Origin: Bryobacteraceae bacterium
GTDB taxonomy: Bacteria > Acidobacteriota > Terriglobia > Bryobacterales > Bryobacteraceae
Assembly: GCA_019752335.1 (NCBI GenBank)
Contig: JAIEMJ010000009.1
Span: forward strand, 98,828 to 162,827
Reading direction: 5' to 3'
Length of the DNA: 64,000 bases
Part shown: in pieces, positions 1 to 64,000 of the stretch
How positions within the stretch are numbered: the stretch's first letter is position 1
Layout: each line of letters begins with the position of its first letter
Notes under the pieces: generated by a model
What the model saw: the letters and a program-made list of their open reading frames with translations, nothing else
Told to the model about the DNA's origin: nothing
Databases searched by the model: none
Position numbers and translations under genes: made by a program

Positions 1-272
1 AACTCACCGTGCCCGGCCACCGGCTTCCAGGGCGGCATAATGCCGGCGCTGACGACGCGCTTGATGTCCTCCGCCCAGGTAACGGCGTCGTCGTAGGTGC
101 TGAGGGCGAACGGCGCAATGTCGTTTGGGCGATGGCATTGCTGACACTTCTCCTGAACGATCCGCGACACTTCCCTGGCGTAGGTGACCTGGCCAGCCAG
201 CGGCAAGGCGGCAAAAAAGCTGAAGAGACAAAGATTTCGAAGCGTCAATTTTAGGCGCACCTCTCGTCTCAT
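1..272 (-). CDS. c-type cytochrome-like secreted protein, N-terminal part (runs off the window)
   Basis: Reading leftward from an ATG at 272, an open frame of 90 codons continues past the window edge. It starts with a signal-peptide-like stretch (residues 8-27) and has one haem-binding CxxCH motif, CQQCH, at residues 43-47, followed by RPNDIAPF and an MPPWKP motif. This pattern is known from Planctomycete-type cytochrome c domains at the N-terminus of acidobacterial secreted redox proteins, some fused to copper-monooxygenase or redoxin domains. The C-terminal part that would decide the function is missing. Its role in periplasmic electron transfer is inferred from the haem motif and signal. 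Confidence 0.75.
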   Translation of the reverse strand, partial: MRREVRLKLTLRNLCLFSFFAALPLAGQVTYAREVSRIVQEKCQQCHRPNDIAPFALSTYDDAVTWAEDIKRVVSAGIMPPWKPVAGHGE

Positions 273-298
273 TCTAAACCCTATCTGGACACTGCGGA

Positions 299-324
299 GG
301 GCTGACGGGGTCACCCGTCAGCCC
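299..324 (-). terminator. stem-loop after the PEGA-like gene
   Basis: A perfect 11-bp inverted repeat (299-309 with 314-324, 4-base loop) lies 15 bases past the stop of the leftward gene at 340-750. There is no clear T run, so an intrinsic terminator is plausible but not certain. Confidence 0.5.
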
Positions 325-339
325 CGGATACCCAGAGGC

Positions 340-750
340 CTAGGAGTTGCTGGGCGTTAGTGCTTCCTGCCGAACATGGGCGGTCTTTCCCGCCACCACG
401 TAGATACGTTCGTGAAGGCGATCCCCGTGACTGCGCAGTTCGACGTCATGTTGGCCTTCCCGCAGCCAAGAAGAGTTCAGGCCGCGCACCGTTCCGGCGA
501 AGGCACCGTCCAGATAAACCTGGGCGTCCTTGTCGGTGTTGTCGAACTTGAGCTGTCCTTCGTGCCGGTGCGTGGGCGGCACATAGACGCTTCCGTAGTA
601 GGGGCCGGGCGCCCATCCGGGGCCATATCCCCAGGCACTGTAGGCTGGCCGAACGAAGACCCCGGTCCGGAAGACGACCGCGGCGGGAGAGGGTACCGCC
701 GCCACGGTCAGTGCGCCTGCCATCAGCAGGTTGGTTATTAAGCGTTTCAT
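340..750 (-). CDS. secreted PEGA-like domain protein
   Basis: A 136-residue protein with a signal peptide (residues 1-24, ending near PSPAA), a Gly/Pro/Tyr-rich segment (about 33-60), and a C-terminal beta-rich part from residue 65. That part holds a VYLDGAFAGTV turn typical of PEGA domains, which are surface or periplasmic beta-sandwich modules of unknown ligand. An AAGGAG ribosome site sits just upstream of the ATG. It appears monocistronic, with a stem-loop behind it. The PEGA assignment rests on the xVYLDGxxxG pattern and the following basic/hydrophobic strands. No enzymatic motif is visible. Confidence 0.7.
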   Translation of the reverse strand: MKRLITNLLMAGALTVAAVPSPAAVVFRTGVFVRPAYSAWGYGPGWAPGPYYGSVYVPPTHRHEGQLKFDNTDKDAQVYLDGAFAGTVRGLNSSWLREGQHDVELRSHGDRLHERIYVVAGKTAHVRQEALTPSNS

Positions 751-868
751 GGTTTCACTCCTTTTGAGCCGGTTGATTGCCGCTCACGGGAAAAGACGGT
801 TGCCCGTCCCAATTGGTGTCTCGCCTCGGCGGGGGAGTGGTAAGGACCGCGACAGGGGAGCCATACTG

Positions 869-2086
869 CTAGCTCCGCTGGGGCTGTCCACTTCCAGCCG
901 TCCGGCCGACGTTCGGCAGAAAGTAGGCCAGCAACCCGAGCGTGGGCAGATAGGCGCAGAGGCGGTAGACGTTCTCGATGCTGGTGCGGTCCGCCAGACC
1001 GCCGAGCAACGCGGCGCCGATGCCGCCCAGCCCGAAGGCGAAGCCAAAGAAGAGGCCGGAGATCAGCCCGACCCGTCCCGGCAGCAACTCCTGCGCATAC
1101 ACCAGAATCGCCGAGAACGCCGAAGCCAGAATCAGCCCGATCGGGACCACCAGCAGCCCGGTCCAGAAGAGATTCGCGTGCGGGAGGGCCAAAGTGAAAG
1201 GCAGCACGCCGAGGATCGATCCCCAGATCACATACTTGCGGCCGATACGGTCACCCACGGGTCCGCCGATGAAGGTGCCCGCGGCCACCGCGCCCAGGAA
1301 GACGAACAAATGGATCTGCGCGCTCTGGACCGAGACGCCGAACTTGTGAATCAGGTAGAAAGTGAAATAGCTCCCCAGGCTGGCCATGTAGAAATACTTC
1401 GAGAAGATCAGCACGATCAGAATTGCCAATGCTCCCGCGATCCCGCCGCGCGAGAGCACCGGCACGTTCAGCAGACGCACCTTGGCTTGGGCCCTCGCCG
1501 TCAGATGATCGCGGTACCAACGGCCGATCCACGTAAGAATCCCGATGCCCAGCAGGGACACGCCGGAGAACCAGGCGATGCTGCCCCGGCCCCGCGGCAC
1601 CACAATGAACGCGGCTAGCAAAGGCCCCAGCGACGACCCGAAGTTGCCACCCACCTGAAACAAGGACTGCGCCATGCCGTGCTGCCCTCCGGAAGCCAGG
1701 CGCGCCACCCGCGAGGACTCCGGATGAAAGATCGCCGAACCGAGGCCCACCAAGCCCGAGGCCAGCAACAGCAGCGGATAGCTGCCGGCGGAGGAGAGCA
1801 GTAGGAGCCCAGCAAGCGTGAAGGTCATGCCCACGGGGAGCGAGAACGGCAGCGGCCGGCGATCCGTATAGTGGCCGACTACCGGCTGGAGCAGGGAAGC
1901 GGTGAGTTGATAGGTCAACGAGATCAGCCCGAGCTGAGTGAAGTCGAGGTGGAAGGAGGCCTTCAGAATGGGATAGATGGCGGGAATCAGCGATTGGACG
2001 ACGTCGTTCAACAGGTGGCAGAAGCTGATCGCGCCTAAAACGGAGAAGACGGCTCGCTCCGGCGGATGGATCGAAGTGGCGGGCAT
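869..2086 (-). CDS. MFS transporter of the Fsr (fosmidomycin resistance) type
   Basis: A 405-residue integral membrane protein with about 12 hydrophobic segments. The N-terminal motif CHLLNDVVQSLIPAIYP and the loop GHYTDRRPLPFS after helix 2 are characteristic of the Fsr branch of the major facilitator superfamily. This branch includes fosmidomycin-resistance exporters and related proteins. A second MFS loop signature (GGPVGDRIGRKYV) lies between helices 8 and 9. Length matches the family. It is divergent from the small membrane-protein pair at 2136, sharing a 49-bp intergenic region. The substrate cannot be told from sequence; drug or small-molecule efflux is inferred. Confidence 0.85.
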   Translation of the reverse strand: MPATSIHPPERAVFSVLGAISFCHLLNDVVQSLIPAIYPILKASFHLDFTQLGLISLTYQLTASLLQPVVGHYTDRRPLPFSLPVGMTFTLAGLLLLSSAGSYPLLLLASGLVGLGSAIFHPESSRVARLASGGQHGMAQSLFQVGGNFGSSLGPLLAAFIVVPRGRGSIAWFSGVSLLGIGILTWIGRWYRDHLTARAQAKVRLLNVPVLSRGGIAGALAILIVLIFSKYFYMASLGSYFTFYLIHKFGVSVQSAQIHLFVFLGAVAAGTFIGGPVGDRIGRKYVIWGSILGVLPFTLALPHANLFWTGLLVVPIGLILASAFSAILVYAQELLPGRVGLISGLFFGFAFGLGGIGAALLGGLADRTSIENVYRLCAYLPTLGLLAYFLPNVGRTAGSGQPQRS

Positions 2087-2135
2087 GCGTCCTTCCAGTG
2101 TAGGCTTTCGCCGACTGCGTTACCATGAAAGGGTT

Positions 2136-2567
2136 ATGGCGAACACCGCAGTTTCCGCACCGCCCGTGGCCCCCAGCGCGCCCTTTCAGAAGGTCGCGAC
2201 GGCCGTGGTCCTGGCTTGGCTGGTTCCCGGCGCGGGACATTTTTTCCTGAAGCGCAACATCCGGGGCGCGATCCTTTCGGGCAGCGTCGTGGTCCTCTTC
2301 GCCTTTGGCTTGTTGATGCGTGGCGCGATGTTCGAGTGGCTCTGGAGTTCGACGGACATGCTCACCACGCTGATTTATTGCGGCGGCTACATTGCCAACA
2401 ACGCCGCGGGAATTCCTTACTACCTGGCGACATGGATGGGCTACAGCCAGCCCGATGTCGCAGGCCATGTGCATGACTACGGGACGAAGTTCCTGGCCGG
2501 CGCCGGACTGCTGAATGTCCTGGCGATGGTGGACGCCTACGAAATCGCCGCAGGGGAAAAGGACTAG
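2136..2567 (+). CDS. small polytopic membrane protein (DUF6677-like)
   Basis: A 143-residue protein with three or four hydrophobic segments. Near the first helix it has a VLAWLVPGAGHFFLKR motif, resembling the GxGxFY turn of TM2-domain proteins. The frame is open further upstream, but the ATG at 2136 fits best because it keeps the gene clear of the divergent MFS gene. The gene ends one base before the next small membrane protein, so the two are likely co-transcribed. Function is unknown. The DUF6677 label is from memory of similar acidobacterial proteins and is not certain. Confidence 0.7.
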   Translation: MANTAVSAPPVAPSAPFQKVATAVVLAWLVPGAGHFFLKRNIRGAILSGSVVVLFAFGLLMRGAMFEWLWSSTDMLTTLIYCGGYIANNAAGIPYYLATWMGYSQPDVAGHVHDYGTKFLAGAGLLNVLAMVDAYEIAAGEKD

Positions 2568-2568
2568 C

Positions 2569-2751
2569 ATGAATCTCTCGCTTTCGCACTTCGAAGCCTC
2601 GTTATTGTTCGCCCTGGCCACGAGCCTGGTGTTCGGTGTGGTGACCAAGAAGACCGACAAGGAGCGCATTCGCTACGGTCTGCAAACCTTTGGCTACTTC
2701 ATGTTGGCCCTGTTCGGACTCGCTTGGGTCATGAAGCTTGGCCACGGCTAG
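2569..2751 (+). CDS. 60-residue membrane protein
   Basis: This short protein starts one base after the stop of the preceding gene. It has two hydrophobic helices (about residues 8-24 and 38-57) separated by a charged loop containing KKTDKERIRYG. Tight coupling with the upstream membrane protein suggests they act together. No family is recognised. The ATG is chosen over an upstream in-frame ATG inside the previous gene because translation would otherwise overlap by 53 bases. Confidence 0.65.
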   Translation: MNLSLSHFEASLLFALATSLVFGVVTKKTDKERIRYGLQTFGYFMLALFGLAWVMKLGHG

Positions 2752-2765
2752 GCGTCGACCGGCGA

Positions 2766-2946
2766 CGAAACCAACCGGGGACTCGTTGATTCTATTCACT
2801 TTCTCGTTTCGCCGAGCGGGCGGCACCTTACTAGACTAGTGGGCTGCTGAAAACGCTGGACCGGCCCAGGCCGCTTGGTTCTGATTGTGTGCTCTTTCGG
2901 CTAAATGGCGAAACCAACCGGGGAGTTGTTGATTCTATTGACGTTT
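2766..2946. repeat. degenerate direct repeat with IS-end-like sequence between copies
   Basis: Two about 38-base copies (2766-2803 and 2909-2946) share CGAAACCAACCGGGGA and GTTGATTCTATT. Between them is GGGCTGCTGAAAA (about 2841-2853), a sequence often seen at ends of insertion elements. No transposase remnant is present. The rest of the 2752-3116 gap shows no gene. Confidence 0.45.
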
Positions 2947-3116
2947 CCCCACAGCTGAGGCCGGCCTGGCTGGCGGCGGTTGAGAGCGATACCCTATTTT
3001 GGCACGCAGGAACGCGGAATCGACGGCCCGGCGGATGGAAAATATAGGCTAAGTTGCTTTATTTCCGCGCTTTGCAGGGTCGATGAAATTGCTGTCACCG
3101 CGGCCAGCCACGGGCT

Positions 3117-4472
<1,356 letters not shown>

Positions 4473-4501
4473 CTATGTTACCCTGAGGGTTCCGGGCGCG
4501 G

Positions 4502-4999
4502 ATGTCGAAAATCGGCGCGCGGAAAGATCCCCGTATGGTTTTTTCCGAACTTTACTTACAGCTTGGCGAGAGCCAACTCATCCCCTTGCTCCGCACGATC
4601 TCGCTCGGCAAGCTGAAGACCTTTCAGATGTTTGACCGCTTGAAGACGCGGCTGCACCTGACGAAACTGAACAACGAGTCGCTCAAGAAGATTGCGCCGA
4701 AGGTGTGGCAGCGGCTGGGCAATCAGGAAGAGGCGCTGGGCCAGGACTTGGCGCAGTCGATTCTGGTGTCGAATTTGGACATGATCAAGGCGGTGCTCGA
4801 CTTCCTGGGTGTGCCGCACGAAGATGGCTTCTTCGCCAAGGATCTCGACGCGAAGCAGTACCTGACGGGCGACTGGCAGCAGAAGGTCTACGCGGAGTTT
4901 CGCGGCAAGTACCCCGACGCGTTACTTGCCTTCTATGTGAATCATCTGGCCTTTGAGCTGTTGGAGCCGGCGGTATTCGTACCGATGCCGCCCGCCTAA
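4502..4999 (+). CDS. conserved hypothetical protein upstream of pheST
   Basis: A 165-residue soluble, mainly helical protein with no signal peptide or membrane segment. I do not recognise a family. It reads as a real gene because its codon use resembles its neighbours, it fills the gap exactly, and it ends three bases before pheS. This suggests co-transcription with the phenylalanyl-tRNA synthetase genes. A second in-frame ATG at 4535 is also a possible start. The middle (about residues 40-110) is rich in Lys and Leu and may form a helical bundle. Confidence 0.75.
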   Translation: MSKIGARKDPRMVFSELYLQLGESQLIPLLRTISLGKLKTFQMFDRLKTRLHLTKLNNESLKKIAPKVWQRLGNQEEALGQDLAQSILVSNLDMIKAVLDFLGVPHEDGFFAKDLDAKQYLTGDWQQKVYAEFRGKYPDALLAFYVNHLAFELLEPAVFVPMPPA

Positions 5000-5002
5000 G
5001 CC

Positions 5003-6016
5003 ATGAATCTGGCTGACCTTACCCAGGCGACGCTCGCGCGCGTCGCCGCCGCTAAGACGCTGGAAGCCCTGGAGGCCGTGCGCGTCGACGTCCTGGGCCG
5101 GAGAGGGACGCTGGCCGGCTTGAGCAAGGACTTCGGCAAGCTGACGCCCGAGGAACGGGCCGCTCTCGGCAAGGATCTGAACGCCGCGAAGCAGACACTC
5201 GAAACGGCTTGCGACGAACGCAAGGCGGGCTTTGAAGCGGCGGCGCTCGCCGTGAAGCTCGACGCCGAATGGCTCGATCTCACCATTCCCCCCAGCGGCC
5301 AACGTCCAGGAAGCCTGCATCCGCTCACGCAGATTCAGCGCGAGATTGAGCAGTTGTTCACGTCGCTCGGTTTTGCCGTGCTGGACGGGCCCGAGGTCGA
5401 GAGCGAGTTCAACAACTTCGACGCGCTGAACATTCCGGCCGACCATCCGGCGCGCGACATGCAGGACACCTTCTGGCTCGAGGGTGGCTTCTGCCTGCGC
5501 ACGCACACCTCGCCCGTGCAGGTGCGCGGCATGAAACTCTTGAAGCCGCCATTCCGGATGATCGCGCCCGGCCGCGTCTTCCGCAACGAAGAGGTGGACG
5601 CGAGCCACGAGCATACCTTCTATCAACTCGAAGGCATGATGGTGGACAAGGACGTCTCCGTGGCGAACCTGATCTACTTCATGAAGACGCTGCTTTCGGG
5701 CATCTTCGGCCGCGAAGTGACGGTGCGTCTGCGCCCGGGCTACTTCCCGTTCGTCGAGCCTGGCTTCGAGCTCGATATCCAATGCCTGCTCTGCGGCGGC
5801 GCCGGGTGCGCGGTGTGCAAGCAAAGCGGCTGGGTGGAGCTACTGCCCTGCGGACTGGTGCATCCGAACGTGCTGCGGCTGGGCGGGATCGATCCGGAGC
5901 AGTGGAACGGCTTCGCCTTCGGCCTGGGTATGACGCGCTTAGTGATGATGCGCTACGGCATTGAGGACATCCGCCAATTGCAGGGGGGCGATCTGCGCTT
6001 TTTGAAGCAGTTCTAA
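5003..6016 (+). CDS. pheS: phenylalanyl-tRNA synthetase alpha subunit
   Basis: A 337-residue class II aminoacyl-tRNA synthetase subunit that charges tRNA-Phe as part of an alpha2-beta2 complex with PheT. The N-terminal coiled-coil arm covers about residues 1-90, and the catalytic core begins at GSLHPLTQ (about 95). Motif 2 is visible as [20 protein letters not shown] (about 190-210) and motif 3 as [18 protein letters not shown] near the C-terminus. The C-terminal part contains a Cys-rich stretch ([12 protein letters not shown]), an insertion found in several phyla. It is followed three bases later by pheT. Confidence 0.97.
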
Positions 6017-6019
6017 GCC

Positions 6020-8301
6020 ATGAGATTCTCCTACAACTGGATTCAAGAGTTAGTGCCGTCGCTGAAGGCGACACCCGAAGAGACCATGCGGCAGATCACC
6101 CTGCGCACGGCTGAGGCGGAAGGGCTGGAGCCCGTGGGCCAGCATTTCTGGAAGGTGGTGTCGGCGAAAGTGGTGGACGTGCAGCCGATCGAAGGCTCGC
6201 ACAATCAGCGCGTCGTCGTGAAGAGTGCGCAGTACGGCACGCGCACCGTCGTTTGCGGCGCGCCCAATGTGCGTCCCGGCATGGTGGCCGTCTATTGTCC
6301 AACGGGCGTCGAGATTGACGGCAAGCGGCTCACCAAGGCGACCATCTCCGGCGTCGAAAGCGACGGGATGTTGGCCAGCGGCAAGGAACTGGGCATCAAC
6401 CGCGACCACGAGGGGATCGTGGAAGTGGGCGGCGGCATCGGCTGCACGCCGGACTTCATCATCGAGATCGACAACAAGAGCCTCACCCACCGGCCGGACC
6501 TGTGGGGCCACTATGGCATGGCGAGGGAAGTGTCGGCGATCTTCGGGCTCGACTTGAAGGACCCCGTGAAGCTGCGCCCGTTCCCCGAGGAATTGGCCTG
6601 CATCGACGTCGCCATTCGCGACTTCACCCTGTGCCCGCGCTACAGCGCGCTGATCTTTGAGAATGTGCGCGTGGGCCCGTCGCCGTTGTGGTTTCAGTAT
6701 CGCCTCGAAAGCCTGGGGCTGAACCCGATTAACAACATCGTCGATGTGACGAACTACATCATGGCGGAACTGGCGCAGCCGATGCACGCCTTCGACGCCG
6801 ACAAGCTGCAAGGCGGCATCCGCGTGCGCAACGCGCACGAGAGCGAGCAGATCGCCGCGTTGAACGGCGAGATCTATTCGCTTGATTCGGCGACGCTGGT
6901 GATCACGGACGATACTGGCCCCATCGCCATCGCCGGTGTGATTGGCGGCGCCGACAGCGCCATCAGTGCCGGCACGACGCGCATCGTGCTCGAAAGCGCG
7001 AACTTCCAGGCGGCCAGCGTACGCAAGACGTCGACGCGGCTGAAGCTGCGGACGGATGCTTCGATGCGCTTTGAGAAAAGCCAGGATCCGGCCAATACGG
7101 TTCGCGCGCTGGCCCGCGCGGTGGCCCTGCTGCAACAGGTTTGTCCGGGGATTCGCGTGAAGGGCGGGCTCTCGGACGTCCACGCCGAGTTGCGCCATCC
7201 GGCGCCGATCCGCCTGCCGCTCGACTGGCTGGGGCGCAAGCTGGGCAACGCGATCAGCGCCGCCACGGCGACGAAGATCCTCACCCGTCTGCAGTTCGGC
7301 GTGAGCGAGATCGACGAAAACGAACTCGAAGTCCGTGTGCCGAGTTGGCGCGCGACCAAGGACATCTCGCTCAAGGAGATCTGGTGGAAGAGATCGGCCG
7401 CATGATCGGCTACGACAACTTCACGCCCGTGGCGCCGCTGGTGGCCGCCGCGCCGCCGCCGGGCAACGCGAGCCGCGCGTTTCAGCACACGCTGCGTACG
7501 GTGTGTTCGCAGCAGGGCTACACCGAGGTCTACAACTATTCGTTTGTGAATGCGGAGCAGGCGGCGAAGTTTGGCCTGTCGCCGGAGTCCCACGTGCGGG
7601 TGCTGAATCCGATTGCGTCGGACCAGGGCTTGTTGCGGCGCAGTCTGCTGCCGGGCATTCATCGCAACATTGTCGAGAATGCGAAGCACACGGCGGCCTT
7701 CCGCCTCTTCGAGATCGGCTACGAGATTCATCCGGTGAAGGGCCACGCGCCCTTGGAGATTCCGCAGTTAGTGGCGGCGGTCTATTCGAAGAGCGATGGC
7801 GAAGGCAATTTGCAGGAGCTCAAACGCCTGCTGGCTTGTCTGAATTCCGCGCTCACCGTTCGTCCCACGACGGCCTTGCCCTACGAGCATCCAGGACGCG
7901 CCGCCGAAGTCATGCTCGGTGAGACCTCCGTCGGACGGCTGTTCGAACTGCACCCATCCCTGGTGAAGGGCCGCGCCGCGATCGCCGACCTGAACCTGGA
8001 CCTGCTGAAGCTGGAGCAGAAGCAGTACCGGCCGGTGCGCAAGTATCCGTCTTCGGACTTTGACCTTTCGGTGGTCGCCGGGCCGCGCGTGCTGGTGGCG
8101 AGCGTCGCGGCGCTATTGACGGGGCCACTCGTCGAGCGTACGGAGTTCCTGATGCTGCATCCGCTAGGCGACGGGCGCAACTCACTCAGCTACCGCATTA
8201 CCCTGGCCGCGCCGGACCGCACGCTCTCCACCGGCGAGATCGCCGAGGCGCGCGAAGGGCTGATCGCCCGTTTGCGCGAAGCGGGGCTAGAGCTGCGTTA
8301 G
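6020..8301 (+). CDS. pheT: phenylalanyl-tRNA synthetase beta subunit, interrupted by a one-base frameshift
   Basis: Together the two reading frames give a protein of about 760 residues, the usual PheT length. The N-terminal part (6020 to about 7378) holds the tRNA-binding EMAP-like domain (about residues 40-150), the B3/B4 editing domain (about 210-380) and B5. The C-terminal part (7379-8301) continues with EEIGRMIGYDNF, the core and a ferredoxin-fold anticodon-binding domain. The join is at 7376-7380, where AAGGAGATCTGG lacks one G. Adding it restores an unbroken KEDLVEEIGRMIGY. As read, the first frame stops at 7405. Since the enzyme is essential, a sequencing or assembly deletion is the simplest explanation. 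A real mutation with a second copy elsewhere, or ribosomal frameshifting, is possible. Confidence 0.93.
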
Positions 8302-8311
8302 TCTAAGTGTC

Positions 8312-8932
8312 ATGTGGCGTTTCATCGCTCTCGGGATTGGCTTTGTTTCGTTTTCCGCGGCCCAGGACCTCTACCCCAAGCATTACTTGAATTTCGGACC
8401 GGGCATCGGCCTGCCGCGCGGCGAGATCAACGCCTACTTTAAGACGAAGCCCGCCTTGACCGCCAACTACGGCTATCGCTTCCAGCGCTACTTTCAGGCC
8501 GACGCCGGCTACGACGTCGTCTTCGGCGCGGCAGATGTCCGCGACTTCCTCACGACCCAACTCGGCAGCCTGCGCATTCGCGACTATCAGCATTTCGTCA
8601 CCTTCGGCGGGCGCGGCGTGGTGCCGCTGGCCAAGGGCCGCGTGCTGTTTTCGGCGGGCGGCGGGGGCGTCTTTATGCGCTACCAAGAGAGCGTCCAGCA
8701 GCCGAGTAACTTTATTCGCTTCGCCTGCCCGCAGTGTACGGCGCGGACGGGCTGGGGCAATTATGCTTTGGCGAGCCTGCGCTTTTCGACGCGCTGGCAG
8801 CGGGTCTGGTTCGGCGTGACGACGAAGGTGATTCGCGGACGGACGGAGGGCGATCCGTTTGGCGGTTTGCCGACGTCGCGGACGAAGGACAACTGGGTGA
8901 ACACCTTTGCCGAGGTCGGTTTCGCTTTTTAG
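8312..8932 (+). CDS. outer-membrane beta-barrel-like protein
   Basis: A 206-residue protein with a signal peptide ending near FSAAQ. Alternating hydrophobic and polar strands follow, with a terminal aromatic residue (VGFAF), the usual pattern of small outer-membrane beta-barrels. A Gly-rich strand (SAGGGGVFMRY, about 113-123) and two cysteines (CPQC) occur mid-protein. It begins 10 bases after pheT, but its role is unrelated and read-through is incidental. The exact family is not recognised. Porin-like or OmpA-barrel-like function is inferred only from the strand pattern. Confidence 0.7.
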   Translation: MWRFIALGIGFVSFSAAQDLYPKHYLNFGPGIGLPRGEINAYFKTKPALTANYGYRFQRYFQADAGYDVVFGAADVRDFLTTQLGSLRIRDYQHFVTFGGRGVVPLAKGRVLFSAGGGGVFMRYQESVQQPSNFIRFACPQCTARTGWGNYALASLRFSTRWQRVWFGVTTKVIRGRTEGDPFGGLPTSRTKDNWVNTFAEVGFAF

Positions 8933-8977
8933 CAAATCTTAATAGTAAATTTTCGCGACCTGTAGTACCAAAGCGTG

Positions 8978-9005
8978 TTGTATTTCCAGTACGCGCTGCT
9001 ATACT
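8978..9005 (+). promoter_or_regulatory. sigma-70-type promoter for the DUF1549 gene
   Basis: TTGTAT (8978-8983), a 16-base spacer and TATACT (9000-9005) lie 24 bases before the ATG at 9030. A ribosome site AAGGGGA lies in between. The match is good for a housekeeping promoter. Confidence 0.55.
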
Positions 9006-9029
9006 CTGCGCATAAGGGGAATTCATAGC

Positions 9030-10901
9030 ATGATCCGGGGATTGTTGCTGGCTGTACCTCTCTCGGTCTCATTGGGCTTGGCCCAAGACCTTCCCGCGCC
9101 TGATTCCACTATGGATCCCGGCGTAAACTGTTCCTTCCGCGTCAACCCAGACGAGTTTGTCGACGCCGCGGCCAAAGCGCGCGCGATGAACTATGAGCGG
9201 GTGATGAAGTTCTCGCGCGCCGCCCGGAGTGACTCGCCGGGAGCGACGCTGGCGCCCGCCGAAGTGCCCGTGCGGAACTTCGTGGACGAAGAGATCTTCG
9301 CCGCGTTGCGCAAGTCCGGCGTGCGGTCCGCGCGGCTGAGCAATGACTACGAGTTCGTCCGCCGCATTTACCTGGACCTCACCGGCCGCATTCCCACGCC
9401 CACGCAAATTCGCGAGTTTGTGGCCAGCCAAGAGCCCGGCAAACGAGCCGAACTGATTGACCGTCTGCTCTATTCGCCCGAATTCGCTGACCGCTGGGTG
9501 CTCTGGTTCGGCGACCTGGTGGGCAACGTCAGCACGAATACGTTCTTCTCGCTGCGCGCCGAGGGGCGCAACGCTTACTACAACTGGATGCTGGACTCCT
9601 TCGCGAAGACGATGTCGGTGAAGGATCTGGCCTGGAATTCGGTGGTGGGCAAGGGCAACAACTTCGACGTGGGCCCGGCGAATTACCTGCTGCGGAGCTC
9701 GACGCCCGGTGGTCCGATTCAGGATACCTTTGACACGGCCGCCTACCGCGCGGCGCGCGACTTCCTGGGCATGGGGCACTACGACTGCGTGTTGTGCCAT
9801 AACGGCCGCGGGCATCTCGACAGCTTGTCGTTATGGGGCCGCAACGCGACGCGCGCCGAAGCACAGCGCATGGCTGCGTTCTTTTCGCGCCAGCGGAACG
9901 TCGCCGTCACCAACGACCGGGATGATCCGCGCATCAACAGCCGCATGGTGACCGACGTCGCCACCGGCCAGTATGACCTCAATACCAACTACGGGAATCG
10001 TCCCTTCCGCGTCCCGGCCGGCACCACGCGCAGCCTGACGCCGGAGTACCGCACCGGCGAAGCGCCGAAGGGCGCTGATTGGCGGGGCGAATTCGCCGAG
10101 TTCATGATCAATGATCCAATGTTCGCGCGCAACTTCGCGAACCGGATCTGGAAGCAGCTCTTCAACCAGGGGCTCGTCGAGCCGGTGGATCAACTCGATC
10201 CCTACCGCCTCGATCCGGCGAACCCGCCGCCGGCGCCCTGGAGCCTACAGGCGTCGAATCCGATTTTGCTGGAGCGTCTGGCGAATGAGCTGGGCGCCAA
10301 GGACTACAGCTTGCGGGAGTTCATCCGGCTGCTGGTGAATTCATCGGCGTATCAGTTGAGCGCCGAATACGATGACCCCTGGAAGCTGGAGTACCAACCG
10401 CTCTTCGCGCGGCACTATCCGCGGCGCCTGGAAGGGGAAGAGGTCCACGACGCGATTCAACTCGCGACGGGGGTGCTGTCGGCTTATCGCGTCGCTGGCT
10501 TTGCCGACCCCATCAATTGGGCGCTGAAGTTGCCCGATCCGTTGGAGGCCGGCGGCACCACGCTGATGAATACCTTTTACCGCGGCAATCGCGATAACTC
10601 CGCGCGGCAGCAGTCGGGTTCCATCCAGCAGCAATTAGGCCTGATGAACGACACCTTCGTCACCAACCGCATCAAACTGACGGCTTCGCCCGTGCTGCGG
10701 AAGATCGCCACCAACGCCGTCGCCAAGGACTTGGTGGAGGAACTGTACCTGACGTTCCTCTCGCGGCCGCCGACGAGTCGCGAGAGTTTGAAGGCGATTG
10801 ACCTCTTCAGCAAGGCCACCACCACGGCCGCCAAGAACGCCGTCCTGGAGGACTTGGCGTGGGCCATGGTGAACAAGCTCGACTTCATCTTTAGTTACTA
10901 G
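9030..10901 (+). CDS. secreted DUF1549/DUF1553 protein with a haem motif
   Basis: A 623-residue protein with a signal peptide (residues 1-18). The DUF1549 module (about 85-270) contains RRIYLDLTGRIPTPTQ and the FADRWVLWFGDL helix. It is followed by CVLCH, a single c-type haem motif near residue 253. The DUF1553 module lies towards the C-terminus (from about 360, including FARNFANRIWKQLF). In Planctomycetes and Acidobacteria this family is almost always next to a DUF1501 gene, as here. The pair is thought to process sulfated or other polymers or carry electrons in the periplasm, but no biochemical role is established. The gap to the next gene is 22 bases. Confidence 0.85.
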   Translation: MIRGLLLAVPLSVSLGLAQDLPAPDSTMDPGVNCSFRVNPDEFVDAAAKARAMNYERVMKFSRAARSDSPGATLAPAEVPVRNFVDEEIFAALRKSGVRSARLSNDYEFVRRIYLDLTGRIPTPTQIREFVASQEPGKRAELIDRLLYSPEFADRWVLWFGDLVGNVSTNTFFSLRAEGRNAYYNWMLDSFAKTMSVKDLAWNSVVGKGNNFDVGPANYLLRSSTPGGPIQDTFDTAAYRAARDFLGMGHYDCVLCHNGRGHLDSLSLWGRNATRAEAQRMAAFFSRQRNVAVTNDRDDPRINSRMVTDVATGQYDLNTNYGNRPFRVPAGTTRSLTPEYRTGEAPKGADWRGEFAEFMINDPMFARNFANRIWKQLFNQGLVEPVDQLDPYRLDPANPPPAPWSLQASNPILLERLANELGAKDYSLREFIRLLVNSSAYQLSAEYDDPWKLEYQPLFARHYPRRLEGEEVHDAIQLATGVLSAYRVAGFADPINWALKLPDPLEAGGTTLMNTFYRGNRDNSARQQSGSIQQQLGLMNDTFVTNRIKLTASPVLRKIATNAVAKDLVEELYLTFLSRPPTSRESLKAIDLFSKATTTAAKNAVLEDLAWAMVNKLDFIFSY

Positions 10902-10923
10902 GGCGCCCTACCAGGAGAAAACG

Positions 10924-12288
10924 ATGCCGCAAATCGACCCCAACCAAATCGCGCGCACGCAGTTCTGGCGCCGTCCGCAGCTTGACCGCCGGCTCTTCTT
11001 TCAGCACCTCGGCACCGCCGTGGGCGGCTACATGCTGATGCCGTCGCGGCCGCTCGAAACCGTCGCCCGCGCGGCCGCCGCGCCGATCAACAAGGCCAAG
11101 AACGTCATCTTTGTGATGATGCGCGGCGCGCCCAGCCACGTCGACACCTTCGACTTGAAGCAAGGCCCCTGGCTGCCGAACTCCTACAACCCCACCAGCT
11201 ACGACGGCGTCGCTTTTCCGCAAGGGCTCTTCCCCACGCTCGCGGGCCAGATGGACCGCATCGCGCTGCTGCGCTCGGTAAAGCCTTGGGTGGTGGTGCA
11301 TCAACTCGGGCAGGATTGGGTGGAGATCGGCCGCAACCCGATCAGCGGCTTGTCGCGCATTGCGCCACACATCGGCTCGGTGGTTTCGCTCGAACTGGGT
11401 GACCGTCAAAAGCCCCTGCCGGCCTTTATCAACTTGAACGCCAGCAACGGACCGAGCTCGGGTTATCTATCGCCCATGCACGCGCCGTTCTACGTTTCTC
11501 CCAACGGGGGCGGCTTGCCCAACACGCGTCACCCGGACGCGCAGGCGGCCTTCGACCGCCGCTTCGCCCTCTTGCAGGACCTCGACACCGAGATCCGCGC
11601 GGCGTCGACGCTGAATCCGGCTGGCGAGGAGATGGAGCAGTTCAACACGGCGGCGCGCAAGCTGATGTACAACCCGGACGTGGACAAGATCTTCAACTTC
11701 GCCGCGGACGAGCGCGTACGTTATGGCAATTCGGGCTTCGGCAACGCCTGCATCACAGCGCGCAACCTGCTGCGGTCTGGCATGGGGACGCGCTTCGTGC
11801 AGATCAACGTCGGCAGTTGGGATCACCACGTGAATATTTACACGGGTCCGCTGAATCCGGCCAACGCGGGGTCACTGGGGCGCCAGTTCGACGCGGGGCT
11901 GGGCACGCTGATTCAGGATCTTGCCAACGACGGACTGCTCGATAGCACGCTGGTGCTGGCGATGGGCGAGTTCGGCCGTACGGTGGGTCCGCTGAATCTG
12001 ACGGCCGGGCGCGACCACTGGGCGCAGCAGAGCGTGCTGGTGGCGGGCGCGGGCGTGCGCGGCAAGCGGGCGATCGGCGAAACCGACAACATCGGCCGCG
12101 GCATTCTCGACTACGGCTGGAAGAACGACCGGCCCATCCGCACCGAAGACATCGAGGCGACGATTTACTCGGCCTTAGGCATCAACTGGCTCACCATCCG
12201 CCGCGACGATCCCTTCGGCCGCGGCTTTGAGTACGTGCCGGAGGCCAACGCCGGCAGCTACGAGCCGGTCCACGAACTCTGGAGCTAG
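10924..12288 (+). CDS. DUF1501 protein (sulfatase-superfamily fold)
   Basis: A 454-residue protein. Near the N-terminus it has the RRLFFQHLG and MRGAPSHVDTFDLK segments (about 65-80) typical of DUF1501, an alkaline-phosphatase/sulfatase-like fold. The metal-site regions are visible as SWDHHVNIY (about 300) and a later GRDHWAQQS (about 360). An AGGAGAAA ribosome site precedes the ATG. It forms an operon with the upstream DUF1549/DUF1553 gene, the standard pairing for these families. The N-terminus (QHLGTAVGGYMLMP) resembles a Tat-like export region but lacks a clear twin Arg, so the export route is uncertain. The substrate is unknown. Confidence 0.87.
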   Translation: MPQIDPNQIARTQFWRRPQLDRRLFFQHLGTAVGGYMLMPSRPLETVARAAAAPINKAKNVIFVMMRGAPSHVDTFDLKQGPWLPNSYNPTSYDGVAFPQGLFPTLAGQMDRIALLRSVKPWVVVHQLGQDWVEIGRNPISGLSRIAPHIGSVVSLELGDRQKPLPAFINLNASNGPSSGYLSPMHAPFYVSPNGGGLPNTRHPDAQAAFDRRFALLQDLDTEIRAASTLNPAGEEMEQFNTAARKLMYNPDVDKIFNFAADERVRYGNSGFGNACITARNLLRSGMGTRFVQINVGSWDHHVNIYTGPLNPANAGSLGRQFDAGLGTLIQDLANDGLLDSTLVLAMGEFGRTVGPLNLTAGRDHWAQQSVLVAGAGVRGKRAIGETDNIGRGILDYGWKNDRPIRTEDIEATIYSALGINWLTIRRDDPFGRGFEYVPEANAGSYEPVHELWS

Positions 12289-12426
12289 AACGAGCTCTTG
12301 GCGCGGCGCTCGGCGTGGCTGAGCCCGGCCGCCGCGGCATCGCAGCCCCTTTCTTGGCGCTCTCGCGCATTTCTTCGAGCTTGGCATATCCTTTTTGCCC
12401 CCTCGCGGTAAGTAAGAAGTGAGACC

Positions 12427-12930
12427 GTGAGCGACACCGAGTTCCAAATCGTCTTTGAGGCCCACCAGGATGCCGTTTTCGGCTTTGCTTGGCGCATGAC
12501 CGGCTCGCCCGCCATGGCTGAGGACGTGGCGCAGGAGACTTTCTTGGCCCTACTGAAGTCGCCGGGGAGTTACTCCGCGGCGCGGGGCAGTCTGCGCTCC
12601 TGGCTGTTGGGCGTGGCGCGGAACCTGATTCTGAAGCGCTGGCGCGCGGACGGCCGCTGGACGCAATTGGATGAGGACTACACCCTGGCGGAGCCGGCGG
12701 CGCCGGATTGGCAGATGCAAGATCGCGTGGCCCATGCGGTGAGGTCGTTGTCGCCATTGCAGCGCGAAGTCGTGATTCTCGTGGAGTACGAGGGCATGAC
12801 TTTGGAAGAGACCGCCCGGGCCGTGGATACGGAAGTCGGCACGGTAAAGGCCCGCTTGCACCGGGCGCGGACCAACCTGCGAACGCTGCTGGAACCTCTG
12901 CGAAGTATCCCTAGGAGTGCGAACCCATGA
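12427..12930 (+). CDS. ECF-type RNA polymerase sigma factor
   Basis: A 167-residue sigma-70 family protein starting at GTG. Region 2 (about residues 8-75) includes AEDVAQETFLALL for core binding and -10 recognition. Region 4 (about 105-160) includes EGMTLEETARAVDTEVGTVK, the helix-turn-helix for -35 binding. Length and layout fit the extracytoplasmic-function class. Its stop overlaps the start of the next gene by four bases (ATGA), and that gene encodes a small single-pass membrane protein, so the pair looks like a sigma/anti-sigma unit. The gap 12289-12426 upstream has no gene and no convincing promoter that I can name. Confidence 0.93.
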   Translation: MSDTEFQIVFEAHQDAVFGFAWRMTGSPAMAEDVAQETFLALLKSPGSYSAARGSLRSWLLGVARNLILKRWRADGRWTQLDEDYTLAEPAAPDWQMQDRVAHAVRSLSPLQREVVILVEYEGMTLEETARAVDTEVGTVKARLHRARTNLRTLLEPLRSIPRSANP

Positions 12931-13205
12931 ACGATGACGAACTGCGTTCGATGCTGAAGACCTGGCAGGCGCCCGCGGCGCCGGCGGAACTCCGCTGCCG
13001 GGTGTTTGCTCCGCCACGACTCTCCTGGCGTTGGCTATTTTCCGGCGAGATTCGCGTCCCGATTCCGTTGGCCGTGGCCTTTGCGGCGGTGCTTCTGTTC
13101 ATCGCTTACCGTGTGGCGCAGCCGCCGTCGGCGAGCCTGTCCGATTTTCGACAAGTACAGCAATTTCAACCAAGGGTGGTGAAGAGTAGTTATGAAAACG
13201 ATTAG
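12927..13205 (+). CDS. small single-pass membrane protein, likely anti-sigma partner
   Basis: A 92-residue protein with a short cytoplasmic N-terminus, one membrane helix (about residues 47-64) and a short outer tail. Translation is coupled to the upstream ECF sigma factor by an ATGA overlap, and the next gene overlaps its 3' end by 14 bases. The position and topology suggest an anti-sigma factor. The classical zinc-finger HxxxCxxC motif is absent and only one cysteine is present, so this is a context-based guess. Confidence 0.65.
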   Translation: MNDDELRSMLKTWQAPAAPAELRCRVFAPPRLSWRWLFSGEIRVPIPLAVAFAAVLLFIAYRVAQPPSASLSDFRQVQQFQPRVVKSSYEND

Positions 13206-14058
13206 TCTGATTCTGTGCGGCGTGTTCACGTGCGGGGCCCAGTCCGGAGCGAAGTTAGCGACCGGGGAAGTCTCCAGCCACGGCATATTTGTGCGCTTCG
13301 AGACCCGGCTGGAGCCGGACTCCCCGCCGATTCGACGCTTCGGTGGCGGCGTTTTGACCGAGAACGAAGTGATCAAACGGCATCTTGGTAACTTCGACAA
13401 TCACACTTATTTCGGATACGACCTGACGATGGAAGCGCTGCCCGATGGCCGCGCCAGGCTACGATTTGCGGGGTTGACGATGACTCCGGCCAAAATGAGT
13501 GAGATCTTTAAAAACACGCCGCAGTGGACCGCGCTGCCACTGCCGGCGGCGCCAGCGATGCTGGACGTGAGAGTGGGCGAGACGGTGGCGCTCGACCTGT
13601 TCGTCAATCCTTCGACCGGGCAAAAGGTGACCGAGTATCTCACGATCGCGAGCAGCGCGCGGACGGAAGCGCGCGTGGAGGGTACGGCGCGTGACTTTGC
13701 CGCGGAAGACGTCGACATTGCCATCAGTTCGCCGAAGGTGAGCATTGACGGCAAGCCCGCCTTTTCCTGGCGGGGCGCTATCGCGGGCCAGGCAGTCTGG
13801 CTGGATTTGCCCGCGCACGGGCGCTTTGTCTTCTCGCTGCTGCCGAGGCCGGATCTGGGTATGCAAAAGCTCGGAGAGATTCGAGGCAGCCTGATGACTT
13901 GGCGTTCCGGCGGGCATGATTATTCGCTTACGGCCAGCAAGCCGATTGCCCCGGGTTCGCGAGCCTACCATCTGTTCGTGTTTCCGATCCCGCGGGCAGT
14001 AACGGAGTTCACGATGTGGGCCGGCCCGAAGCCGGACGATCCGATTCGCCACCGGTAG
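13192..14058 (+). CDS. secreted protein of unknown function in the sigma-factor operon
   Basis: A 288-residue protein with a signal peptide (MKTISLILCGVFTCGAQ) and a beta-rich mature part. No catalytic motif is recognised. It overlaps the anti-sigma-like gene by 14 bases, so it is probably made from the same transcript and may be the exported product or sensor of that regulatory unit. Similar three-gene sets are common in Acidobacteria, but I cannot assign a family. Confidence 0.7.
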   Translation: MKTISLILCGVFTCGAQSGAKLATGEVSSHGIFVRFETRLEPDSPPIRRFGGGVLTENEVIKRHLGNFDNHTYFGYDLTMEALPDGRARLRFAGLTMTPAKMSEIFKNTPQWTALPLPAAPAMLDVRVGETVALDLFVNPSTGQKVTEYLTIASSARTEARVEGTARDFAAEDVDIAISSPKVSIDGKPAFSWRGAIAGQAVWLDLPAHGRFVFSLLPRPDLGMQKLGEIRGSLMTWRSGGHDYSLTASKPIAPGSRAYHLFVFPIPRAVTEFTMWAGPKPDDPIRHR

Positions 14059-14141
14059 AAGGGCCGGAGCCTCCGGCAGCGCTTCGTCCTTTCGTGTGCC
14101 GCGGTCTAAGAGTTCGGTGCGTCGCGTGATAGACTTTCGCG

Positions 14142-17100
14142 ATGACACGGATACTTCTGTTAGTTGCCTTCGCCCTGGTTGCCTGGGCGCAGATCGAACA
14201 AGCGAATCTGACGGGGGTAGTGAACGACCAAACGGGCGCCGTGGTGCCCGGTGCGACGGTGCTGCTGGAGAATCGTGCCACGCGCGAGAAGGCGGAGACG
14301 CAGACCAATGGTTCGGGGGGCTACCGGCTGCCGTTTCTCAAGGCCGGTGAGTATGATCTGACGGTGACGAAGTCCGGCTTCGATGCGGCGAAGGTGACGG
14401 GGATCCGGCTCACTGTAGGCCTGACGGCGACGGTGAATCTAGCCTTGCGCAGCGGCACGGTGCAGCAGGAAGTGACGGTGACGGCGGCGGCGGTGCAACT
14501 GGAGCAACAGTCGTCGACGCTGGGGAATGTGGTGGGGGCCAAGCAGATGGTGGAATTGCCACTGTTGGGGCGCAATCCCTATAACCTGGTGCTCCTGGCG
14601 CCGGGCGTGCTGCCCCGCGGCAGCGCGGGCTCCGGGCCGATTGTGAACGGCGGGCGATCCAACACCAGCGCCATTCTTTTGGATGGCGCGGAGACCCGCA
14701 ACAGCACCACCAACGACATCGCCTATACACCGCCGCTCGAGACGGTGCAGGAGTTCAAGGTGCTGACGAACTCCTTTTCGAGCGAGTTCGGGCGGTCGGG
14801 CGGGGGCGTGTTGACGGTGGCCACGCGCTCGGGCACCAATCAGGTGCATGGCGCGGCCTATGAATTCCTCCGCAACGACAAGCTGAACGCCAACGCCTGG
14901 GCGAGTAACAGAGCGGGGCTCGCGAGAAATCCGTTCCGCCGGAATGAGTACGGCTTTGCGTTAGGTGGGCCGGTGTTCATTCCGAAGGTTTACGATGGGC
15001 GGAACCGGACTTTCTTCTTTACGAATTTCGAATGGATTCCGCAACGGGCGCCGGACAATATCCTGGCTACGGTGCCCACGGCCGCGGAGCGGGCGGGCGA
15101 CTTTTCGCGCACGGTGACTTCGGGCGGCGCGCTCATCCGGATCTTCGATCCGCTGACGACGGTGCCCGATGGCGCCAATTTCACGCGCGCCCAGTTTCCG
15201 GGCAACCAGATCCCGGCCAGCCGGATCGATCCGATTTCGCGGCGGGTGATGGAGTTCTACCCGGCGGCCAATCGCGATACGGTGGTGCAGAATTTCGTAC
15301 AGAATAACTCGCGCGCCAACGATACCAGCCGGCAGTTTTACCGCTTCGATCAGTCCGTCGGGTTGCGCCACCGGTTGTTTCTCACGCTGGGCACGCAAAA
15401 GAATCAACAGTTCACGCCCGGCATCAACGAGGCGTTTCCGGGGGAAGGGGTGAATGGCGAGCAGGGCAAGATCAAGAGTACTTCGTTGTCGACGGTGGTT
15501 ACCGACACGGTCACCTTTACGCCGGCGCTCATCGGACAGTTCCGCTTGAGCGCCACGCGGCGCAACCTGCAAACGGAACTGCGGAGCGCGGGGTTCGACT
15601 TTACGAAACTCGGGTTTCCGGCGTCGCTCAAGAATCGGGCGAAGACTTTGATCTTTCCGCGTTTTGGACCGGCGGATATCGCGCCGCTGGGCGCTGACCG
15701 GGCCTCCTTCTTTACGGATGCGGAAGGCAATTACGAAGGGCAGGCGCATGTCACCTGGCTGCGCGGGGGCCATTCGATCAAGTCCGGCACGGATTATCTG
15801 TTCCAGTACTTCAATATCTTCCGGCCGGAGCGTCCTTCGGGTAGCTATGACTTTGGCCGGGCCTTCACGCAAGGGCCGAATCCGGCCACTTCGAGCGCGA
15901 CGGCGGGGCATGGCGCGGCGACGTTCCTGTTGGGCGCGCCCACCGGCGGGACGTTCAGCGACGATCCTTCGCTAGCGACGTCGCAGCGTTACTACTCGTT
16001 CTATCTGCAGGATGACTGGAAAGCCATGCGCAATCTGACCATCAATCTCGGCTTGCGCTGGGAGTATCAGGCGCCCTGGACTGACCGTTTCGACCAACTG
16101 GGCTACTTCGACCCCGACTTCACCGATCCCTTAACCAAGCAGAAGGGCCTGCTGCGCTTCACCGGACGCGACGGCAATCCCCGGCACCAGACGGCGCCGG
16201 ACCGGAATAATTTCGCGCCGCGCGTCGGTCTGGCGTGGCAGGTGCGGCCGAAGATGGTGATTCGCGCCGGCTACGGGATGTTCTACTTTCCGGGCAGCGG
16301 CGGCATTGGCTCCGGCGCGAGCGACCTGGGGAGCGGCTTTCTCACCCAGACGCCGGTGTTCTTAGGGCCTCCCCCGGCGGCGCCGAATACGCCTCCTGTA
16401 GGCGCGAGCCTGGGGCGGGCCTTTGAAGCTGGCTTCTTCGATGCGCCGTCCACCAGTGTCGGCTCGAGCATCGCTACGGCGTTCCGGCCGTGGGTGACGC
16501 CGTACAACCACCAGTGGAATTTCAACATTCAGCGGGCGCTGACCTCCACGCTCCTGGTGGAGGTGGCTTACGTGGGCAACCGTGGGCAACGCATCTGGAT
16601 CAATCGCAGCCGCAGCGCGGTGGATACGCAATACCTGGCGCTGGGTCCGGGCCTTGATACCCTGGTGGATAACCCCTATTTCGGCATCATTCCCACGGGC
16701 GCGTTGAGCGTGCGGCAGGTACGGCGCTCGCAACTTTTGCAACCCTTCAGCCACTATACCGGCGTCACGCGCTTCCGCGACCCCGTCGGCGACTCGATCT
16801 ACCACGGCTTCACCATGCGGCTCGACAAGCAATTCAGCCACGGCTTCAGCTTCCAGGCGGCGTTCACGGCGGGCAAGCAGATCGACAATGTGCAGGAGCG
16901 ATTTGGCGGCCGTTCGACGTTTCTCGATCCGAACAACCTCGGACTCTCCCGGTCGACGGGGGAGGAGGACCGCCCGCAACATTTCGTCACCAACTACATC
17001 TACGAAATGCCGTTTGGCCCGGGTCAAAAATGGCTGAAGAAGGGCATCGGCAGCCACATTCTGGGGCGGTGGCAACTGAGCGGGATCACAACGTTCAGCC

Positions 17101-17507
17101 GGGGCTTGCCGATGATTATCACCGGGCCGAACAACACGCGCCTGCCGGGTGTCGGGGCGCAGGCCGTGCGGTTGCGGGATCCGGTGCTGCCCGATAGCCA
17201 GCGGACGCTTGATCGCTACTTCGACACGTCGGCTTTCCTACCCGCGCCTACTTACTCGCTGGGGAACGACTCACGCACCCAACCGAAGCTGCGGATTCCT
17301 GGGATCAATACCTTCGATCTGAACCTGAGCCGGTCGCAGCGGATCGGGGAGCGGGTGAATCTGCAGTTCCGCGCCGAGTGGTTCAATGCCTTCAACAAGC
17401 CGCAGTTCGGCGCGCCGAACGGCAATGTCACCGCGACCAACTTCGGCCAGATCACGGCGGCCTCGGGCTCACGGGTGATCCAGATGGGCATGCGGATGAG
17501 CTTCTAA
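14142..17507 (+). CDS. TonB-dependent receptor, Oar-like, with N-terminal carboxypeptidase-regulatory domain
   Basis: A 1121-residue outer-membrane protein. A signal peptide (1-17) is followed by a CarboxypepD_reg-like beta-sandwich (about 22-105, with [16 protein letters not shown]). The plug domain (about 115-230) includes the [18 protein letters not shown] segment. The rest is a large beta-barrel ending in MGMRMSF, with a terminal Phe for BAM recognition. Such Oar-like receptors are greatly expanded in Acidobacteria and are thought to import oligosaccharides or other large nutrients. No TonB box is obvious at the N-terminus. It is transcribed alone, with the next gene converging on it four bases away. 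Confidence 0.93.
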
Positions 17508-17511
17508 ACGG

Positions 17512-18306
17512 TCAGGGGCGAACGGGGGCCTGTGCCACGGCCCGCTGCGCGAGTTGGTTGAGCGTCATGACGTCGGTCCAGGGAAGATTCACGAGCGTGA
17601 CGATCTTCGGGTCGTCCCACCGCCGGGGACCGGTGATGACCTCGGGCGGATGGGTGGGTTCACGCCTGGTGAGCACGCGATAGAAGAGAAGCGCATTCAG
17701 GTAGGAGCCCACGGCGGTGGGGTGCGAGCGGTCCGGCTGGTAGAGCCGGAGGGAGGGCGCTTCGAGGCGGAGCATGGTCCACGCCAGTCCCGCGGGTACG
17801 ATGGTGGCGTTGAGCTTGAGGGCGAGCCGCGTGAAGGCGTCATCGAGGCGCCACTGCTGTTCAGGATAGCCGTCACGTGCCCAGGTGGCGTAGAGCAGGG
17901 TCTTGGCGCCGGTCTTGGCGATCTCGGCGTGGAACCTCTCGGCGTAATCGAAGTAGGCGGCCGGATCGTTGATCTCCGGGGTCCCTCCTGCGGGGACCAG
18001 CTTGCCTAAAGTGGAGTGCTCCTGCAGGACGACGTAATCCCACCCACCCCGTTGCACGGCTTCCAGCGCCTTCTTGTTTTCCCAGTGCCACTGCAAGGAC
18101 TTCCCGCCGCTCAGGGATACTTCCGTCTGGATGCGCGGGCCTGATTTCTCGCTCTCGGCAATTTGCTCGAGCAGATACGGGAGGTTGTTGTAGTAGGTGT
18201 AGCTGTTGCCAATGAAGAGGACGCGTAGAGGCTTGGCCGGAGGGGCCGATTGGCCAAGGAGTGCAAGCCCGAGAGCCAGGTGGAGGAAGAAAGTTCGCCG
18301 GATCAT
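17512..18306 (-). CDS. secreted SGNH/GDSL-fold hydrolase-like protein (DUF4886-like)
   Basis: A 264-residue protein starting at the ATG at 18306, chosen because it yields a clean signal peptide (MIRRTFFLHLALGLALLGQS). The mature part opens with LRVLFIGNSYTYYNN. This is the GNSxT block seen in DUF4886 proteins, which belong to the SGNH hydrolase superfamily; the Ser is the expected nucleophile. DRSHPTAVGSYLNA near residue 210 carries the DxxH block expected for the catalytic Asp and His. It is probably a secreted esterase acting on carbohydrates or their esters; the substrate is inferred only from the superfamily. It converges on the receptor gene. Confidence 0.8.
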   Translation of the reverse strand: MIRRTFFLHLALGLALLGQSAPPAKPLRVLFIGNSYTYYNNLPYLLEQIAESEKSGPRIQTEVSLSGGKSLQWHWENKKALEAVQRGGWDYVVLQEHSTLGKLVPAGGTPEINDPAAYFDYAERFHAEIAKTGAKTLLYATWARDGYPEQQWRLDDAFTRLALKLNATIVPAGLAWTMLRLEAPSLRLYQPDRSHPTAVGSYLNALLFYRVLTRREPTHPPEVITGPRRWDDPKIVTLVNLPWTDVMTLNQLAQRAVAQAPVRP

Positions 18307-18510
18307 GAACTTATTGTAGGGCGCGATGAAGACTATCGTGGTTCGAAGCCTTGAGGTATCTTCGTGGAGCCGCGCGATTGCGGGTTTCGCCCATCTACTC
18401 ACATGCACCTCGGGAAAGTGACTGGCAATGGGTTGCCGGCACTGGGTTGCCGCATTGCGGGTCACGTGGGCTCATGTCAGTTTGACCCTTTTGTTCAGGT
18501 CAGACCGCCT

Positions 18511-18631
18511 CCAGTAAGGCGGACTTTAGTCCGCACGGAGCTTTAGCTCCGTCCCGCAGGATGCTGATGAAGCCGGTGGCTGGGAATGTGCGGAGCTGAA
18601 GCTCCGCGCGGACTAAAGTCCGCCTTACTGG
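18511..18631. repeat. REP/BIME-like element made of four small palindromes
   Basis: Two 42-base arms (18511-18552 and 18590-18631) are inverted copies of each other with 39 of 42 matches. Each arm itself contains two short near-palindromes, one GCGGACTTTAGTCCGC-like and one CGGAGCTTTAGCTCCG-like. The 37-base centre is unrelated. The remaining intergenic sequence (18307-18510 and 18632-18727) holds no gene that I can support. Confidence 0.75.
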
Positions 18632-18727
18632 AAGGCAAGTCAAAGCTGATAAAGAGCCGCCTGCAACCGCCGCGCGAGTTCACGGCCGACCGGCACCCAC
18701 GGCGTCCGGCAAGCTGCATTGCCCCCC

Positions 18728-18756
18728 TTGCGCCCGGCTTTTGCCTGACATATGAT
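18728..18756 (+). promoter_or_regulatory. candidate sigma-70 promoter for the receptor at 18780
   Basis: TTGCGC (18728-18733), a 17-base spacer and TATGAT (18751-18756) lie 23 bases before the ATG. An AGGGG ribosome site lies in between. The -10 box is good and the -35 box moderate. Confidence 0.5.
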
Positions 18757-18779
18757 CATTAGCGCAAAAAGGGGATCTT

Positions 18780-21700
18780 ATGCGTCTGTACCTGCTTTCC
18801 GCCTCACTCCTCCTGAGTGCCGCTCTGGCATTCGGGCAAACGTTTTATGGCACCGTCGTGGGCGCCGTCTCCGACTCTTCCGGCTCGGCCATGCCGCAAG
18901 CCACCGTCGTCCTGATCAATGCGGGCCGCGCCGACCGGCGCACCACCCAGACTGATGCCGACGGCAACTACCAGTTCGTCAATCTGGCGCCCGGCCAATA
19001 CCGCGTCGAGATCGAGAAGACCGGGTTTCGCCGGTTGGTCCGCGAGAACGTCCTGGTCGAAGTGCAGAGTACCGCTCGGATTGACGCCGCCATGCAGGTG
19101 GGCGACGTGAGCCAGGTGCTCGAAGTGACGGCGCAGACGCCGTTGCTGCAGACGGAGAACGCTTCACTCGGCCAGGTGGTGGAAGCGCGCAAGGTGCTCG
19201 AGATGCCGCTGAATGGCCGCAATGTCTTCAGCCTGGTGGCGCTGGCGCCGGGCGTCGTGCCTGGCGGGCAGAGCAGCCAGACGCCGACGGGCGCCAACCC
19301 ATTCGCCTGGGCTAATTTCCAGATCGGCGGCGGACAGGCCAACCAGAGTGCTTCTTACATTGACGGCGCGCCGAACAACTCGAGCTACGTGAACCATACG
19401 ATGTTGGTGCCCACGCAGGACGCCGTTCAGGAGTTCAAGGTACAGACGAACAACCTGGGGCCGGAGTTTGGCCGGTTGGCGGGCGGCGTGATCAACCTGA
19501 CGACGAAGTCCGGGACGAATAGCTTCCACGGCAGCGCCTACGAGTTCTTCCGCAATCGTTCTTTGAACGCGAATACCTTCTTCAATAACCGCGCGGGCGT
19601 CGGCCGTCCCGCATTTTCGCAGAATCAGTTTGGCTTGAGCGGCGGGGGGCCGGTGATCAAGGACAAGACGTTCTTCTTCGGCTCCTATGAGGGCTTCCGC
19701 TTGCGGCAAGGCCAGAGTTACGTCTTCTCCGTCCCGACTGACTTGCAGCGCGGCGGCAACTTCTCTGACTTCCGCAACGCCGCCGGGAATACGATCCCCG
19801 TCTACGATCCGCTCACCACTTGCGGACGCCTCGGCAATGCCGCTTGCGCCACGAATGCCGCGGGAGCCGAAGTGATCTCCCGCGTACCGTTCCCCAACAA
19901 CACGATCCCCGATAGCCGGATTGACCGTGCCGCGCGGCAGATGACGGGCCTGTGGGGCCGGGCGAATTCGCCGGGCTTGCCCAACACCGCCGTGAACAAC
20001 TTCACGGCGAACGCGAGCGTCGGCGGCGATCAGAACCAGTACAACTTCCGCGTCGATCACAACTTCTCGGAGCGGCAACGCGCCTTCGTGCGCTACACGT
20101 ACTGGCGCAATCTTAATCTGCCGATTGACCCCTACAACACCAAGACCTGCGTCGACCGCTGCACCGAGGATATGAACACCAACCAAGCGGTGATCGGCGA
20201 CAACTTCACGCTCTCCCCGAGCATGTTTCTCGATCTGCGCCTGAGCTTCAGCCGCTTCCACTACGACCGTTTCGCGACCACCGCCGGCTTCGATCTGACG
20301 CAACTTGGTTGGCCCTCCGCCTTGAACAATCAGGTGGCGGTGCGCGTGCAGCCCATTCCGATTGTGACGGGCTATAACGGCGTCTTCGGTACGAACGGCA
20401 CGGGCAGCACGATCGTCGCGCGCAACGACGTTTACTCGATCAGCCCCAACCTGACGAAGATTCTGGGCAAGCACACGCTGAAGTTCGGCGCTGAATGGCG
20501 GCGCAACACGCATAACTACTATCAGCAGAACAATCCTTCGGGCTCCTTCAATTTCGACGCGCTGATGACGTCGGTGAATCCGCTGGCCGCGGCGGGCACG
20601 GGCAACGGCTTCGCTTCCTTCCTGCTCGGCATGGGCAGCGGCGGCGGCTTGACGCACAATAACTTCGTCGCTGGCCAGATGATCTATCGCGCTTACTACG
20701 TGGGTGACCAGCATCAGGTGACGTCGCGGCTCACCCTGAATTACGGGCTGCGCTTCGAGCAGATGGGCCCCTGGAGCGAACGCTTTGACCGGCTGGTGGT
20801 GTTGCTGCCCACCGTCGCCAACGAACTGAGCGGCCGCGGCGGCCTGAACTTCACCGGTCGCCTGGGACTGGTGAACTCTCCCGACAGCCCCAGCCGCAAC
20901 AATGCCAAGCTCGGCAACGTCTTCTCGCCGCGCTTGGGCCTCGCTTACCGGCTGAATAACAAGACGGTGATTCGCACGGGCTGGGGACTGTTCTTCCTGC
21001 CCAACGACGTCGCTTTCAACTCGGCGCCGAATATCGACATTTCGAACGCCTACACCACGCCCTATGTGGGCACGCTCGACGGCAGCATCACGCCGGCGGA
21101 TCGCTTGTCGAATCCTTTCCCGAATGGCATCATCCAGGCTCCCGGACGCAGCCCCAATATTCAGCGGCTGTTCTACGGGCAGGGCGTCAGCGCGCCCGTC
21201 TTCAATGATCCGCGCGCCAACACCCAGCAATGGAACTTCGACGTGCAGCGCGAACTGGCCGGAGGCATGGCGCTGGATGTCGCTTACGCCGGCTCCAAGG
21301 GCACGCACTTGCCGGGGCCGAATCAGGCGCTGAACCAACTGCCGGAGAGCTTCCTGTCGCAAGGCGCCGCCTTGCAGCAGCAAGTGCCGAATCCGTTCTT
21401 TGGCCAGGTGCAGCTGGGCGTCCTGGCGCAACCCAATGTCGCCCGCGCGCAGTTGCAGCGGCCCTATCCGCAGTACACGGGCTTCAACATCGTTTCTCCG
21501 ATGAATCGCAATTCGATTTACCACGCGTTGCAGGTGAAGCTCGAAAAGCGTTTTGCGAAGGGCGCGTCGATTCTGGGCTCCTACACTTACTCGAAATTGA
21601 TCAGCGATACGGACACCCTCACGGCCTGGCTTGAGCCTGGCGGCGGACTCGCCGTGCAGAACTGGTACAACCTGCGCGCTGAGCGCTCCGTCGCCCTTTA

Positions 21701-22259
21701 CGACGTGCCGCAGCGCGCTGTCGTGAGCTTCATCTATGACCTGCCTTTCGGCAAGGGCCAGAAGTTCCTCAATTCCACCAATGGCGCCGTCAGCCGCGTG
21801 GTGGGCGGCTGGGGCGTGAACGGAGTTACTACCTTCCAGAGCGGCAATCCCCTGAACCTGACGATGGCCGTGAATACGACCAATTCGCAAGGCGGCGGGC
21901 AGCGTCCGAACTCGACGGGCACCACCGCGAACCTCACGGGCGCCGCGCAGGACCGGTTGTCGCGGTGGTTCGACACCTCGGCCTTCACACCGACGCCCGC
22001 CTTCCAGTTTGGCAATGTGGCGCGGTCGCTTTCGCGGGTGCGGTCGCACGGCATCGCCAACTACGACTTCACCGTCTTCAAGAACACGGCGATCACCGAA
22101 CGCGTCGGCCTGCAGTTCCGCGCGGAAATCTTCAACCTGTTTAACCGCGTGCAGTTCAACTATCCCGGCACCGCGATGGGCAATCCGCAGTTCGGGGTGG
22201 TGAGCGGCCAATACAACAATCCGCGCTTGGTGCAGTTGGCCTTGCGTCTGATATTCTGA
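18780..22259 (+). CDS. TonB-dependent receptor, Oar-like
   Basis: A 1159-residue outer-membrane receptor with a signal peptide (1-20). It has a carboxypeptidase-regulatory beta-sandwich (about 24-110, GAVSDSSGSAMPQATV), a plug domain with LEMPLNGRNVFSLVALAPGV (about 140-160), and a C-terminal barrel ending in LALRLIF. It is followed four bases later by a CRTAC1-type gene and then a TPR gene, so it likely forms a three-gene operon. The pairing is unlike the usual SusC-SusD pair and suggests a different surface partner. Confidence 0.93.
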   Translation: MRLYLLSASLLLSAALAFGQTFYGTVVGAVSDSSGSAMPQATVVLINAGRADRRTTQTDADGNYQFVNLAPGQYRVEIEKTGFRRLVRENVLVEVQSTARIDAAMQVGDVSQVLEVTAQTPLLQTENASLGQVVEARKVLEMPLNGRNVFSLVALAPGVVPGGQSSQTPTGANPFAWANFQIGGGQANQSASYIDGAPNNSSYVNHTMLVPTQDAVQEFKVQTNNLGPEFGRLAGGVINLTTKSGTNSFHGSAYEFFRNRSLNANTFFNNRAGVGRPAFSQNQFGLSGGGPVIKDKTFFFGSYEGFRLRQGQSYVFSVPTDLQRGGNFSDFRNAAGNTIPVYDPLTTCGRLGNAACATNAAGAEVISRVPFPNNTIPDSRIDRAARQMTGLWGRANSPGLPNTAVNNFTANASVGGDQNQYNFRVDHNFSERQRAFVRYTYWRNLNLPIDPYNTKTCVDRCTEDMNTNQAVIGDNFTLSPSMFLDLRLSFSRFHYDRFATTAGFDLTQLGWPSALNNQVAVRVQPIPIVTGYNGVFGTNGTGSTIVARNDVYSISPNLTKILGKHTLKFGAEWRRNTHNYYQQNNPSGSFNFDALMTSVNPLAAAGTGNGFASFLLGMGSGGGLTHNNFVAGQMIYRAYYVGDQHQVTSRLTLNYGLRFEQMGPWSERFDRLVVLLPTVANELSGRGGLNFTGRLGLVNSPDSPSRNNAKLGNVFSPRLGLAYRLNNKTVIRTGWGLFFLPNDVAFNSAPNIDISNAYTTPYVGTLDGSITPADRLSNPFPNGIIQAPGRSPNIQRLFYGQGVSAPVFNDPRANTQQWNFDVQRELAGGMALDVAYAGSKGTHLPGPNQALNQLPESFLSQGAALQQQVPNPFFGQVQLGVLAQPNVARAQLQRPYPQYTGFNIVSPMNRNSIYHALQVKLEKRFAKGASILGSYTYSKLISDTDTLTAWLEPGGGLAVQNWYNLRAERSVALYDVPQRAVVSFIYDLPFGKGQKFLNSTNGAVSRVVGGWGVNGVTTFQSGNPLNLTMAVNTTNSQGGGQRPNSTGTTANLTGAAQDRLSRWFDTSAFTPTPAFQFGNVARSLSRVRSHGIANYDFTVFKNTAITERVGLQFRAEIFNLFNRVQFNYPGTAMGNPQFGVVSGQYNNPRLVQLALRLIF

Positions 22260-22263
22260 GCGC

Positions 22264-23841
22264 TTGTATCGCTGGTTTGCTTACGGACTCTGTGTGGCCC
22301 TCCTGGCCGTGCCGGGTCCGTTTGCGTTTCGGACGTCGACCTTGCCGTTCGTACACCGGCCGTCGCCAACGCCGCAGAAGTACCTGCCGGAAACGATGGG
22401 CGGTGGCGTCGCTTTGCTCGACTATAACCTCGACGGGCGGCTCGACATCTTCCTGGTAAACGGCGGGCAAATGAGCGCCGGCCCCAACCGGGCTGACCTT
22501 CGTCGCCGGGAACCGGCCTATTGGAATCGCTTGTACCGCCAGGAGCCCAACGGCGCCTTTACCGACGTCACCGCCGCCGCCGGTCTCAGTTCGTCGCCCA
22601 ACTTCTACGGCATGGGCGCCGCCACCGGCGACATCGACAACGACGGCGACCCTGACCTCTACGTCACCGGCTACGGCGGCGCCTGCCTGTATCGCAACCG
22701 CGGCAACGGCACGTTCGAACTCACCACCGAAGCCCAGGCTCCTGGCTGGAGCGTGTCGGCCGCCTTGCTCGACTATGACCTCGACGGCCACCTCGACCTC
22801 TTCGTCGCCCGTTATCTCGATTGGGACCTCAGCCGCAATATCCTCTGCGGCACGCCCTTCAACGCCTACTGCCGCCCCGACAAGTTTCCGGGCATCAGCA
22901 ATCTGCTCTTCCACAACGACGGCCACGGCCACTTCCGCGACGTCACGGCGGACTCCGGCATCGGCGCGGCCATCGGCAAAGGCATGGGCGTCGCCGTCAA
23001 CGACTATGATCAGGACGGCTACCCGGATATCTTCGTCGCCAACGACGGCATGGAGCAGTTCCTCTTTCACAACGAGCGCAACGGCAAATTCCGCGAGTGT
23101 GCCCTCGAAGCCGGTGTCGCCCTCTCCGACGACGCCCGCACCTACGCCGGCATGGGCGCCGCCTTCGCGGACTTCGATAACGACGGCCGCCCCGATCTGG
23201 CCGTCACCAATCTGGCGCTTGAGAAATATGCCCTCTATCGCAACGAAGGTGGCCACTTTGCCTACGTCAGCCTGACGAGTGGCTTGGCCGCGCTGACGGC
23301 GCGCAGCAGTGGCTGGGGCGTGGGTCTGCACGACTTTGACAACAACGGCTGGAAGGATCTTTTCGCCGCGCAGAGCCACGTGCTCGACAACGTCGAGAAG
23401 ATCCAGCCGGGCCTGCGCTACCGCGAGCCGCCCGCGCTCTACTTGAACGACGGCGGCCGTTTCCGCGCGGCCAATTTGCCGCTCGCCGCGCTGGCTGGCC
23501 GCGGCGCCGCCTTCGGTGACTTGGATAACGACGGCACGCTCGATGCCGTTGTCGCTGTGCTCGGCGGCGCGCCCTTGGTCTTGCGCGGCCAGGCCTCGCA
23601 GCCCGGGATCACGCTCGAATTGAACGGCAAGCACGCCAACAGTGACGGCGCGGGAGCGATTGTCCAGGCAGGCGGCCAGACCGTTTACGCGACCACGTCG
23701 GGCAGCTATCTCTCCGCCAATGACCGGCGCGTGCATCTGGCGGGCTCGCCTGCCGAGGTCACCATCACCTGGCCCGGCGGCCATCGCCAGGTGGAGAAGC
23801 TACCCAGTACGGGGCTCGTGCGCATTATGGAGAAGCCATGA
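22264..23841 (+). CDS. CRTAC1 family protein with FG-GAP/VCBS repeats and ASPIC/UnbV C-terminus
   Basis: A 525-residue exported protein starting at TTG, four bases after the receptor stop. After the N-terminal hydrophobic segment come about six or seven calcium-binding blade repeats of the FG-GAP/VCBS type, for example DIDNDGDPDLYVT, DYDQDGYPDIFVA and DFDNDGRPDLAVT. These form a predicted beta-propeller. The C-terminal ASPIC/UnbV module spans about residues 430-520 and includes VTITWPGGHRQVEKL. The family is extracellular or periplasmic and common in Acidobacteria, but its role is unproven. Operon position suggests it cooperates with the receptor in binding a polymer. Confidence 0.9.
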   Translation: MYRWFAYGLCVALLAVPGPFAFRTSTLPFVHRPSPTPQKYLPETMGGGVALLDYNLDGRLDIFLVNGGQMSAGPNRADLRRREPAYWNRLYRQEPNGAFTDVTAAAGLSSSPNFYGMGAATGDIDNDGDPDLYVTGYGGACLYRNRGNGTFELTTEAQAPGWSVSAALLDYDLDGHLDLFVARYLDWDLSRNILCGTPFNAYCRPDKFPGISNLLFHNDGHGHFRDVTADSGIGAAIGKGMGVAVNDYDQDGYPDIFVANDGMEQFLFHNERNGKFRECALEAGVALSDDARTYAGMGAAFADFDNDGRPDLAVTNLALEKYALYRNEGGHFAYVSLTSGLAALTARSSGWGVGLHDFDNNGWKDLFAAQSHVLDNVEKIQPGLRYREPPALYLNDGGRFRAANLPLAALAGRGAAFGDLDNDGTLDAVVAVLGGAPLVLRGQASQPGITLELNGKHANSDGAGAIVQAGGQTVYATTSGSYLSANDRRVHLAGSPAEVTITWPGGHRQVEKLPSTGLVRIMEKP

Positions 23842-24890
23842 TTCTGCTGGTGCTCATCCTCGCACAAACCGTTTCGCCCGAACTGGCGCAGCACGTCAAC
23901 GCGGGCCTCGCCGCGAAGGCCGCCGGCGACCTCGACCTCGCGATTCGCGAATTCCGTAAGGTGGTGGAACTCGCGCCGGAGTTGCCCGCGGCGCACGTCA
24001 ACCTGGGCGCGGTTTACTTCGCGAAGCAGGACTACGGGAGCGCCATCGCTCCCCTGCGCCAAGCCCTCGCGCTCAATCCGGAGTTGCCCGGCGCGCACCA
24101 GATGCTGGGCACCGCGCTACTCGCGCGGGGCGCCGCCGCTGGCGCGATTCCGCATCTCGAAAAGGCCCAAGCCACAGACCTGCTGGGCATTGCTTACCTC
24201 GAAGCCGGGCGTCCGCGTGAGGCGGTGGATAAGCTGGAGGCCGCGCTGTTGGCGCGCCCCGCCGATCCGGACTTGCTCTACTACCTCAGCCAGGCCCACA
24301 GCCGCCTGGCTCAGCAGCTCTTTGAGAATCTGCGCGCTAATCCGGCGGGCGCGGCACGCACGCAGCAGATGCTCGGCGAAGCCGCCGCGGCGGCCGGACA
24401 AAGTGAGGCTGCGGCACAGCACTTTCGCGCGGCGCTGGCCGCGCGGCCCGGACTGCGCGGTGTCCAGTTGGCGATCGGCGAATTGCAATTAGCCAACGCC
24501 AACTACGCGGCGGCCGAAGCTGCTTTTCGCGCCGAAGCCAGCTTGGCGCCGGCCAGCGCCATCGCCGCTTACAAGCTCGGCTTCGTCCTCGCTCAGTTGG
24601 GCCAGTCCGTCGCCGCGGTGAAGGAGCTTAAGCGGGCTTACGAACTCGCCCCGGAGATGCCGGAGACGTCGCTGGAGTTAGGCAAGGCGCTCGCTGCCGC
24701 GGGCGAGAGCGCCGCTGCCGAGAACGCTCTGCTGCGCGTGCTGCAACTGGAGCCGAAGTCCAAGCTCGCCGAGACCGCCTACGGTCAACTGAATCAGGTC
24801 TACCGCAAGCTCAACCGTCCCGCCGACGCGGACCGGGCGCTTAAGTCGCTGCAGGAGCTACGTCGCCCAGCGGCGATTCCGCCGCGCTAG
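23838..24890 (+). CDS. secreted tetratricopeptide-repeat protein
   Basis: A 350-residue protein overlapping the CRTAC1 gene by four bases (ATGA). A short signal peptide (about 1-18) is followed by about eight TPR helix pairs, recognisable by repeats such as DLAIREFRKVVELAPELPAA and SAIAPLRQALALNPELPGA. TPR proteins act as protein-binding scaffolds. Here it is likely a periplasmic partner of the CRTAC1 protein and receptor. It ends 60 bases before a converging ABC permease gene. Confidence 0.88.
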   Translation: MILLVLILAQTVSPELAQHVNAGLAAKAAGDLDLAIREFRKVVELAPELPAAHVNLGAVYFAKQDYGSAIAPLRQALALNPELPGAHQMLGTALLARGAAAGAIPHLEKAQATDLLGIAYLEAGRPREAVDKLEAALLARPADPDLLYYLSQAHSRLAQQLFENLRANPAGAARTQQMLGEAAAAAGQSEAAAQHFRAALAARPGLRGVQLAIGELQLANANYAAAEAAFRAEASLAPASAIAAYKLGFVLAQLGQSVAAVKELKRAYELAPEMPETSLELGKALAAAGESAAAENALLRVLQLEPKSKLAETAYGQLNQVYRKLNRPADADRALKSLQELRRPAAIPPR

Positions 24891-24950
24891 GATGAGCCAT
24901 GAGCTTACCGCCGCAGGATCGGCCATACAGGTCGCCCCCCGAGCTTTACA

Positions 24951-27581
24951 CTACTCCGCGAGCGCTTCGCTCGGCGAGACGCGGGATGCGCGATAGCTCG
25001 GCACCAGGCAAGCGGTGAGGGTAGCGGCGGTCATCACCAGGGCGACCCCACCCAGGGTGAGCCCGTGGAAAGAAGGCACCTGGTAAAGCAGCGTTTGCAT
25101 GAGGCGACCGGAAAGCCACGCGCCGATCGTTCCCAGCGTCGTGCCCCAGAGAAGCAGGTAGAAAGCCACGCGGAGAAACTGGTGGCGAATCTGACCGGGC
25201 TGGGCGCCCAGCGCCATCCGGACGGCGATCTCGCGACGGCGTTGCGTCACGGCATAGCTGAGGACGCCGTAGGTGCCAATGGCGGTGAGCAACAGGGCGA
25301 TCGCTGAAAAGAGTGCGGCTAGTAGGGTGGGCGAACGACGGGTCAGCAGGCTGTCTTCAATGCGTGTTTGCATGGGGCGAAGGTCGGTGACCGGTAGGTC
25401 GGCGTCCAACGCGCGGACGGCGCGCTGCATGGCCAGGGCTAGCGACTCGGGGGAAATGCGCGCGCGAGCGACCAAGTAGAAGTCGGACTGGGGAAAGAAG
25501 CGGTAGGGGAAATAGACCGCGCCCTGAGGCGTGTCATCGGTTAGTCCCACCTGTTTCACACGGCTGACGACTCCGACCACCGTGAACGCCTGGTCCGGCG
25601 TGGATTCGGTGGAACCGGAAAAGAGCTGTTGGCCAACTGGGTCGCTGGAGGGCCAGTAGCGTTGGGCAAAGTCCTCGTCAATCACACATAGGCGTTGGTC
25701 ACCGTCCCGGGCGGTAAAGTAGCGCCCCGACTTAAGGGTGAGGCCAATGGCGCCGAAGTAGTCACCGCTTACCGAGTAGTAGTAGTGGCCCCGGACGGAT
25801 TCACCGGGACGAAGCCGGTAGCCTTTGGCCGTGACGGCGGTCATGTTCGATTTGCCGCTGAAGGGTAGATTGTGGACGATACCGGCGGCGCCGACACCGG
25901 GCAGTTCCACCAGCCTGCGGCCGAGGCGCTCGACAATCTGGAGGCGCTGGGGACTCGAGCCTGGGTACTTCGCCCACGGCAGCGAGAGTTGTCCCGTCAG
26001 CACTTGTTCCGGCCGGAACCCGGGAGCGACGGCGGTCGCGTTTCTTAAGCTTTGCCCTAGCAATCCGGCCCCGGCCAGCAGGACAAAGGCGAGAGTCATT
26101 TGCGAAACAATGAAGGCGTGGCGCAGGCCCTGCGCCGCTGCACTCGCCGTGCCACCCCGGCTTTCCGCATGCAAGGAAGCCCGCAGAGTGAACCAGATGA
26201 TGGGAAAGGCGAGCGCTACGCCGACCAGCACCGCGCCGGCCAGGGCCACCAGAGCAACGCGCCCGTCGAAAGCCATTCCAGCCGCGAGGGGCAATTGGTC
26301 TGCCCCTAGCGCGACCAGGAGTCGAATGCCCGCGGCACCGACGGCGCAGCCCAGCAGGCCGCCCGCTAGCGTTAGGAGTGTCGTTTCCACCAGCACCTCC
26401 GTCGCCACGTGGCGGCGGCTTGCCCCGAGCGCCTGCCGCACGGCGAGTTCCTTGGTGCGTCCACTAGCGCGAACCAACAGCAGGTTCACCAGGTTGACGA
26501 CGCCGATCAACAGCAGCAGCCCCACGCCAGCCTGCAGCAGGAGCAGGATGGGCCGGATGCCAGCCACATGGTCGTCATGCAGCGATGCCACCACCGAACG
26601 GAAGCCGGCCTCGGCCATCATCTTGGCTTGCGGGTTATCCGCTTCGACGACCGCGTTATGCGCATCGATCTGGGATTGGGCCTGTGCCCGAGTCGCTCCG
26701 GGGCGAAGGCGAGCCACCATGGTGATGGAGTTGCCGCTGTGCCGCCGTAAGTGTCCGCGGGCCGAGGGCACGGAGGCGTAAGGGAAGTAGAGCTGCGCGG
26801 CAGAGGAGAGAAAAGTGAAGGTTTTGGGCAGCACCCCCACGATCTTGTAGGCGAGCCCATCGACGCGGATGGGGCGACCGACTACCTGCGGATCCGCCTG
26901 GTAATGCCTTTGCCAATGGGCATAGGTCAGCAGCACGACGTGGTCAGTCTGGAACGTGGTTTCGGCTTCGGTGAAGGTACGGCCCATCAGCGGGGCCACG
27001 CCGACAGTGGCGAAGAACTCGGGCGAAACCAAGGCGCTCTCGAAGCGTTCCGTGGCTCCGGGTTCGCCAATCAGCATGCTTTCCGGCCGGTATATCGAAA
27101 GCGACGAGAAGGCAGGAATCTGGCCGCGACGCTCGTAATAATTCGTGAGCGAGGCTCCGTCCCGGTCGACACCGGCCCGGGGATAGGTGTTGTAGAGGGT
27201 AACGAGGCGGTGGGCTTCCGGGAATGGCAGGGGGCGAAGCAAAGCCGCGTCGATGACGGCGAAGATGGCCAGGTTGGCGCCTAGGCAAATCGCCAGGGTG
27301 GCGAGCGCTGTGGACGTAAAGCCGGGCGACTTCCGCAGCAGCCGGATGGCATAGCTCGCTTGCCGCCTCAGTTCGTCGAAAGTCTGCCAGCCGCTGGCTT
27401 CGCGGCACTCCTCTTGCACGGTGTTCGCTCCGCCGAACTCCAGGCGAGCGCGCCGGGCGGCCTCGGCGGGCGGCACGCCTTGGTCCAAGAGATCCTGCGT
27501 GTACTTGTCAAGATGAAAACGGAGCTCCTCGCTCATCTCGGCTTCGAATTTCTGGCGTTGGAACAGGCGGTGGAACCCCAT
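24951..27581 (-). CDS. ADOP-type ABC transporter permease (MacB/FtsX-like)
   Basis: An 876-residue membrane protein. A short N-terminal cytoplasmic helical region (about 1-70, with EELRFHLDKYTQDLLDQG) marks the acidobacterial duplicated-orphaned-permease (ADOP) class. It is followed by the first membrane helix (about 88-112), a MacB-type periplasmic core domain (about 115-330), three helices (about 350-480), a second periplasmic core, and four C-terminal helices ending near the STOP. The FtsX repeats are visible as TKELAVRQALGASRRHVA and REIAVRMALGAQPGQI. No ATPase is nearby. A PadR gene lies three bases upstream, the usual arrangement, and probably represses it. Confidence 0.92.
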   Translation of the reverse strand: MGFHRLFQRQKFEAEMSEELRFHLDKYTQDLLDQGVPPAEAARRARLEFGGANTVQEECREASGWQTFDELRRQASYAIRLLRKSPGFTSTALATLAICLGANLAIFAVIDAALLRPLPFPEAHRLVTLYNTYPRAGVDRDGASLTNYYERRGQIPAFSSLSIYRPESMLIGEPGATERFESALVSPEFFATVGVAPLMGRTFTEAETTFQTDHVVLLTYAHWQRHYQADPQVVGRPIRVDGLAYKIVGVLPKTFTFLSSAAQLYFPYASVPSARGHLRRHSGNSITMVARLRPGATRAQAQSQIDAHNAVVEADNPQAKMMAEAGFRSVVASLHDDHVAGIRPILLLLQAGVGLLLLIGVVNLVNLLLVRASGRTKELAVRQALGASRRHVATEVLVETTLLTLAGGLLGCAVGAAGIRLLVALGADQLPLAAGMAFDGRVALVALAGAVLVGVALAFPIIWFTLRASLHAESRGGTASAAAQGLRHAFIVSQMTLAFVLLAGAGLLGQSLRNATAVAPGFRPEQVLTGQLSLPWAKYPGSSPQRLQIVERLGRRLVELPGVGAAGIVHNLPFSGKSNMTAVTAKGYRLRPGESVRGHYYYSVSGDYFGAIGLTLKSGRYFTARDGDQRLCVIDEDFAQRYWPSSDPVGQQLFSGSTESTPDQAFTVVGVVSRVKQVGLTDDTPQGAVYFPYRFFPQSDFYLVARARISPESLALAMQRAVRALDADLPVTDLRPMQTRIEDSLLTRRSPTLLAALFSAIALLLTAIGTYGVLSYAVTQRRREIAVRMALGAQPGQIRHQFLRVAFYLLLWGTTLGTIGAWLSGRLMQTLLYQVPSFHGLTLGGVALVMTAATLTACLVPSYRASRVSPSEALAE

Positions 27582-27584
27582 CGG

Positions 27585-27926
27585 CTAAACCTCCTCAGGC
27601 TTGGTGTTCAGGGCCGCGGCGATGGCGGCTGACATCCGGTTCCACCCGGCGGTCCGTTCGCGCAACCGCTTGCGGCCGGCCGCGGTAAGCGTGTAGTACT
27701 TGGCGCGGCGGTTGTTCTCGCTGGAAGCCCATTCGGCGCTGATCAGTTTCTGATGCTCCAGGCGATACAGAGCCGGGTAAAGCGAGCCTTGGGGAATGGC
27801 GAGCGCTTCGGCGGAGATCTGCTTGAGCCGCAGCAACACGCCGTAGCCGTGGAGTGGCTTCAGCGAGACCGCCTTCAGAATCAGCATGTCGAGGGTGCCG
27901 GGAAGAAGGTCAGTCGTTTTGCGCAT
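27585..27926 (-). CDS. PadR-family transcriptional regulator
   Basis: A 113-residue winged-helix repressor with the family motifs LLPGTLDMLILKAV (residues 7-20), HGYGVLLRL, QGSLYPALYRLE (recognition helix region) and RRAKYYTLTAAGRKRL. It is the first gene of a two-gene operon with the ADOP permease and likely responds to a small hydrophobic ligand. A TAGGAG ribosome site precedes the ATG. I do not see a clear ATGT-N8-ACAT operator. Confidence 0.93.
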   Translation of the reverse strand: MRKTTDLLPGTLDMLILKAVSLKPLHGYGVLLRLKQISAEALAIPQGSLYPALYRLEHQKLISAEWASSENNRRAKYYTLTAAGRKRLRERTAGWNRMSAAIAAALNTKPEEV

Positions 27927-28143
27927 CGCTCTCCTAGTTTAGCAAGGGGAATGCGTGCACCATCCGCGCCGTCGAAGCCAACCGCGCCCCACCTGGGATC
28001 ATTCGTCGTGACGGCCAGAGATGAGCCTAGGGAGGTGGGACTTGGCCTTTTTGCGGAGCATCGGGGCCTTGCGGGTCTTGCGCTCGGTCTCGCCGGACTT
28101 CTTTTCGGCTTCTCTTTCTCGTTCTTGTCTTCGGTGGTGAGGA

Positions 28144-28625
28144 GAGCGTCGCGCTCTTTCTTCAGCGTGACGGCGCGCTCGATCTCTATTTCGGCACCGG
28201 CGACCCGCAGATGACGCGCTTAGAGCCGAACCGGCTCTTCCACAATGAAGGCAACGGGACCTTCACTGACCAGACGCGCACCCTGGGCCTGGCGCGGCCG
28301 GGCAATAAGGGAGTATCGCTTGTAGACATTGATAATGATGGCGACCTCGACCTAAACGCCCAGCTAGGCGGGCATTATCCGGGTGACCACGGAACTTAAG
28401 CGGGAATCAGAATCATTGGCTACAGATCGACTTACAGGGTACGCAGAGTAATCGTTTTGCGGTGGGAGCGCAGGTGACGGTGCGGAGCGGAAACTGGCTG
28501 GCTTACCGGGAGTGAAGGGGAGTGAGGGTTTTGGGTCGACGGATCCGTATCTGGTGCATTTGGGCTTAGGGGCGCGGACGGTGGTGGATTCTTTGGAGAT
28601 CCGGTGGCCGAGGGGGTGGCGGCGG
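28144..28625 (+). pseudogene. decayed CRTAC1/ASPIC-UnbV gene remnant
   Basis: Pieces of a CRTAC1 protein are readable in different frames. One blade repeat ends in VDIDNDGDLDL (about 28316-28350), preceded by GALDLYFGTGDPQM. The ASPIC/UnbV start is NQNHWLQIDLQGTQSN (about 28407-28455), and the C-terminal block VDSLEIRWPRG (about 28583-28615) follows. In-frame stops, two frame changes and a deletion between the blade and ASPIC parts show it is dead. The 27927-28143 stretch upstream has no supportable gene. Confidence 0.75.
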
Positions 28626-28673
28626 GAAGCGAGCGGGTGTTGGAGGGTAAGTAGATTGGGAGCGGCAAAAAAG

Positions 28674-28702
28674 AAAGGACGGCCTCGAGAGGCCGTCCTT
28701 TT
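28674..28702 (-). terminator. strong intrinsic terminator, bidirectional
   Basis: A perfect 12-bp stem (AAGGACGGCCTC with its complement, 2-base centre) is flanked by A-rich sequence on the left and TTTT on the right, so it can stop transcription from both sides. It lies 21 bases past the stop of the leftward receptor gene. Confidence 0.85.
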
Positions 28703-28722
28703 GCGAAGCGTACCGGTTCTTA

Positions 28723-31700
28723 CTAGAAGATGTACTTCAGTAGGAACCGGCCGGCGAAGCCGGGGTTGAAGAGGTCGGCCTGCTTGAACAGGGGCGAAAG
28801 CGCCAATCCCTTGGCGTTGTCCGGTGTCTTGGCGATGAGGGCATTGTAGTCGTAGCCCTTGGCGAGGTCCGTATTGCTCAGGTCGATTTCGGCACTGGCA
28901 ATTCCGCGGTTCAGCTCGGTCCACAGGTGGCGAGCCGTCTTCTGATTGAAGAGGTTGTTGGCGTTGAATTCAACCCGTAACTTACGCGTTTCGCCCATCT
29001 TAAACTCCTGGGCGATCACGAGGTTCGTATAGGTTAAAAAGGGCGTGCGGCCAAGGTCGCCACGGCCATTGACAAACGGCTGCGTACCGTTGATCGTATT
29101 CACTAGCGTGGTGAGCGGTGTGCCGGAGGCGGCATAGAAGAACGCGCCCACGTCCGTAGCCGTCTTGGTGTTCCAGTTGATGGTCTTCGAACCATACAAC
29201 TTGATGGCGTGCGGACGATCCGTGGACAAGCGGCCCTGCGGATTGAGGCCGCCCTTGGAATCCCAAAGCAACTCGTCGATATCCCAGGCGCGGCCGGCGT
29301 TGCCGCCCGGGCGGGAGTTCTGTCCAAAGGCTTCCTGCGCGGCGCCGTACAGGCCACCGCCATCGGCGCCGGTGCGGATTTCGTCGGAATTCGCCAAGCC
29401 AGCGTAGTTGCCGTACAGGCGGCTGTAGACGTAGCTGGCAGAGCCGAACCAAGAGCCATAACGCTTCGTGAGCTGGAACTCGGCCGCGTCATACTTGCGG
29501 ATCGCCTTGGGCGTGGCAAAGGGCTTGGTGAGTCCCGAGGAAGGGGTGATCAGCGCGCCGCCCTCGCCAGGATTGGCATAGTAGTACACTTCGTCGCCGT
29601 TGACGAGCACGCCCAGATCCTCGATGGTGCGGATCAGGCTGTTGTGTACGTAGGAAGCGCGCAGCACCATCTGCGACCCGAGACGGAATTCGGTGCCGAG
29701 GTTGATGTTGTCGCTGCCCATGGGCTTGATCTTGGGGTCGATGGTGTCAAAGCCGGTAACACGGCGGTTGCGGAAGGCAGCCGGGTTGGCCGGATTCCAT
29801 AGCGGCGCGCCCGGCCGGTTGGTGCTGCTGAGAGAGAATACGTCCGTCGTGTCGAGGCCGTAGTAACGCACCCGCCAGTAGTCGCCACCGAAGGTGCCGC
29901 GGGCGAGTTCGTACTTGACCCAATCGTAGTAACGGCCCCAGCTGCCATATACCTTCAGGCGGCCGTCGCCGAAGACGTCGAACGACGCGCCGAGGCGCGG
30001 GGCGAACTTCTGGCCCCAATTGAAGTGAAAGGCCGTGTCCTGGATATTGCGCTGGAAGGAAGGCACTGTCTCGCTTTCGAAACGGAAGCCAAGGTTCAGG
30101 GTAAGGCGCGGGATGATGCGCCAGTTGTCCTGGAAGTAAAAATTGCCCAGGTTGGCGCCGGTGGTGCCGCCCGTGCCGAACTCGTGATACTCGTAATAGC
30201 CATACTTGCCGCGGGCATTGCGCGGGGTGCCGGGAACGCTGGAGTTGAAGGCGCGGTCCCAGAAGATGTTGATATAGCCGCCGGTGGGGTAGCCGGTCAA
30301 CACACGGTTGACGATCTTCTGTGTACCGACGCCGGCCTTGAAGTCGTGCGTGCCGAGGAAGCGGAAGAACTTGCCGAAGTCGCCCTGGACGTAAGTGCGG
30401 GCGGCGACGTCGTAAAAGGATCCCAAGATGCGGGGCACGTTATTGAAGTTCGTCGGGGCCCGGAGAGCGGCAGGAATCTCGGAAGCGAATGACAAATTCG
30501 CGCTGGGCGCGGCGGAGGTGCTGTAGTTCACCGGGGTCGGGGATGGCAGGCCGGTATCTTTGTAGTTATCCCAGAAGCGCCCCGCCTTGATGGCGAAGAG
30601 CGTGGTGGGATTGGCCATCCACGTGAGGTCGATACCGTAGTTGGTCTGCGGCGCGAAGTAGCCAATGGTCTTGTTCACCTGTGCCGCGGCGAGCGAGCCC
30701 GTGTTGAAGTTGGGGCCCTCGCCGTTGTAACCCGGCAACCGGCCGGTGCTGGACGTGGGTGTCCAAAGGAAAAAGGCATTGCCGCGCAGGTTCTTCGTTA
30801 AGTCGAAGGAGACTTTTTCGAACATCAGGTTGTTCAGTGACTTCTGGTCGATGGAACCGGAGTCAACGCCATTGCCAAATTTGTAGTCATTCGTACGGCG
30901 GCCGAAGCGCGGGGAGGCGGCGCTAAAGAAATATACCCGGTTCTTGATGAGGTAGCCGCCCAGCGTATAGCCGAATTCGTTGATGTTGTTCTTCTGTTTC
31001 ACGTCCTGGTGATACTTGGTGGTGAGCTGATCGGTGGGGCTGAGCAGTAGACGCTTAACAGGGGCCGCATTCAGGCTGTTACCCGAAAGGTAATAGTGAA
31101 CATCGCCGTGGAAGGCGTTACCGCCGGACTTCGAGATCGCGCTGATGACGCCGCCCATAGCGCCGCCGAACTCTGCCGAAATGCCGCCCGTCTTGATCTG
31201 CACTTCCTGCAGAATTTCAAACGCGGCGTCCTGCCGGCTCTGGCCATTGATCAAACTGGTGGTGGAGATGCCGTCAATGGTGAAGTTGTTCTCAGCGCCG
31301 CTGGCGCCGTTCACCTGAATGCCACCTTCGATGGCGCCCGAATTGACGGACGTCGAAAGGACCGCCAAATTCTGGAAGCTGCGGGCCTTCGGCAACCGGT
31401 CGAACTCCTCGGCCGTAATGTTGTTGGCCATGGTGGTGTTCGTCGTGTCGATGAGCGGCGCGGCGTCGGTGATCTGCACGGTCTGCTCCGCGCTAGCGAC
31501 GGTCATGGCTGCGTTCACGCGTAGCGTCTTGCCGAGCAAAAGATTCACTTCGGGAATCTCCTGGGTGGCAAAGCCTTTCACTTCGAAACGGACGACGTAA
31601 CGGCCCGGATCGAGATTACGCACCACATATTGGCCGCTGGCGTCGGTTTTCGTTTCTACGATCCGCGCCGTGGCCTTGTTGGTGACTTTTACGTTGACAT

Positions 31701-31839
31701 TGGGCAATACCGCGCCACTGGGGTCGGTCGCCGTTCCGGTGAGTTCGCCAAATCGCTCTTGCGCCGAAAGCGCGGTGCTAAGACAGAGAATGGCGGGAAG
31801 CAAAAAGAGGGCTTTTCGTAAGCCTTGTAAAGCAGACAT
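28723..31839 (-). CDS. TonB-dependent receptor with carboxypeptidase-regulatory domain
   Basis: A 1038-residue outer-membrane receptor. It has a signal peptide (about 1-27), a regulatory beta-sandwich (about 30-115; GTATDPSGAVLPNVNV), and a plug (about 125-240) whose DRLPKARSFQNLAVLS block differs from the LNGRN form of the other receptors. The barrel ends in RFLLKYIF. An AGGAGG ribosome site lies nine bases before the ATG. The 263-base upstream gap includes an AT-rich stretch (about 31983-32045), the probable promoter region, with no further gene. A terminator follows the gene. The substrate is unknown. Confidence 0.92.
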   Translation of the reverse strand: MSALQGLRKALFLLPAILCLSTALSAQERFGELTGTATDPSGAVLPNVNVKVTNKATARIVETKTDASGQYVVRNLDPGRYVVRFEVKGFATQEIPEVNLLLGKTLRVNAAMTVASAEQTVQITDAAPLIDTTNTTMANNITAEEFDRLPKARSFQNLAVLSTSVNSGAIEGGIQVNGASGAENNFTIDGISTTSLINGQSRQDAAFEILQEVQIKTGGISAEFGGAMGGVISAISKSGGNAFHGDVHYYLSGNSLNAAPVKRLLLSPTDQLTTKYHQDVKQKNNINEFGYTLGGYLIKNRVYFFSAASPRFGRRTNDYKFGNGVDSGSIDQKSLNNLMFEKVSFDLTKNLRGNAFFLWTPTSSTGRLPGYNGEGPNFNTGSLAAAQVNKTIGYFAPQTNYGIDLTWMANPTTLFAIKAGRFWDNYKDTGLPSPTPVNYSTSAAPSANLSFASEIPAALRAPTNFNNVPRILGSFYDVAARTYVQGDFGKFFRFLGTHDFKAGVGTQKIVNRVLTGYPTGGYINIFWDRAFNSSVPGTPRNARGKYGYYEYHEFGTGGTTGANLGNFYFQDNWRIIPRLTLNLGFRFESETVPSFQRNIQDTAFHFNWGQKFAPRLGASFDVFGDGRLKVYGSWGRYYDWVKYELARGTFGGDYWRVRYYGLDTTDVFSLSSTNRPGAPLWNPANPAAFRNRRVTGFDTIDPKIKPMGSDNINLGTEFRLGSQMVLRASYVHNSLIRTIEDLGVLVNGDEVYYYANPGEGGALITPSSGLTKPFATPKAIRKYDAAEFQLTKRYGSWFGSASYVYSRLYGNYAGLANSDEIRTGADGGGLYGAAQEAFGQNSRPGGNAGRAWDIDELLWDSKGGLNPQGRLSTDRPHAIKLYGSKTINWNTKTATDVGAFFYAASGTPLTTLVNTINGTQPFVNGRGDLGRTPFLTYTNLVIAQEFKMGETRKLRVEFNANNLFNQKTARHLWTELNRGIASAEIDLSNTDLAKGYDYNALIAKTPDNAKGLALSPLFKQADLFNPGFAGRFLLKYIF

Positions 31840-32102
31840 TCTGAGAGAACCTCCTGAAGAATTCAGGTGGCTAAAGGAAACCTTCCGGGAGACAGGAAAA
31901 ACAAGCCATGGTTAAGCCTACCTTCCAACATCGATCCTTAGATCGGTCCCTCTAACCCCAGCCCTAGCGTTGGTCCCGCTGGGCATAACTATACGGTTAC
32001 AGTACCATAACTTTTGTGAAATATTACAAAATTAATATATGTACATCCCAGCGTGCCCCCTTTTGCGGTGCCTTGGCCCCCGAAATCAGTCGGATGGCCC
32101 CG

Positions 32103-32768
32103 TCACACGAGGATCTGGGGTGGCAAACGAAGGGCGGCGAGGACGTGGGTAAGGAGGGAAATGACGACGGTGTCGCTGCCGTGTTCGATTGACGTGCCGG
32201 TAATCAGTCCGACGGGGCGGCAGCGGAGTCCGGCGGTGACGACCAGGGCGCCGGAGTTGCCGGGGCGCAGGAAGAGGGGGTCTTGCGTGCGGACTAACAG
32301 GCTGTCGGCGAACTCGACTTCGCCCAGGTTGCCCGGCAAGCCAGCCTGCTGCAGGTCAACCCGGAAGCTGCCGCGCTGGACGACGATGGCGAAGCGATCC
32401 TGTCCGCCGGCGTGGATCTTGACGGGCGTGCGGCGAGGCGGGCAGAGAGGCTCGTGAAAAGGGCGCCAGCCGGGGGGCCAGGTGGGGCGGAAACCGGGAG
32501 GAGCAGCGACGCGGCAGGCAGCGGCGTCGCCGCGATTGCCGCGAGGCTTGAGTTCGGCGAAGATCACGGTCCGGCTGACGAGTCCGCTGGTAGTGTAGAC
32601 CCCGGTGAGCGTATCCAAGTAAGCGCCATTGGCGGCGAGGACATGGTTCGCGGAAACAAGCCAGAGGCCGTCGGCACTGGTGGTAAAGGCGCCGATTTTG
32701 CCTGGCGGCCGGTCGCCCTGGCCGTCGCGGACCCAGATGGGAGCGCCGATGGCGCTAGCCAAGGTCAC
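32103..32768 (-). CDS. small trypsin-like serine protease at the end of a CHAT operon
   Basis: A 221-residue protein with a chymotrypsin-fold pattern. His42 in SANHVLA, Asp81 in GDAAACRV and Ser172 in RPGNSGALV are spaced as a His-Asp-Ser triad. No signal peptide is visible, so it may act in the cytoplasm. Its start overlaps the end of the preceding gene by 14 bases, implying translational coupling. It closes a leftward operon that encodes an ECF sigma factor, an anti-sigma factor and a CHAT protease. A regulatory or effector protease role is inferred from context; the fold and triad are seen directly. Confidence 0.8.
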   Translation of the reverse strand: MTLASAIGAPIWVRDGQGDRPPGKIGAFTTSADGLWLVSANHVLAANGAYLDTLTGVYTTSGLVSRTVIFAELKPRGNRGDAAACRVAAPPGFRPTWPPGWRPFHEPLCPPRRTPVKIHAGGQDRFAIVVQRGSFRVDLQQAGLPGNLGEVEFADSLLVRTQDPLFLRPGNSGALVVTAGLRCRPVGLITGTSIEHGSDTVVISLLTHVLAALRLPPQILV

Positions 32769-33660
32769 CGTCGGCGGCCGAGCAGCAGGACTTACAGCTA
32801 CCGTCGGACAAAGGCTGGGAGGCCAGGAAGCGTCCGGTGCGGGCGAAGCTCGCGATACGGCGCAGAAACTGGGCGCGCTCCGTCAGGGGCGCCACCTCAA
32901 AGGCGGAGAGGCCATGGGGCGCGACTGGCTGCTCAGCGTGGTCCGCGGGACTGGCGGCGAAGGTGACGCCGGGCTGGCCCAGGAGCGCGGTGGAGAGCGC
33001 GAACTCGTCGAGCGAATGGGCGACGGCGCCGGGCGGTCGCGACGGGGCGTCGTAGATGTGGAGGGTGGCCAGCTTACAGCCAACGCCGGCAAATTCGGTG
33101 CCCTTGAATTCAGTGAAGGCGGAGGCGGCCCAGTGGCGCTGGCCCTCGTCGTCGCGGATTTCGAGCTGGTCGAGGGAGCCGGGCAGTTCGTACTCGAAGA
33201 CGGTGAGTCCGCAGACGGTGGGGGAGGGGTGCAGGAGCAACTCGGGGTGGGTAATTTCTGCCTTGCCAAGGCCAAGGTAGTGAATCCGCCGCGGGCGGGG
33301 CAAGCTGAGACGCGCGCGGATGCGGGGGTCGTCGTCGCGCGGCCAGTCCCTCAGCCGGATGGTGGGATTTAGGGCGGGGTTAAGGGAATTCTCCGGGGTG
33401 CGGGGGGAGGGCGAAAGGCCATGGAGGGTGGCCCGGAGACCGGACGGCAGACGATCCTCGCGCAGCCAATGGCCAAAGCGATAGTGATGTTCCCGGTCCA
33501 TGTTCAGGGCATAGGCGCGAAACTCATCCTCCGGACTCTGCACCAGCGAAATCAGGCCGTGAAACAAGACATAAAAGCGGTGGTCAGGTGGGGGAGGAGG
33601 AACGGGGACCTCGACAAAGAGCTCGTTCCGGTGGCGCAGGCGGACATTCGACTTGGACAT
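32755..33660 (-). CDS. unrecognised protein between the CHAT and serine-protease genes
   Basis: A 301-residue soluble protein with no signal peptide or membrane helix. An in-frame TTG at 33675 is an alternative start. The N-terminal third has VLFHGLISLVQSPEDEFRAY, suggesting a beta-alpha domain. A Pro run (VPVPPPPPDH) is near residue 20, and the C-terminus ends with a cysteine cluster (CKSCCS). I do not recognise a family. It starts 49 bases after the CHAT gene stop and overlaps the next protease gene by 14 bases. It may be a substrate, adaptor or regulator of the two proteases; this is inference. Confidence 0.75.
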   Translation of the reverse strand: MSKSNVRLRHRNELFVEVPVPPPPPDHRFYVLFHGLISLVQSPEDEFRAYALNMDREHHYRFGHWLREDRLPSGLRATLHGLSPSPRTPENSLNPALNPTIRLRDWPRDDDPRIRARLSLPRPRRIHYLGLGKAEITHPELLLHPSPTVCGLTVFEYELPGSLDQLEIRDDEGQRHWAASAFTEFKGTEFAGVGCKLATLHIYDAPSRPPGAVAHSLDEFALSTALLGQPGVTFAASPADHAEQPVAPHGLSAFEVAPLTERAQFLRRIASFARTGRFLASQPLSDGSCKSCCSAADGDLG

Positions 33661-33709
33661 AATTGCGGTTGGCAATAGTGATGACGTAACCCGGATGAAC
33701 TTTCCTTTT

Positions 33710-36595
33710 TCATGGATGACCGTAAAGCTGGAAAGGCGCCCAGTAGTAGGGATGGGGCTGCGAGGCGATGCTGGCCACGGTGGCCTCGCGGAGCGCGACG
33801 GCAGGAGAGGCGCCCTGGCGAAGGGCGAGGTAGAAGCCGCGCATCACCTGCGACGTAGCCGAGGAATCGACATTCCAGCGTGAGGCCAAAACCTGCCCGG
33901 CACCGGCGTCGAGGAAGGCTTGCACGAGGCTCTCTACGTTGACGGCGCCCCGATCCTCGCCGGTGCCCGAGGAGCAGGCGGCCAGCGTGGCGAGCCGCAA
34001 AGTGCGTAGGTCCAACTCGGCGATTTCGTTGGCGGTGATGAGCCGGGTTCCCAGCAGGGGTTCGCCGGCGAGAACGAGGGCGCCGTTACCGCCGTTGGCG
34101 ACGCCGTGGCCCGCGAAGTGAAAGAGGCGATGGTGGGCGAGTTCCTGTTGCAATGCAGCTACGTTGGCGCCGTCGCCGGAGAGATAGAGATGATGCGGGA
34201 AGAGTTCGCGGAGGCGTTCGGCTTCGCCGCGCGCGGCGGCGAGGATGGGAAAGCGCGCACGGTCGTGGGGGGCAACGGCGGGTTCGGCGACGACGAGCGC
34301 GGGCTGCCAGTCCGGGTTGGGCGGGCTGACGGCGGGCGAGCCCCAGCCAATGGTCTGGATGAGGGCGACGCGCGAGAGCAGGGCGCGGCCCTGGGCATCG
34401 AGCAACGCGCCCCAGGGCAGCACGGCGAGAGGGCCGTCGGGATCGATCACCAGCGTGCGGACGTTCGCCAGGCGCTCTTCGAAGGGCCCCAGGATGAGGC
34501 GGTAGAGTTCGCGGGCGCTCTCCTGCACGGCGGGTAGAGGCGAGTCCGGGTTGGCGGCCAGGGCCGCGAAACGTTGGCTGCGGTTGACGAGGTCTGGAAT
34601 CGCCAGACGCGTGACGGCAATGCCTTGGGCATCGGACCACCAGACGGCGGGTCCGGCGGGGAGCAGGGCAATGGCGAGCCGGGCTTCGCCGGCCGGGGTC
34701 GACAGACTAATGGCTTGGCCGGGATTGGGCAGCGTGCGAAAGGTCTGCCACGTACGCAGCGAGGCCTCGGCGCCCACGGTGGCGAGTTCGGCGTCAACCA
34801 GTTGCCGCCAGGCCGGGGCGACCGTGAGTGTGGTGGCATAGCGCTGACGCCGGCCCTTTAGCGCCTGGACGGTGGCGACGCTCTCGTCGACGACGGCGCG
34901 AAAATGGCGGAGGGCCTCGGTACGCTGGCCCTGGCTCCATAGCGCACGGCCGAGGACGGGCAAGAGATTCATGCGTTCGTAGAGGTCGAGTTGGCGATAC
35001 GGGAACTCCGCGCCCTGCGTGACCTTGGCGAGGCGGCTCAGGGCGAGCCTGGCTTGCCCGGCGGCTACCTCGCGGGAGGCGGCTTCTACTTCGCTGGTGA
35101 CCCGGCCGGGGCGTTGCACGGAGGGATTCAGGCGGAAGAAATCGGAACGGATGGCGTCGCGCAGCCATTGGTTCGGATGGCCGTCCATGGCGGCCATGGC
35201 CTCTTCGAAGAGCAGGGTGGCCAAGCGGGTATAACCGAAGGATTCGGCCATCAGTCCGAGCGGGCTATAGAAATTCGTGGAGAACGGCGCCGGTAGTGTG
35301 CTGCGCCAATAGCTGGTAAAGCCGCGCTGGCCGCGAGCCCAGCTTTCCGCCGGCGCGGTGAAGCCGCGCGAGGGTTCCACTAACATACTGAGGCCGCGCA
35401 GTTCGAGGTCCAGGTAGCTGCTGGCCTGGCTGCGGGCGGCGAGGTCTTCGCGCTCCAGTTGCACGTCGATCACCTGCTGGGTGGCCTTGCAGGCCATCGC
35501 CTCCTGGGCGGCGCGCAGCGCGGCCCAAGGGTACGCTCTGGCGGTGGCAAGCTTCAGGGCCAAGCTGGCCGGGACGAGGCATTCGCCCGCTCGATTCGAG
35601 CGCCGCAGACCGAGGCTCGCATGGAGGGCGGCGAGCGCCTGTCCAGCTGCGTTGCCGTTAGCCGCATAGAGTCCGCTGGCGGCGAGGCCGCTCTCGGCGG
35701 CCGCGGAGTAATCGCCGCGCACGGTCGCGTCCACGGCGCGGGCGAGGGCCTGGTCGGCGGCGGCTTGCGGGGCGGCGCGGAGGAGGTCAGCGAGGGTGGC
35801 ATCCCGCCGTTGCGTGCGCAGAAAAGCGGCGAGCCGGTCGAGGTCCGCGGCGAATTCGGCGCGGCGGGGCAACCAGTCCGTCAGCGCGATTTGGAGCAGC
35901 AGTTCGGCGGAGCCGGGCACGTCCCGCGATGGCTGACGCCGTTCGGCGACTTCGGCGATGCGCTCCTGGCGAGCGCGGAATTCGTTTTCCACGCGCTGAA
36001 CGTTCCCGGCGAAAACGCTTTGTAAGGCCGGGTCAGCCGCCGCCTTTTTCCAGGCCGCGAGCGCCGCGTGCGGGGCGGGCAGTTGCTCGCTCACTTGGGC
36101 CAGGTCCGCGTAGCCCAGGGCCGGGAAGCCCGGAAGCTCCGCGGCTGCGAGGAGCACGTCGGCGGCGGTAGCCCAATCGAGCGCCCGGTTCTCGGCGCCG
36201 GCGCGGATTCCTAGCGCGACGCCGTGGGCCATCTGCAGGCCGGCGTCGGCGGGCTCCAGCAGCGCGGCGAGCCGGCAAAGGCGGATCGCCTCGCTGGCGC
36301 CACCGCGCAGCGACGCCAGACGTCCGCGCAGGTAAAGCGAGCGCGGGGTAGGTCCTAAACGCCTTTCCGCCGCCTCAATCGAAGTAGCGAGCCGGGCCAG
36401 GGCTTCGGCGCGTTCGGCTAAGGTGAGGGGCGGGGTGCCTGGCTCGTAGCCAGGCCAATACAGGGAGTGCGGCGCCGGGATGGCGCGCAGGGCGGATTCC
36501 GCCCGTGCGAGTTGCAGATGGGGCCAGCGCCACCAGAGTCCGGCGGCGCTCGTCGCGAGGAGCAGCGGGAAGGAAATCCACCAGATGCGCCGCAT
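33710..36595 (-). CDS. membrane-anchored TPR-CHAT (caspase-like) protease
   Basis: A 961-residue protein. One N-terminal membrane helix (about residues 5-24) is followed by a long alpha-helical TPR-like region (about 60-640). The C-terminal CHAT domain (about 690-961) has the caspase-type dyad visible as His830 in HFAGHG and Cys874 in LAACSSG, plus the WNVDSSAT block. CHAT proteases are cysteine peptidases of the caspase clan, often used in bacterial signalling or immunity (for example the gasdermin and Craspase systems). Here it sits three bases after a zinc-finger/TPR anti-sigma gene, which suggests its expression is switched by the sigma factor. The substrate is unknown. Confidence 0.9.
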   Translation of the reverse strand: MRRIWWISFPLLLATSAAGLWWRWPHLQLARAESALRAIPAPHSLYWPGYEPGTPPLTLAERAEALARLATSIEAAERRLGPTPRSLYLRGRLASLRGGASEAIRLCRLAALLEPADAGLQMAHGVALGIRAGAENRALDWATAADVLLAAAELPGFPALGYADLAQVSEQLPAPHAALAAWKKAAADPALQSVFAGNVQRVENEFRARQERIAEVAERRQPSRDVPGSAELLLQIALTDWLPRRAEFAADLDRLAAFLRTQRRDATLADLLRAAPQAAADQALARAVDATVRGDYSAAAESGLAASGLYAANGNAAGQALAALHASLGLRRSNRAGECLVPASLALKLATARAYPWAALRAAQEAMACKATQQVIDVQLEREDLAARSQASSYLDLELRGLSMLVEPSRGFTAPAESWARGQRGFTSYWRSTLPAPFSTNFYSPLGLMAESFGYTRLATLLFEEAMAAMDGHPNQWLRDAIRSDFFRLNPSVQRPGRVTSEVEAASREVAAGQARLALSRLAKVTQGAEFPYRQLDLYERMNLLPVLGRALWSQGQRTEALRHFRAVVDESVATVQALKGRRQRYATTLTVAPAWRQLVDAELATVGAEASLRTWQTFRTLPNPGQAISLSTPAGEARLAIALLPAGPAVWWSDAQGIAVTRLAIPDLVNRSQRFAALAANPDSPLPAVQESARELYRLILGPFEERLANVRTLVIDPDGPLAVLPWGALLDAQGRALLSRVALIQTIGWGSPAVSPPNPDWQPALVVAEPAVAPHDRARFPILAAARGEAERLRELFPHHLYLSGDGANVAALQQELAHHRLFHFAGHGVANGGNGALVLAGEPLLGTRLITANEIAELDLRTLRLATLAACSSGTGEDRGAVNVESLVQAFLDAGAGQVLASRWNVDSSATSQVMRGFYLALRQGASPAVALREATVASIASQPHPYYWAPFQLYGHP

Positions 36596-36598
36596 CCG

Positions 36599-37480
36599 CT
36601 ATTTCGGTTTCGCTTCCGCTTGCGCGAGGAAGGAGCGTACTTCGCGAATCCAGGCTTCGTCCGTCTCCACCTGGAGCAAGGCGCGCCAGTCGTGGATGGC
36701 TTGCTGCGTCTGGCCTTGACGGTAGTAGGCGAGCGCGCGGTTGAAGAGCGCGGAGCGATCTTGCGGTCGGGCCGCCAGCACTTCGGTGAAGGCTTCCACA
36801 GCCTGGCGGAAGCCGGCCTCCGAAACGGCTTCCGCCCGTGCGGCATACGCCGCGCCCAGAATGTTCACCACGTCCAGGTTATGCGGGGCTAACCTGCGCG
36901 CTTCCTCGAGCGTCCGCACCGCGGCGCCGGTTTGATGGGTGAGCAATTCGCTCCAGGCCTGCAATCGTAAGAACTCCGGGTTGTGCTCGCCCGCGGCCGC
37001 CTGACGAGCCAACGCGGCCTGCGCGCGCAGCAGGGCCGCCGGCGGATTGGCTTCGGCGCCCCGCTGCAGATCCACCCGTCCGTAACTGGCGCCGGGCAGG
37101 CGAAAGTCAAAAGGGCGCGAGGCCGCCGAGGACTCGGCCAGCAAGTCCGAAACACTCTCCGCGGGAAACGCGAAATACCAGGTGGCCGCGGAGATCAGCA
37201 AAAGCGCCGCCGCTGAGACGGCCCACCGTTGCTGGTTCCGGCCCAGACGCCGGGATTGCCGCCCGGCAGGGCGTGCGAGATGGTTGACGACCACGGCCCG
37301 CTCGGCGATGGTCAGGTCGCGTGTGAGATCCTGCCGCGCCTGTCGCAGGGCGCTGGCGCAACTATCGCAGCCCGCAAGGTGAGTGAGCGCGGCGGCCGCT
37401 TGGTCCAATGGGAGCAAGTCCTCCACCAGGGCGGCGATTTCGAAGGAAGTAAGACAACCCGGTCTGGTTTCCGAACTCAT
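36599..37480 (-). CDS. zinc-finger anti-sigma-like membrane protein with TPR domain
   Basis: A 293-residue protein. The N-terminus has a zf-HC2-like motif (His34, Cys38, Cys41; HLAGCDSC) with Cys9 as a possible further ligand. A single membrane helix lies at about 86-106, and three or four TPR units (about 150-285) lie outside. This is the layout of an anti-sigma factor that senses through an extracytoplasmic domain. It begins six bases after the sigma factor gene and ends three bases before the CHAT gene. The sensed signal is unknown. The TPR part may contact the TPR region of the CHAT protein. Confidence 0.82.
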   Translation of the reverse strand: MSSETRPGCLTSFEIAALVEDLLPLDQAAAALTHLAGCDSCASALRQARQDLTRDLTIAERAVVVNHLARPAGRQSRRLGRNQQRWAVSAAALLLISAATWYFAFPAESVSDLLAESSAASRPFDFRLPGASYGRVDLQRGAEANPPAALLRAQAALARQAAAGEHNPEFLRLQAWSELLTHQTGAAVRTLEEARRLAPHNLDVVNILGAAYAARAEAVSEAGFRQAVEAFTEVLAARPQDRSALFNRALAYYRQGQTQQAIHDWRALLQVETDEAWIREVRSFLAQAEAKPK

Positions 37481-37486
37481 CTGTTA

Positions 37487-38122
37487 TCAAGGACGCGCGG
37501 ACGGTCCTAAACCCTTTCCATCTTCGTCACTCAGCCGATTCCGCAGGGCCGCCGTCAGGCGAAACAGCAGGCTTTCCACGCCTTTGACGGTCAGGTCCAG
37601 GGCCGGCAGGGCGGCGATCTCTTTCGAAGTAAACCCTTGGCGGTAATAGAGCCAAAAGGTGTTGCGGTCCCGGACGGCTGTCTCCGGCGGGCACAGGTCC
37701 GAGAGCATCACATCGAGGCGCTCAAAGAGCAGCCGGCGATGAAGTTCGTTCTCGGCCGGACGGGACAGGGCGAGGTCTTGCTCCAGCGCGGCGAGCGAAA
37801 CGGTTTTCCGTGCGTCGAGGGTGGGGTTCCGCAGGCGGCGTAGATAGTCGATGGTGGTAGAGTGCGAGACGGCGCGCACCAAGCCATAGACACTGTTCGG
37901 GTGATCGGATCGCACGCTGCGCAGCACCCGGTAATTCTGGGCGCAGAGCTTCAGATAAACTTCCTGTACCAGGTCTTCAATGTCCGCGCGATCAGGAATG
38001 CCGCTCGCCGACGCCGTGCGTACGACAGTGGCGACGATCAACTCGTGAAACTGGGCAAGAAAACCCTCCCAAGCCTCACTTTTTCCCGCTTGGGAGGATT
38101 TTCCCGCTTGGGAGGACGCCAA
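37487..38122 (-). CDS. ECF-type sigma factor, first gene of the CHAT operon
   Basis: A 211-residue sigma-70-like protein. Region 2 contains DIEDLVQEVYLKLC (about 48-61), and region 4 holds the FTSKEIAALPALDLTVKGVE helix-turn-helix (about 168-187). The start is unusual. The assigned TTG at 38122 is followed by a tandem duplication encoding SSQAGK twice, and upstream the frame remains protein-like (PEEFIKLL) up to a stop about 40 bases away, with only non-ATG codons available. A CTG near 38146 is an alternative. It heads a leftward series with anti-sigma, CHAT protease, an unknown protein and a serine protease. Confidence 0.85.
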   Translation of the reverse strand: MASSQAGKSSQAGKSEAWEGFLAQFHELIVATVVRTASASGIPDRADIEDLVQEVYLKLCAQNYRVLRSVRSDHPNSVYGLVRAVSHSTTIDYLRRLRNPTLDARKTVSLAALEQDLALSRPAENELHRRLLFERLDVMLSDLCPPETAVRDRNTFWLYYRQGFTSKEIAALPALDLTVKGVESLLFRLTAALRNRLSDEDGKGLGPSARP

Positions 38123-38163
38123 AAGCTTGATGAACTCTTCCGGTGGCAGAAGTCCACACTATA

Positions 38164-39243
38164 TCACTGGCGGCTAGCCGTACTAGCCTCGTAGCGCAGG
38201 ATGGCGCATAGAGATGCGGGAGGGTCCACCGAGAATACTTCGCCGCCGTGGCGGAAGGTCTCCACCGCGGCGAGATTCCAAAGATCATGCACCGCATCCG
38301 GTACCGTTTCGGGAGCGGTTTCCGGCACGCAGAGAAGATGAATGCGGCCGGATTGCGCCGCTTCCAGAATCTCCTCCGGCGCGCAACTGGTGAGCTTGCG
38401 GTTGCGACGTTCCTGGAAGCGGCGCAAGGCCTCCTGCCCTTCGCGGCGGCGGCGATGCAGCGCGCAATCGCGCGCCGCTTGCGCGATTTCACGCAGGGAA
38501 AGAGCGCTGGAACCGTGCGGAATCTGCTCGGCAAAGAGGTGGCCATGCCGGGCTGCGCGCCGAAATGCAGCCAGCTCATCTTCCAGCCCCACCAGCAACA
38601 GCAGGCGATGTCCGAACTCCGGGTAAAGGCCCTCTTCGACGCGCGCGAAAAAGTGATGCAGATGGAGGTCCAGATCCTCGCTTTCATGTCCGGTACCAAA
38701 GCCCGGTCCGGTTCCGCTAAAGTTGCGGGCGTGGGGATCCGTGTGGACGGGACGCCGGAACTCGTCGAGCGACGCGGGAACACCGAAAGGCAGGTTGAGG
38801 GCAACGCATTCGCCGTGCTGATAGCGCAGCCAACGGATGTGATTCCGCCCCAGTCCAAGGACGAAAAAGTCTTGCGGGGCTTGCACTTCGAGTAAAAAGG
38901 GCAGTAAGAGACACGCAGCGCCCGCGTAGATGCGCGGTTCGTGGACGGGCGCGTCATAGGTTTCGACGAAGTCCAGGCCAGCGAAGATGGCCAAGCCGGA
39001 GCCCCCCCGCGAGGGGCCATGTTCCAGCACCGCCTTCTCCACCTTGCCCCGCATGGGGTCGCCGGCGTGCGCCGGCAAAGCGTGAAAGAGGCCCTGCAAG
39101 GTAATCAAGCGATCCCCCTCCGGCGCGCCGGGACGCAGGGCAGGGAGCAGGACGGTGAGGCAGTCGCCGCGATGGCGGGCCAAGTGTTCCAGGACTTCAG
39201 CGTCCAGGTGGGGCGGGTGCGAGGGCATCAGGGAGGGTGTCAT
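38164..39243 (-). CDS. bacterial archaeo-eukaryotic release-factor (baeRF)-like protein
   Basis: A 359-residue soluble protein. The pattern resembles baeRF proteins: an N-terminal domain with CLTVLLPALRPG, a central RNase-fold part with FFVLGLGRNHIRWLRYQHG and NLPFGVPASLDEFRR, a His-rich loop, and a C-terminal part with LLLLVGLEDELAAFRR. These proteins are homologous to eRF1/Pelota domains and are proposed to act on stalled ribosomes or in conflict systems, without firm proof. The ATG at 39243 has GGAG eight bases upstream. It lies between the PQQ dehydrogenase gene (42-base gap) and the sigma factor gene (41-base gap), in the same direction as both. Confidence 0.7.
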   Translation of the reverse strand: MTPSLMPSHPPHLDAEVLEHLARHRGDCLTVLLPALRPGAPEGDRLITLQGLFHALPAHAGDPMRGKVEKAVLEHGPSRGGSGLAIFAGLDFVETYDAPVHEPRIYAGAACLLLPFLLEVQAPQDFFVLGLGRNHIRWLRYQHGECVALNLPFGVPASLDEFRRPVHTDPHARNFSGTGPGFGTGHESEDLDLHLHHFFARVEEGLYPEFGHRLLLLVGLEDELAAFRRAARHGHLFAEQIPHGSSALSLREIAQAARDCALHRRRREGQEALRRFQERRNRKLTSCAPEEILEAAQSGRIHLLCVPETAPETVPDAVHDLWNLAAVETFRHGGEVFSVDPPASLCAILRYEASTASRQ

Positions 39244-39285
39244 CAGTGGATCTCCACTGCCTCCTCTTTGCACGGCGAGGGCCGT

Positions 39286-40860
39286 TTAACGGACGTGAAA
39301 GACGTAGAGAGAATTGCCCAGGGCCATCGCTACGTATTGCTTGCCCTCGCTCAGGTAGCTCATGGGGTTGGAGCGCACCAGTCCGCCGCCTTGGAAGCGC
39401 CAGAGCAACTTGCCGGTGGCGGCGTTGAGCGCGAAGATCTGGCCTTCGTTGGTGGCGCCGAAGACGAGGTTGCCGGCGGTGGAGAGCACGCCGGCGTAGG
39501 GAGGCGTGAACAGCCGATGCTCCCAGGCGACCTCGCCGGTGGTGGGCTTCAGCGCGCGGATGGCGCCCCACTCTTCTTCCCCGGGAATGCTGCGAAAGCC
39601 GCCGCCGTTGTACTGTTCGCCGGCCTTGAAGTCGGCTTTGCCAAAGAAATACACGCTGCCGGCTTCGCGCGCGGCCACGTAGAGCAACCCGGTTTTGGGG
39701 CTAAAGGACGGGCTGTACCAATTGTTGGCGCCGGCCACCGACGGCCAGACGCGCGTGCCGGCCACGGTGGGCGACGTGCCGGCGACGCGGATGGGGCGTC
39801 CGCTGTCGTCGAGGCCCGTGGCCCAGGTCTGCTTGGCGTAGGGTCTGCCCATCAGGAACTGCCCCGTGGTGCGGTCCAACACGTAGGAGAAAGCGTTCCG
39901 GTTGGGGAAGAGAACTAACTTACGCTTCTGCCCACGAATTTCGGCGTCGATCAAGACGGGGACTTCGGTGGCGTCCCAATCGTGGACGTCGTGTGGCGTG
40001 AATTGGAAATACCATTTCAACTTACCGGTATCGACGTCCAACGCAAGTAAGCAATCTGAATACAAATTGTCGCCGGCGCGGACCTCGCCATTCCAGTCCG
40101 GCCCTGGATTTCCCGTGCCCCAATACAGTAAGTTCGTTTCCGGGTCATAAGCGCCGGTTACCCAAGTGGCGGCGGAGCCGTTTTTGTAACTCTCGCCGGC
40201 CCACGTTTTAGCTTCGGGATCACCGGCAGCGGGCACCGTCCAGAAGCGCCAGGCTAACTTGCCGGTCTTGGCGTCGTAAGCATCCAGGAAGCCACGAATG
40301 CCGTACTCGCCGCCCGCGATGCCCACCACGATCTTGTCCTTCACCGCTAACGGCGCGACGGTGATGGAGAGGCCGGCGCGATAGTCGGCCACGGTGGTGT
40401 CCCAGCGCACGGCGCCCGTTTTGGCATCGAGCGCGACCAGGTGGGCATCGATCGTGCCGACATAGACTAAGTCGCCCAGCACGGCGACGCCGCGGTTCAC
40501 CTGGCCGCAGCAGACGCGGATGTCGTCGGCCATGGGACGGCGGTACTTCCAGAGCGGACGGCCGGTTTTGGTGTCGAGCGCGGTAACGTGGCTCGGCGCT
40601 TCCGAGATATACATCACGCCGTCGACGACGATCGGTGTGGTTTCGAACTTCTGCAAAGAATTCGATTGATACACCCAGGCGGGCTGTAACTGGCTGGCGT
40701 TGGTGTCGTTAATCTGCTGGAGCGGCGAAAAGCGATGTCCGGCGAAGTTGCCGGAGTAAGTGAGCCAATTGCCGGGCTCCTTTTCGGCGTTCAAGAGCCG
40801 CTCGTGAGTAACTTGGGCGAGGAGCGGCAAACCAACGAAGAAAGCAATAACCAATTTCAT
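39286..40860 (-). CDS. PQQ-dependent alcohol dehydrogenase (quinoprotein)
   Basis: A 524-residue periplasmic enzyme with a signal peptide (1-16) and an eight-bladed propeller of tryptophan-docking repeats such as ALDTKTGRPLWKYRR. It has the adjacent-cysteine pair (RVCCGQ) that stacks on PQQ. In TPHDVHDWDATEV the first Asp aligns with the catalytic base and the second, two residues on, aligns with the extra Asp that marks lanthanide-dependent XoxF-type enzymes. It oxidises an alcohol and passes electrons to a cytochrome. The cytochrome gene lies just upstream with a four-base overlap. No haem domain is fused. The substrate and metal are inferred. Confidence 0.9.
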   Translation of the reverse strand: MKLVIAFFVGLPLLAQVTHERLLNAEKEPGNWLTYSGNFAGHRFSPLQQINDTNASQLQPAWVYQSNSLQKFETTPIVVDGVMYISEAPSHVTALDTKTGRPLWKYRRPMADDIRVCCGQVNRGVAVLGDLVYVGTIDAHLVALDAKTGAVRWDTTVADYRAGLSITVAPLAVKDKIVVGIAGGEYGIRGFLDAYDAKTGKLAWRFWTVPAAGDPEAKTWAGESYKNGSAATWVTGAYDPETNLLYWGTGNPGPDWNGEVRAGDNLYSDCLLALDVDTGKLKWYFQFTPHDVHDWDATEVPVLIDAEIRGQKRKLVLFPNRNAFSYVLDRTTGQFLMGRPYAKQTWATGLDDSGRPIRVAGTSPTVAGTRVWPSVAGANNWYSPSFSPKTGLLYVAAREAGSVYFFGKADFKAGEQYNGGGFRSIPGEEEWGAIRALKPTTGEVAWEHRLFTPPYAGVLSTAGNLVFGATNEGQIFALNAATGKLLWRFQGGGLVRSNPMSYLSEGKQYVAMALGNSLYVFHVR

Positions 40861-41618
40861 TGCGCACCTCGCTCGGCGGACAAGTAGGCGACTAAGTCAG
40901 TGAGTTCCTGTTCGTTCAAGCGATCCCGGTAGGGCGGCATCGTGGTGCGCCGTTCGCTGACGAGTTTGGCAATCTCTTCTTTCCACAAAGAGTGAAATGC
41001 GCCGGCCGCGTCGCGTAACTGGATTGACCAGCTATCTTCGTTGAGCCGCGTCCCGCGTACCGTGCGGCCGTCGCGCGTGGTGACCTGCACCATGCGGAAG
41101 CTCTCGTGGACTTCGGAGGCGGGGTCGGCGATTTTGGCGCGTAAGTGGGCCGCGCCCCGACGGGCGCCGATACCGGTCAGCGAAGGCCCAGCCCGGCCGC
41201 CCTCATTGCCCAGGGCATGGCATTGCAGGCAGCCCGCTTTGCCGCGCAGTACGCGCTCACCGTTGCGCGTGTCGCCGGCCACGGGCGCGGCCGAAACCGA
41301 ACCCAGGCTCCGGACGAAGGCCGCCGTTTGCCAGATTTCGCGCGCATCCATCAGCGACCCCGGCATCTCGGTGTCGGGCAGGCCGTAGCGAATGATCCGG
41401 TACAGCGAGCGATCGTCCGCCGCGCGCGGCAGCACCGGGACGGCCAGGTTGGCGCCTTTGCCGCCGCTGCCTTCCGGCCCATGGCAACCCGCGCAGCGGC
41501 CCTGGTAAAGCTGTTTGCCGTCGGCCAAGTCGGCGCTGGTGGTGTGGGGGTTCCGGGCGGGAAGGTCGAGCACGGGCGGGGGTGTTTGGAAAAGGAGCAG
41601 CGTAGCGAGCCAGAACAT
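40857..41618 (-). CDS. dihaem cytochrome c, electron acceptor of the PQQ enzyme
   Basis: A 253-residue protein with a signal peptide (about 1-19) and two CxxCH haem motifs, CAGCH (residues 42-46) in a full cytochrome c module and CLQCH (130-134) in a second one. A PPYRDRLNEQELTDLVAYL segment closes the second domain and contains the typical Met-free axial region near the C-terminus. It overlaps the dehydrogenase gene by four bases, so the pair is probably a functional electron-transfer unit in the periplasm. Confidence 0.92.
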   Translation of the reverse strand: MFWLATLLLFQTPPPVLDLPARNPHTTSADLADGKQLYQGRCAGCHGPEGSGGKGANLAVPVLPRAADDRSLYRIIRYGLPDTEMPGSLMDAREIWQTAAFVRSLGSVSAAPVAGDTRNGERVLRGKAGCLQCHALGNEGGRAGPSLTGIGARRGAAHLRAKIADPASEVHESFRMVQVTTRDGRTVRGTRLNEDSWSIQLRDAAGAFHSLWKEEIAKLVSERRTTMPPYRDRLNEQELTDLVAYLSAERGAQ

Positions 41619-41654
41619 GGGGCGATTCTCTCCGCCCAGAATTATATAGGAGAT

Positions 41655-42059
41655 TCAATCGTCACTGGGCCGCCCGCGCAACTTCTTCGTGGACGACTTT
41701 ACCGACTTCGCTTCCAGCCGCCGGACCTTCGAGCCCAACGTGGGCCGGCTCGCGCGCCGCTGCTTTGGCACGATGCCCGCTTGCGCCACCAACTCGTCCA
41801 GCCGCGCGCGCGCCTCGGCGCGGTTCGCTTCCTGCGTCCGATGCTCGCGCGCGGTGATGATCAGCACGCCCTCCTGCGTCAGCCGATTGCCGGCGAGCGC
41901 CAGCAGCCGTGTGCGCGTGGGTTCTGGCAGGGACGGGGACTGGCGCACGTCGAAGCGTAGTTCAACGGCTGTCGAGACTTTGTTCACGTTTTGGCCACCA
42001 GGCCCAGAGGCACGGACGAAGCTGAGCGTCAATTCGGAGTCCGGGATGCGCAGGGCCAT
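41655..42059 (-). CDS. arfB: alternative ribosome-rescue factor ArfB (peptidyl-tRNA hydrolase)
   Basis: A 134-residue protein with the GGQ motif of class I release factors at residues 21-23 (SGPGGQNVNKVSTAVELRF). It has the basic C-terminal tail (KVRRLEAKSVKSSTKKLRGR) that enters the empty mRNA channel of stalled ribosomes. The length matches ArfB/YaeJ. The ATG at 42059 is chosen because the family begins with xxIPxxEL, and the longer open frame upstream lies antisense to the preceding gene. It follows a regulator gene by 14 bases. Confidence 0.93.
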   Translation of the reverse strand: MALRIPDSELTLSFVRASGPGGQNVNKVSTAVELRFDVRQSPSLPEPTRTRLLALAGNRLTQEGVLIITAREHRTQEANRAEARARLDELVAQAGIVPKQRRASRPTLGSKVRRLEAKSVKSSTKKLRGRPSDD

Positions 42060-42073
42060 CGGGTGACGCGCGC

Positions 42074-42844
42074 CTACCGCCGCCGCCAGACGTCCAACCG
42101 CGAGGCGACGCCCACTACCTGGCCGACGATATCGGCTTCGTTTTCGGCAAAGAGTCGCGGGGGCGTCTTGCCGCCGGGGGCGAACTGCATGATCAACCGG
42201 CCTTCCACCAAACTGCACCAGCCGGCGGCGAAACCTTGCCGGTGTTCGACGAAGTAAATCGGCCGTTCGTGCTCGTCGCGCCAGCCGTCGGCGGCGATCT
42301 TGCGCTTGTTTTCGTCGATCAGCAGGATTGCGCCCGGCGGGAGGAAGGGGTACATCGACCAATCGTCACTGCCCATCACGGCGTAGCGCTGGCCCTTCAG
42401 GTCGGTGGCGCCCAGCAGCATCAGCGGCAGACGGCCCCAACGCTGGATGAGCCTGGTGATGTAAGTGGTCCGGCGAAAATCGACGCTGGGGTCAAGGCTC
42501 AACGGTACGGGGACCTCGACGCTGCTATCGAGCCGGACGCGCATCGGATGCGTGGCGGGGACGTCGAGCGCGGCGAGGGAGTCGGCGGCCATTTGGTGCA
42601 AGGGGACACCGTACCACGCGAGGACGTCGGTAAGGTCGAGCCGGTAGATGGTGCACAGGCTGTAGAGGCGGTAGATGCTCGGGACCGTGCCCTTGTTCTC
42701 GATATCCGCCAAGCGGCTAAGGGCGATCACGAACTCGTCGCTCTTTTGGCGTTCGGCGATGCGCTGGCTCGCTTCCTCCACGTCGCGGTAGCGCAGGTTT
42801 AAGCGCTCCCGCGTCCGTTTCAGCTTTTGCCCAGCGTCTTCCAT
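42074..42844 (-). CDS. XRE-type helix-turn-helix regulator with S24-like C-terminal domain
   Basis: A 256-residue protein starting at the ATG at 42844, where the HTH domain begins (MEDAGQKLKRTRERLNLRYR; about residues 1-75). The C-terminal part (about 150-256) resembles S24/LexA-type peptidase folds, with MGSDDWSMYPFLPPGAILL placing Ser in the SMxP position. The catalytic Lys is not clear, so self-cleavage is uncertain. It is divergent from ubiX, with a 215-base spacer that holds no gene, and it is the likely regulator of arfB and itself. Confidence 0.8.
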   Translation of the reverse strand: MEDAGQKLKRTRERLNLRYRDVEEASQRIAERQKSDEFVIALSRLADIENKGTVPSIYRLYSLCTIYRLDLTDVLAWYGVPLHQMAADSLAALDVPATHPMRVRLDSSVEVPVPLSLDPSVDFRRTTYITRLIQRWGRLPLMLLGATDLKGQRYAVMGSDDWSMYPFLPPGAILLIDENKRKIAADGWRDEHERPIYFVEHRQGFAAGWCSLVEGRLIMQFAPGGKTPPRLFAENEADIVGQVVGVASRLDVWRRR

Positions 42845-43059
42845 GCTATATTCGTGCCAACGGGACGACCCAAAGTTGGCTTCGACTACTGCTAAGCGCC
42901 TTCTAGGACCATCGTTCAAGCCATCTCCAACCCAATAATCTATTGACCAAACGGGAGTGTCTTTATTCAGTATATAAAGCTGGGGAACTGAGGGCAAGTC
43001 CTGCTTTTTCTTTTCGTTCCATTTTCGGAACAGAGGATATCGTTTCAATATTTTTAACC

Positions 43060-43650
43060 ATGAGTGAAGCGCATTTCAAATGCCGCGTGATCGTTGGAGT
43101 TTCCGGCGCCAGCGGCTCCATTTACGGCTGGCGGCTCCTCGAGAAGCTACGCGCGCGCGGAGATGTAGAAATTCACCTCATTTTGACGCGGGCGGGTGAA
43201 CGCACCGCCTTTCTCGAGATGGGAAAACTCGGCGCCGACTTTCGCGCTTTAGCCCACTATGCATATCCACTAGAGGATATTGGAAGCCGCTTGGCGAGTG
43301 GATCGTACCTCACACAAGGTATGGTGATCGCCCCCTGCTCGGTGAACAGCATGTCCGCCATCGCTACCGGAAACACCAGCAATCTGCTGACGCGCTCCGC
43401 CGACGTCATGCTGAAGGAGCGGCGGCGGCTGATCCTCATGGTGCGCGAGATGCCGTTTCATCTCGGGCATCTGCGCACGATGACGTCGCTGGCCGAGATG
43501 GGCGCGATCCTCGCGCCGCCCGTGCCGGGCTTTTATCAGAAGCCGGAGACCGTGCTGGATCTGGTGGACCACTGCGTCGACCGCGTGCTGGATCTGCTGG
43601 GCCTGCCCGCGCCGGATGCCAAACGATGGGATCCTCAAACAAAGCCATGA
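43060..43650 (+). CDS. ubiX: flavin prenyltransferase UbiX/Pad1
   Basis: A 196-residue enzyme that attaches a dimethylallyl group to FMN, making the cofactor of UbiD-type decarboxylases. The VGVSGASGSIYGWRLLEKL N-terminus, PCSVNSMSAIATGNTSNLLTR and VREMPFHLGHLRTMTSLAE segments are diagnostic. The ATG at 43060 fits the family start. No ubiD is in the window. It overlaps pheA by four bases (ATGA), a coupling that is unusual and may reflect co-regulation only. Confidence 0.95.
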   Translation: MSEAHFKCRVIVGVSGASGSIYGWRLLEKLRARGDVEIHLILTRAGERTAFLEMGKLGADFRALAHYAYPLEDIGSRLASGSYLTQGMVIAPCSVNSMSAIATGNTSNLLTRSADVMLKERRRLILMVREMPFHLGHLRTMTSLAEMGAILAPPVPGFYQKPETVLDLVDHCVDRVLDLLGLPAPDAKRWDPQTKP

Positions 43651-44492
43651 AAAAGAAAAATGTAGTCGCTTTCCAAGGTGAACGCGGCGCCTTCTCCGAG
43701 CTTGCGGCCGTGCAACTGCTGGGCGCCGGCCTCGAATTTCTCCCGTGTGAACGCTTTGAGCAGATGTTCCGCGCCTTGCAGGACGGCGCGGCCAACGCCG
43801 CCGTGGTGCCGATTGAGAATACGCTGCACGGATCGGTCCACGAGAATTACGATCACCTGCTGAACTTCGACCATCGCATTGTGGCCGAAACCAGTGTCCG
43901 CATCGTCCACAACCTGATCGTGCCGCCGGGGACGAAGTTCTCGGCCCTGAAGCAGGTCTACTCGCACCCGGTGGCGTTGAACCAATGCCTGCGGTTCTTC
44001 GCGGCGCATCCGAAGCTCGAGAAGAAGACCTTCTACGACACCGCGGGCAGCGTGAAGATGATGATGGCGGAGCGCCCGCCCGGCGCGGCGGCGATCGCCT
44101 CCAGCCTGGCGGCGGCGAACTACGGTGGCGAGATTCTGAAGGCGTCGATTGAGGACGACCGCAAGAACTACACGCGTTTCTTCCTCCTGCGCCGGCCGGA
44201 CTTCCCCTTGCCCAAGCGCTCCGCCGCGAGCAAAGTCTCGCTCGTCTTCACGACGCGCAATTCACCCGGTTCGCTCTTCCGGGCGCTGGCGGCCTTGGCG
44301 TTGCGGGATATTTCGCTGGTGAAGATTGAGTCCCGCCCGATGCGCGGGCGGCCCTGGGAGTATCTCTTCTACCTCGACTTCCTGGGCCACGTCGACGACC
44401 CGAACGTGAAGCACGCCCTGGCGCATCTGGGCGAAGTCTCGGACCTGATCCGCGTCCTGGGCTGTTACCCCGCCGCCGGGGGCGAGAGTTAA
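43647..44492 (+). CDS. pheA: prephenate dehydratase with ACT domain
   Basis: A 281-residue enzyme that converts prephenate to phenylpyruvate in phenylalanine synthesis. The catalytic domain (about 1-185) shows AFQGERGAFSE at its start, VPIENTLHGSV (about 51-61) and the TRFF catalytic block (about 180). The ACT domain (about 198-275; SPGSLFRALAALALRDISL and ESRP) gives feedback inhibition by Phe. The ATG at 43647 overlaps ubiX by four bases. A start seven codons upstream is also possible. No chorismate mutase domain is fused. Confidence 0.96.
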   Translation: MKKKNVVAFQGERGAFSELAAVQLLGAGLEFLPCERFEQMFRALQDGAANAAVVPIENTLHGSVHENYDHLLNFDHRIVAETSVRIVHNLIVPPGTKFSALKQVYSHPVALNQCLRFFAAHPKLEKKTFYDTAGSVKMMMAERPPGAAAIASSLAAANYGGEILKASIEDDRKNYTRFFLLRRPDFPLPKRSAASKVSLVFTTRNSPGSLFRALAALALRDISLVKIESRPMRGRPWEYLFYLDFLGHVDDPNVKHALAHLGEVSDLIRVLGCYPAAGGES

Positions 44493-44909
44493 GTGCGCCC
44501 GGACTTCTCCGGCACCTTCACCCTGAATCGCGGCTTGAGCGAATTCGCCTTCCTGAAGCCGCCGCGGATGCGCGTCGACTCGATCGTCCACGCCGAGCCG
44601 TCGCTTACCGTCACGACTCTGCAGATCGACACCAACGGCGCGAATACGACGGTGCGGAAGTTCACCACGGACGAGACTCCGGTAACGATCGAGGTCCTCG
44701 GCAAGGCACGCCAGTTGAAGGCGCGCTGGGAGGCGAGCGAACTGGTCGTCGAGACGTCCTGGGAGCACAGCGGGCACCCGCGCATTCTTACTGATCGCTG
44801 GCGTTTGTCGCCCAATGGGAAGCAACTGGTGGTGACCCGCCACCAGGAAATGAACGGGGGACCCGTGCGGCAAAAGTTCGTCCTGGAGCGGGAAAACTCC
44901 GGCGAGTAA
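44493..44909 (+). CDS. small beta-sheet-rich protein of unknown function
   Basis: A 138-residue protein starting at GTG directly after the pheA stop. It has the pattern DFSGTFTLNRGLSEF, then repeated Thr/Val-rich strands, and WEHSGHPRILTDRWRLSPNGK. Such proteins, often secreted, are frequent in Acidobacteria and may adopt a lipocalin-like barrel. No signal peptide is visible here. Function is unknown. Co-transcription with pheA is likely but probably accidental. Confidence 0.7.
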   Translation: MRPDFSGTFTLNRGLSEFAFLKPPRMRVDSIVHAEPSLTVTTLQIDTNGANTTVRKFTTDETPVTIEVLGKARQLKARWEASELVVETSWEHSGHPRILTDRWRLSPNGKQLVVTRHQEMNGGPVRQKFVLERENSGE

Positions 44910-44915
44910 AGCCGA

Positions 44916-44965
44916 TATCCCGATTCCTGGAGTTCGATTCACAAAACTGTAGGAATCTCGGGATA
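44916..44965. promoter_or_regulatory. inverted repeat upstream of a sigma-54 promoter
   Basis: TATCCCGATTCCT (44916-44928) faces AGGAATCTCGGGATA (44951-44965) with a two-base bulge. GGAATC recurs at about 44993 and 45025. It lies about 90 bases before the -24/-12 promoter, where an enhancer-binding protein could bind. It could instead be a stem-loop ending the pheA operon, but it lacks a T run. Confidence 0.4.
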
Positions 44966-45004
44966 GCGCCTTGGCTAAGCCATTAAAAACAGGGAATCTC
45001 TCGG

Positions 45005-45021
45005 TTGGCACTCCAGTTGCA
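45005..45021 (+). promoter_or_regulatory. sigma-54 (RpoN) -24/-12 promoter
   Basis: TTGGCAC tccag TTGCA matches the sigma-54 consensus, with GG and GC exactly 10 bases apart. It lies 118 bases before the receptor start at 45139 and points to it. Confidence 0.75.
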
Positions 45022-45138
45022 CTAAGGAATCGCGACGGGAAAATAGACCGTCTGAAAGTGAATAAATTTTCACTAGAGTGCTCGCCGTGATTCCCCCCCG
45101 AGCCCTAGTAGAAAAGTCATCAATTTATGGAGACCCGA

Positions 45139-48100
45139 ATGAATCGTCTGACAGTGCGTGTTTTGCTCGCTTTGTCGTTAGCTCTGAGCCTACCCGCTCA
45201 AACCATCACCGCGTCCATCACCGGCAGTGTGAGTGATCCCTCCGGCGCAGCCATTCCTGGTGGCGCAGTGATTGCCACCAACACGGAAACCAACGTCCGC
45301 ACCAACACCACCGTGAACAATGAAGGGATTTACACCTTTCCCTTCTTGCGCGTCGGCAAGTATACCGTTACGGTGGAAGCCAAAGGCTTCAAGAAGTCTG
45401 TCGTGGGCCCGTTTGGCGTCGAAGCCAATCAGATCGCCCGCATTGATGTGAAGCTCGAACTGGGTGATATCACGCAGACCGTTGAAGTGGCTGACGTCGG
45501 CCCCATCCTCCAGACCGAGACCCAGGCCACGGGTGATACGCTTTCGTCGACGAAACTCACCAGCATCCCGCTGAACGGCCGTAACTTCGCCTCCCTCACC
45601 CTGCTGATCCCCGGTGCGGTGTCTACCTCGCCCGGCGCGATGAATACCGCCGCCCGCTTCCAGGGTTCCGGCTCTCGTCCGCAGGTCAACGGCAATCGCG
45701 AGCAGACCAACAACTTCATTTTGGACGGCGTGGACATCAACCAGTCGGTGGACAATCAGATCGGCTACCAGCCCAACGTGGATGCCCTCGAAGAAGTGAA
45801 GGTCGTTACTGGCAACGCCGGCGCTGAGTTCGGCAATGTTGGCGGCGCCAGCGTCGTCATGTCGATCAAGAGTGGCACCAACGAATATCACGGCAACCTC
45901 TTTGAGTTTCTCCGCAACGAGAAACTGGACGCGACTGGCTTCTTCAATAATCGCAACCGCGTCCGCAAGCAGGCCCTTCGTCAAAACATCTTCGGTGGTA
46001 CTTTTGGTGGCGCCATCAAGAAGAACCGTACGTTCTTCTTTGTCGACTATGAGCAAACCGAACGCCGCATCGCGGGCCCAGCAACAGCCAGCGTAGCCCC
46101 CGCCGCTTGGCGCACTGGCGATTTAAGCCAAATCCTCTTGGCCAATGCCAGCCAGCTGATTCGGGATCCGCTCAGCGGTCCGAGTGTCGCCACGCGCACG
46201 CCTTTCCCCAATAACCAAGTCCCCGTGGCGCGCTTCAGCGCGACCGCCCGCGCGTTGTTCGGCAACCCTGCCCTCTACCCTTTGCCCAATAACGTTGGTA
46301 CCGGCCCCTTGGGCATTGGTGGCAACTACATCGGCGCCACGCGTAACTACCTCTCGAACAAACAAGGCGACCTGAAGCTCGACCATCGTTTATCGGACAA
46401 GGACAATCTAACCTTCCGGTTCTCGAAGGGGATGTATGAGACGTTCGGTTCGCAAGCGGCTTTGCCGGTAAACATGACTTCCGGCAACGACGGACCTACC
46501 TGGTCGGCGGTTACCAGTTGGACACGCACCTGGAACTCGCAACTTGTCTCCGACAACCGTTTCTCTTATAGCCTCGTCGGTATCGACGATAAGGTGATCG
46601 ACTGGTCCGGCCAGTTGGGAGCCGATGGAAATTCGAAGTTTGGCATTCCCGGTGGCCAGTTTATTGCGGGCCTCTCCAGTTTCAACCTGGGTAGCGGCCT
46701 TTCCGGTGTCGGTTCCGCTGCGACGATCGCCAACACCCGTGACAATAAGTTCCAATATCAGTCGAACAACACCTACCAGACTGGTACCCACTTGATCAAG
46801 GCTGGCGTCAACCTGCTCCGAATGCGGCAGAATCGTTACTACGCCGGCAACAACGGAGCGCTGGGCTCCTTCAGTTACAGCGCGGCCTATACTGGCGTCG
46901 ATACGGGCGACTTCCTGCTCGACACTCTATCGAGCAAAGGTCGTGGCGCGGTGAGTGGTCCTTGGGGCCATCGCGGCTGGCGCAATATCATTTTTGCGCA
47001 AGATAGCTGGAAGATCCGCCGTAACGTGACCTTCAACTACGGTTTGAGCTGGGAGTACACCTCTCCCATCTACGAGGTGGCTGATCGCCAGGTGAACATT
47101 AACACTTTTACCGGAGAGCTGATCTATCCGGGTGGTAAATTCGGCCGCGCGCTCTACAACGCCTACAAGAAGCAGTTCAACCCGAATCTCGGCTTGGCCT
47201 GGAGCGTCAACTCGAAAACGGTCGTCCGGGCCGCGTATCGCCTTTCCAACTTCCTGGAGGGCACTGGCGCCAATCTGCGTCTGACCTTGAATCCGCCTTT
47301 CTTCACCGAATCGAACATTGCCTACGACGCGTCGGCGCCTGGACGTATCTCCACTGGCTTCACCGACGTGATTGCTCGCGGTGACTTGACCAGCCAGCGC
47401 AGCAGTCCCACCGCCGCTCCCTTCTATCAGGGCCGCGCCTGGGACTTGAACCTCCGTCCGCAGATGACCAACCAGTTCAACTTCGCCATCGAACGTCAGA
47501 TCGATAGCAGCACGAACGTCAATATCGCCTATGTCGGCCAGCGCGGTACGCACCTAGTAATTCCGCACGAAGGCAACAACCCCGTGCGCGGCACCGGTCC
47601 TTACGCGGATGCTCAGGGTCGCGTACTCTGGGCACCGATTGACGACCGCCGTCCGTTGGCTAAGGTATTGCCGAATGTCGGCAATATCGCCCTCACCGAG
47701 TCCAGTGGTACCAGTTGGTACAATGCGCTCCAGGTGAGCGGTCGCCGCCGCATGACGGGCGGCATCGAGATGCTGTTCCAATACACTTACTCGAAGACAA
47801 ACACCGACGGCCTCGGCTACTACGGTTGTGGCGGTGTCAGCGCGGAAGGTGCGTACTGGCAGGATGCCTACAACCGGCGTGCTAACTATGGCCCTGCTTG
47901 CTTTGACGTGCGCCATAACTTCACCACCGCTGGTGTCTGGAACGTGCCTTATGGCAAGGGCCAAAAGTTCGGCGCCAGTTCGAACAAGGTGGTCGACGCC
48001 GTCCTGGGTGGCTGGAACGTCAGCTACAACCTCGCCAAGCGTGGCGGTTTCCCGGTCTCGCTCCGGGCTGGTGCGCACAATGTCAACTCGGGACGAGCCC

Positions 48101-48504
48101 CGCGCGGCAATGTCCGTCCGAACTACTATCGTCCCATGGCTGAGCCTTCCGTGCGTACCGTGGATCGTTGGTTCGGCGACGTCTCCGCATCCACCTTCTG
48201 CGCCTCTGGCGTGGATAACGGAACTTGCGCTTACGGCGTTCCCGCCGGCGGCGAGTTGGGCAGCGCTGGCGTAGGCACTGAGCGTGCGCCCGGCTTCTTC
48301 AATCTCGACACGTCTTTCGGTAAGACCTTTAACGTCACCGAAAAGCACCGGCTCCAATTCCGGGCCGAAATGTTCAACATCCTGAACTATGTGGCTTGGG
48401 GAAATCCGGGGCAGGACATTACCGCGCCGGCCTCCTTTGGCACAATCACCAGCCAGATCGGTGCTCCCCGCAACATCCAGTTTGCGTTGAAGTATCAGTT
48501 CTAG
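45139..48504 (+). CDS. TonB-dependent receptor with carboxypeptidase-regulatory domain, behind a sigma-54 promoter
   Basis: An outer-membrane protein of about 1121 residues. GGAG eight bases before the ATG at 45139 favours this start over one 12 bases earlier. A signal peptide (about 1-20) is followed by a regulatory beta-sandwich (about 24-110; GSVSDPSGAAIPGGAV), a plug with IPLNGRNFASLTLLIPGA (about 140-158), and a barrel ending in FALKYQF. Codon use is richer in T- and A-ending codons than the other receptors here, which may indicate high expression or different ancestry. Two terminator-like stem-loops follow. Regulation by RpoN and an enhancer-binding protein is suggested by the promoter. 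Confidence 0.93.
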   Translation: MNRLTVRVLLALSLALSLPAQTITASITGSVSDPSGAAIPGGAVIATNTETNVRTNTTVNNEGIYTFPFLRVGKYTVTVEAKGFKKSVVGPFGVEANQIARIDVKLELGDITQTVEVADVGPILQTETQATGDTLSSTKLTSIPLNGRNFASLTLLIPGAVSTSPGAMNTAARFQGSGSRPQVNGNREQTNNFILDGVDINQSVDNQIGYQPNVDALEEVKVVTGNAGAEFGNVGGASVVMSIKSGTNEYHGNLFEFLRNEKLDATGFFNNRNRVRKQALRQNIFGGTFGGAIKKNRTFFFVDYEQTERRIAGPATASVAPAAWRTGDLSQILLANASQLIRDPLSGPSVATRTPFPNNQVPVARFSATARALFGNPALYPLPNNVGTGPLGIGGNYIGATRNYLSNKQGDLKLDHRLSDKDNLTFRFSKGMYETFGSQAALPVNMTSGNDGPTWSAVTSWTRTWNSQLVSDNRFSYSLVGIDDKVIDWSGQLGADGNSKFGIPGGQFIAGLSSFNLGSGLSGVGSAATIANTRDNKFQYQSNNTYQTGTHLIKAGVNLLRMRQNRYYAGNNGALGSFSYSAAYTGVDTGDFLLDTLSSKGRGAVSGPWGHRGWRNIIFAQDSWKIRRNVTFNYGLSWEYTSPIYEVADRQVNINTFTGELIYPGGKFGRALYNAYKKQFNPNLGLAWSVNSKTVVRAAYRLSNFLEGTGANLRLTLNPPFFTESNIAYDASAPGRISTGFTDVIARGDLTSQRSSPTAAPFYQGRAWDLNLRPQMTNQFNFAIERQIDSSTNVNIAYVGQRGTHLVIPHEGNNPVRGTGPYADAQGRVLWAPIDDRRPLAKVLPNVGNIALTESSGTSWYNALQVSGRRRMTGGIEMLFQYTYSKTNTDGLGYYGCGGVSAEGAYWQDAYNRRANYGPACFDVRHNFTTAGVWNVPYGKGQKFGASSNKVVDAVLGGWNVSYNLAKRGGFPVSLRAGAHNVNSGRAPRGNVRPNYYRPMAEPSVRTVDRWFGDVSASTFCASGVDNGTCAYGVPAGGELGSAGVGTERAPGFFNLDTSFGKTFNVTEKHRLQFRAEMFNILNYVAWGNPGQDITAPASFGTITSQIGAPRNIQFALKYQF

Positions 48505-48526
48505 ACCAACCCTGTAATCCCAACCA

Positions 48527-48569
48527 AAAGCCCCACCCGTCCAACCGGACTGGTGGGGCTTTCGCTTTT
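48527..48569 (+). terminator. intrinsic terminator of the receptor gene
   Basis: An 11-bp perfect stem (AAAGCCCCACC, 48527-48537, with 48552-48562) with a 14-base loop is followed by CGCTTTTC. It is 23 bases past the stop codon. Confidence 0.8.
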
Positions 48570-48592
48570 CCCTAACCAACCCAAAAAAGAAA

Positions 48593-48645
48593 ATACCCCG
48601 GATACTCACCCATGGCAGGGAAGAGCATCCGGGGTATGGTTTTTA
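48593..48645. terminator. second terminator-like stem-loop, possibly for a leftward small transcript
   Basis: A perfect 11-bp inverted repeat (ATACCCCGGAT, 48593-48603, with 48627-48637) is followed rightwards by GGTTTTTA. On the left, AAAA makes it usable from the other direction too. Confidence 0.65.
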
Positions 48646-48652
48646 CGATCCG

Positions 48653-48838
48653 TTACCGGAACTCAAGCTTGCGCCTGAATTCGTCTCGCGTGAGGTGGCC
48701 GGTCCACAGGAAATGCGGCCCCGGCACTGGACGAGACCTGAACGTTAGAGGGTCAACTTCAACAGTCGACCACCTCACGCATAGGTTGATTGGAACGTTT
48801 ACTATCAGTACTCATTCTTTTTGAACCACCTCCTTCCT
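48653..48838 (-). ncRNA. candidate small leftward gene or structured RNA
   Basis: Leftward, an AAGGAGG ribosome site (about 48827-48833) precedes an ATG at 48815 that opens only 18 codons (stop at 48759). A second frame reads 52 codons without a stop from 48811 to 48653 but has no ATG; it is protein-like towards its end (TGHLTRDEFRRKLEFR). An 11-bp perfect inverted repeat (48688-48698 with 48770-48780) encloses 71 bases in the same stretch, and a terminator follows at 48593-48637. I cannot decide between a small protein with a frameshift, a leader peptide, or a structured RNA. The rest of the 48646-48916 gap has no gene. Confidence 0.35.
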
Positions 48839-48916
48839 CAGTGATGATTCGATCCTAAATCCGATCCCGGAGAAAGTCAACAGCCTTCGCCGACAATTTA
48901 TGGCTAAACTCAAAGG

Positions 48917-50167
48917 GTGAGTCCGCAACCCGCGCCTGCGACTTCAACGGCCCCCGTGTCCCCGCACGCGGTGGAACTGGAAATCCTCACCACTTCCGCC
49001 GGCCGGCGCTCGCTTTCCGGCTTTTTCCTCTGCGGCGTCCTGCTCTCGTTTCTCGGCATGATTCTCCCGGCGTGGGGCTATCATCTGCTCAGCCAGTTTC
49101 AGATCGTGGGCTACTATTTCCTCGCGCTGGGCGCCGGACAACTGCTGGCCGGGCGGATTTCGCGGCCGGTCCTGAACCGGTTGAGCATCCAGTCGATTTT
49201 GATTCTGGGCAGCTTCGGCGCCGCCGCGGGACTCACGCTGTTGGGGCTCTACCCGCCCCCCAGCGTCATGTGGTGGCGCATCGGCGGACTTATCGTCATC
49301 GGCGCCTCCGCCGGGCTTCTCTCCACCACCGTCTTCCACGCCATCACTCCCGTTTACCGGCAGGACCCGGCCGGCACCCTCAACCTTTCGGGCATGCTCT
49401 ACGGCGCCGGCTGCCTGTTCTGCTCCTTGCTGGTGGCCGCCACCTACTACGTCTACACGCCGGGCAGTATCCTCTACTGGATCGCGGCCATCGCGCTGCT
49501 GCTGGGCTACTACTTCCGGCGCGGCAAGTTCCCTCAGACTCCCGCCGTCGACGCCCTGCGCGCCCACGAGCGCCGCTCGCTCAAGAGCGTCGCGCGCGAC
49601 TTTCAGTCGCCGGGCGCCGTGCTCTTCGGGCTGCTGCTCTTCTTCCAATTCGGCAATGAAGGCGCGCTCGCCGGCTGGCTGCCGCTGTTGCTGGTGCAGC
49701 GCCTGGGCGTGAGCCCCTCCACCGCCTTGTGGATCCTGGCCGAATACTGGTTCTTCCTGGTGGTGGGCCGGGGCGTGGCGCAAGCGCTGCTCCGCCGCGT
49801 CAGCCATCCCCGGCTGCTGCTGGGTAGCGTGCTGGCGGCCACCGTCGGCTGCCTGATCCTCGCCACCACCGTCAACGTCTTTGGCGCGGTGATGGCCGTC
49901 TTCTTCGTGGGCAGCGGCTTCGCCATGATCTACCCGCTGGTCACCGAAAAGATCGGCAGCCGCTTTCAGTACTACCATCCGGGCTTCTACAACGGCATCT
50001 TTTCGTTCGCCAACGCCGGCGCCATCCTGGCGCCTTTCTCCGTGGGCTATCTGACGGACTGGCTGGGGATCAGCGCGGTGATGCTGCTGCCGCTGCTGGG
50101 CACCATCATGGTCTTTCTGCTGTTGGCGCTGATCTCCTTGGAGTCGCGCCTGACGCGCGTCTCATGA
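48917..50167 (+). CDS. MFS transporter
   Basis: A 416-residue membrane protein starting at GTG, with about 12 hydrophobic segments from residue 35. A charged central loop with RRGKFPQTPAVDALRAHERR (about 205-225) separates the two halves. The typical MFS loop-2 GxxxDRxGRR is poorly conserved (GAGQLLAGRISRPVLNRL). The substrate is unknown. The layout resembles FucP/sugar-type or AraJ-type members, but I would not assign one. The next gene starts four bases before its stop. Confidence 0.85.
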   Translation: MSPQPAPATSTAPVSPHAVELEILTTSAGRRSLSGFFLCGVLLSFLGMILPAWGYHLLSQFQIVGYYFLALGAGQLLAGRISRPVLNRLSIQSILILGSFGAAAGLTLLGLYPPPSVMWWRIGGLIVIGASAGLLSTTVFHAITPVYRQDPAGTLNLSGMLYGAGCLFCSLLVAATYYVYTPGSILYWIAAIALLLGYYFRRGKFPQTPAVDALRAHERRSLKSVARDFQSPGAVLFGLLLFFQFGNEGALAGWLPLLLVQRLGVSPSTALWILAEYWFFLVVGRGVAQALLRRVSHPRLLLGSVLAATVGCLILATTVNVFGAVMAVFFVGSGFAMIYPLVTEKIGSRFQYYHPGFYNGIFSFANAGAILAPFSVGYLTDWLGISAVMLLPLLGTIMVFLLLALISLESRLTRVS

Positions 50168-50424
50168 CCTGCCGCCTGGGTTGCGGCGCCTGCTGCATCG
50201 CGCCGTCGATCTCCTCGCCGATCCCCGGTATGCCGGCCGGGAAGCCAGCCGGCGTACGCTGCGTACAACTCACGGCCGGCAATCTCTGTCAACTTTTCGG
50301 CGATCCGGCGCGTCCGCTGGTCTGCCAGAGCCTGCAACCCACGGCCACCATGTGCGGCGATTCGGCGACGGAAGCAATGGTGTGGCTCACCCAGCTTGAG
50401 GCAGCCACCCGCCCCGGCATATGA
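50164..50424 (+). CDS. YkgJ-type cysteine-cluster protein
   Basis: An 86-residue protein with the CRLGCGACC N-terminus, matching the CxxCxxCC family (PF03692), which is thought to bind zinc or iron. Additional conserved cysteines lie in GVRCVQL, NLCQLFG, PLVCQSL and TMCGD. The gene overlaps the MFS gene by four bases and precedes a VOC-fold gene. The family function is not proven. A longer relative lies at 51149. Confidence 0.88.
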   Translation: MTCRLGCGACCIAPSISSPIPGMPAGKPAGVRCVQLTAGNLCQLFGDPARPLVCQSLQPTATMCGDSATEAMVWLTQLEAATRPGI

Positions 50425-50432
50425 TCTAGAGA

Positions 50433-50819
50433 GTGCGCAAAAAATTTGGAACCATCGGCTGGATGGATCTTACCGTGGAGGACGCCGGCGCTGTCCGCGA
50501 CTTCTACGCCGCCATCATTGGCTGGGAACCGCAAGAGATCAGCATGGGCGACTACGCGGACTACTGCATGGCCCCGCCCCGGCAACAGGGCACCGATAAC
50601 CCGCCCGTGGCGGGAATCTGCCACCGGCGTGGCGCCAACGCCGGTCTTCCGCCGGTCTGGCTGGTCTATCTCATGGTGCCCGACATCGCCGCCAGCTTGC
50701 TGGAAGTGCTCGAGCGCGGCGGCAAGGTCCTATCGCAGACGCGCAGTTCCAGCGGCGGCCACTACGCCATCATCCAGGACCCCGCGGGAGCCATCTGCGC
50801 TCTTTATCAGGAAAACTAG
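50433..50819 (+). CDS. VOC (glyoxalase/bleomycin-resistance) family protein
   Basis: A 128-residue protein starting at GTG, with two beta-alpha-beta-beta-beta units. The first begins with IGWMDLTVEDAGAVRDFYAAIIGW (about 7-30). The second includes WLVYLMVPDIAASLLEVLERGGKV, and the closing GGHYAIIQDPAGAICALYQ is typical of the superfamily. Metal ligands are not assigned. The enzyme class cannot be told: glyoxalase, dioxygenase-like, or a binding protein. It is adjacent to the YkgJ-like gene in the same direction. Confidence 0.9.
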   Translation: MRKKFGTIGWMDLTVEDAGAVRDFYAAIIGWEPQEISMGDYADYCMAPPRQQGTDNPPVAGICHRRGANAGLPPVWLVYLMVPDIAASLLEVLERGGKVLSQTRSSSGGHYAIIQDPAGAICALYQEN

Positions 50820-51139
50820 TCCGCCTTCCAGGACGTCGCTGACACCACATCATTCGCTTCCACGGTCAGCGTGACGACCGTCAGAGCCGGCGTCTCCGGC
50901 AACGGTAAAGCGGGCGGGCGCCAGATGTAGAGGCGCCGGCCGCTCATCCCGAATTCGATGCGGCTCGGTTCGCCCAGCAAATCGCGGGCCTCGTGGACGT
51001 CCTGCCCGAGCAAGGCCGGTAAGGCCGCGTCCAGAATCCTTGCCCGCTGCCGCTCGCGCAGTCCTTCGCGCATCCAGCCATATACCGCCACTCCGTAGAG
51101 AAGCGCGAAAATGGAAAAGATGCTGGCAATCTCGAGCAC
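50816..51139 (-). CDS. small membrane-anchored protein
   Basis: A 107-residue protein starting at GTG (51139) with AAGGAG five bases upstream; this start places an N-terminal membrane helix (about 3-20) first. The soluble part has DVHEARDLLGEPSRIEFGMSG, similar to a small lipoprotein/BamE-like fold. It overlaps the VOC gene by four bases at their 3' ends and is divergent from the gene at 51149. Function is unknown. Confidence 0.6.
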   Translation of the reverse strand: MLEIASIFSIFALLYGVAVYGWMREGLRERQRARILDAALPALLGQDVHEARDLLGEPSRIEFGMSGRRLYIWRPPALPLPETPALTVVTLTVEANDVVSATSWKAD

Positions 51140-51148
51140 GCTCCTTAG

Positions 51149-51715
51149 ATGATCTCTCCTGACGAAGAGCGCACGGAAATTCGCGTCCTGGCGGCAGTGG
51201 ATGCCGCCTTCGCCGAAGCGCGCCGGCTCGACGGCGCAGGCCTCGCCTGTCACGCCGGCTGCGACGAGTGCTGCCGCCGCCCCTTTGCCATCACGCTCCA
51301 GGATGCCCGGCGTTTGCGGCAGGGCTTCGCTTTGGCCTTACCCAGCGTGCAGGCCGATATCGCCGAAAGGGCTCGCCACGCCCGCCAGCGCCTCGCCGGC
51401 GACTTTCCGGGCGACCTCGACACCGGCACCCTGACGGAGTCCGCTGAATGGCGCGAATGGTTCTTCTCCCGCCACACCGGACTGCCGTGCCCGGTGCTCG
51501 ACCTCGCCAACGGCCAATGCCGGCTCTACGCCCACCGCCCCGTCGCCTGCCGGCTCGCGGGGCCACTCATCCAGATCGGCGCCACCCGCACTGACCCCTG
51601 CCACCTCTGCTACCCAAACTCGACCCCCTCCGTCGTCCGGGTGGAAATGCCTGAATTCGAGCAAGCGTCGCCAGATGGCGAAACCATCATCGCGCTGCTC
51701 GATTTCAGGCTCTGA
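51149..51715 (+). CDS. YkgJ-family cysteine-cluster protein
   Basis: A 188-residue protein with CHAGCDECCRRPFAI (about 33-47) as the CxxxCxxCC core. Further cysteines lie in LPCPVL, QCRLYAHRPVACRL and PCHLC. This is the longer form of the PF03692 family, with helical arms around the metal-binding core. It is separated by 9 bases from the divergent membrane-protein gene. A role in metal binding is inferred from the cysteine pattern. Confidence 0.88.
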   Translation: MISPDEERTEIRVLAAVDAAFAEARRLDGAGLACHAGCDECCRRPFAITLQDARRLRQGFALALPSVQADIAERARHARQRLAGDFPGDLDTGTLTESAEWREWFFSRHTGLPCPVLDLANGQCRLYAHRPVACRLAGPLIQIGATRTDPCHLCYPNSTPSVVRVEMPEFEQASPDGETIIALLDFRL

Positions 51716-51723
51716 GTTTGCCG

Positions 51724-53031
51724 CTAGTCGTAGTATTCGAGGCCCAGGTGCGTGATGAGGTCCTCGCCGCGCATCCAGCGTAGCGTGTTCTTCAACTTCA
51801 TCAATTGGATGAAGACGTCATGCTCCGGGTAAAGGCCCGGCGCGGTCATCGGCGCCTTGAAGTAAAAGCTGAGCCACTCCTGCACGCCCTTCAGGCCTGC
51901 GCGATGGGCGAGGTCCAGGAACAACACCAGGTCGAGCACGAGTGGGGCGGCCAGGATGGAGTCGCGGCACAGGAAGTCGATCTTGATCTGCATCGGGTAG
52001 CCGAGCCAGCCAAAGATGTCGATGTTGTCCCAGCCCTCTTTCTCGTCGCCGCGCGGCGGATAGTAGTTGATCTTCACCGAATGGAAGAGGTCCTTGTAGA
52101 GCTCCGGGTAGAGGCCGGGCTGCAGGATCTGATCCAGCACGCTCAGCTTGGTCTCTTCCTTCGACTTGAAGGAGCCCGGATCCTCCAGCACTTCGCCATC
52201 GCGATTGCCCAGAATATTGGTGGAGAACCACCCATTGCAGCCCAGCATGCGCGCCTTCAGGCCGGGGGCGAGCAGCGTCTTCATGTAGGTTTGGCCGGTC
52301 TTGAAGTCCTTGCCGCAGACGGGCAGGCTCCGGTCCTTGGTGAGGGTCAACAGCGCGGGGATGTCGTGCGTCAGGTTCGGCGCGCCGTTGGCGAACGGCA
52401 CCCCGGACTTCAACGCCGCGTAGGCGTAGATCTGGCTGGGGGCGATGTCCGGATCATTCTTCAGCAAGCCCTGCTCGAACGACGCGAGCGTCTGATGCAC
52501 CTTGGCCGGCCGGTGGAAGACTTCCGTGGAGCCGCACCAGATCATCACCAAACGGTCGCAACCGTTCTCCTTACGGAACTTCTTCATGTCGTCCATCAGC
52601 GCCTCGGCCTTATCGGCCAACGTGCCCTTGGTCTTCACATTTGGGCCGTCAATGCGCTTGACGTAGTTCTTGTCGAAGACGGCCTTCATCGGCATGATCT
52701 TCTTGAGGTTGGGTTTCACCTTGCGCAGCAGTTCGGCGTTGAGCACGCGCGCATTCACCGCGGCTTCGTAGGCGTTGTCCTCGAAGATGTCCCAACCGCC
52801 GAAGACGAGTTGATTCAGCCCCGCCAGCGGCACGAAGTCCTTAATCTTGGGCACCCGATTGTCCGTGCGCTTGCCCAGCCGGACCGTGCCGAGTTGGGTG
52901 AGTGAGCCGACCGGCTCGCCGAGGCCTTTCTTTACCGCTTCCACACCCGCCATGAACGTGGTGGCGACGGCGCCAAGTCCGGGCGTCAGAATTCCGAGTT
53001 TGCCCTTAGCCGGGGCGATTTTGATCGACAT
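51724..53031 (-). CDS. ino1: myo-inositol-1-phosphate synthase
   Basis: A 435-residue NAD-dependent enzyme that turns glucose-6-phosphate into inositol-1-phosphate. The Rossmann GILTPGLGAVATTF (about 13-26) is followed by the conserved LGCNGWFSTNILGNRDGEVL (about 263-282) with the substrate-binding Asn and Lys residues, and KIDFLCRDSILAAPLVLDLV (about 356-375). Length and motifs fit the MIPS family. It likely feeds inositol-containing lipids or compatible solutes. The gene is convergent with the YkgJ-like gene. Confidence 0.93.
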   Translation of the reverse strand: MSIKIAPAKGKLGILTPGLGAVATTFMAGVEAVKKGLGEPVGSLTQLGTVRLGKRTDNRVPKIKDFVPLAGLNQLVFGGWDIFEDNAYEAAVNARVLNAELLRKVKPNLKKIMPMKAVFDKNYVKRIDGPNVKTKGTLADKAEALMDDMKKFRKENGCDRLVMIWCGSTEVFHRPAKVHQTLASFEQGLLKNDPDIAPSQIYAYAALKSGVPFANGAPNLTHDIPALLTLTKDRSLPVCGKDFKTGQTYMKTLLAPGLKARMLGCNGWFSTNILGNRDGEVLEDPGSFKSKEETKLSVLDQILQPGLYPELYKDLFHSVKINYYPPRGDEKEGWDNIDIFGWLGYPMQIKIDFLCRDSILAAPLVLDLVLFLDLAHRAGLKGVQEWLSFYFKAPMTAPGLYPEHDVFIQLMKLKNTLRWMRGEDLITHLGLEYYD

Positions 53032-53139
53032 ACCCCGAGCTTAGAGAGCGGCCAGGCAAAGGGTCAATGCGGCCGCGCCGGAAACCCGCGAAAGCGGGGA
53101 AACCAGGTATGCAATTTCATTTTGATAAAATCATTCTGC

Positions 53140-54135
53140 ATGTTACACCGGACCCTGGCTTTGCCGCTTCATCGCGCCGCCCAACGCGGAGAAGCGGTGC
53201 TGGTGCAGGGTCCGCGCGGCAGCGGCAAGACGGCGCTGCTCCGCCGCGAGTTTCCTGGACACGTCTACATAACGCTGGAAGACGCCAAAACACGCACCCG
53301 GGCCCGCACCGAGCCGTCGCGCTTTCTGGGCTCCTTGCGCGGCCCAGCCATCATTGACGACCTGCACCGCGCCCCCGAACTCCTGACGAAACTACAAGAC
53401 CAGCAGGGCCCGTGGATCTTTGCCTCTTCACGGCGTCTGGCCTGGCCCGCGACTCTCGAACTCCACCGTCCCACGCGAGCCGAGCTCCAGCGCCGTCCGC
53501 CCTTGCCACTCGCCATGCTGGGCCGCTTCTCGCCGGCCGTGTCACCCACGGGAGCGTATACCCCCTGGCCCGCCACGAACGACTACCTCGCGCGCGACGT
53601 CCGTGACCTCGTGCAGGTGCAAGATGCAGACCGCTTCGAAGCCTTCGTCAACGCGGCGCAGGCGCGCAGCGGCGAATTGCTTGACCAGCAGGAGCTAGCC
53701 CGCGCCTGCTCACTCAGCCATCGCACGGTGGTGCGCTGGCTGGCCGTGCTCGATGCGTGCTTCCGAACGTTGTTGCTACCGCCCGCATCGCTCGACTTGG
53801 GCCGCCGCGTCGTGCGGCGTCCGCGCTTGCATTTTCTCGACTCGCCCGTCTTCGCCAGCGAAGTCGTGAGTGAGATCTATCGCAATGCCGTCCATGCGGG
53901 TGAGCGGCCGGACTTACGCCATTGGAGCGACTCGAACGGCTTCGCGCTGCCCCTCATCATCGAAAGTGAGACCCTGCCGCCCGTGCCGGTAGGTTGGGCC
54001 GAAAGCCCCTCCGAGCTAACGCGGCTGAAGCGTTGGATGGCTCTCGCCCAAGTGAGTGACGGGGCCCTCATCGGCCGCACTCGCACTCTGCCCGGCATGG
54101 GGGGCATTGCTCGTTACGGGCTCTCTGACCTGTAG
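53140..54135 (+). CDS. AAA ATPase with DUF4143-like C-terminal domain
   Basis: A 331-residue protein with Walker A GPRGSGKT (about 24-31), Walker B-like GPAIIDDLHRAP (about 67-78) and an arginine-rich sensor part. The layout matches the AAA_14/DUF4143 family, whose members are often linked with mobile elements, restriction systems or as solitary genes. An ATG at 53140 lies close to TTGATAAAAT (about 53122-53131), so it may be leaderless or start at TTG 53122. It overlaps the converging gene by 120 bases. Function is unknown. Confidence 0.82.
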   Translation: MLHRTLALPLHRAAQRGEAVLVQGPRGSGKTALLRREFPGHVYITLEDAKTRTRARTEPSRFLGSLRGPAIIDDLHRAPELLTKLQDQQGPWIFASSRRLAWPATLELHRPTRAELQRRPPLPLAMLGRFSPAVSPTGAYTPWPATNDYLARDVRDLVQVQDADRFEAFVNAAQARSGELLDQQELARACSLSHRTVVRWLAVLDACFRTLLLPPASLDLGRRVVRRPRLHFLDSPVFASEVVSEIYRNAVHAGERPDLRHWSDSNGFALPLIIESETLPPVPVGWAESPSELTRLKRWMALAQVSDGALIGRTRTLPGMGGIARYGLSDL

Positions 54136-54777
54136 CTTCGCCGTCTTCTTCCGCCGGAACAGGCGCTTGATCTCCGGCGCAAACTCGCGGGCTACATTCG
54201 ACACCCAGCCCAGCGAAACCTGCTCCACCATGCCGGGCAACAGTTCGCTACGCCAAGTGCGGCCAGGAATCCAGGAAGCGGCAATCATCTCGCTGCCGAA
54301 TTGCCCAGCCAGGTGCGAGACATGCAGCACCGGCCTGCCGTCGCGGTTGTAGGTGAGAAAGCTATAGACGAAGGAGTGCTTTAGCCGGGCCCACTTTGAA
54401 CCGCAATCGCGGCAGCTAATGTAGCGCGGGTCGTGCCCGAGCATCGCGCTACCCGCGTGCTCGATCGAGCTCGAAATCGCGTAGCGGGCAAAACGTGAGC
54501 CCACGCGGCGGCCGTAGCCGTCCCAGCCTTGGCCCCACGCCGCCGGATTGTTCGCGCTATGTTCTGGAATCGACGGAATAATCGAACGCACGTAGACGCG
54601 GGGATTCGAGAAGTTGGAGTTGAGCCACAATTGCTTGCGCTCCCGGGCCGACAGCGGCCGGTACTCCACGTCACCGGGCACCAACGCCCCCAGGCCTAAG
54701 TTGACACTGGTGGGCTTGAATTCCTGTTGCTCCGCGGCCTGCGCCAGGAGGAGACTCATAAAAATACTGCTGATCAT
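54016..54777 (-). CDS. paralogous secreted protein A, with extended tail
   Basis: A 253-residue protein with a short signal peptide (1-15). Its body resembles the next gene upstream in direction: GLGALVPGDVEYRPL versus GMGGILPKDVPYQPM; GHDPRYISC versus GHDPRYIRC; and both carry a basic cluster (RLFRRKK/RAFRRKK). After this cluster it has an extra tail of about 41 residues that lies antisense to the AAA ATPase gene, suggesting a lost stop codon. The family is unrecognised. The two genes form a tandem duplication. Confidence 0.72.
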   Translation of the reverse strand: MISSIFMSLLLAQAAEQQEFKPTSVNLGLGALVPGDVEYRPLSARERKQLWLNSNFSNPRVYVRSIIPSIPEHSANNPAAWGQGWDGYGRRVGSRFARYAISSSIEHAGSAMLGHDPRYISCRDCGSKWARLKHSFVYSFLTYNRDGRPVLHVSHLAGQFGSEMIAASWIPGRTWRSELLPGMVEQVSLGWVSNVAREFAPEIKRLFRRKKTAKLQVREPVTSNAPHAGQSASAADEGPVTHLGESHPTLQPR

Positions 54778-55424
54778 TACTTCTTGCGGCGAAAGGCTCG
54801 CTTTAACTCCGGTCCGAACTCGCGCAAGACGTTAAAAAGAGAACCAATGGACATCTGCTGAATCGCGCCCTGATACCCCTCCACATACCACTTCTGGTTC
54901 GGCAGCCAAGTGGACGAAAGCGCTTCCGAGCCGAAGGCTCCGGCGAGGCGGGAAACGTAGAAGACGCGGTTCCCTTGCCGATTGTAAGAGACTACCTGAT
55001 AGGCCAAGGCATGGCCGAAGCGAGGGAAAAACCCTTCGCACCGGCACCGGATATAGCGCGGATCGTGCCCGAGCGCGTAGGCGGTGGAGTGCTCGATGCC
55101 GCTCGAAATCGCAAACTTGCCAAAGCGCGACGCCAAACGCTGCCCGTAGCCGCCAGCCGTTTGATTCCATTGGGCTGGACGGTCCTGCACTTGGTCCACC
55201 AGGGACGAACTGAAAGCTCTCATGTAGGAGCCGGTATTCTTGAATTCGTCATTGACGAACATGCGCCAGCGCTGCTCGCCCGTCATCGGCTGATACGGAA
55301 CGTCTTTAGGCAGAATGCCGCCCATGCCATAATTGATATTCGCGGGGTCGTAGGCCTTAGCCGGCGCCGGGGCTTGCGCCAGGGCTGCTGAGGTTAAGGA
55401 AAGAAACATGAAGAAAAGCTTCAT
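54777..55424 (-). CDS. paralogous secreted protein B
   Basis: A 215-residue protein with a signal peptide (about 1-18). Its conserved core has GHDPRYIRCRCEGFF (about 118-132), two or three cysteines, VSYNRQGNRVFYVSRLAG and a basic C-terminus RAFRRKK. The stop TAA shares its last A with the ATG of the downstream paralog, so they are translationally coupled. Members of this kind seem common in Acidobacteria, but I cannot name the family or function. Confidence 0.75.
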   Translation of the reverse strand: MKLFFMFLSLTSAALAQAPAPAKAYDPANINYGMGGILPKDVPYQPMTGEQRWRMFVNDEFKNTGSYMRAFSSSLVDQVQDRPAQWNQTAGGYGQRLASRFGKFAISSGIEHSTAYALGHDPRYIRCRCEGFFPRFGHALAYQVVSYNRQGNRVFYVSRLAGAFGSEALSSTWLPNQKWYVEGYQGAIQQMSIGSLFNVLREFGPELKRAFRRKK

Positions 55425-55478
55425 CTTTCTCTTGGATGTCTCCTGCCGCGTAAAGTACGCAAGAAATTCGCAAAAAAG

Positions 55479-56000
55479 CTACCAGCCCTTTTGCTGTCGT
55501 AGCGTCGTGATGTGCGCCAAGTGGTGTTTCCCATGCCACGAGTACAGCTCCAATTGGCGAGCGAGGGAATTTTCCCCACTCTCCGGATGCCGAAAGACTC
55601 GTGAATAAGCCTCCTCCGGCAACGACTTCCACAATTGCACCCAGCGCAAATGCAGCGCCTGCAGCAGCGCCAGCGACGGCTCAATCGGACCCAGCTTGGC
55701 GTCGCTCAACTCGGCCCAAGCCACTTCGTCATAGGCCTTAATCATGGGCGACTCCTCCGTCAGCGCCCACCGCGTGCGGATGTAGGCGTTCACATGGCTG
55801 TCCGGCAGGTGATGGACTACCTGGCGTACCGTCCAGCCGCCTTCGCGATAAGGAGTGTCGAACTGGGCGTCGCCGAGGCCGTTGGTGGCGGCACGCAGTT
55901 GGGCGGGCAGGTTGGCCAGGTCGCGGATGAGCGCTTGGCGGCGTTCGGGCGAACGGTCCGCGGAGTCAGCAAATTGTCCGATCGGGTAACGAGGATCCAT
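55479..56000 (-). CDS. DinB-like metal-binding protein (YfiT/BstA-like)
   Basis: A 173-residue four-helix-bundle protein whose His residues sit where DinB-fold proteins bind a metal: VVHHLPDSH (about 61-69) and SWHGKHHLAHI (about 154-164). YPIGQF near the N-terminus and GGWTVRQVVHHLPDSHVN (about 54-71) match the bacillithiol S-transferase (YfiT) branch. The thiol substrate in Acidobacteria is uncertain. The ATG at 56000 is preferred because the frame upstream runs antisense to the neighbouring gene. It is divergent from the enolase-superfamily gene at 56028. Confidence 0.87.
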   Translation of the reverse strand: MDPRYPIGQFADSADRSPERRQALIRDLANLPAQLRAATNGLGDAQFDTPYREGGWTVRQVVHHLPDSHVNAYIRTRWALTEESPMIKAYDEVAWAELSDAKLGPIEPSLALLQALHLRWVQLWKSLPEEAYSRVFRHPESGENSLARQLELYSWHGKHHLAHITTLRQQKGW

Positions 56001-56027
56001 AGTCTCAGGTTGGCATAAGCTGGAGGG

Positions 56028-57251
56028 GTGAAAATTGTTCGGGTCGATGCGCACTTGCTGAGTTTCCCGCTGCCGGAGCCAGTCGAACTGGCCTACCACG
56101 GCGGCCACCGCCGCATCGTGAAGCGCGACGCGTTGCTCATTCGCGTGGAATGCGCCAGCGGTTTGGTGGGCTACGCGCCGGGGTCCGCCACGGAGGCCGT
56201 CCGCGACGTGATCGCCAACCAGATCGTGCCTTTTCTGCTCGGCCAAACGCTCGTGGATCCGGACGCCTTGCGGATCCGCTTTGTGAGTCCCAGCCCCTTG
56301 GCGGCGAAGGCCTACGCGATGGTGGAGGTCGCGCTCCTGGACGCGCTGGGCAAGCATCGTGGCTTGCCGGTGTCGGAACTGCTGGGTGGGCGCGTGCGGG
56401 ATCACATCCGGCTGTACGCGAGCGCGGGCATGTACCAGTCGCCCGAGAGCTACGCCGAGGAGGCCGCCGGCATTCAGGCGTTGGGCTTCACGGCCTACAA
56501 GATGCGTCCGGGGCTGGGGCCCGAAGCCGACGTCCGCGCCGTGGAACTCATGCGTCGCGCCACCGGCCCCAGCTTTGACCTCATGGTGGACGCCCACACC
56601 TGGTGGCGCATGGGCGACCACAGCTATACGGAACAGACCGTACACGACGTCGCGCGGCAGATGGCGGCCTACGAAATCGCCTGGCTCGAAGAGCCGCTGC
56701 TGCCGGATCACCACGCCGCCTATGCCCGCTTGCGGGCCGCGGGTCTGGTTCCCATTGCCAGCGGCGAGCACGAGCCCGACGAGGCCGGCTTCACCGACCT
56801 GATCGCGCAAGGCGGCGTCGACTACGTGCAACTCGATCTGCTCTGCCAAGGCGGGTACCCGGCGGCGCGCCGTCTGTTTACCGAAGTCGCGCGGCACGGC
56901 CTCCGCTTCGCTTTCCATAGCTGGGGGACGGACCTGGAGATCGTCACCGCTGCCCAGTTGGGCGTCTGCTGGCCCGAAGATGTCGTGGAGTGGCTGGAGT
57001 ACCCCGTCTATACCACGCCCACCACGAAGAGCATGTATGGCTTCGATCTGGCCCGCGAGATTCTGCGCACCCCGCTCGACATCGAAAATGGCGAACTGAT
57101 GCTGAATCGCGCGCCCGGCTTAGGCGTCGAAGTGGATGAGAGTGTCATCACCCGGTATCCCTGGATTCCCGGCCCTTGGAGCTACTTCACGCTGCATTCC
57201 CCGGCGGAGACCTTCGCCGTGGTGGGTGACCATAGCGTGAAGTTCGCATGA
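56028..57251 (+). CDS. mandelate racemase/muconate-lactonising enzyme family (enolase superfamily)
   Basis: A 407-residue TIM-barrel enzyme starting at GTG. The active-site Lys158 and Arg160 are in YKMRPG, the first metal ligand is in MVDAHTWW (Asp188), later ligands are in WLEEPL and SGEHEP, and a His is in FHSWG. These fit an acid-sugar dehydratase or racemase of the family. The substrate is not predictable; the K-x-R rather than K-x-K pattern is worth noting. The stop overlaps the start of the deacetylase gene by four bases, so a carbohydrate-related pathway is inferred. Confidence 0.88.
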   Translation: MKIVRVDAHLLSFPLPEPVELAYHGGHRRIVKRDALLIRVECASGLVGYAPGSATEAVRDVIANQIVPFLLGQTLVDPDALRIRFVSPSPLAAKAYAMVEVALLDALGKHRGLPVSELLGGRVRDHIRLYASAGMYQSPESYAEEAAGIQALGFTAYKMRPGLGPEADVRAVELMRRATGPSFDLMVDAHTWWRMGDHSYTEQTVHDVARQMAAYEIAWLEEPLLPDHHAAYARLRAAGLVPIASGEHEPDEAGFTDLIAQGGVDYVQLDLLCQGGYPAARRLFTEVARHGLRFAFHSWGTDLEIVTAAQLGVCWPEDVVEWLEYPVYTTPTTKSMYGFDLAREILRTPLDIENGELMLNRAPGLGVEVDESVITRYPWIPGPWSYFTLHSPAETFAVVGDHSVKFA

Positions 57252-57967
57252 TCTGGCCCGCCTTGGCGACTACCAGTGCCGCGGCGTTGGCGGCCTGGGC
57301 GGTGCGCTCTCCCCGGTCGTCCTTGCTGGGGCCCGTGGTCTGGCAAGGCCCCCAGACCAAACGCCAAATCGCCCTCACCTTCGACGACGGCCCCAGCGAA
57401 AGCACGCCCGCTCTGCTCGACCTGCTCGACTCCCATGCCGCCAAGGCGACCTTCTTCGTCTGCGGCGCCAACGTGCGCCGGCTGCCGGGCGTCGCTCGTG
57501 AGATCGCCGCGCGCGGCCACGAATTGGCGAATCACACCATGACGCATCAGCCGCTCTACCTGAAGTCCCACGCCGCGATCCAGCGCGAGGTGGTGGACGC
57601 GCAGAGCGAGATCGCTGGCGTTACCGGCGCCCCACCGAAGCTCTTCCGGCCGCCCTTCGGTTGCCGTTGGCCAGGCCTGGCCGGAGTCCTGCGTCAGGCG
57701 GACTTGCGGCTGGTCATGTGGAGCGCGATCGGTTGCGACTGGCGCCTGCCGGCCAGTGGCGTGGCCGCGCGTCTCCAGGCCGCGGCGCGCCCGGGGGCCA
57801 TTTTTTGCCTCCACGATGGCCGCGAATTAACCCTTCAGCCCGAGATTGCCGCCACAATCGGCGCGGTTCGCGTTATCATGCCCAGATTGGGGCAAGACGG
57901 CTTTCGTTTCCCCACCGTTAGCGAATTCATATGCCCGACCCCATCATCGAACGTGTTATCCAGGTAA
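57248..57967 (+). CDS. polysaccharide deacetylase (NodB homology)
   Basis: A 239-residue carbohydrate esterase family 4 protein. The NodB motifs are LTFDDGPS (Asp46 and Asp47), HELANHTMTH (His96 and His100 as metal ligands) and RPPFG (Arg134). The usual hydrophobic N-terminal anchor is present at about residues 5-18. It is coupled to the upstream enolase-superfamily gene, and its 3' end overlaps the acyl carrier protein gene by 37 bases. The likely target is N-acetylated amino sugars, though the substrate is not known. Confidence 0.9.
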   Translation: MIWPALATTSAAALAAWAVRSPRSSLLGPVVWQGPQTKRQIALTFDDGPSESTPALLDLLDSHAAKATFFVCGANVRRLPGVAREIAARGHELANHTMTHQPLYLKSHAAIQREVVDAQSEIAGVTGAPPKLFRPPFGCRWPGLAGVLRQADLRLVMWSAIGCDWRLPASGVAARLQAAARPGAIFCLHDGRELTLQPEIAATIGAVRVIMPRLGQDGFRFPTVSEFICPTPSSNVLSR

Positions 57968-58188
57968 TCGTCAAGACCCAGCACATGGAGGCCGACACCG
58001 TAAAACCGGAGAGCACCTTCGAGGAGTTGAAAATCGACTCCCTGGATGGCTTGCAGATCCTCTTCGCCCTCGAAGAGGAATTCAACGTCAACATCCCGGA
58101 CGACGCCGCCAAGCAACTGCGTAGCGTGGCCGACATTGCCACCGGCATTCGCGCGCTTCTCGCCGAGACGCCGGCCGCCTCGGCCTAA
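57931..58188 (+). CDS. acyl carrier protein
   Basis: An 85-residue helical protein with the phosphopantetheine attachment Ser37 in KIDSLDGLQILFALEEEF and the acidic second helix of ACPs. The start lies inside the deacetylase gene (37-base overlap), and it is followed three bases later by a ketosynthase. A dedicated ACP/ketosynthase pair away from a full fatty-acid cluster suggests a specialised lipid or acyl-sugar product. Confidence 0.92.
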   Translation: MPDPIIERVIQVIVKTQHMEADTVKPESTFEELKIDSLDGLQILFALEEEFNVNIPDDAAKQLRSVADIATGIRALLAETPAASA

Positions 58189-58191
58189 CCG

Positions 58192-59394
58192 ATGCAGCGG
58201 GTTGCGATCACCGGGCTGGGCATCGTCTCCGCGCTGGGCTCCACGCGCGACGCCTTCTGGGCCGCGCTCGCGGCCGGCGTGGGGGGCATTCGCCCCATTG
58301 CGTCCGTGGACTGTTCACCCCTCAAAATGAAGCATGGCGCCGAAGTGGCCGGCTTTGATCCGCTCCGGCATTTCGACGCCAAGGATCTGGATGTGCTGGA
58401 TCCTTTCGCGCAGTACGCGCTGGCCGCCGCCGCCGAAGCCATCGCCGATGCCGGCGTCGAACTCACTGCGGCGCTGAAACAGCGCACGGCCATCGTCACC
58501 GGCTGTGGCTTGGGCGGAAAAATTACCGAAGACCAGGGCTTTCGCGACCTCTACGCCGAAGGCAAACCGCGCTTTCACCCCATGACCATTCCGCGCGCGA
58601 TGACCAGCGCGGGCGCCAGCCACATCTCCATGCGCTTTGGCTTTACCGGGCCGGCGCTCACGGTGTCCACCGCCTGCTCGTCGGCGAACCATGCCTTGGG
58701 CCAAGCCCTCTGGATGGTGCGGAGCGGCGCGGCGGAGATGGCCATTGCCGGTGGCAGCGAAGCGCCGTTTTCCCTTGGCGTGCTGAAGGCCTGGGAGGCG
58801 ATGCGCGTCGTAGCGCCGGACACCTGCCGTCCCTTCTCCAAGGACCGGCAGGGCCTGATCCTGGGCGCCGGCGCCGGGATGCTCATCCTGGAGCCTTGGG
58901 AGCGCGCCCAAGCCCGTGGCGCCCGCATCTACGCCGAGCTAGCCGGCTGTGGCATGACGGCCGACGCCCACCACCTCACCATGCCCTCGGCGTCAGGCGC
59001 CGCCCGCGCCATGTCGCTGGCGATGGCCGATGGCGGTCTGGCGCCCGAAGAGATTGGCTACATCAATGCCCACGGCACCGGGACCCCGGCCAACGACGCG
59101 ACGGAGACGCGCGCCATCCGCGAAGTCTTCGCCGCGCCGCCGCCGGTAAGTTCCACCAAGTCCATGCACGGGCACGCCATGGGCGCCGCGGGCGCCCTCG
59201 AAGCCGCCGCCACCGCCTTGGCGCTGTACCACGGCATCCTCCCACCGACCGCGAACTACACGACTCCCGATCCGGGCTGCGATTTGGACGTCCTGCCCAA
59301 CGTCGCCCGCCCGTCCCGCGCCGGCGCGGCGCTATCGAATTCGTTCGCCTTTGGCGGCTTGAACGCCGTGCTCGCCTTCCGCGCGGCTTCCTAA
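58192..59394 (+). CDS. beta-ketoacyl-ACP synthase (KAS I/II type)
   Basis: A 400-residue condensing enzyme. The Cys-His-His set is visible as Cys162 in STACSSANHALG, His294 in NAHGTGTPAND and His328 in KSMHGHAMGAAG. In the last block the family's usual Thr two residues before His328 is replaced by a His. It condenses acyl-ACP with malonyl-ACP. It belongs to the operon with the ACP. Whether it serves ordinary fatty acids or a special product is open. The 930 bases downstream hold repeats and a decayed gene. Confidence 0.92.
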   Translation: MQRVAITGLGIVSALGSTRDAFWAALAAGVGGIRPIASVDCSPLKMKHGAEVAGFDPLRHFDAKDLDVLDPFAQYALAAAAEAIADAGVELTAALKQRTAIVTGCGLGGKITEDQGFRDLYAEGKPRFHPMTIPRAMTSAGASHISMRFGFTGPALTVSTACSSANHALGQALWMVRSGAAEMAIAGGSEAPFSLGVLKAWEAMRVVAPDTCRPFSKDRQGLILGAGAGMLILEPWERAQARGARIYAELAGCGMTADAHHLTMPSASGAARAMSLAMADGGLAPEEIGYINAHGTGTPANDATETRAIREVFAAPPPVSSTKSMHGHAMGAAGALEAAATALALYHGILPPTANYTTPDPGCDLDVLPNVARPSRAGAALSNSFAFGGLNAVLAFRAAS

Positions 59395-59457
59395 GTCGGC
59401 CGGGGCGTAAATGGGGACCCAAGACAAGAACCGCCTCTTAACGAACCGCGCGTGCCA

Positions 59458-59651
59458 ACCAGCCCCGAACGTAGTGAGGGGGTCACTAAGAACCAATGCC
59501 TTAACGCTGTGGTTCGTTGAGAGTCCCGGTGGCCGCTGCGGGGGCCACAAGTAGTGGTGAAAACGTACACGACACGCCAGGGCATGACCCGCCCACCAGC
59601 CCCGAGCGCAGCGAGGGGGTCCTTCGGAAGCGCCGAAAGGAGTGAGGGGTC
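59458..59651. repeat. short dispersed repeats, three copies
   Basis: Copies at 59458-59484 and 59595-59621 match at 24 of 27 positions (ACCAGCCCCGA..GAGGGGGTC). A shorter, divergent third copy lies at 59631-59651. They resemble short intergenic palindrome-like repeats. A nearby 8-bp inverted pair (about 59440 and 59510; AACGAACC/GGTTCGTT) is part of the same array. No gene lies between 59395 and 59847. Confidence 0.55.
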
Positions 59652-59847
59652 ATCAGAATCCATGGTTTACGGAGTGGCCTACGGCGAGTAAGTGGCCCGT
59701 TCCTGGTCGTGGCCTCGCAAAGCCGGGCCGCGGCAATTACCGAAATTGACTGCCTCGCGCGTCCGCGCAGAATTTACACTTTTGAAGCGCGAACTCACTT
59801 GCCAATACAATCGTACCTGGCGAATAACTACGCCTTACTGCCTTTCG

Positions 59848-60186
59848 TTGCTCACCGTAACCGGCCTACTCTTTGCACAAGCGCAGTTCCGTAAGGTCGA
59901 CCCCACACTTACTTTCGAACACGTCATTGCCATTGTTCCCATGCTGGGCACGGCCCCAGTTTTCTGACTTAGCCGGCATTACCGGCTTCACCGCTGACTC
60001 AGCGACGATGGACGTTATGCCTTCGTCGAATTCATCGCCGGGGATCGCAAATCTCTCGACCCCATCGTAAACTCCGCCAATCGCCTGGCCCGCAAAGAAG
60101 ATAATTCGAAAGACTAGGTCTACGAAGACTTCAAGCGCTACAAAAAGAACTTCAAACCCGAACGCTTCGGCGTCGCTACCCCGTAG
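59848..60186 (+). pseudogene. decayed small secreted protein gene
   Basis: A hydrophobic start (SLLTVTGLLFAQA), a FEHVIAIVPMLGT segment, then SDDGRYAFVEFIAGDRKS and a C-terminal YKKNFKPERFGVATP can be read as one protein of about 110 residues. Two compensating frame changes lie near 59960 and 60000, and a TAG lies in the body at 60115. The N-terminal start codon is uncertain (TTG assumed). Similar small proteins with a final DRFG-like motif are known to me from other Acidobacteria, but no function is established. Confidence 0.6.
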
Positions 60187-60323
60187 TCATCTCTCCTGAC
60201 ATCCCGGCGCTGATGGCTCGTCCGCCCTATGCGCAAATCACAACCTGACGAACCCCGACCGTAAGGGAGGGGATGCTTCTTTCCGTTCCGCGCCCAACCA
60301 ACTCAAGAAAGGGACCCACACCC

Positions 60324-63165
60324 ATGCGCACCCGTATTGCTGTACTCTTCTTCGTCGTCGCTTTAGCCATGGCGAACTACTTACCCTTCACCGTCAACAC
60401 CCTACTGGATCAACAACGGCGGCGCCACTTTCCAGTGGCAGGCTTGGAATGTCTATCCCATCTCCCAAACCAATTCCCCGGACAGCACCAGCGACTACGA
60501 AATCGGCAACACGCTTCCTGCTACCTGTTACGCAAATCCGATAGGCACCGTTTGGGACATGTACCATCATTTCCTCCGCGCCACTTCCGACTATAACTTC
60601 GACAACGGTTCTGCTTACGACGTCGTCTACGAAAGCAAGCGCTGCGGCATCTACACGTCTTCGAATAACTTCGGCGCGCCTACGCTCATCACGCCCAACG
60701 CGAACAGTAACCTCCAAACCGCGATGAACTGGAATACTCTGCTGCAACCCACGAGTAGTTCGACACCGAACGGTAACTCGGCCTCGGTCGGTTACGATAG
60801 CTTCGGGCGGGTGATCCGGCAGACCAACGGCGAACCGCTGGATACCGGCGGGCGGCGCCGACTATCAGGCTTACTACACTTACAACGTTCGCGATCAGCT
60901 CACGCAAGTGCAGATAACACGCCTCGACCAGGTCGGCGGCACTTACACCCAAACCCGCACCTTCGTCTACGACCTTACCACCGGCTGGATGACCTCCGCG
61001 ACCAATCCAGAGAACGGCACCACGACTTACAATTACGACATCTACGGCCGGCTCAACTATAAGCAGGACGCTAAGGGTCAGCGGCTGGAGTACCTCTACG
61101 ACGTCAACAACCGCATCACGAAGATGACTCCCAAGGACTCTTCTGGCACCGTCGTCACCTGCGACATCGTCGAGTACTTCTATGACCTCACCATCAACAC
61201 CTATGGCCGCCTCAGCGCGACGCAATGGGGCAGTAAAGAACTCGATGCTGGCAGTAGCCCGCTGTGCGCCAAGGGCCTCCATCGCGAGGAGTACACGTAC
61301 ACCAATGGCGGCCGGGTCACTAGCAAGACCTTCAAGCTGACGCGCAAGTTCTCGGACATCAACAACGAAGAGCGCACCGCGCAGATGGCCATCGCTTACG
61401 ACTACACCACGGGCCAGTTTCCCAATCAGTTTGCCAGGTTCACGCTGAACAAAGTCACTTACCCGACTACTTATACGCAGTCTGGGCCGCAAGTGATAGC
61501 GATTCCCGGCGCGATCTATCAGTACACCTACGACAGCACCGGCCGCCCCACGGGCGAAACTCGGGACGGCAGCGCCGTCGTCGATCAGGTGACGTATAAT
61601 ACTTTTGGATCCATGACTCAGATGCGTCAACTCGTCGGTGGCGGCAGCAAAACCGAAACCCGCGCCTACGACTCCTTCCAGCGCCTCACCTCGATGACCA
61701 CGCTGGACGGCGCGCCGCTATCACTTACACTTACTCGCAAACCGCCAACGACGGTAAGCTCGTCTCGCAAACCACCAGCGGCGAGACCGTGAGTTACACT
61801 TACGATTCACTCGGCCGCCTGACCCAAGCCGCCACCGCCGGCGCGGGCGGTTGGGGGATGAGCTGGATCTATGATGGCTGGGGGAACAGACTGAACCAAA
61901 CCGCCGTTAAGGGCTCCGTGCCGACGATGGTCACGCTGACTGACCCGGCCACGAATCGCATCCAGTCGCACACTTACGATGCCAACGGCAATACGATCTC
62001 GACGCCCCAGCAGGGCACGATGACTTACGACGTCCAGAACCGCCTCAAGACCGTAGCCTCGGATACTTACGGCTACGATCCCGGCAATAAGCGCATCTGG
62101 AAGAACGACGAATACACCTTCTGGGGCGCAAACGGCGAACGCATCGGCAGCTACTCGGCGGTGAAGCTGATCGATACGAACGGCGGCACGCCGGTACATA
62201 CTTTGGTCTTTCAGAAGATCCAGACAGACGAATACTTCGGCGGCCGCCGCCTGACGTCGCAGGACCGGCTGGGGTCGGTGGGTTCGTATTATCCGTATGG
62301 CGAGTCGCGGTCGGGGACGGTGTCGAATGCCGATTCGTTTGCTACTTACTACCGGGATTCTACGGGTCTGGATTATGCTGACCAACGGTACTACATTCCT
62401 GGGGCGGGGCGCTTTGCTTCTTCAGACCCGTATCAAGCAAGTGCGAGTGCAAGTGATCCGGGATCATGGAATCGCTATACCTCCGCCGGTGGCGAGCCCA
62501 TCGGTCGGCTTGACTCGGCAGGATTGTCCTGGTTGCCAGCTGGTGGCTTGGTCACAAGCGGTTGCATTGGCTGCGCGAGTGCTTTCGGAACGCTCACGTC
62601 CGGTGGTGGTGGCGGTGGTTTCGTAAGTTCTGGTAGCACTCCTACCTGGGTTTGGCATGAAGAAAACGAAGTCCTATGGGGGCTTGATCGCCTTGGTTAT
62701 GGACAACCGGTCGACATCTGGCAAAACACGTTAGACTCGCTCTTGATCGTTGCCAATAACATTTACATTGCCGGAGTGAGTGAGGAATGCATGAAAGAAC
62801 TCAGCAAACTGGGCAACAGCGGCACCTCGAACAAACCTATAACGATGTCCGCTATCTCTACTGCGGCTTTGAGCGCACAATTCAGGAGCGGCGCCTTACC
62901 AGACGTAGCAGTGGACTTTGCCGATCCTCAGGTTCACGCTTTGACAATAAACCTTGGCGAGCCTTTTATCTTTTGGCGGCCTGGCCAGCTCGGTCAATCA
63001 TCCACGCAGTCAAACTGGCTGGCTAACAACGTTCTACATGAGTTGTTGCATACGTTGGGATATAGCGATGCATATATTCAGGAGACACTTCTGGGAAAGG
63101 ATAAAGTTGATGCAAGAAATACAAATAACATCACCCAGCACCTCGGGGAGCATTGTTTCAAATGA
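60324..63165 (+). pseudogene. RHS-repeat protein with metalloprotease-like tip, interrupted by frameshifts
   Basis: If read across three frame changes (about 60382, 60850 and 61717), the gene encodes about 946 residues: a signal-like start (MRTRIAVLFFVVALAMANY), a region of YD repeats (for example NYDIYGRLNY, QYTYDSTGRPTGET), and the RHS core (YYIPGAGRFASSDPY, then SWNRYTSAGGEPIGRLDSAGL). A variable C-terminal tip of about 210 residues (about 62524-63165) follows, with HELLHTLGYSD, a zinc-protease motif HExxHxxGxxD. The last 1377 bases (61789-63165) are an intact frame, so the tip itself is not damaged. Assembly indels or real decay are both possible. RHS tips are usually toxins in contact-dependent competition. 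Confidence 0.75.
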
Positions 63166-63172
63166 TAGACGA

Positions 63173-63844
63173 ATGGGAGGAGTAAGGGCCCTGCTGGGCG
63201 TAGTTGCGCTACTTCTTCCGGTAGCGATGTCTGGACAGGTTCCGAGTTCAAGGAACTGCCGAGTCGAGCTGCAAGTAATGGACTATTACGGTGTGCCGCA
63301 AGACTATAAGTTGCTCTCGATAAAAGACGAAAGCGGTGTTGAACATCGAGAACGCTTCAATGGTCTGAGCGGCTATCTTCCTTGCCGGTATAGGACTTAT
63401 CGATTCGAAGTATCACGAACCGACATAGATCACGTGTTGGGGAAGATTCAAGGGACCGTCACTGTCGACTTCGCTGAGACTCGAAAGACCGTTATGGTGA
63501 ATCCCAATGTGAGGCTGCACGGGAAAGGCGCGGGAGAGTTGTCGATGGCGCTGCCAGCGAACCACGTCTGGAGGGGTCGGCTAGTCGGTAAGAAGGAAGG
63601 AGAGCAACTCTGGATACATATACGGTCTGTCGTAGGGTCGATCCACGAAGAGGCGTTTGTCGATCACAGTGATGAGTTTCGGATCTATAGTGGCTTCATT
63701 GCGGGTAGGTATCTGTTCTATGTGATGAATGCGAGAGGCGAAGTAGTCTATCAGGCCGTGCTCGACATAACAAGATTCGCACCAAAGACGCCGCTGTCAA
63801 TCGATCTTGGGGAGGCACGGCCGTCTACGATTAGAGTGGAATGA
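63173..63844 (+). CDS. secreted protein next to the RHS tip, possible immunity or accessory protein
   Basis: A 223-residue protein starting at ATG 63173, eight bases after the RHS stop. A signal peptide (about 1-22; VRALLGVVALLLPVAMSGQ) is followed by beta-rich domains with a few cysteines. No family is recognised. A gene immediately behind an RHS tip is often the cognate immunity gene, and export would suit a protease acting outside the cytoplasm, but no direct evidence links them. No clear ribosome site was found. Confidence 0.6.
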   Translation: MGGVRALLGVVALLLPVAMSGQVPSSRNCRVELQVMDYYGVPQDYKLLSIKDESGVEHRERFNGLSGYLPCRYRTYRFEVSRTDIDHVLGKIQGTVTVDFAETRKTVMVNPNVRLHGKGAGELSMALPANHVWRGRLVGKKEGEQLWIHIRSVVGSIHEEAFVDHSDEFRIYSGFIAGRYLFYVMNARGEVVYQAVLDITRFAPKTPLSIDLGEARPSTIRVE

Positions 63845-63883
63845 CGGGGGGGAAAGCGGGTCAGTCTGGTATGACACCACGTA

Positions 63884-63905
63884 GCCCGCAAAAGAGTTTG
63901 CGGGC
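63884..63905. terminator. perfect hairpin downstream of the secreted protein gene
   Basis: A 9-bp perfect stem (GCCCGCAAA, with its complement at 63897-63905) with loop AGAG. No T run follows, so it may be a terminator or part of a structured element. Confidence 0.4.
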
Positions 63906-63935
63906 CGGGAGGTAAAGTGGCGGAAGTGCCGGTCA

Positions 63936-64000
63936 GTGCGCCGGGATAAACCGGCATATGGTAGGGGATGAAAGAGCCCTACAGGAAAGGAATAGCGAAC
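63936..64000 (+). mobile_element. possible 5' end of a group II intron
   Basis: GTGCGCC at 63936 is the usual first bases of bacterial group II introns. It is followed by a short hairpin (CCGGGATAAACCGG) and a second one in which GTAGGGG pairs with GCCCTAC around ATGAAAGA, as in domain I of these ribozymes. The window ends before any reverse-transcriptase gene, so this is tentative. Confidence 0.3.

What the first reader, a model, noticed from the sequence alone, without database searches (positions are those of the whole stretch)
32103..38122. Sigma/anti-sigma-controlled operon with two proteases of different clans
The gene order is ECF sigma, zf-HC2/TPR membrane anti-sigma, membrane-anchored TPR-CHAT protease, an unrecognised protein, and a trypsin-like protease. 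All run leftward with gaps of 6, 3 and 49 bases and a 14-base overlap. The CHAT dyad (His830, Cys874) and the His42/Asp81/Ser172 triad are visible. CHAT proteases are known as signalling or immune effectors. A set with its own sigma factor and a second serine protease suggests a stress- or phage-triggered proteolytic cascade. The overall architecture is, to my knowledge, not described; this last step is inference.
Basis: partly seen in the sequence, partly recalled or inferred. Interest (0 to 1): 0.72.

Follow-up and report, generated by a model that had tools for sequence, protein, structure and literature searches.

The report
Caspase-like protease on a sigma switch
Many acidobacteria carry a conserved gene set in which a caspase-like protease is paired with, or fused to, the likely inhibitor of a gene-switching sigma factor and is followed by a protein that matched no known family in our searches, and the protease likely cuts that inhibitor to turn genes on.

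Summary
The five genes exist as described, and four of them form a conserved system. ECF sigma, zf-HC2/TPR anti-sigma, TPR-CHAT and the 'unrecognised' protein (here 'HG') recur together in Acidobacteriota: of 24 CHAT loci found through the sigma factor alone, 21 have HG, and all 9 later HG loci have sigma, anti-sigma and CHAT. In 27 of 36 loci anti-sigma and CHAT are one protein with one predicted membrane span between them, which places CHAT outside the cytoplasm. The CHAT dyad never varies, and an invariant cysteine pair marks this CHAT group. HG has a confident predicted fold without a match in the structure libraries searched. Half of the HG proteins that could be judged carry export signals; this window's does not. 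The second protease is a variable accessory: trypsin/Nal1-like in 11 loci, S53 in one, absent in most. Likely mechanism (inferred): CHAT cleaves the anti-sigma, as TPR-CHAT Csx29 cleaves Csx30 in Craspase, with HG as gate. A phage trigger found no support. New variant of a known kind, protease-released ECF sigma.

The parts
37487..38122 (-). ECF-type sigma factor gene (211 aa; TTG is the first start in the frame, true start uncertain)
   Evidence: TIGR02937 over its cut-off; profile of 11 relatives
36599..37480 (-). zf-HC2/TPR membrane anti-sigma (predicted, 293 aa)
37358..37381 (-). zinc-binding type motif HLAGCDSC (residues 34-41)
37166..37222 (-). predicted membrane span of the anti-sigma (residues 87-105)
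   Evidence: hydropathy 1.78
33710..36595 (-). TPR-CHAT protease (961 aa)
   Evidence: PF12770, 179.4 bits
36530..36586 (-). possible N-terminal membrane anchor of the CHAT protein (residues 4-22; hydropathy only 1.29)
35489..35581 (-). stretch bounded by the invariant cysteines 339 and 369 of the CHAT protein
   Evidence: 37 of 37 operon proteins covering it
33719..34525 (-). CHAT domain with His830 (34106-34108) and Cys874 (33974-33976)
32755..33660 (-). HG protein (301 aa), family without Pfam match
32767..32796 (-). cysteine-rich C-terminal tail of HG, CKSCCSAADG
32103..32768 (-). trypsin/Nal1-like serine protease (221 aa), accessory

Best explanation
This is a conserved acidobacterial operon that pairs an ECF sigma factor and its likely anti-sigma with a TPR-CHAT caspase-like protease and a partner protein (HG), and it likely works as a switch in which the CHAT protease cuts the anti-sigma to free the sigma factor. 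All further steps are inferred: the zf-HC2 domain holds the sigma at the inner face of the membrane; CHAT sits at the outer face, fused to the anti-sigma in most relatives and as a separate, probably anchored protein here; HG, and perhaps the thiol state of the invariant cysteine pair, gates CHAT; the CHAT cut in the anti-sigma stalk serves as a built-in site-1 cleavage after which the sigma is released. The trypsin-like protease would act on or with HG and is not needed for the core.
For: Of 24 CHAT loci reached through the sigma factor alone, 21 have an HG gene beside CHAT, one ends at the contig edge and two lack it. All 9 HG loci fetched later have sigma, anti-sigma and CHAT. Anti-sigma and CHAT are one protein in 27 of 36 loci; in all 27 the strongest hydrophobic stretch follows the zinc motif(s) and precedes TPR and CHAT. 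Dyad kept in 38 of 38 alignable rows. Invariant cysteine pair in 37 of 37 operon CHAT proteins and 0 of 4 other CHAT proteins of this genome that were aligned. CHAT and HG distances correlate (r 0.72, 28 loci). Precedent: TPR-CHAT Csx29 cleaves Csx30, which inhibits an ECF sigma (PMC10028731, passages); Lon-type CalpL cleaves anti-sigma CalpT (PMC11417357, passages).
Against: No cleavage, binding or localisation was tested. 18 of 40 HG proteins whose N-terminus could be judged, this window's included, show no export signal, while CHAT is predicted outside, so HG and CHAT would not meet here without an unknown route. In the split loci, as here, the protease-anti-sigma link is genetic only; the N-terminal anchor of this CHAT protein is weak (1.29). 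zf-HC2 is below the Pfam cut-off in the window. No shared autoregulatory promoter was established. L060 and L065 have the sigma-CHAT pair without HG.
Confidence: 0.45

Rival explanations
1. CHAT processes HG rather than the anti-sigma. The operon makes and matures HG, a secreted or envelope protein in many relatives, the sigma factor only sets its expression, and the second protease is an alternative or additional processing enzyme.
For: HG, not the trypsin-like gene, is the near-constant neighbour of CHAT; CHAT-HG distances correlate more strongly (0.72) than ECF-HG (0.57) or ECF-CHAT (0.52); HG has a conserved cysteine near the C-terminus (114 of 114); where a second protease exists it lies next to HG, also when the operon is divided (L057/L111).
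Against: It does not explain why CHAT is fused to the anti-sigma in 27 of 36 loci. HG lacks an export signal in 18 of 40 judged cases.
Confidence: 0.25
2. A conflict or cell-death system: the sigma factor or CHAT responds to attack, CHAT and the trypsin-like protease form a cascade, and HG is the effector they activate.
For: CHAT proteases act in CRISPR-linked immunity (PMC10028731); ECF sigma, caspase and trypsin-like domains co-occur in proposed conflict systems (PMC8195603, passages); proteases beside HG vary (trypsin/Nal1-like, S53, and C11 beside CHAT without HG); HG diverges strongly.
Against: No PADLOC match in the operon beyond a weak partial one; no HG in viral contigs, plasmids or phages searched; HG has no structural match to a known effector; many loci have no second protease.
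Confidence: 0.15
3. The genes are chance neighbours in this genome.
For: The full five-gene order with a trypsin-like gene is uncommon (7 loci, 4).
Against: The four-gene core recurs in several families and many genera.
Confidence: 0.01

Closest known systems
Craspase / type III-E CASP (Csx29 TPR-CHAT, Csx30, CASP-sigma)
   Same: TPR-CHAT protease with His/Cys dyad encoded with an ECF sigma and its inhibitor; proteolysis of the inhibitor frees the sigma there (PMC10028731, passages)
   Different: No CRISPR-like array in window 25000-45000 and no Cas gene among the neighbours scanned; anti-sigma is a zf-HC2 membrane protein, often fused to CHAT; HG is present; PDB chains labelled 'CHAT domain protein', which I recall as Csx29, match the CHAT profile only at E about 0.1
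CalpL/CalpT/CalpS (Lon-SAVED protease, anti-sigma, ECF sigma)
   Same: Protease, anti-sigma and ECF sigma in one unit (PMC11417357, passages)
   Different: Lon-type protease with a SAVED domain there, CHAT with TPR here; soluble CRISPR-triggered system there
RseA-DegS and RsiW type regulated anti-sigma proteolysis
   Same: Membrane anti-sigma, predicted extracytoplasmic first cut (named in PMC10028731; details recalled)
   Different: The first protease would be a CHAT enzyme joined to the anti-sigma, not a PDZ serine protease; the trypsin-like protein here matches DegS only by fold (E 3.2e-5)
ECF54 neighbourhoods with CHAT, subtilase and carboxypeptidase
   Same: ECF sigma beside CHAT and other proteases (one sentence in PMC8999054)
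   Different: ECF54 is described there as lacking an anti-sigma; whether this sigma belongs to a named ECF group was not tested
EACC2-caspase systems with ECF sigma, TPR protein (DUF1822) and trypsin-like domains
   Same: Caspase-type protease, ECF sigma, TPR protein, sometimes a trypsin-like domain (PMC8195603, passages)
   Different: No DUF1822 match here at E<=1; CHAT here; HG is not mentioned in the passages read

Membership tests
Craspase / type III-E CASP | TPR-CHAT protease with His/Cys dyad | tested here: met
   CHAT 179.4 bits, dyad kept in 38 of 38 alignable rows; TPR matches below cut-off in the window
Craspase / type III-E CASP | ECF sigma and inhibitor in the same locus | tested here: met
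   36 loci with this ECF and CHAT
Craspase / type III-E CASP | CRISPR array and Cas7-11 nearby | tested here: not met
   No CRISPR-like repeats in window 25000-45000; scanned neighbours are TonB-type, PQQ, cytochrome c and baeRF genes. Cas7-11 was not searched with its own profile
Craspase / type III-E CASP | Cleavage of the inhibitor by CHAT | not testable with these tools
   needs protein
Membrane anti-sigma cut by regulated proteolysis (RseA type) | Cytoplasmic sigma-binding domain, one membrane span, extracytoplasmic part | tested here: met
   By prediction only: zinc motif, then one dominant hydrophobic stretch, then TPR/CHAT in 27 of 27 fused proteins
Membrane anti-sigma cut by regulated proteolysis (RseA type) | Sequential site-1 and site-2 cleavage | not testable with these tools
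   needs protein
ECF54 | ECF54 sigma without anti-sigma | tested here: inconclusive
   An anti-sigma-like gene is present, which goes against it; group assignment was not possible because the classification paper is not held
EACC2/TRADD-N caspase systems | DUF1822 TPR protein with the ECF sigma | tested here: not met
   No DUF1822 match at E<=1 in the operon
Trypsin/Nal1-like serine protease (third-party gene) | S1 fold with His-Asp-Ser triad | tested here: met
   18 of 18, fold match; relative L111 passes the Nal1_C cut-off (30.0 of 26.1), the window's own protein matches no Pfam family
Bacterial gasdermin (as identity of HG) | Structural match to solved gasdermins (recalled to be in the PDB) | tested here: not met
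Known anti-phage defence system | PADLOC profile match over the operon | tested here: not met
   Only a partial match of the sigma factor, E 0.012

The most novel reading that the evidence does not exclude
A widespread CRISPR-free cousin of Craspase: a transmembrane receptor whose outer half is a caspase-like CHAT protease and whose inner half is the anti-sigma, so that an outside signal, read by the HG protein of unmatched fold (perhaps through thiol chemistry between its C-terminal cysteine and the invariant cysteine pair), makes the receptor cut itself and send its sigma factor to DNA. In this lineage the receptor is split in two and HG has been teamed with a swappable second protease.
Probability: 0.25. 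Interest if true: 0.82.

Novelty: new variant of a known kind. Interest (0 to 1): 0.6.

Why it matters
In the papers found here, the tested case of a CHAT protease controlling an ECF sigma is CRISPR-linked Craspase; a CRISPR-free set with the protease covalently joined to a membrane anti-sigma would show a direct caspase-to-transcription route in ordinary bacteria and a simple system for learning what activates CHAT enzymes. HG is a family with a confident predicted structure, no structural match in the libraries searched and a near-constant genetic partner, so its role can be tested directly.

Tried and rejected
Chance clustering: rejected by recurrence. Two proteases as the core: rejected, most loci lack the second. 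A notebook entry of mine says the second protease occurs only in the window's family; that is wrong, L041 is from another family. Phage or mobile origin: no HG match in viral contigs with profile A3, or in plasmids and phages with P0002 alone, so distant relatives could be missed. HG by fold: nothing in PDB, VIA-align or BFVD. HG by sequence: Pfam 0 of 94 members, PDB sequences only E 0.15. Genome scan with P0002 found nothing; with A3 four loci, three with contig lengths equal to contigs already found and one equal to a contig found later. Phylum-wide HG search with A2: 2 of 396 genomes; it scored at most 6 candidates a genome and missed known cases, so I do not use it as a frequency. One of the five HG-positive genomes (G112) is a weak match with stops whose stretch shows no operon; I treat it as chance. 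Shared promoter of the ECF genes: the best bipartite word pair is in 5 of 35 loci against 3 in each of 5 shuffles; not pursued. The window CHAT alone finds nothing in the PDB; profiles do.
Full report
OBSERVATION. The ECF is supported by TIGR02937 and CHAT by PF12770 at 179.4 bits. The anti-sigma has TPR matches, a sub-threshold zf-HC2 match, an HxxxCxxC motif and one hydrophobic span. The protease matches no Pfam model, but its triad is invariant in 18 of 18 aligned sequences, and its predicted structure (pLDDT 92.9) matches alpha-lytic protease, HtrA/DegS-type proteases and rice Nal1. The genome (7.2 Mb, 55 contigs) has six CHAT matches. A contig of a same-family genome equals in length a record named Solibacteraceae bacterium SbA4, so I infer Acidobacteriota, Solibacteraceae/Bryobacteraceae.

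CONSERVATION, HG ROUTE. HG by sequence: 14 proteins at E<=0.001 with P0002, itself included, and 83 with a 17-member profile (which scored a capped set of candidates). Genomes with HG, the window's own included: 5 of 151 relatives with P0002, one of them probably chance; 13 of 399 of the class with profile A1; 16 of 237 of the family with profile A3. These searches score few candidates per genome, so I take them as lower bounds. Twelve loci of this route (window included) carry both this ECF and CHAT; L040 has CHAT, HG and the protease but starts at a contig end. Nine further HG stretches from the family search all have ECF, anti-sigma and CHAT, L111 with HG and protease on the other strand.

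CONSERVATION, SIGMA ROUTE. The ECF profile (A4) was built from 11 HG-bearing operons, so it targets this clade. It matches at E<=1e-25 in 43 of 399 class genomes, 56 places. Ten places lay in stretches already fetched, 40 were fetched new, six were not fetched. Of the 40 stretches, 24 hold a CHAT gene with the ECF (in L063 the ECF pair and the CHAT/HG pair face each other); 16 do not, some of them cut by a contig end. Of the 24, 21 have HG beside CHAT, L061 ends at the contig edge, and L060 and L065 lack HG and have a C11 clostripain-type gene on the opposite strand. Only 7 of those 21 match the HG profile singly at E<=1e-3; the other 14 were assigned by position and shared start motif and, as a group (A5), by profile comparison, so single assignments among them could be wrong. 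HG far from any CHAT is rare: with full flanks only L047, apart from second tandem copies, cut stretches and short fragments in L095 and L096. In the five other CHAT stretches of this genome the HG profile has no match (L017-L021); in two of them the next gene is an S41 peptidase and in one a DUF4384 protein.

CHAT AND TOPOLOGY. The dyad is present in 38 of 38 alignable rows of 39; the odd row is the N-terminal piece of the L014 gene. Cys339 and Cys369 (window numbers) are present in 37 of 37 operon proteins that cover them and in 0 of 4 other CHAT proteins of this genome; the fifth, on C41, was not aligned. In 27 of 36 loci zf-HC2, TPR and CHAT are one protein, and in all 27 the strongest hydrophobic stretch lies after the zinc motif(s) and before TPR and CHAT, at 1.43 to 2.69 on the Kyte-Doolittle scale, the next best never above 1.58. 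With zf-HC2 in the cytoplasm to meet the sigma factor (recalled knowledge of this class), CHAT falls outside. In the nine split loci eight have an anti-sigma whose best stretch is 1.19 to 2.17; L063's separate anti-sigma was not measured. Some separate CHAT proteins start with a hydrophobic segment, strong in L050 and L063, weak in the window (1.29), none in L042, L081 or L089 as called. Pairwise distances correlate: CHAT-HG r 0.72, ECF-HG 0.57, ECF-CHAT 0.52 over 28 loci, none of 2000 permutations reaching any of them; shared descent contributes to all three.

SECOND PROTEASE. Trypsin/Nal1-type genes lie next to HG in 11 loci: window, L013, L014, L040, L041, L042, L050, L110-L113; in L041 the protease lies between two HG genes. 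An S53 peptidase with a pro-kumamolisin domain takes the place in L015. L041 is from another family than the window, so the accessory is not confined to one family. Of the 12 loci with a second protease, HG could be judged in 10, none with an export signal; L042 and L113 could not be judged. Four metagenome contigs seem to carry HG and the protease together (equal longest-contig lengths 52531, 3747, 2277, 1488). In L057, the same contig as L111, HG and protease form a unit on the strand opposite to sigma, anti-sigma and CHAT.

HOW IT MAY WORK. Shown by sequence: composition, order, fusion, invariant catalytic and cysteine residues, predicted folds. Inferred: CHAT cuts the anti-sigma, HG gates it, the sigma then acts. 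The model stands on the fusion of protease and anti-sigma, on Csx29/Csx30 (PMC10028731, passages) and on CalpL/CalpT (PMC11417357, passages). Its main weakness is that HG of this lineage has no visible way out of the cytoplasm. Maturation of HG by CHAT and a conflict role stay open.

COMPARISON WITH PRINT. Nine searches of the open library listed no paper that I recognised as describing this set; of the papers listed I read passages of four. The nearest are Craspase, CalpL/T/S, ECF54 neighbourhoods with CHAT (PMC8999054, passages) and EACC2-caspase systems with ECF sigma (PMC8195603, passages). The main ECF classification paper is not held, so an entry there cannot be excluded. In the PDB the CHAT profile finds 8rot ('CHAT domain-containing protein', E 2.2e-12), separase (E 2.7e-5), 8tl0 (E 3.7e-4; SAVED-CHAT according to PMC11417357) and 'CHAT domain protein' chains that I recall as Csx29 (E about 0.1).

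VERDICT. Real and conserved; as a set not found in the print searched; mechanism inferred. New variant of a known kind.

Noticed in passing
L018:8315-12072 and L019:7285-12474 (same genome as the window, contigs C5 and C26): Two other CHAT genes of this genome are directly followed by S41 peptidase genes, and L019 also has a sigma region 4 protein on the opposite strand: CHAT beside a second, unrelated protease recurs.
   Followed up: partly
L060:5782-7431 and L065:5740-7077: C11 clostripain-family genes on the opposite strand just after a sigma-linked CHAT gene that lacks HG.
   Followed up: partly
window 38164-39273: baeRF-type (archaeo-eukaryotic release factor-like, ribosome hibernation-type) gene ending 41 bases before the ECF frame, same strand.
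   Followed up: no
window 38080-38123: An 18-base unit repeated twice in tandem at the very start of the ECF frame, where relatives have ordinary sigma region 2 sequence.
   Followed up: no
L014:8972-11516: The CHAT gene lies in two overlapping frames that share a repeated stretch; assembly error or real break not decided.
   Followed up: no
L055: Record titled Acidimicrobiia whose contig length equals that of G032, a genome placed in the window's family; the title is probably a misassignment.
   Followed up: no
window 53122-54135: ORF with a PADLOC PDC-S01 match (E 3.6e-37), 15 kb from the operon.
   Followed up: no
L114:3784-5232: One open frame matches both the ECF and the anti-sigma profiles, a possible sigma-anti-sigma fusion.
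   Followed up: no
L013:9278-11058, L041:9063-11896, L043:9188-11050, L046:9391-11222, L081:7399-9475: Two HG genes in one operon, often clearly diverged from each other.
   Followed up: partly
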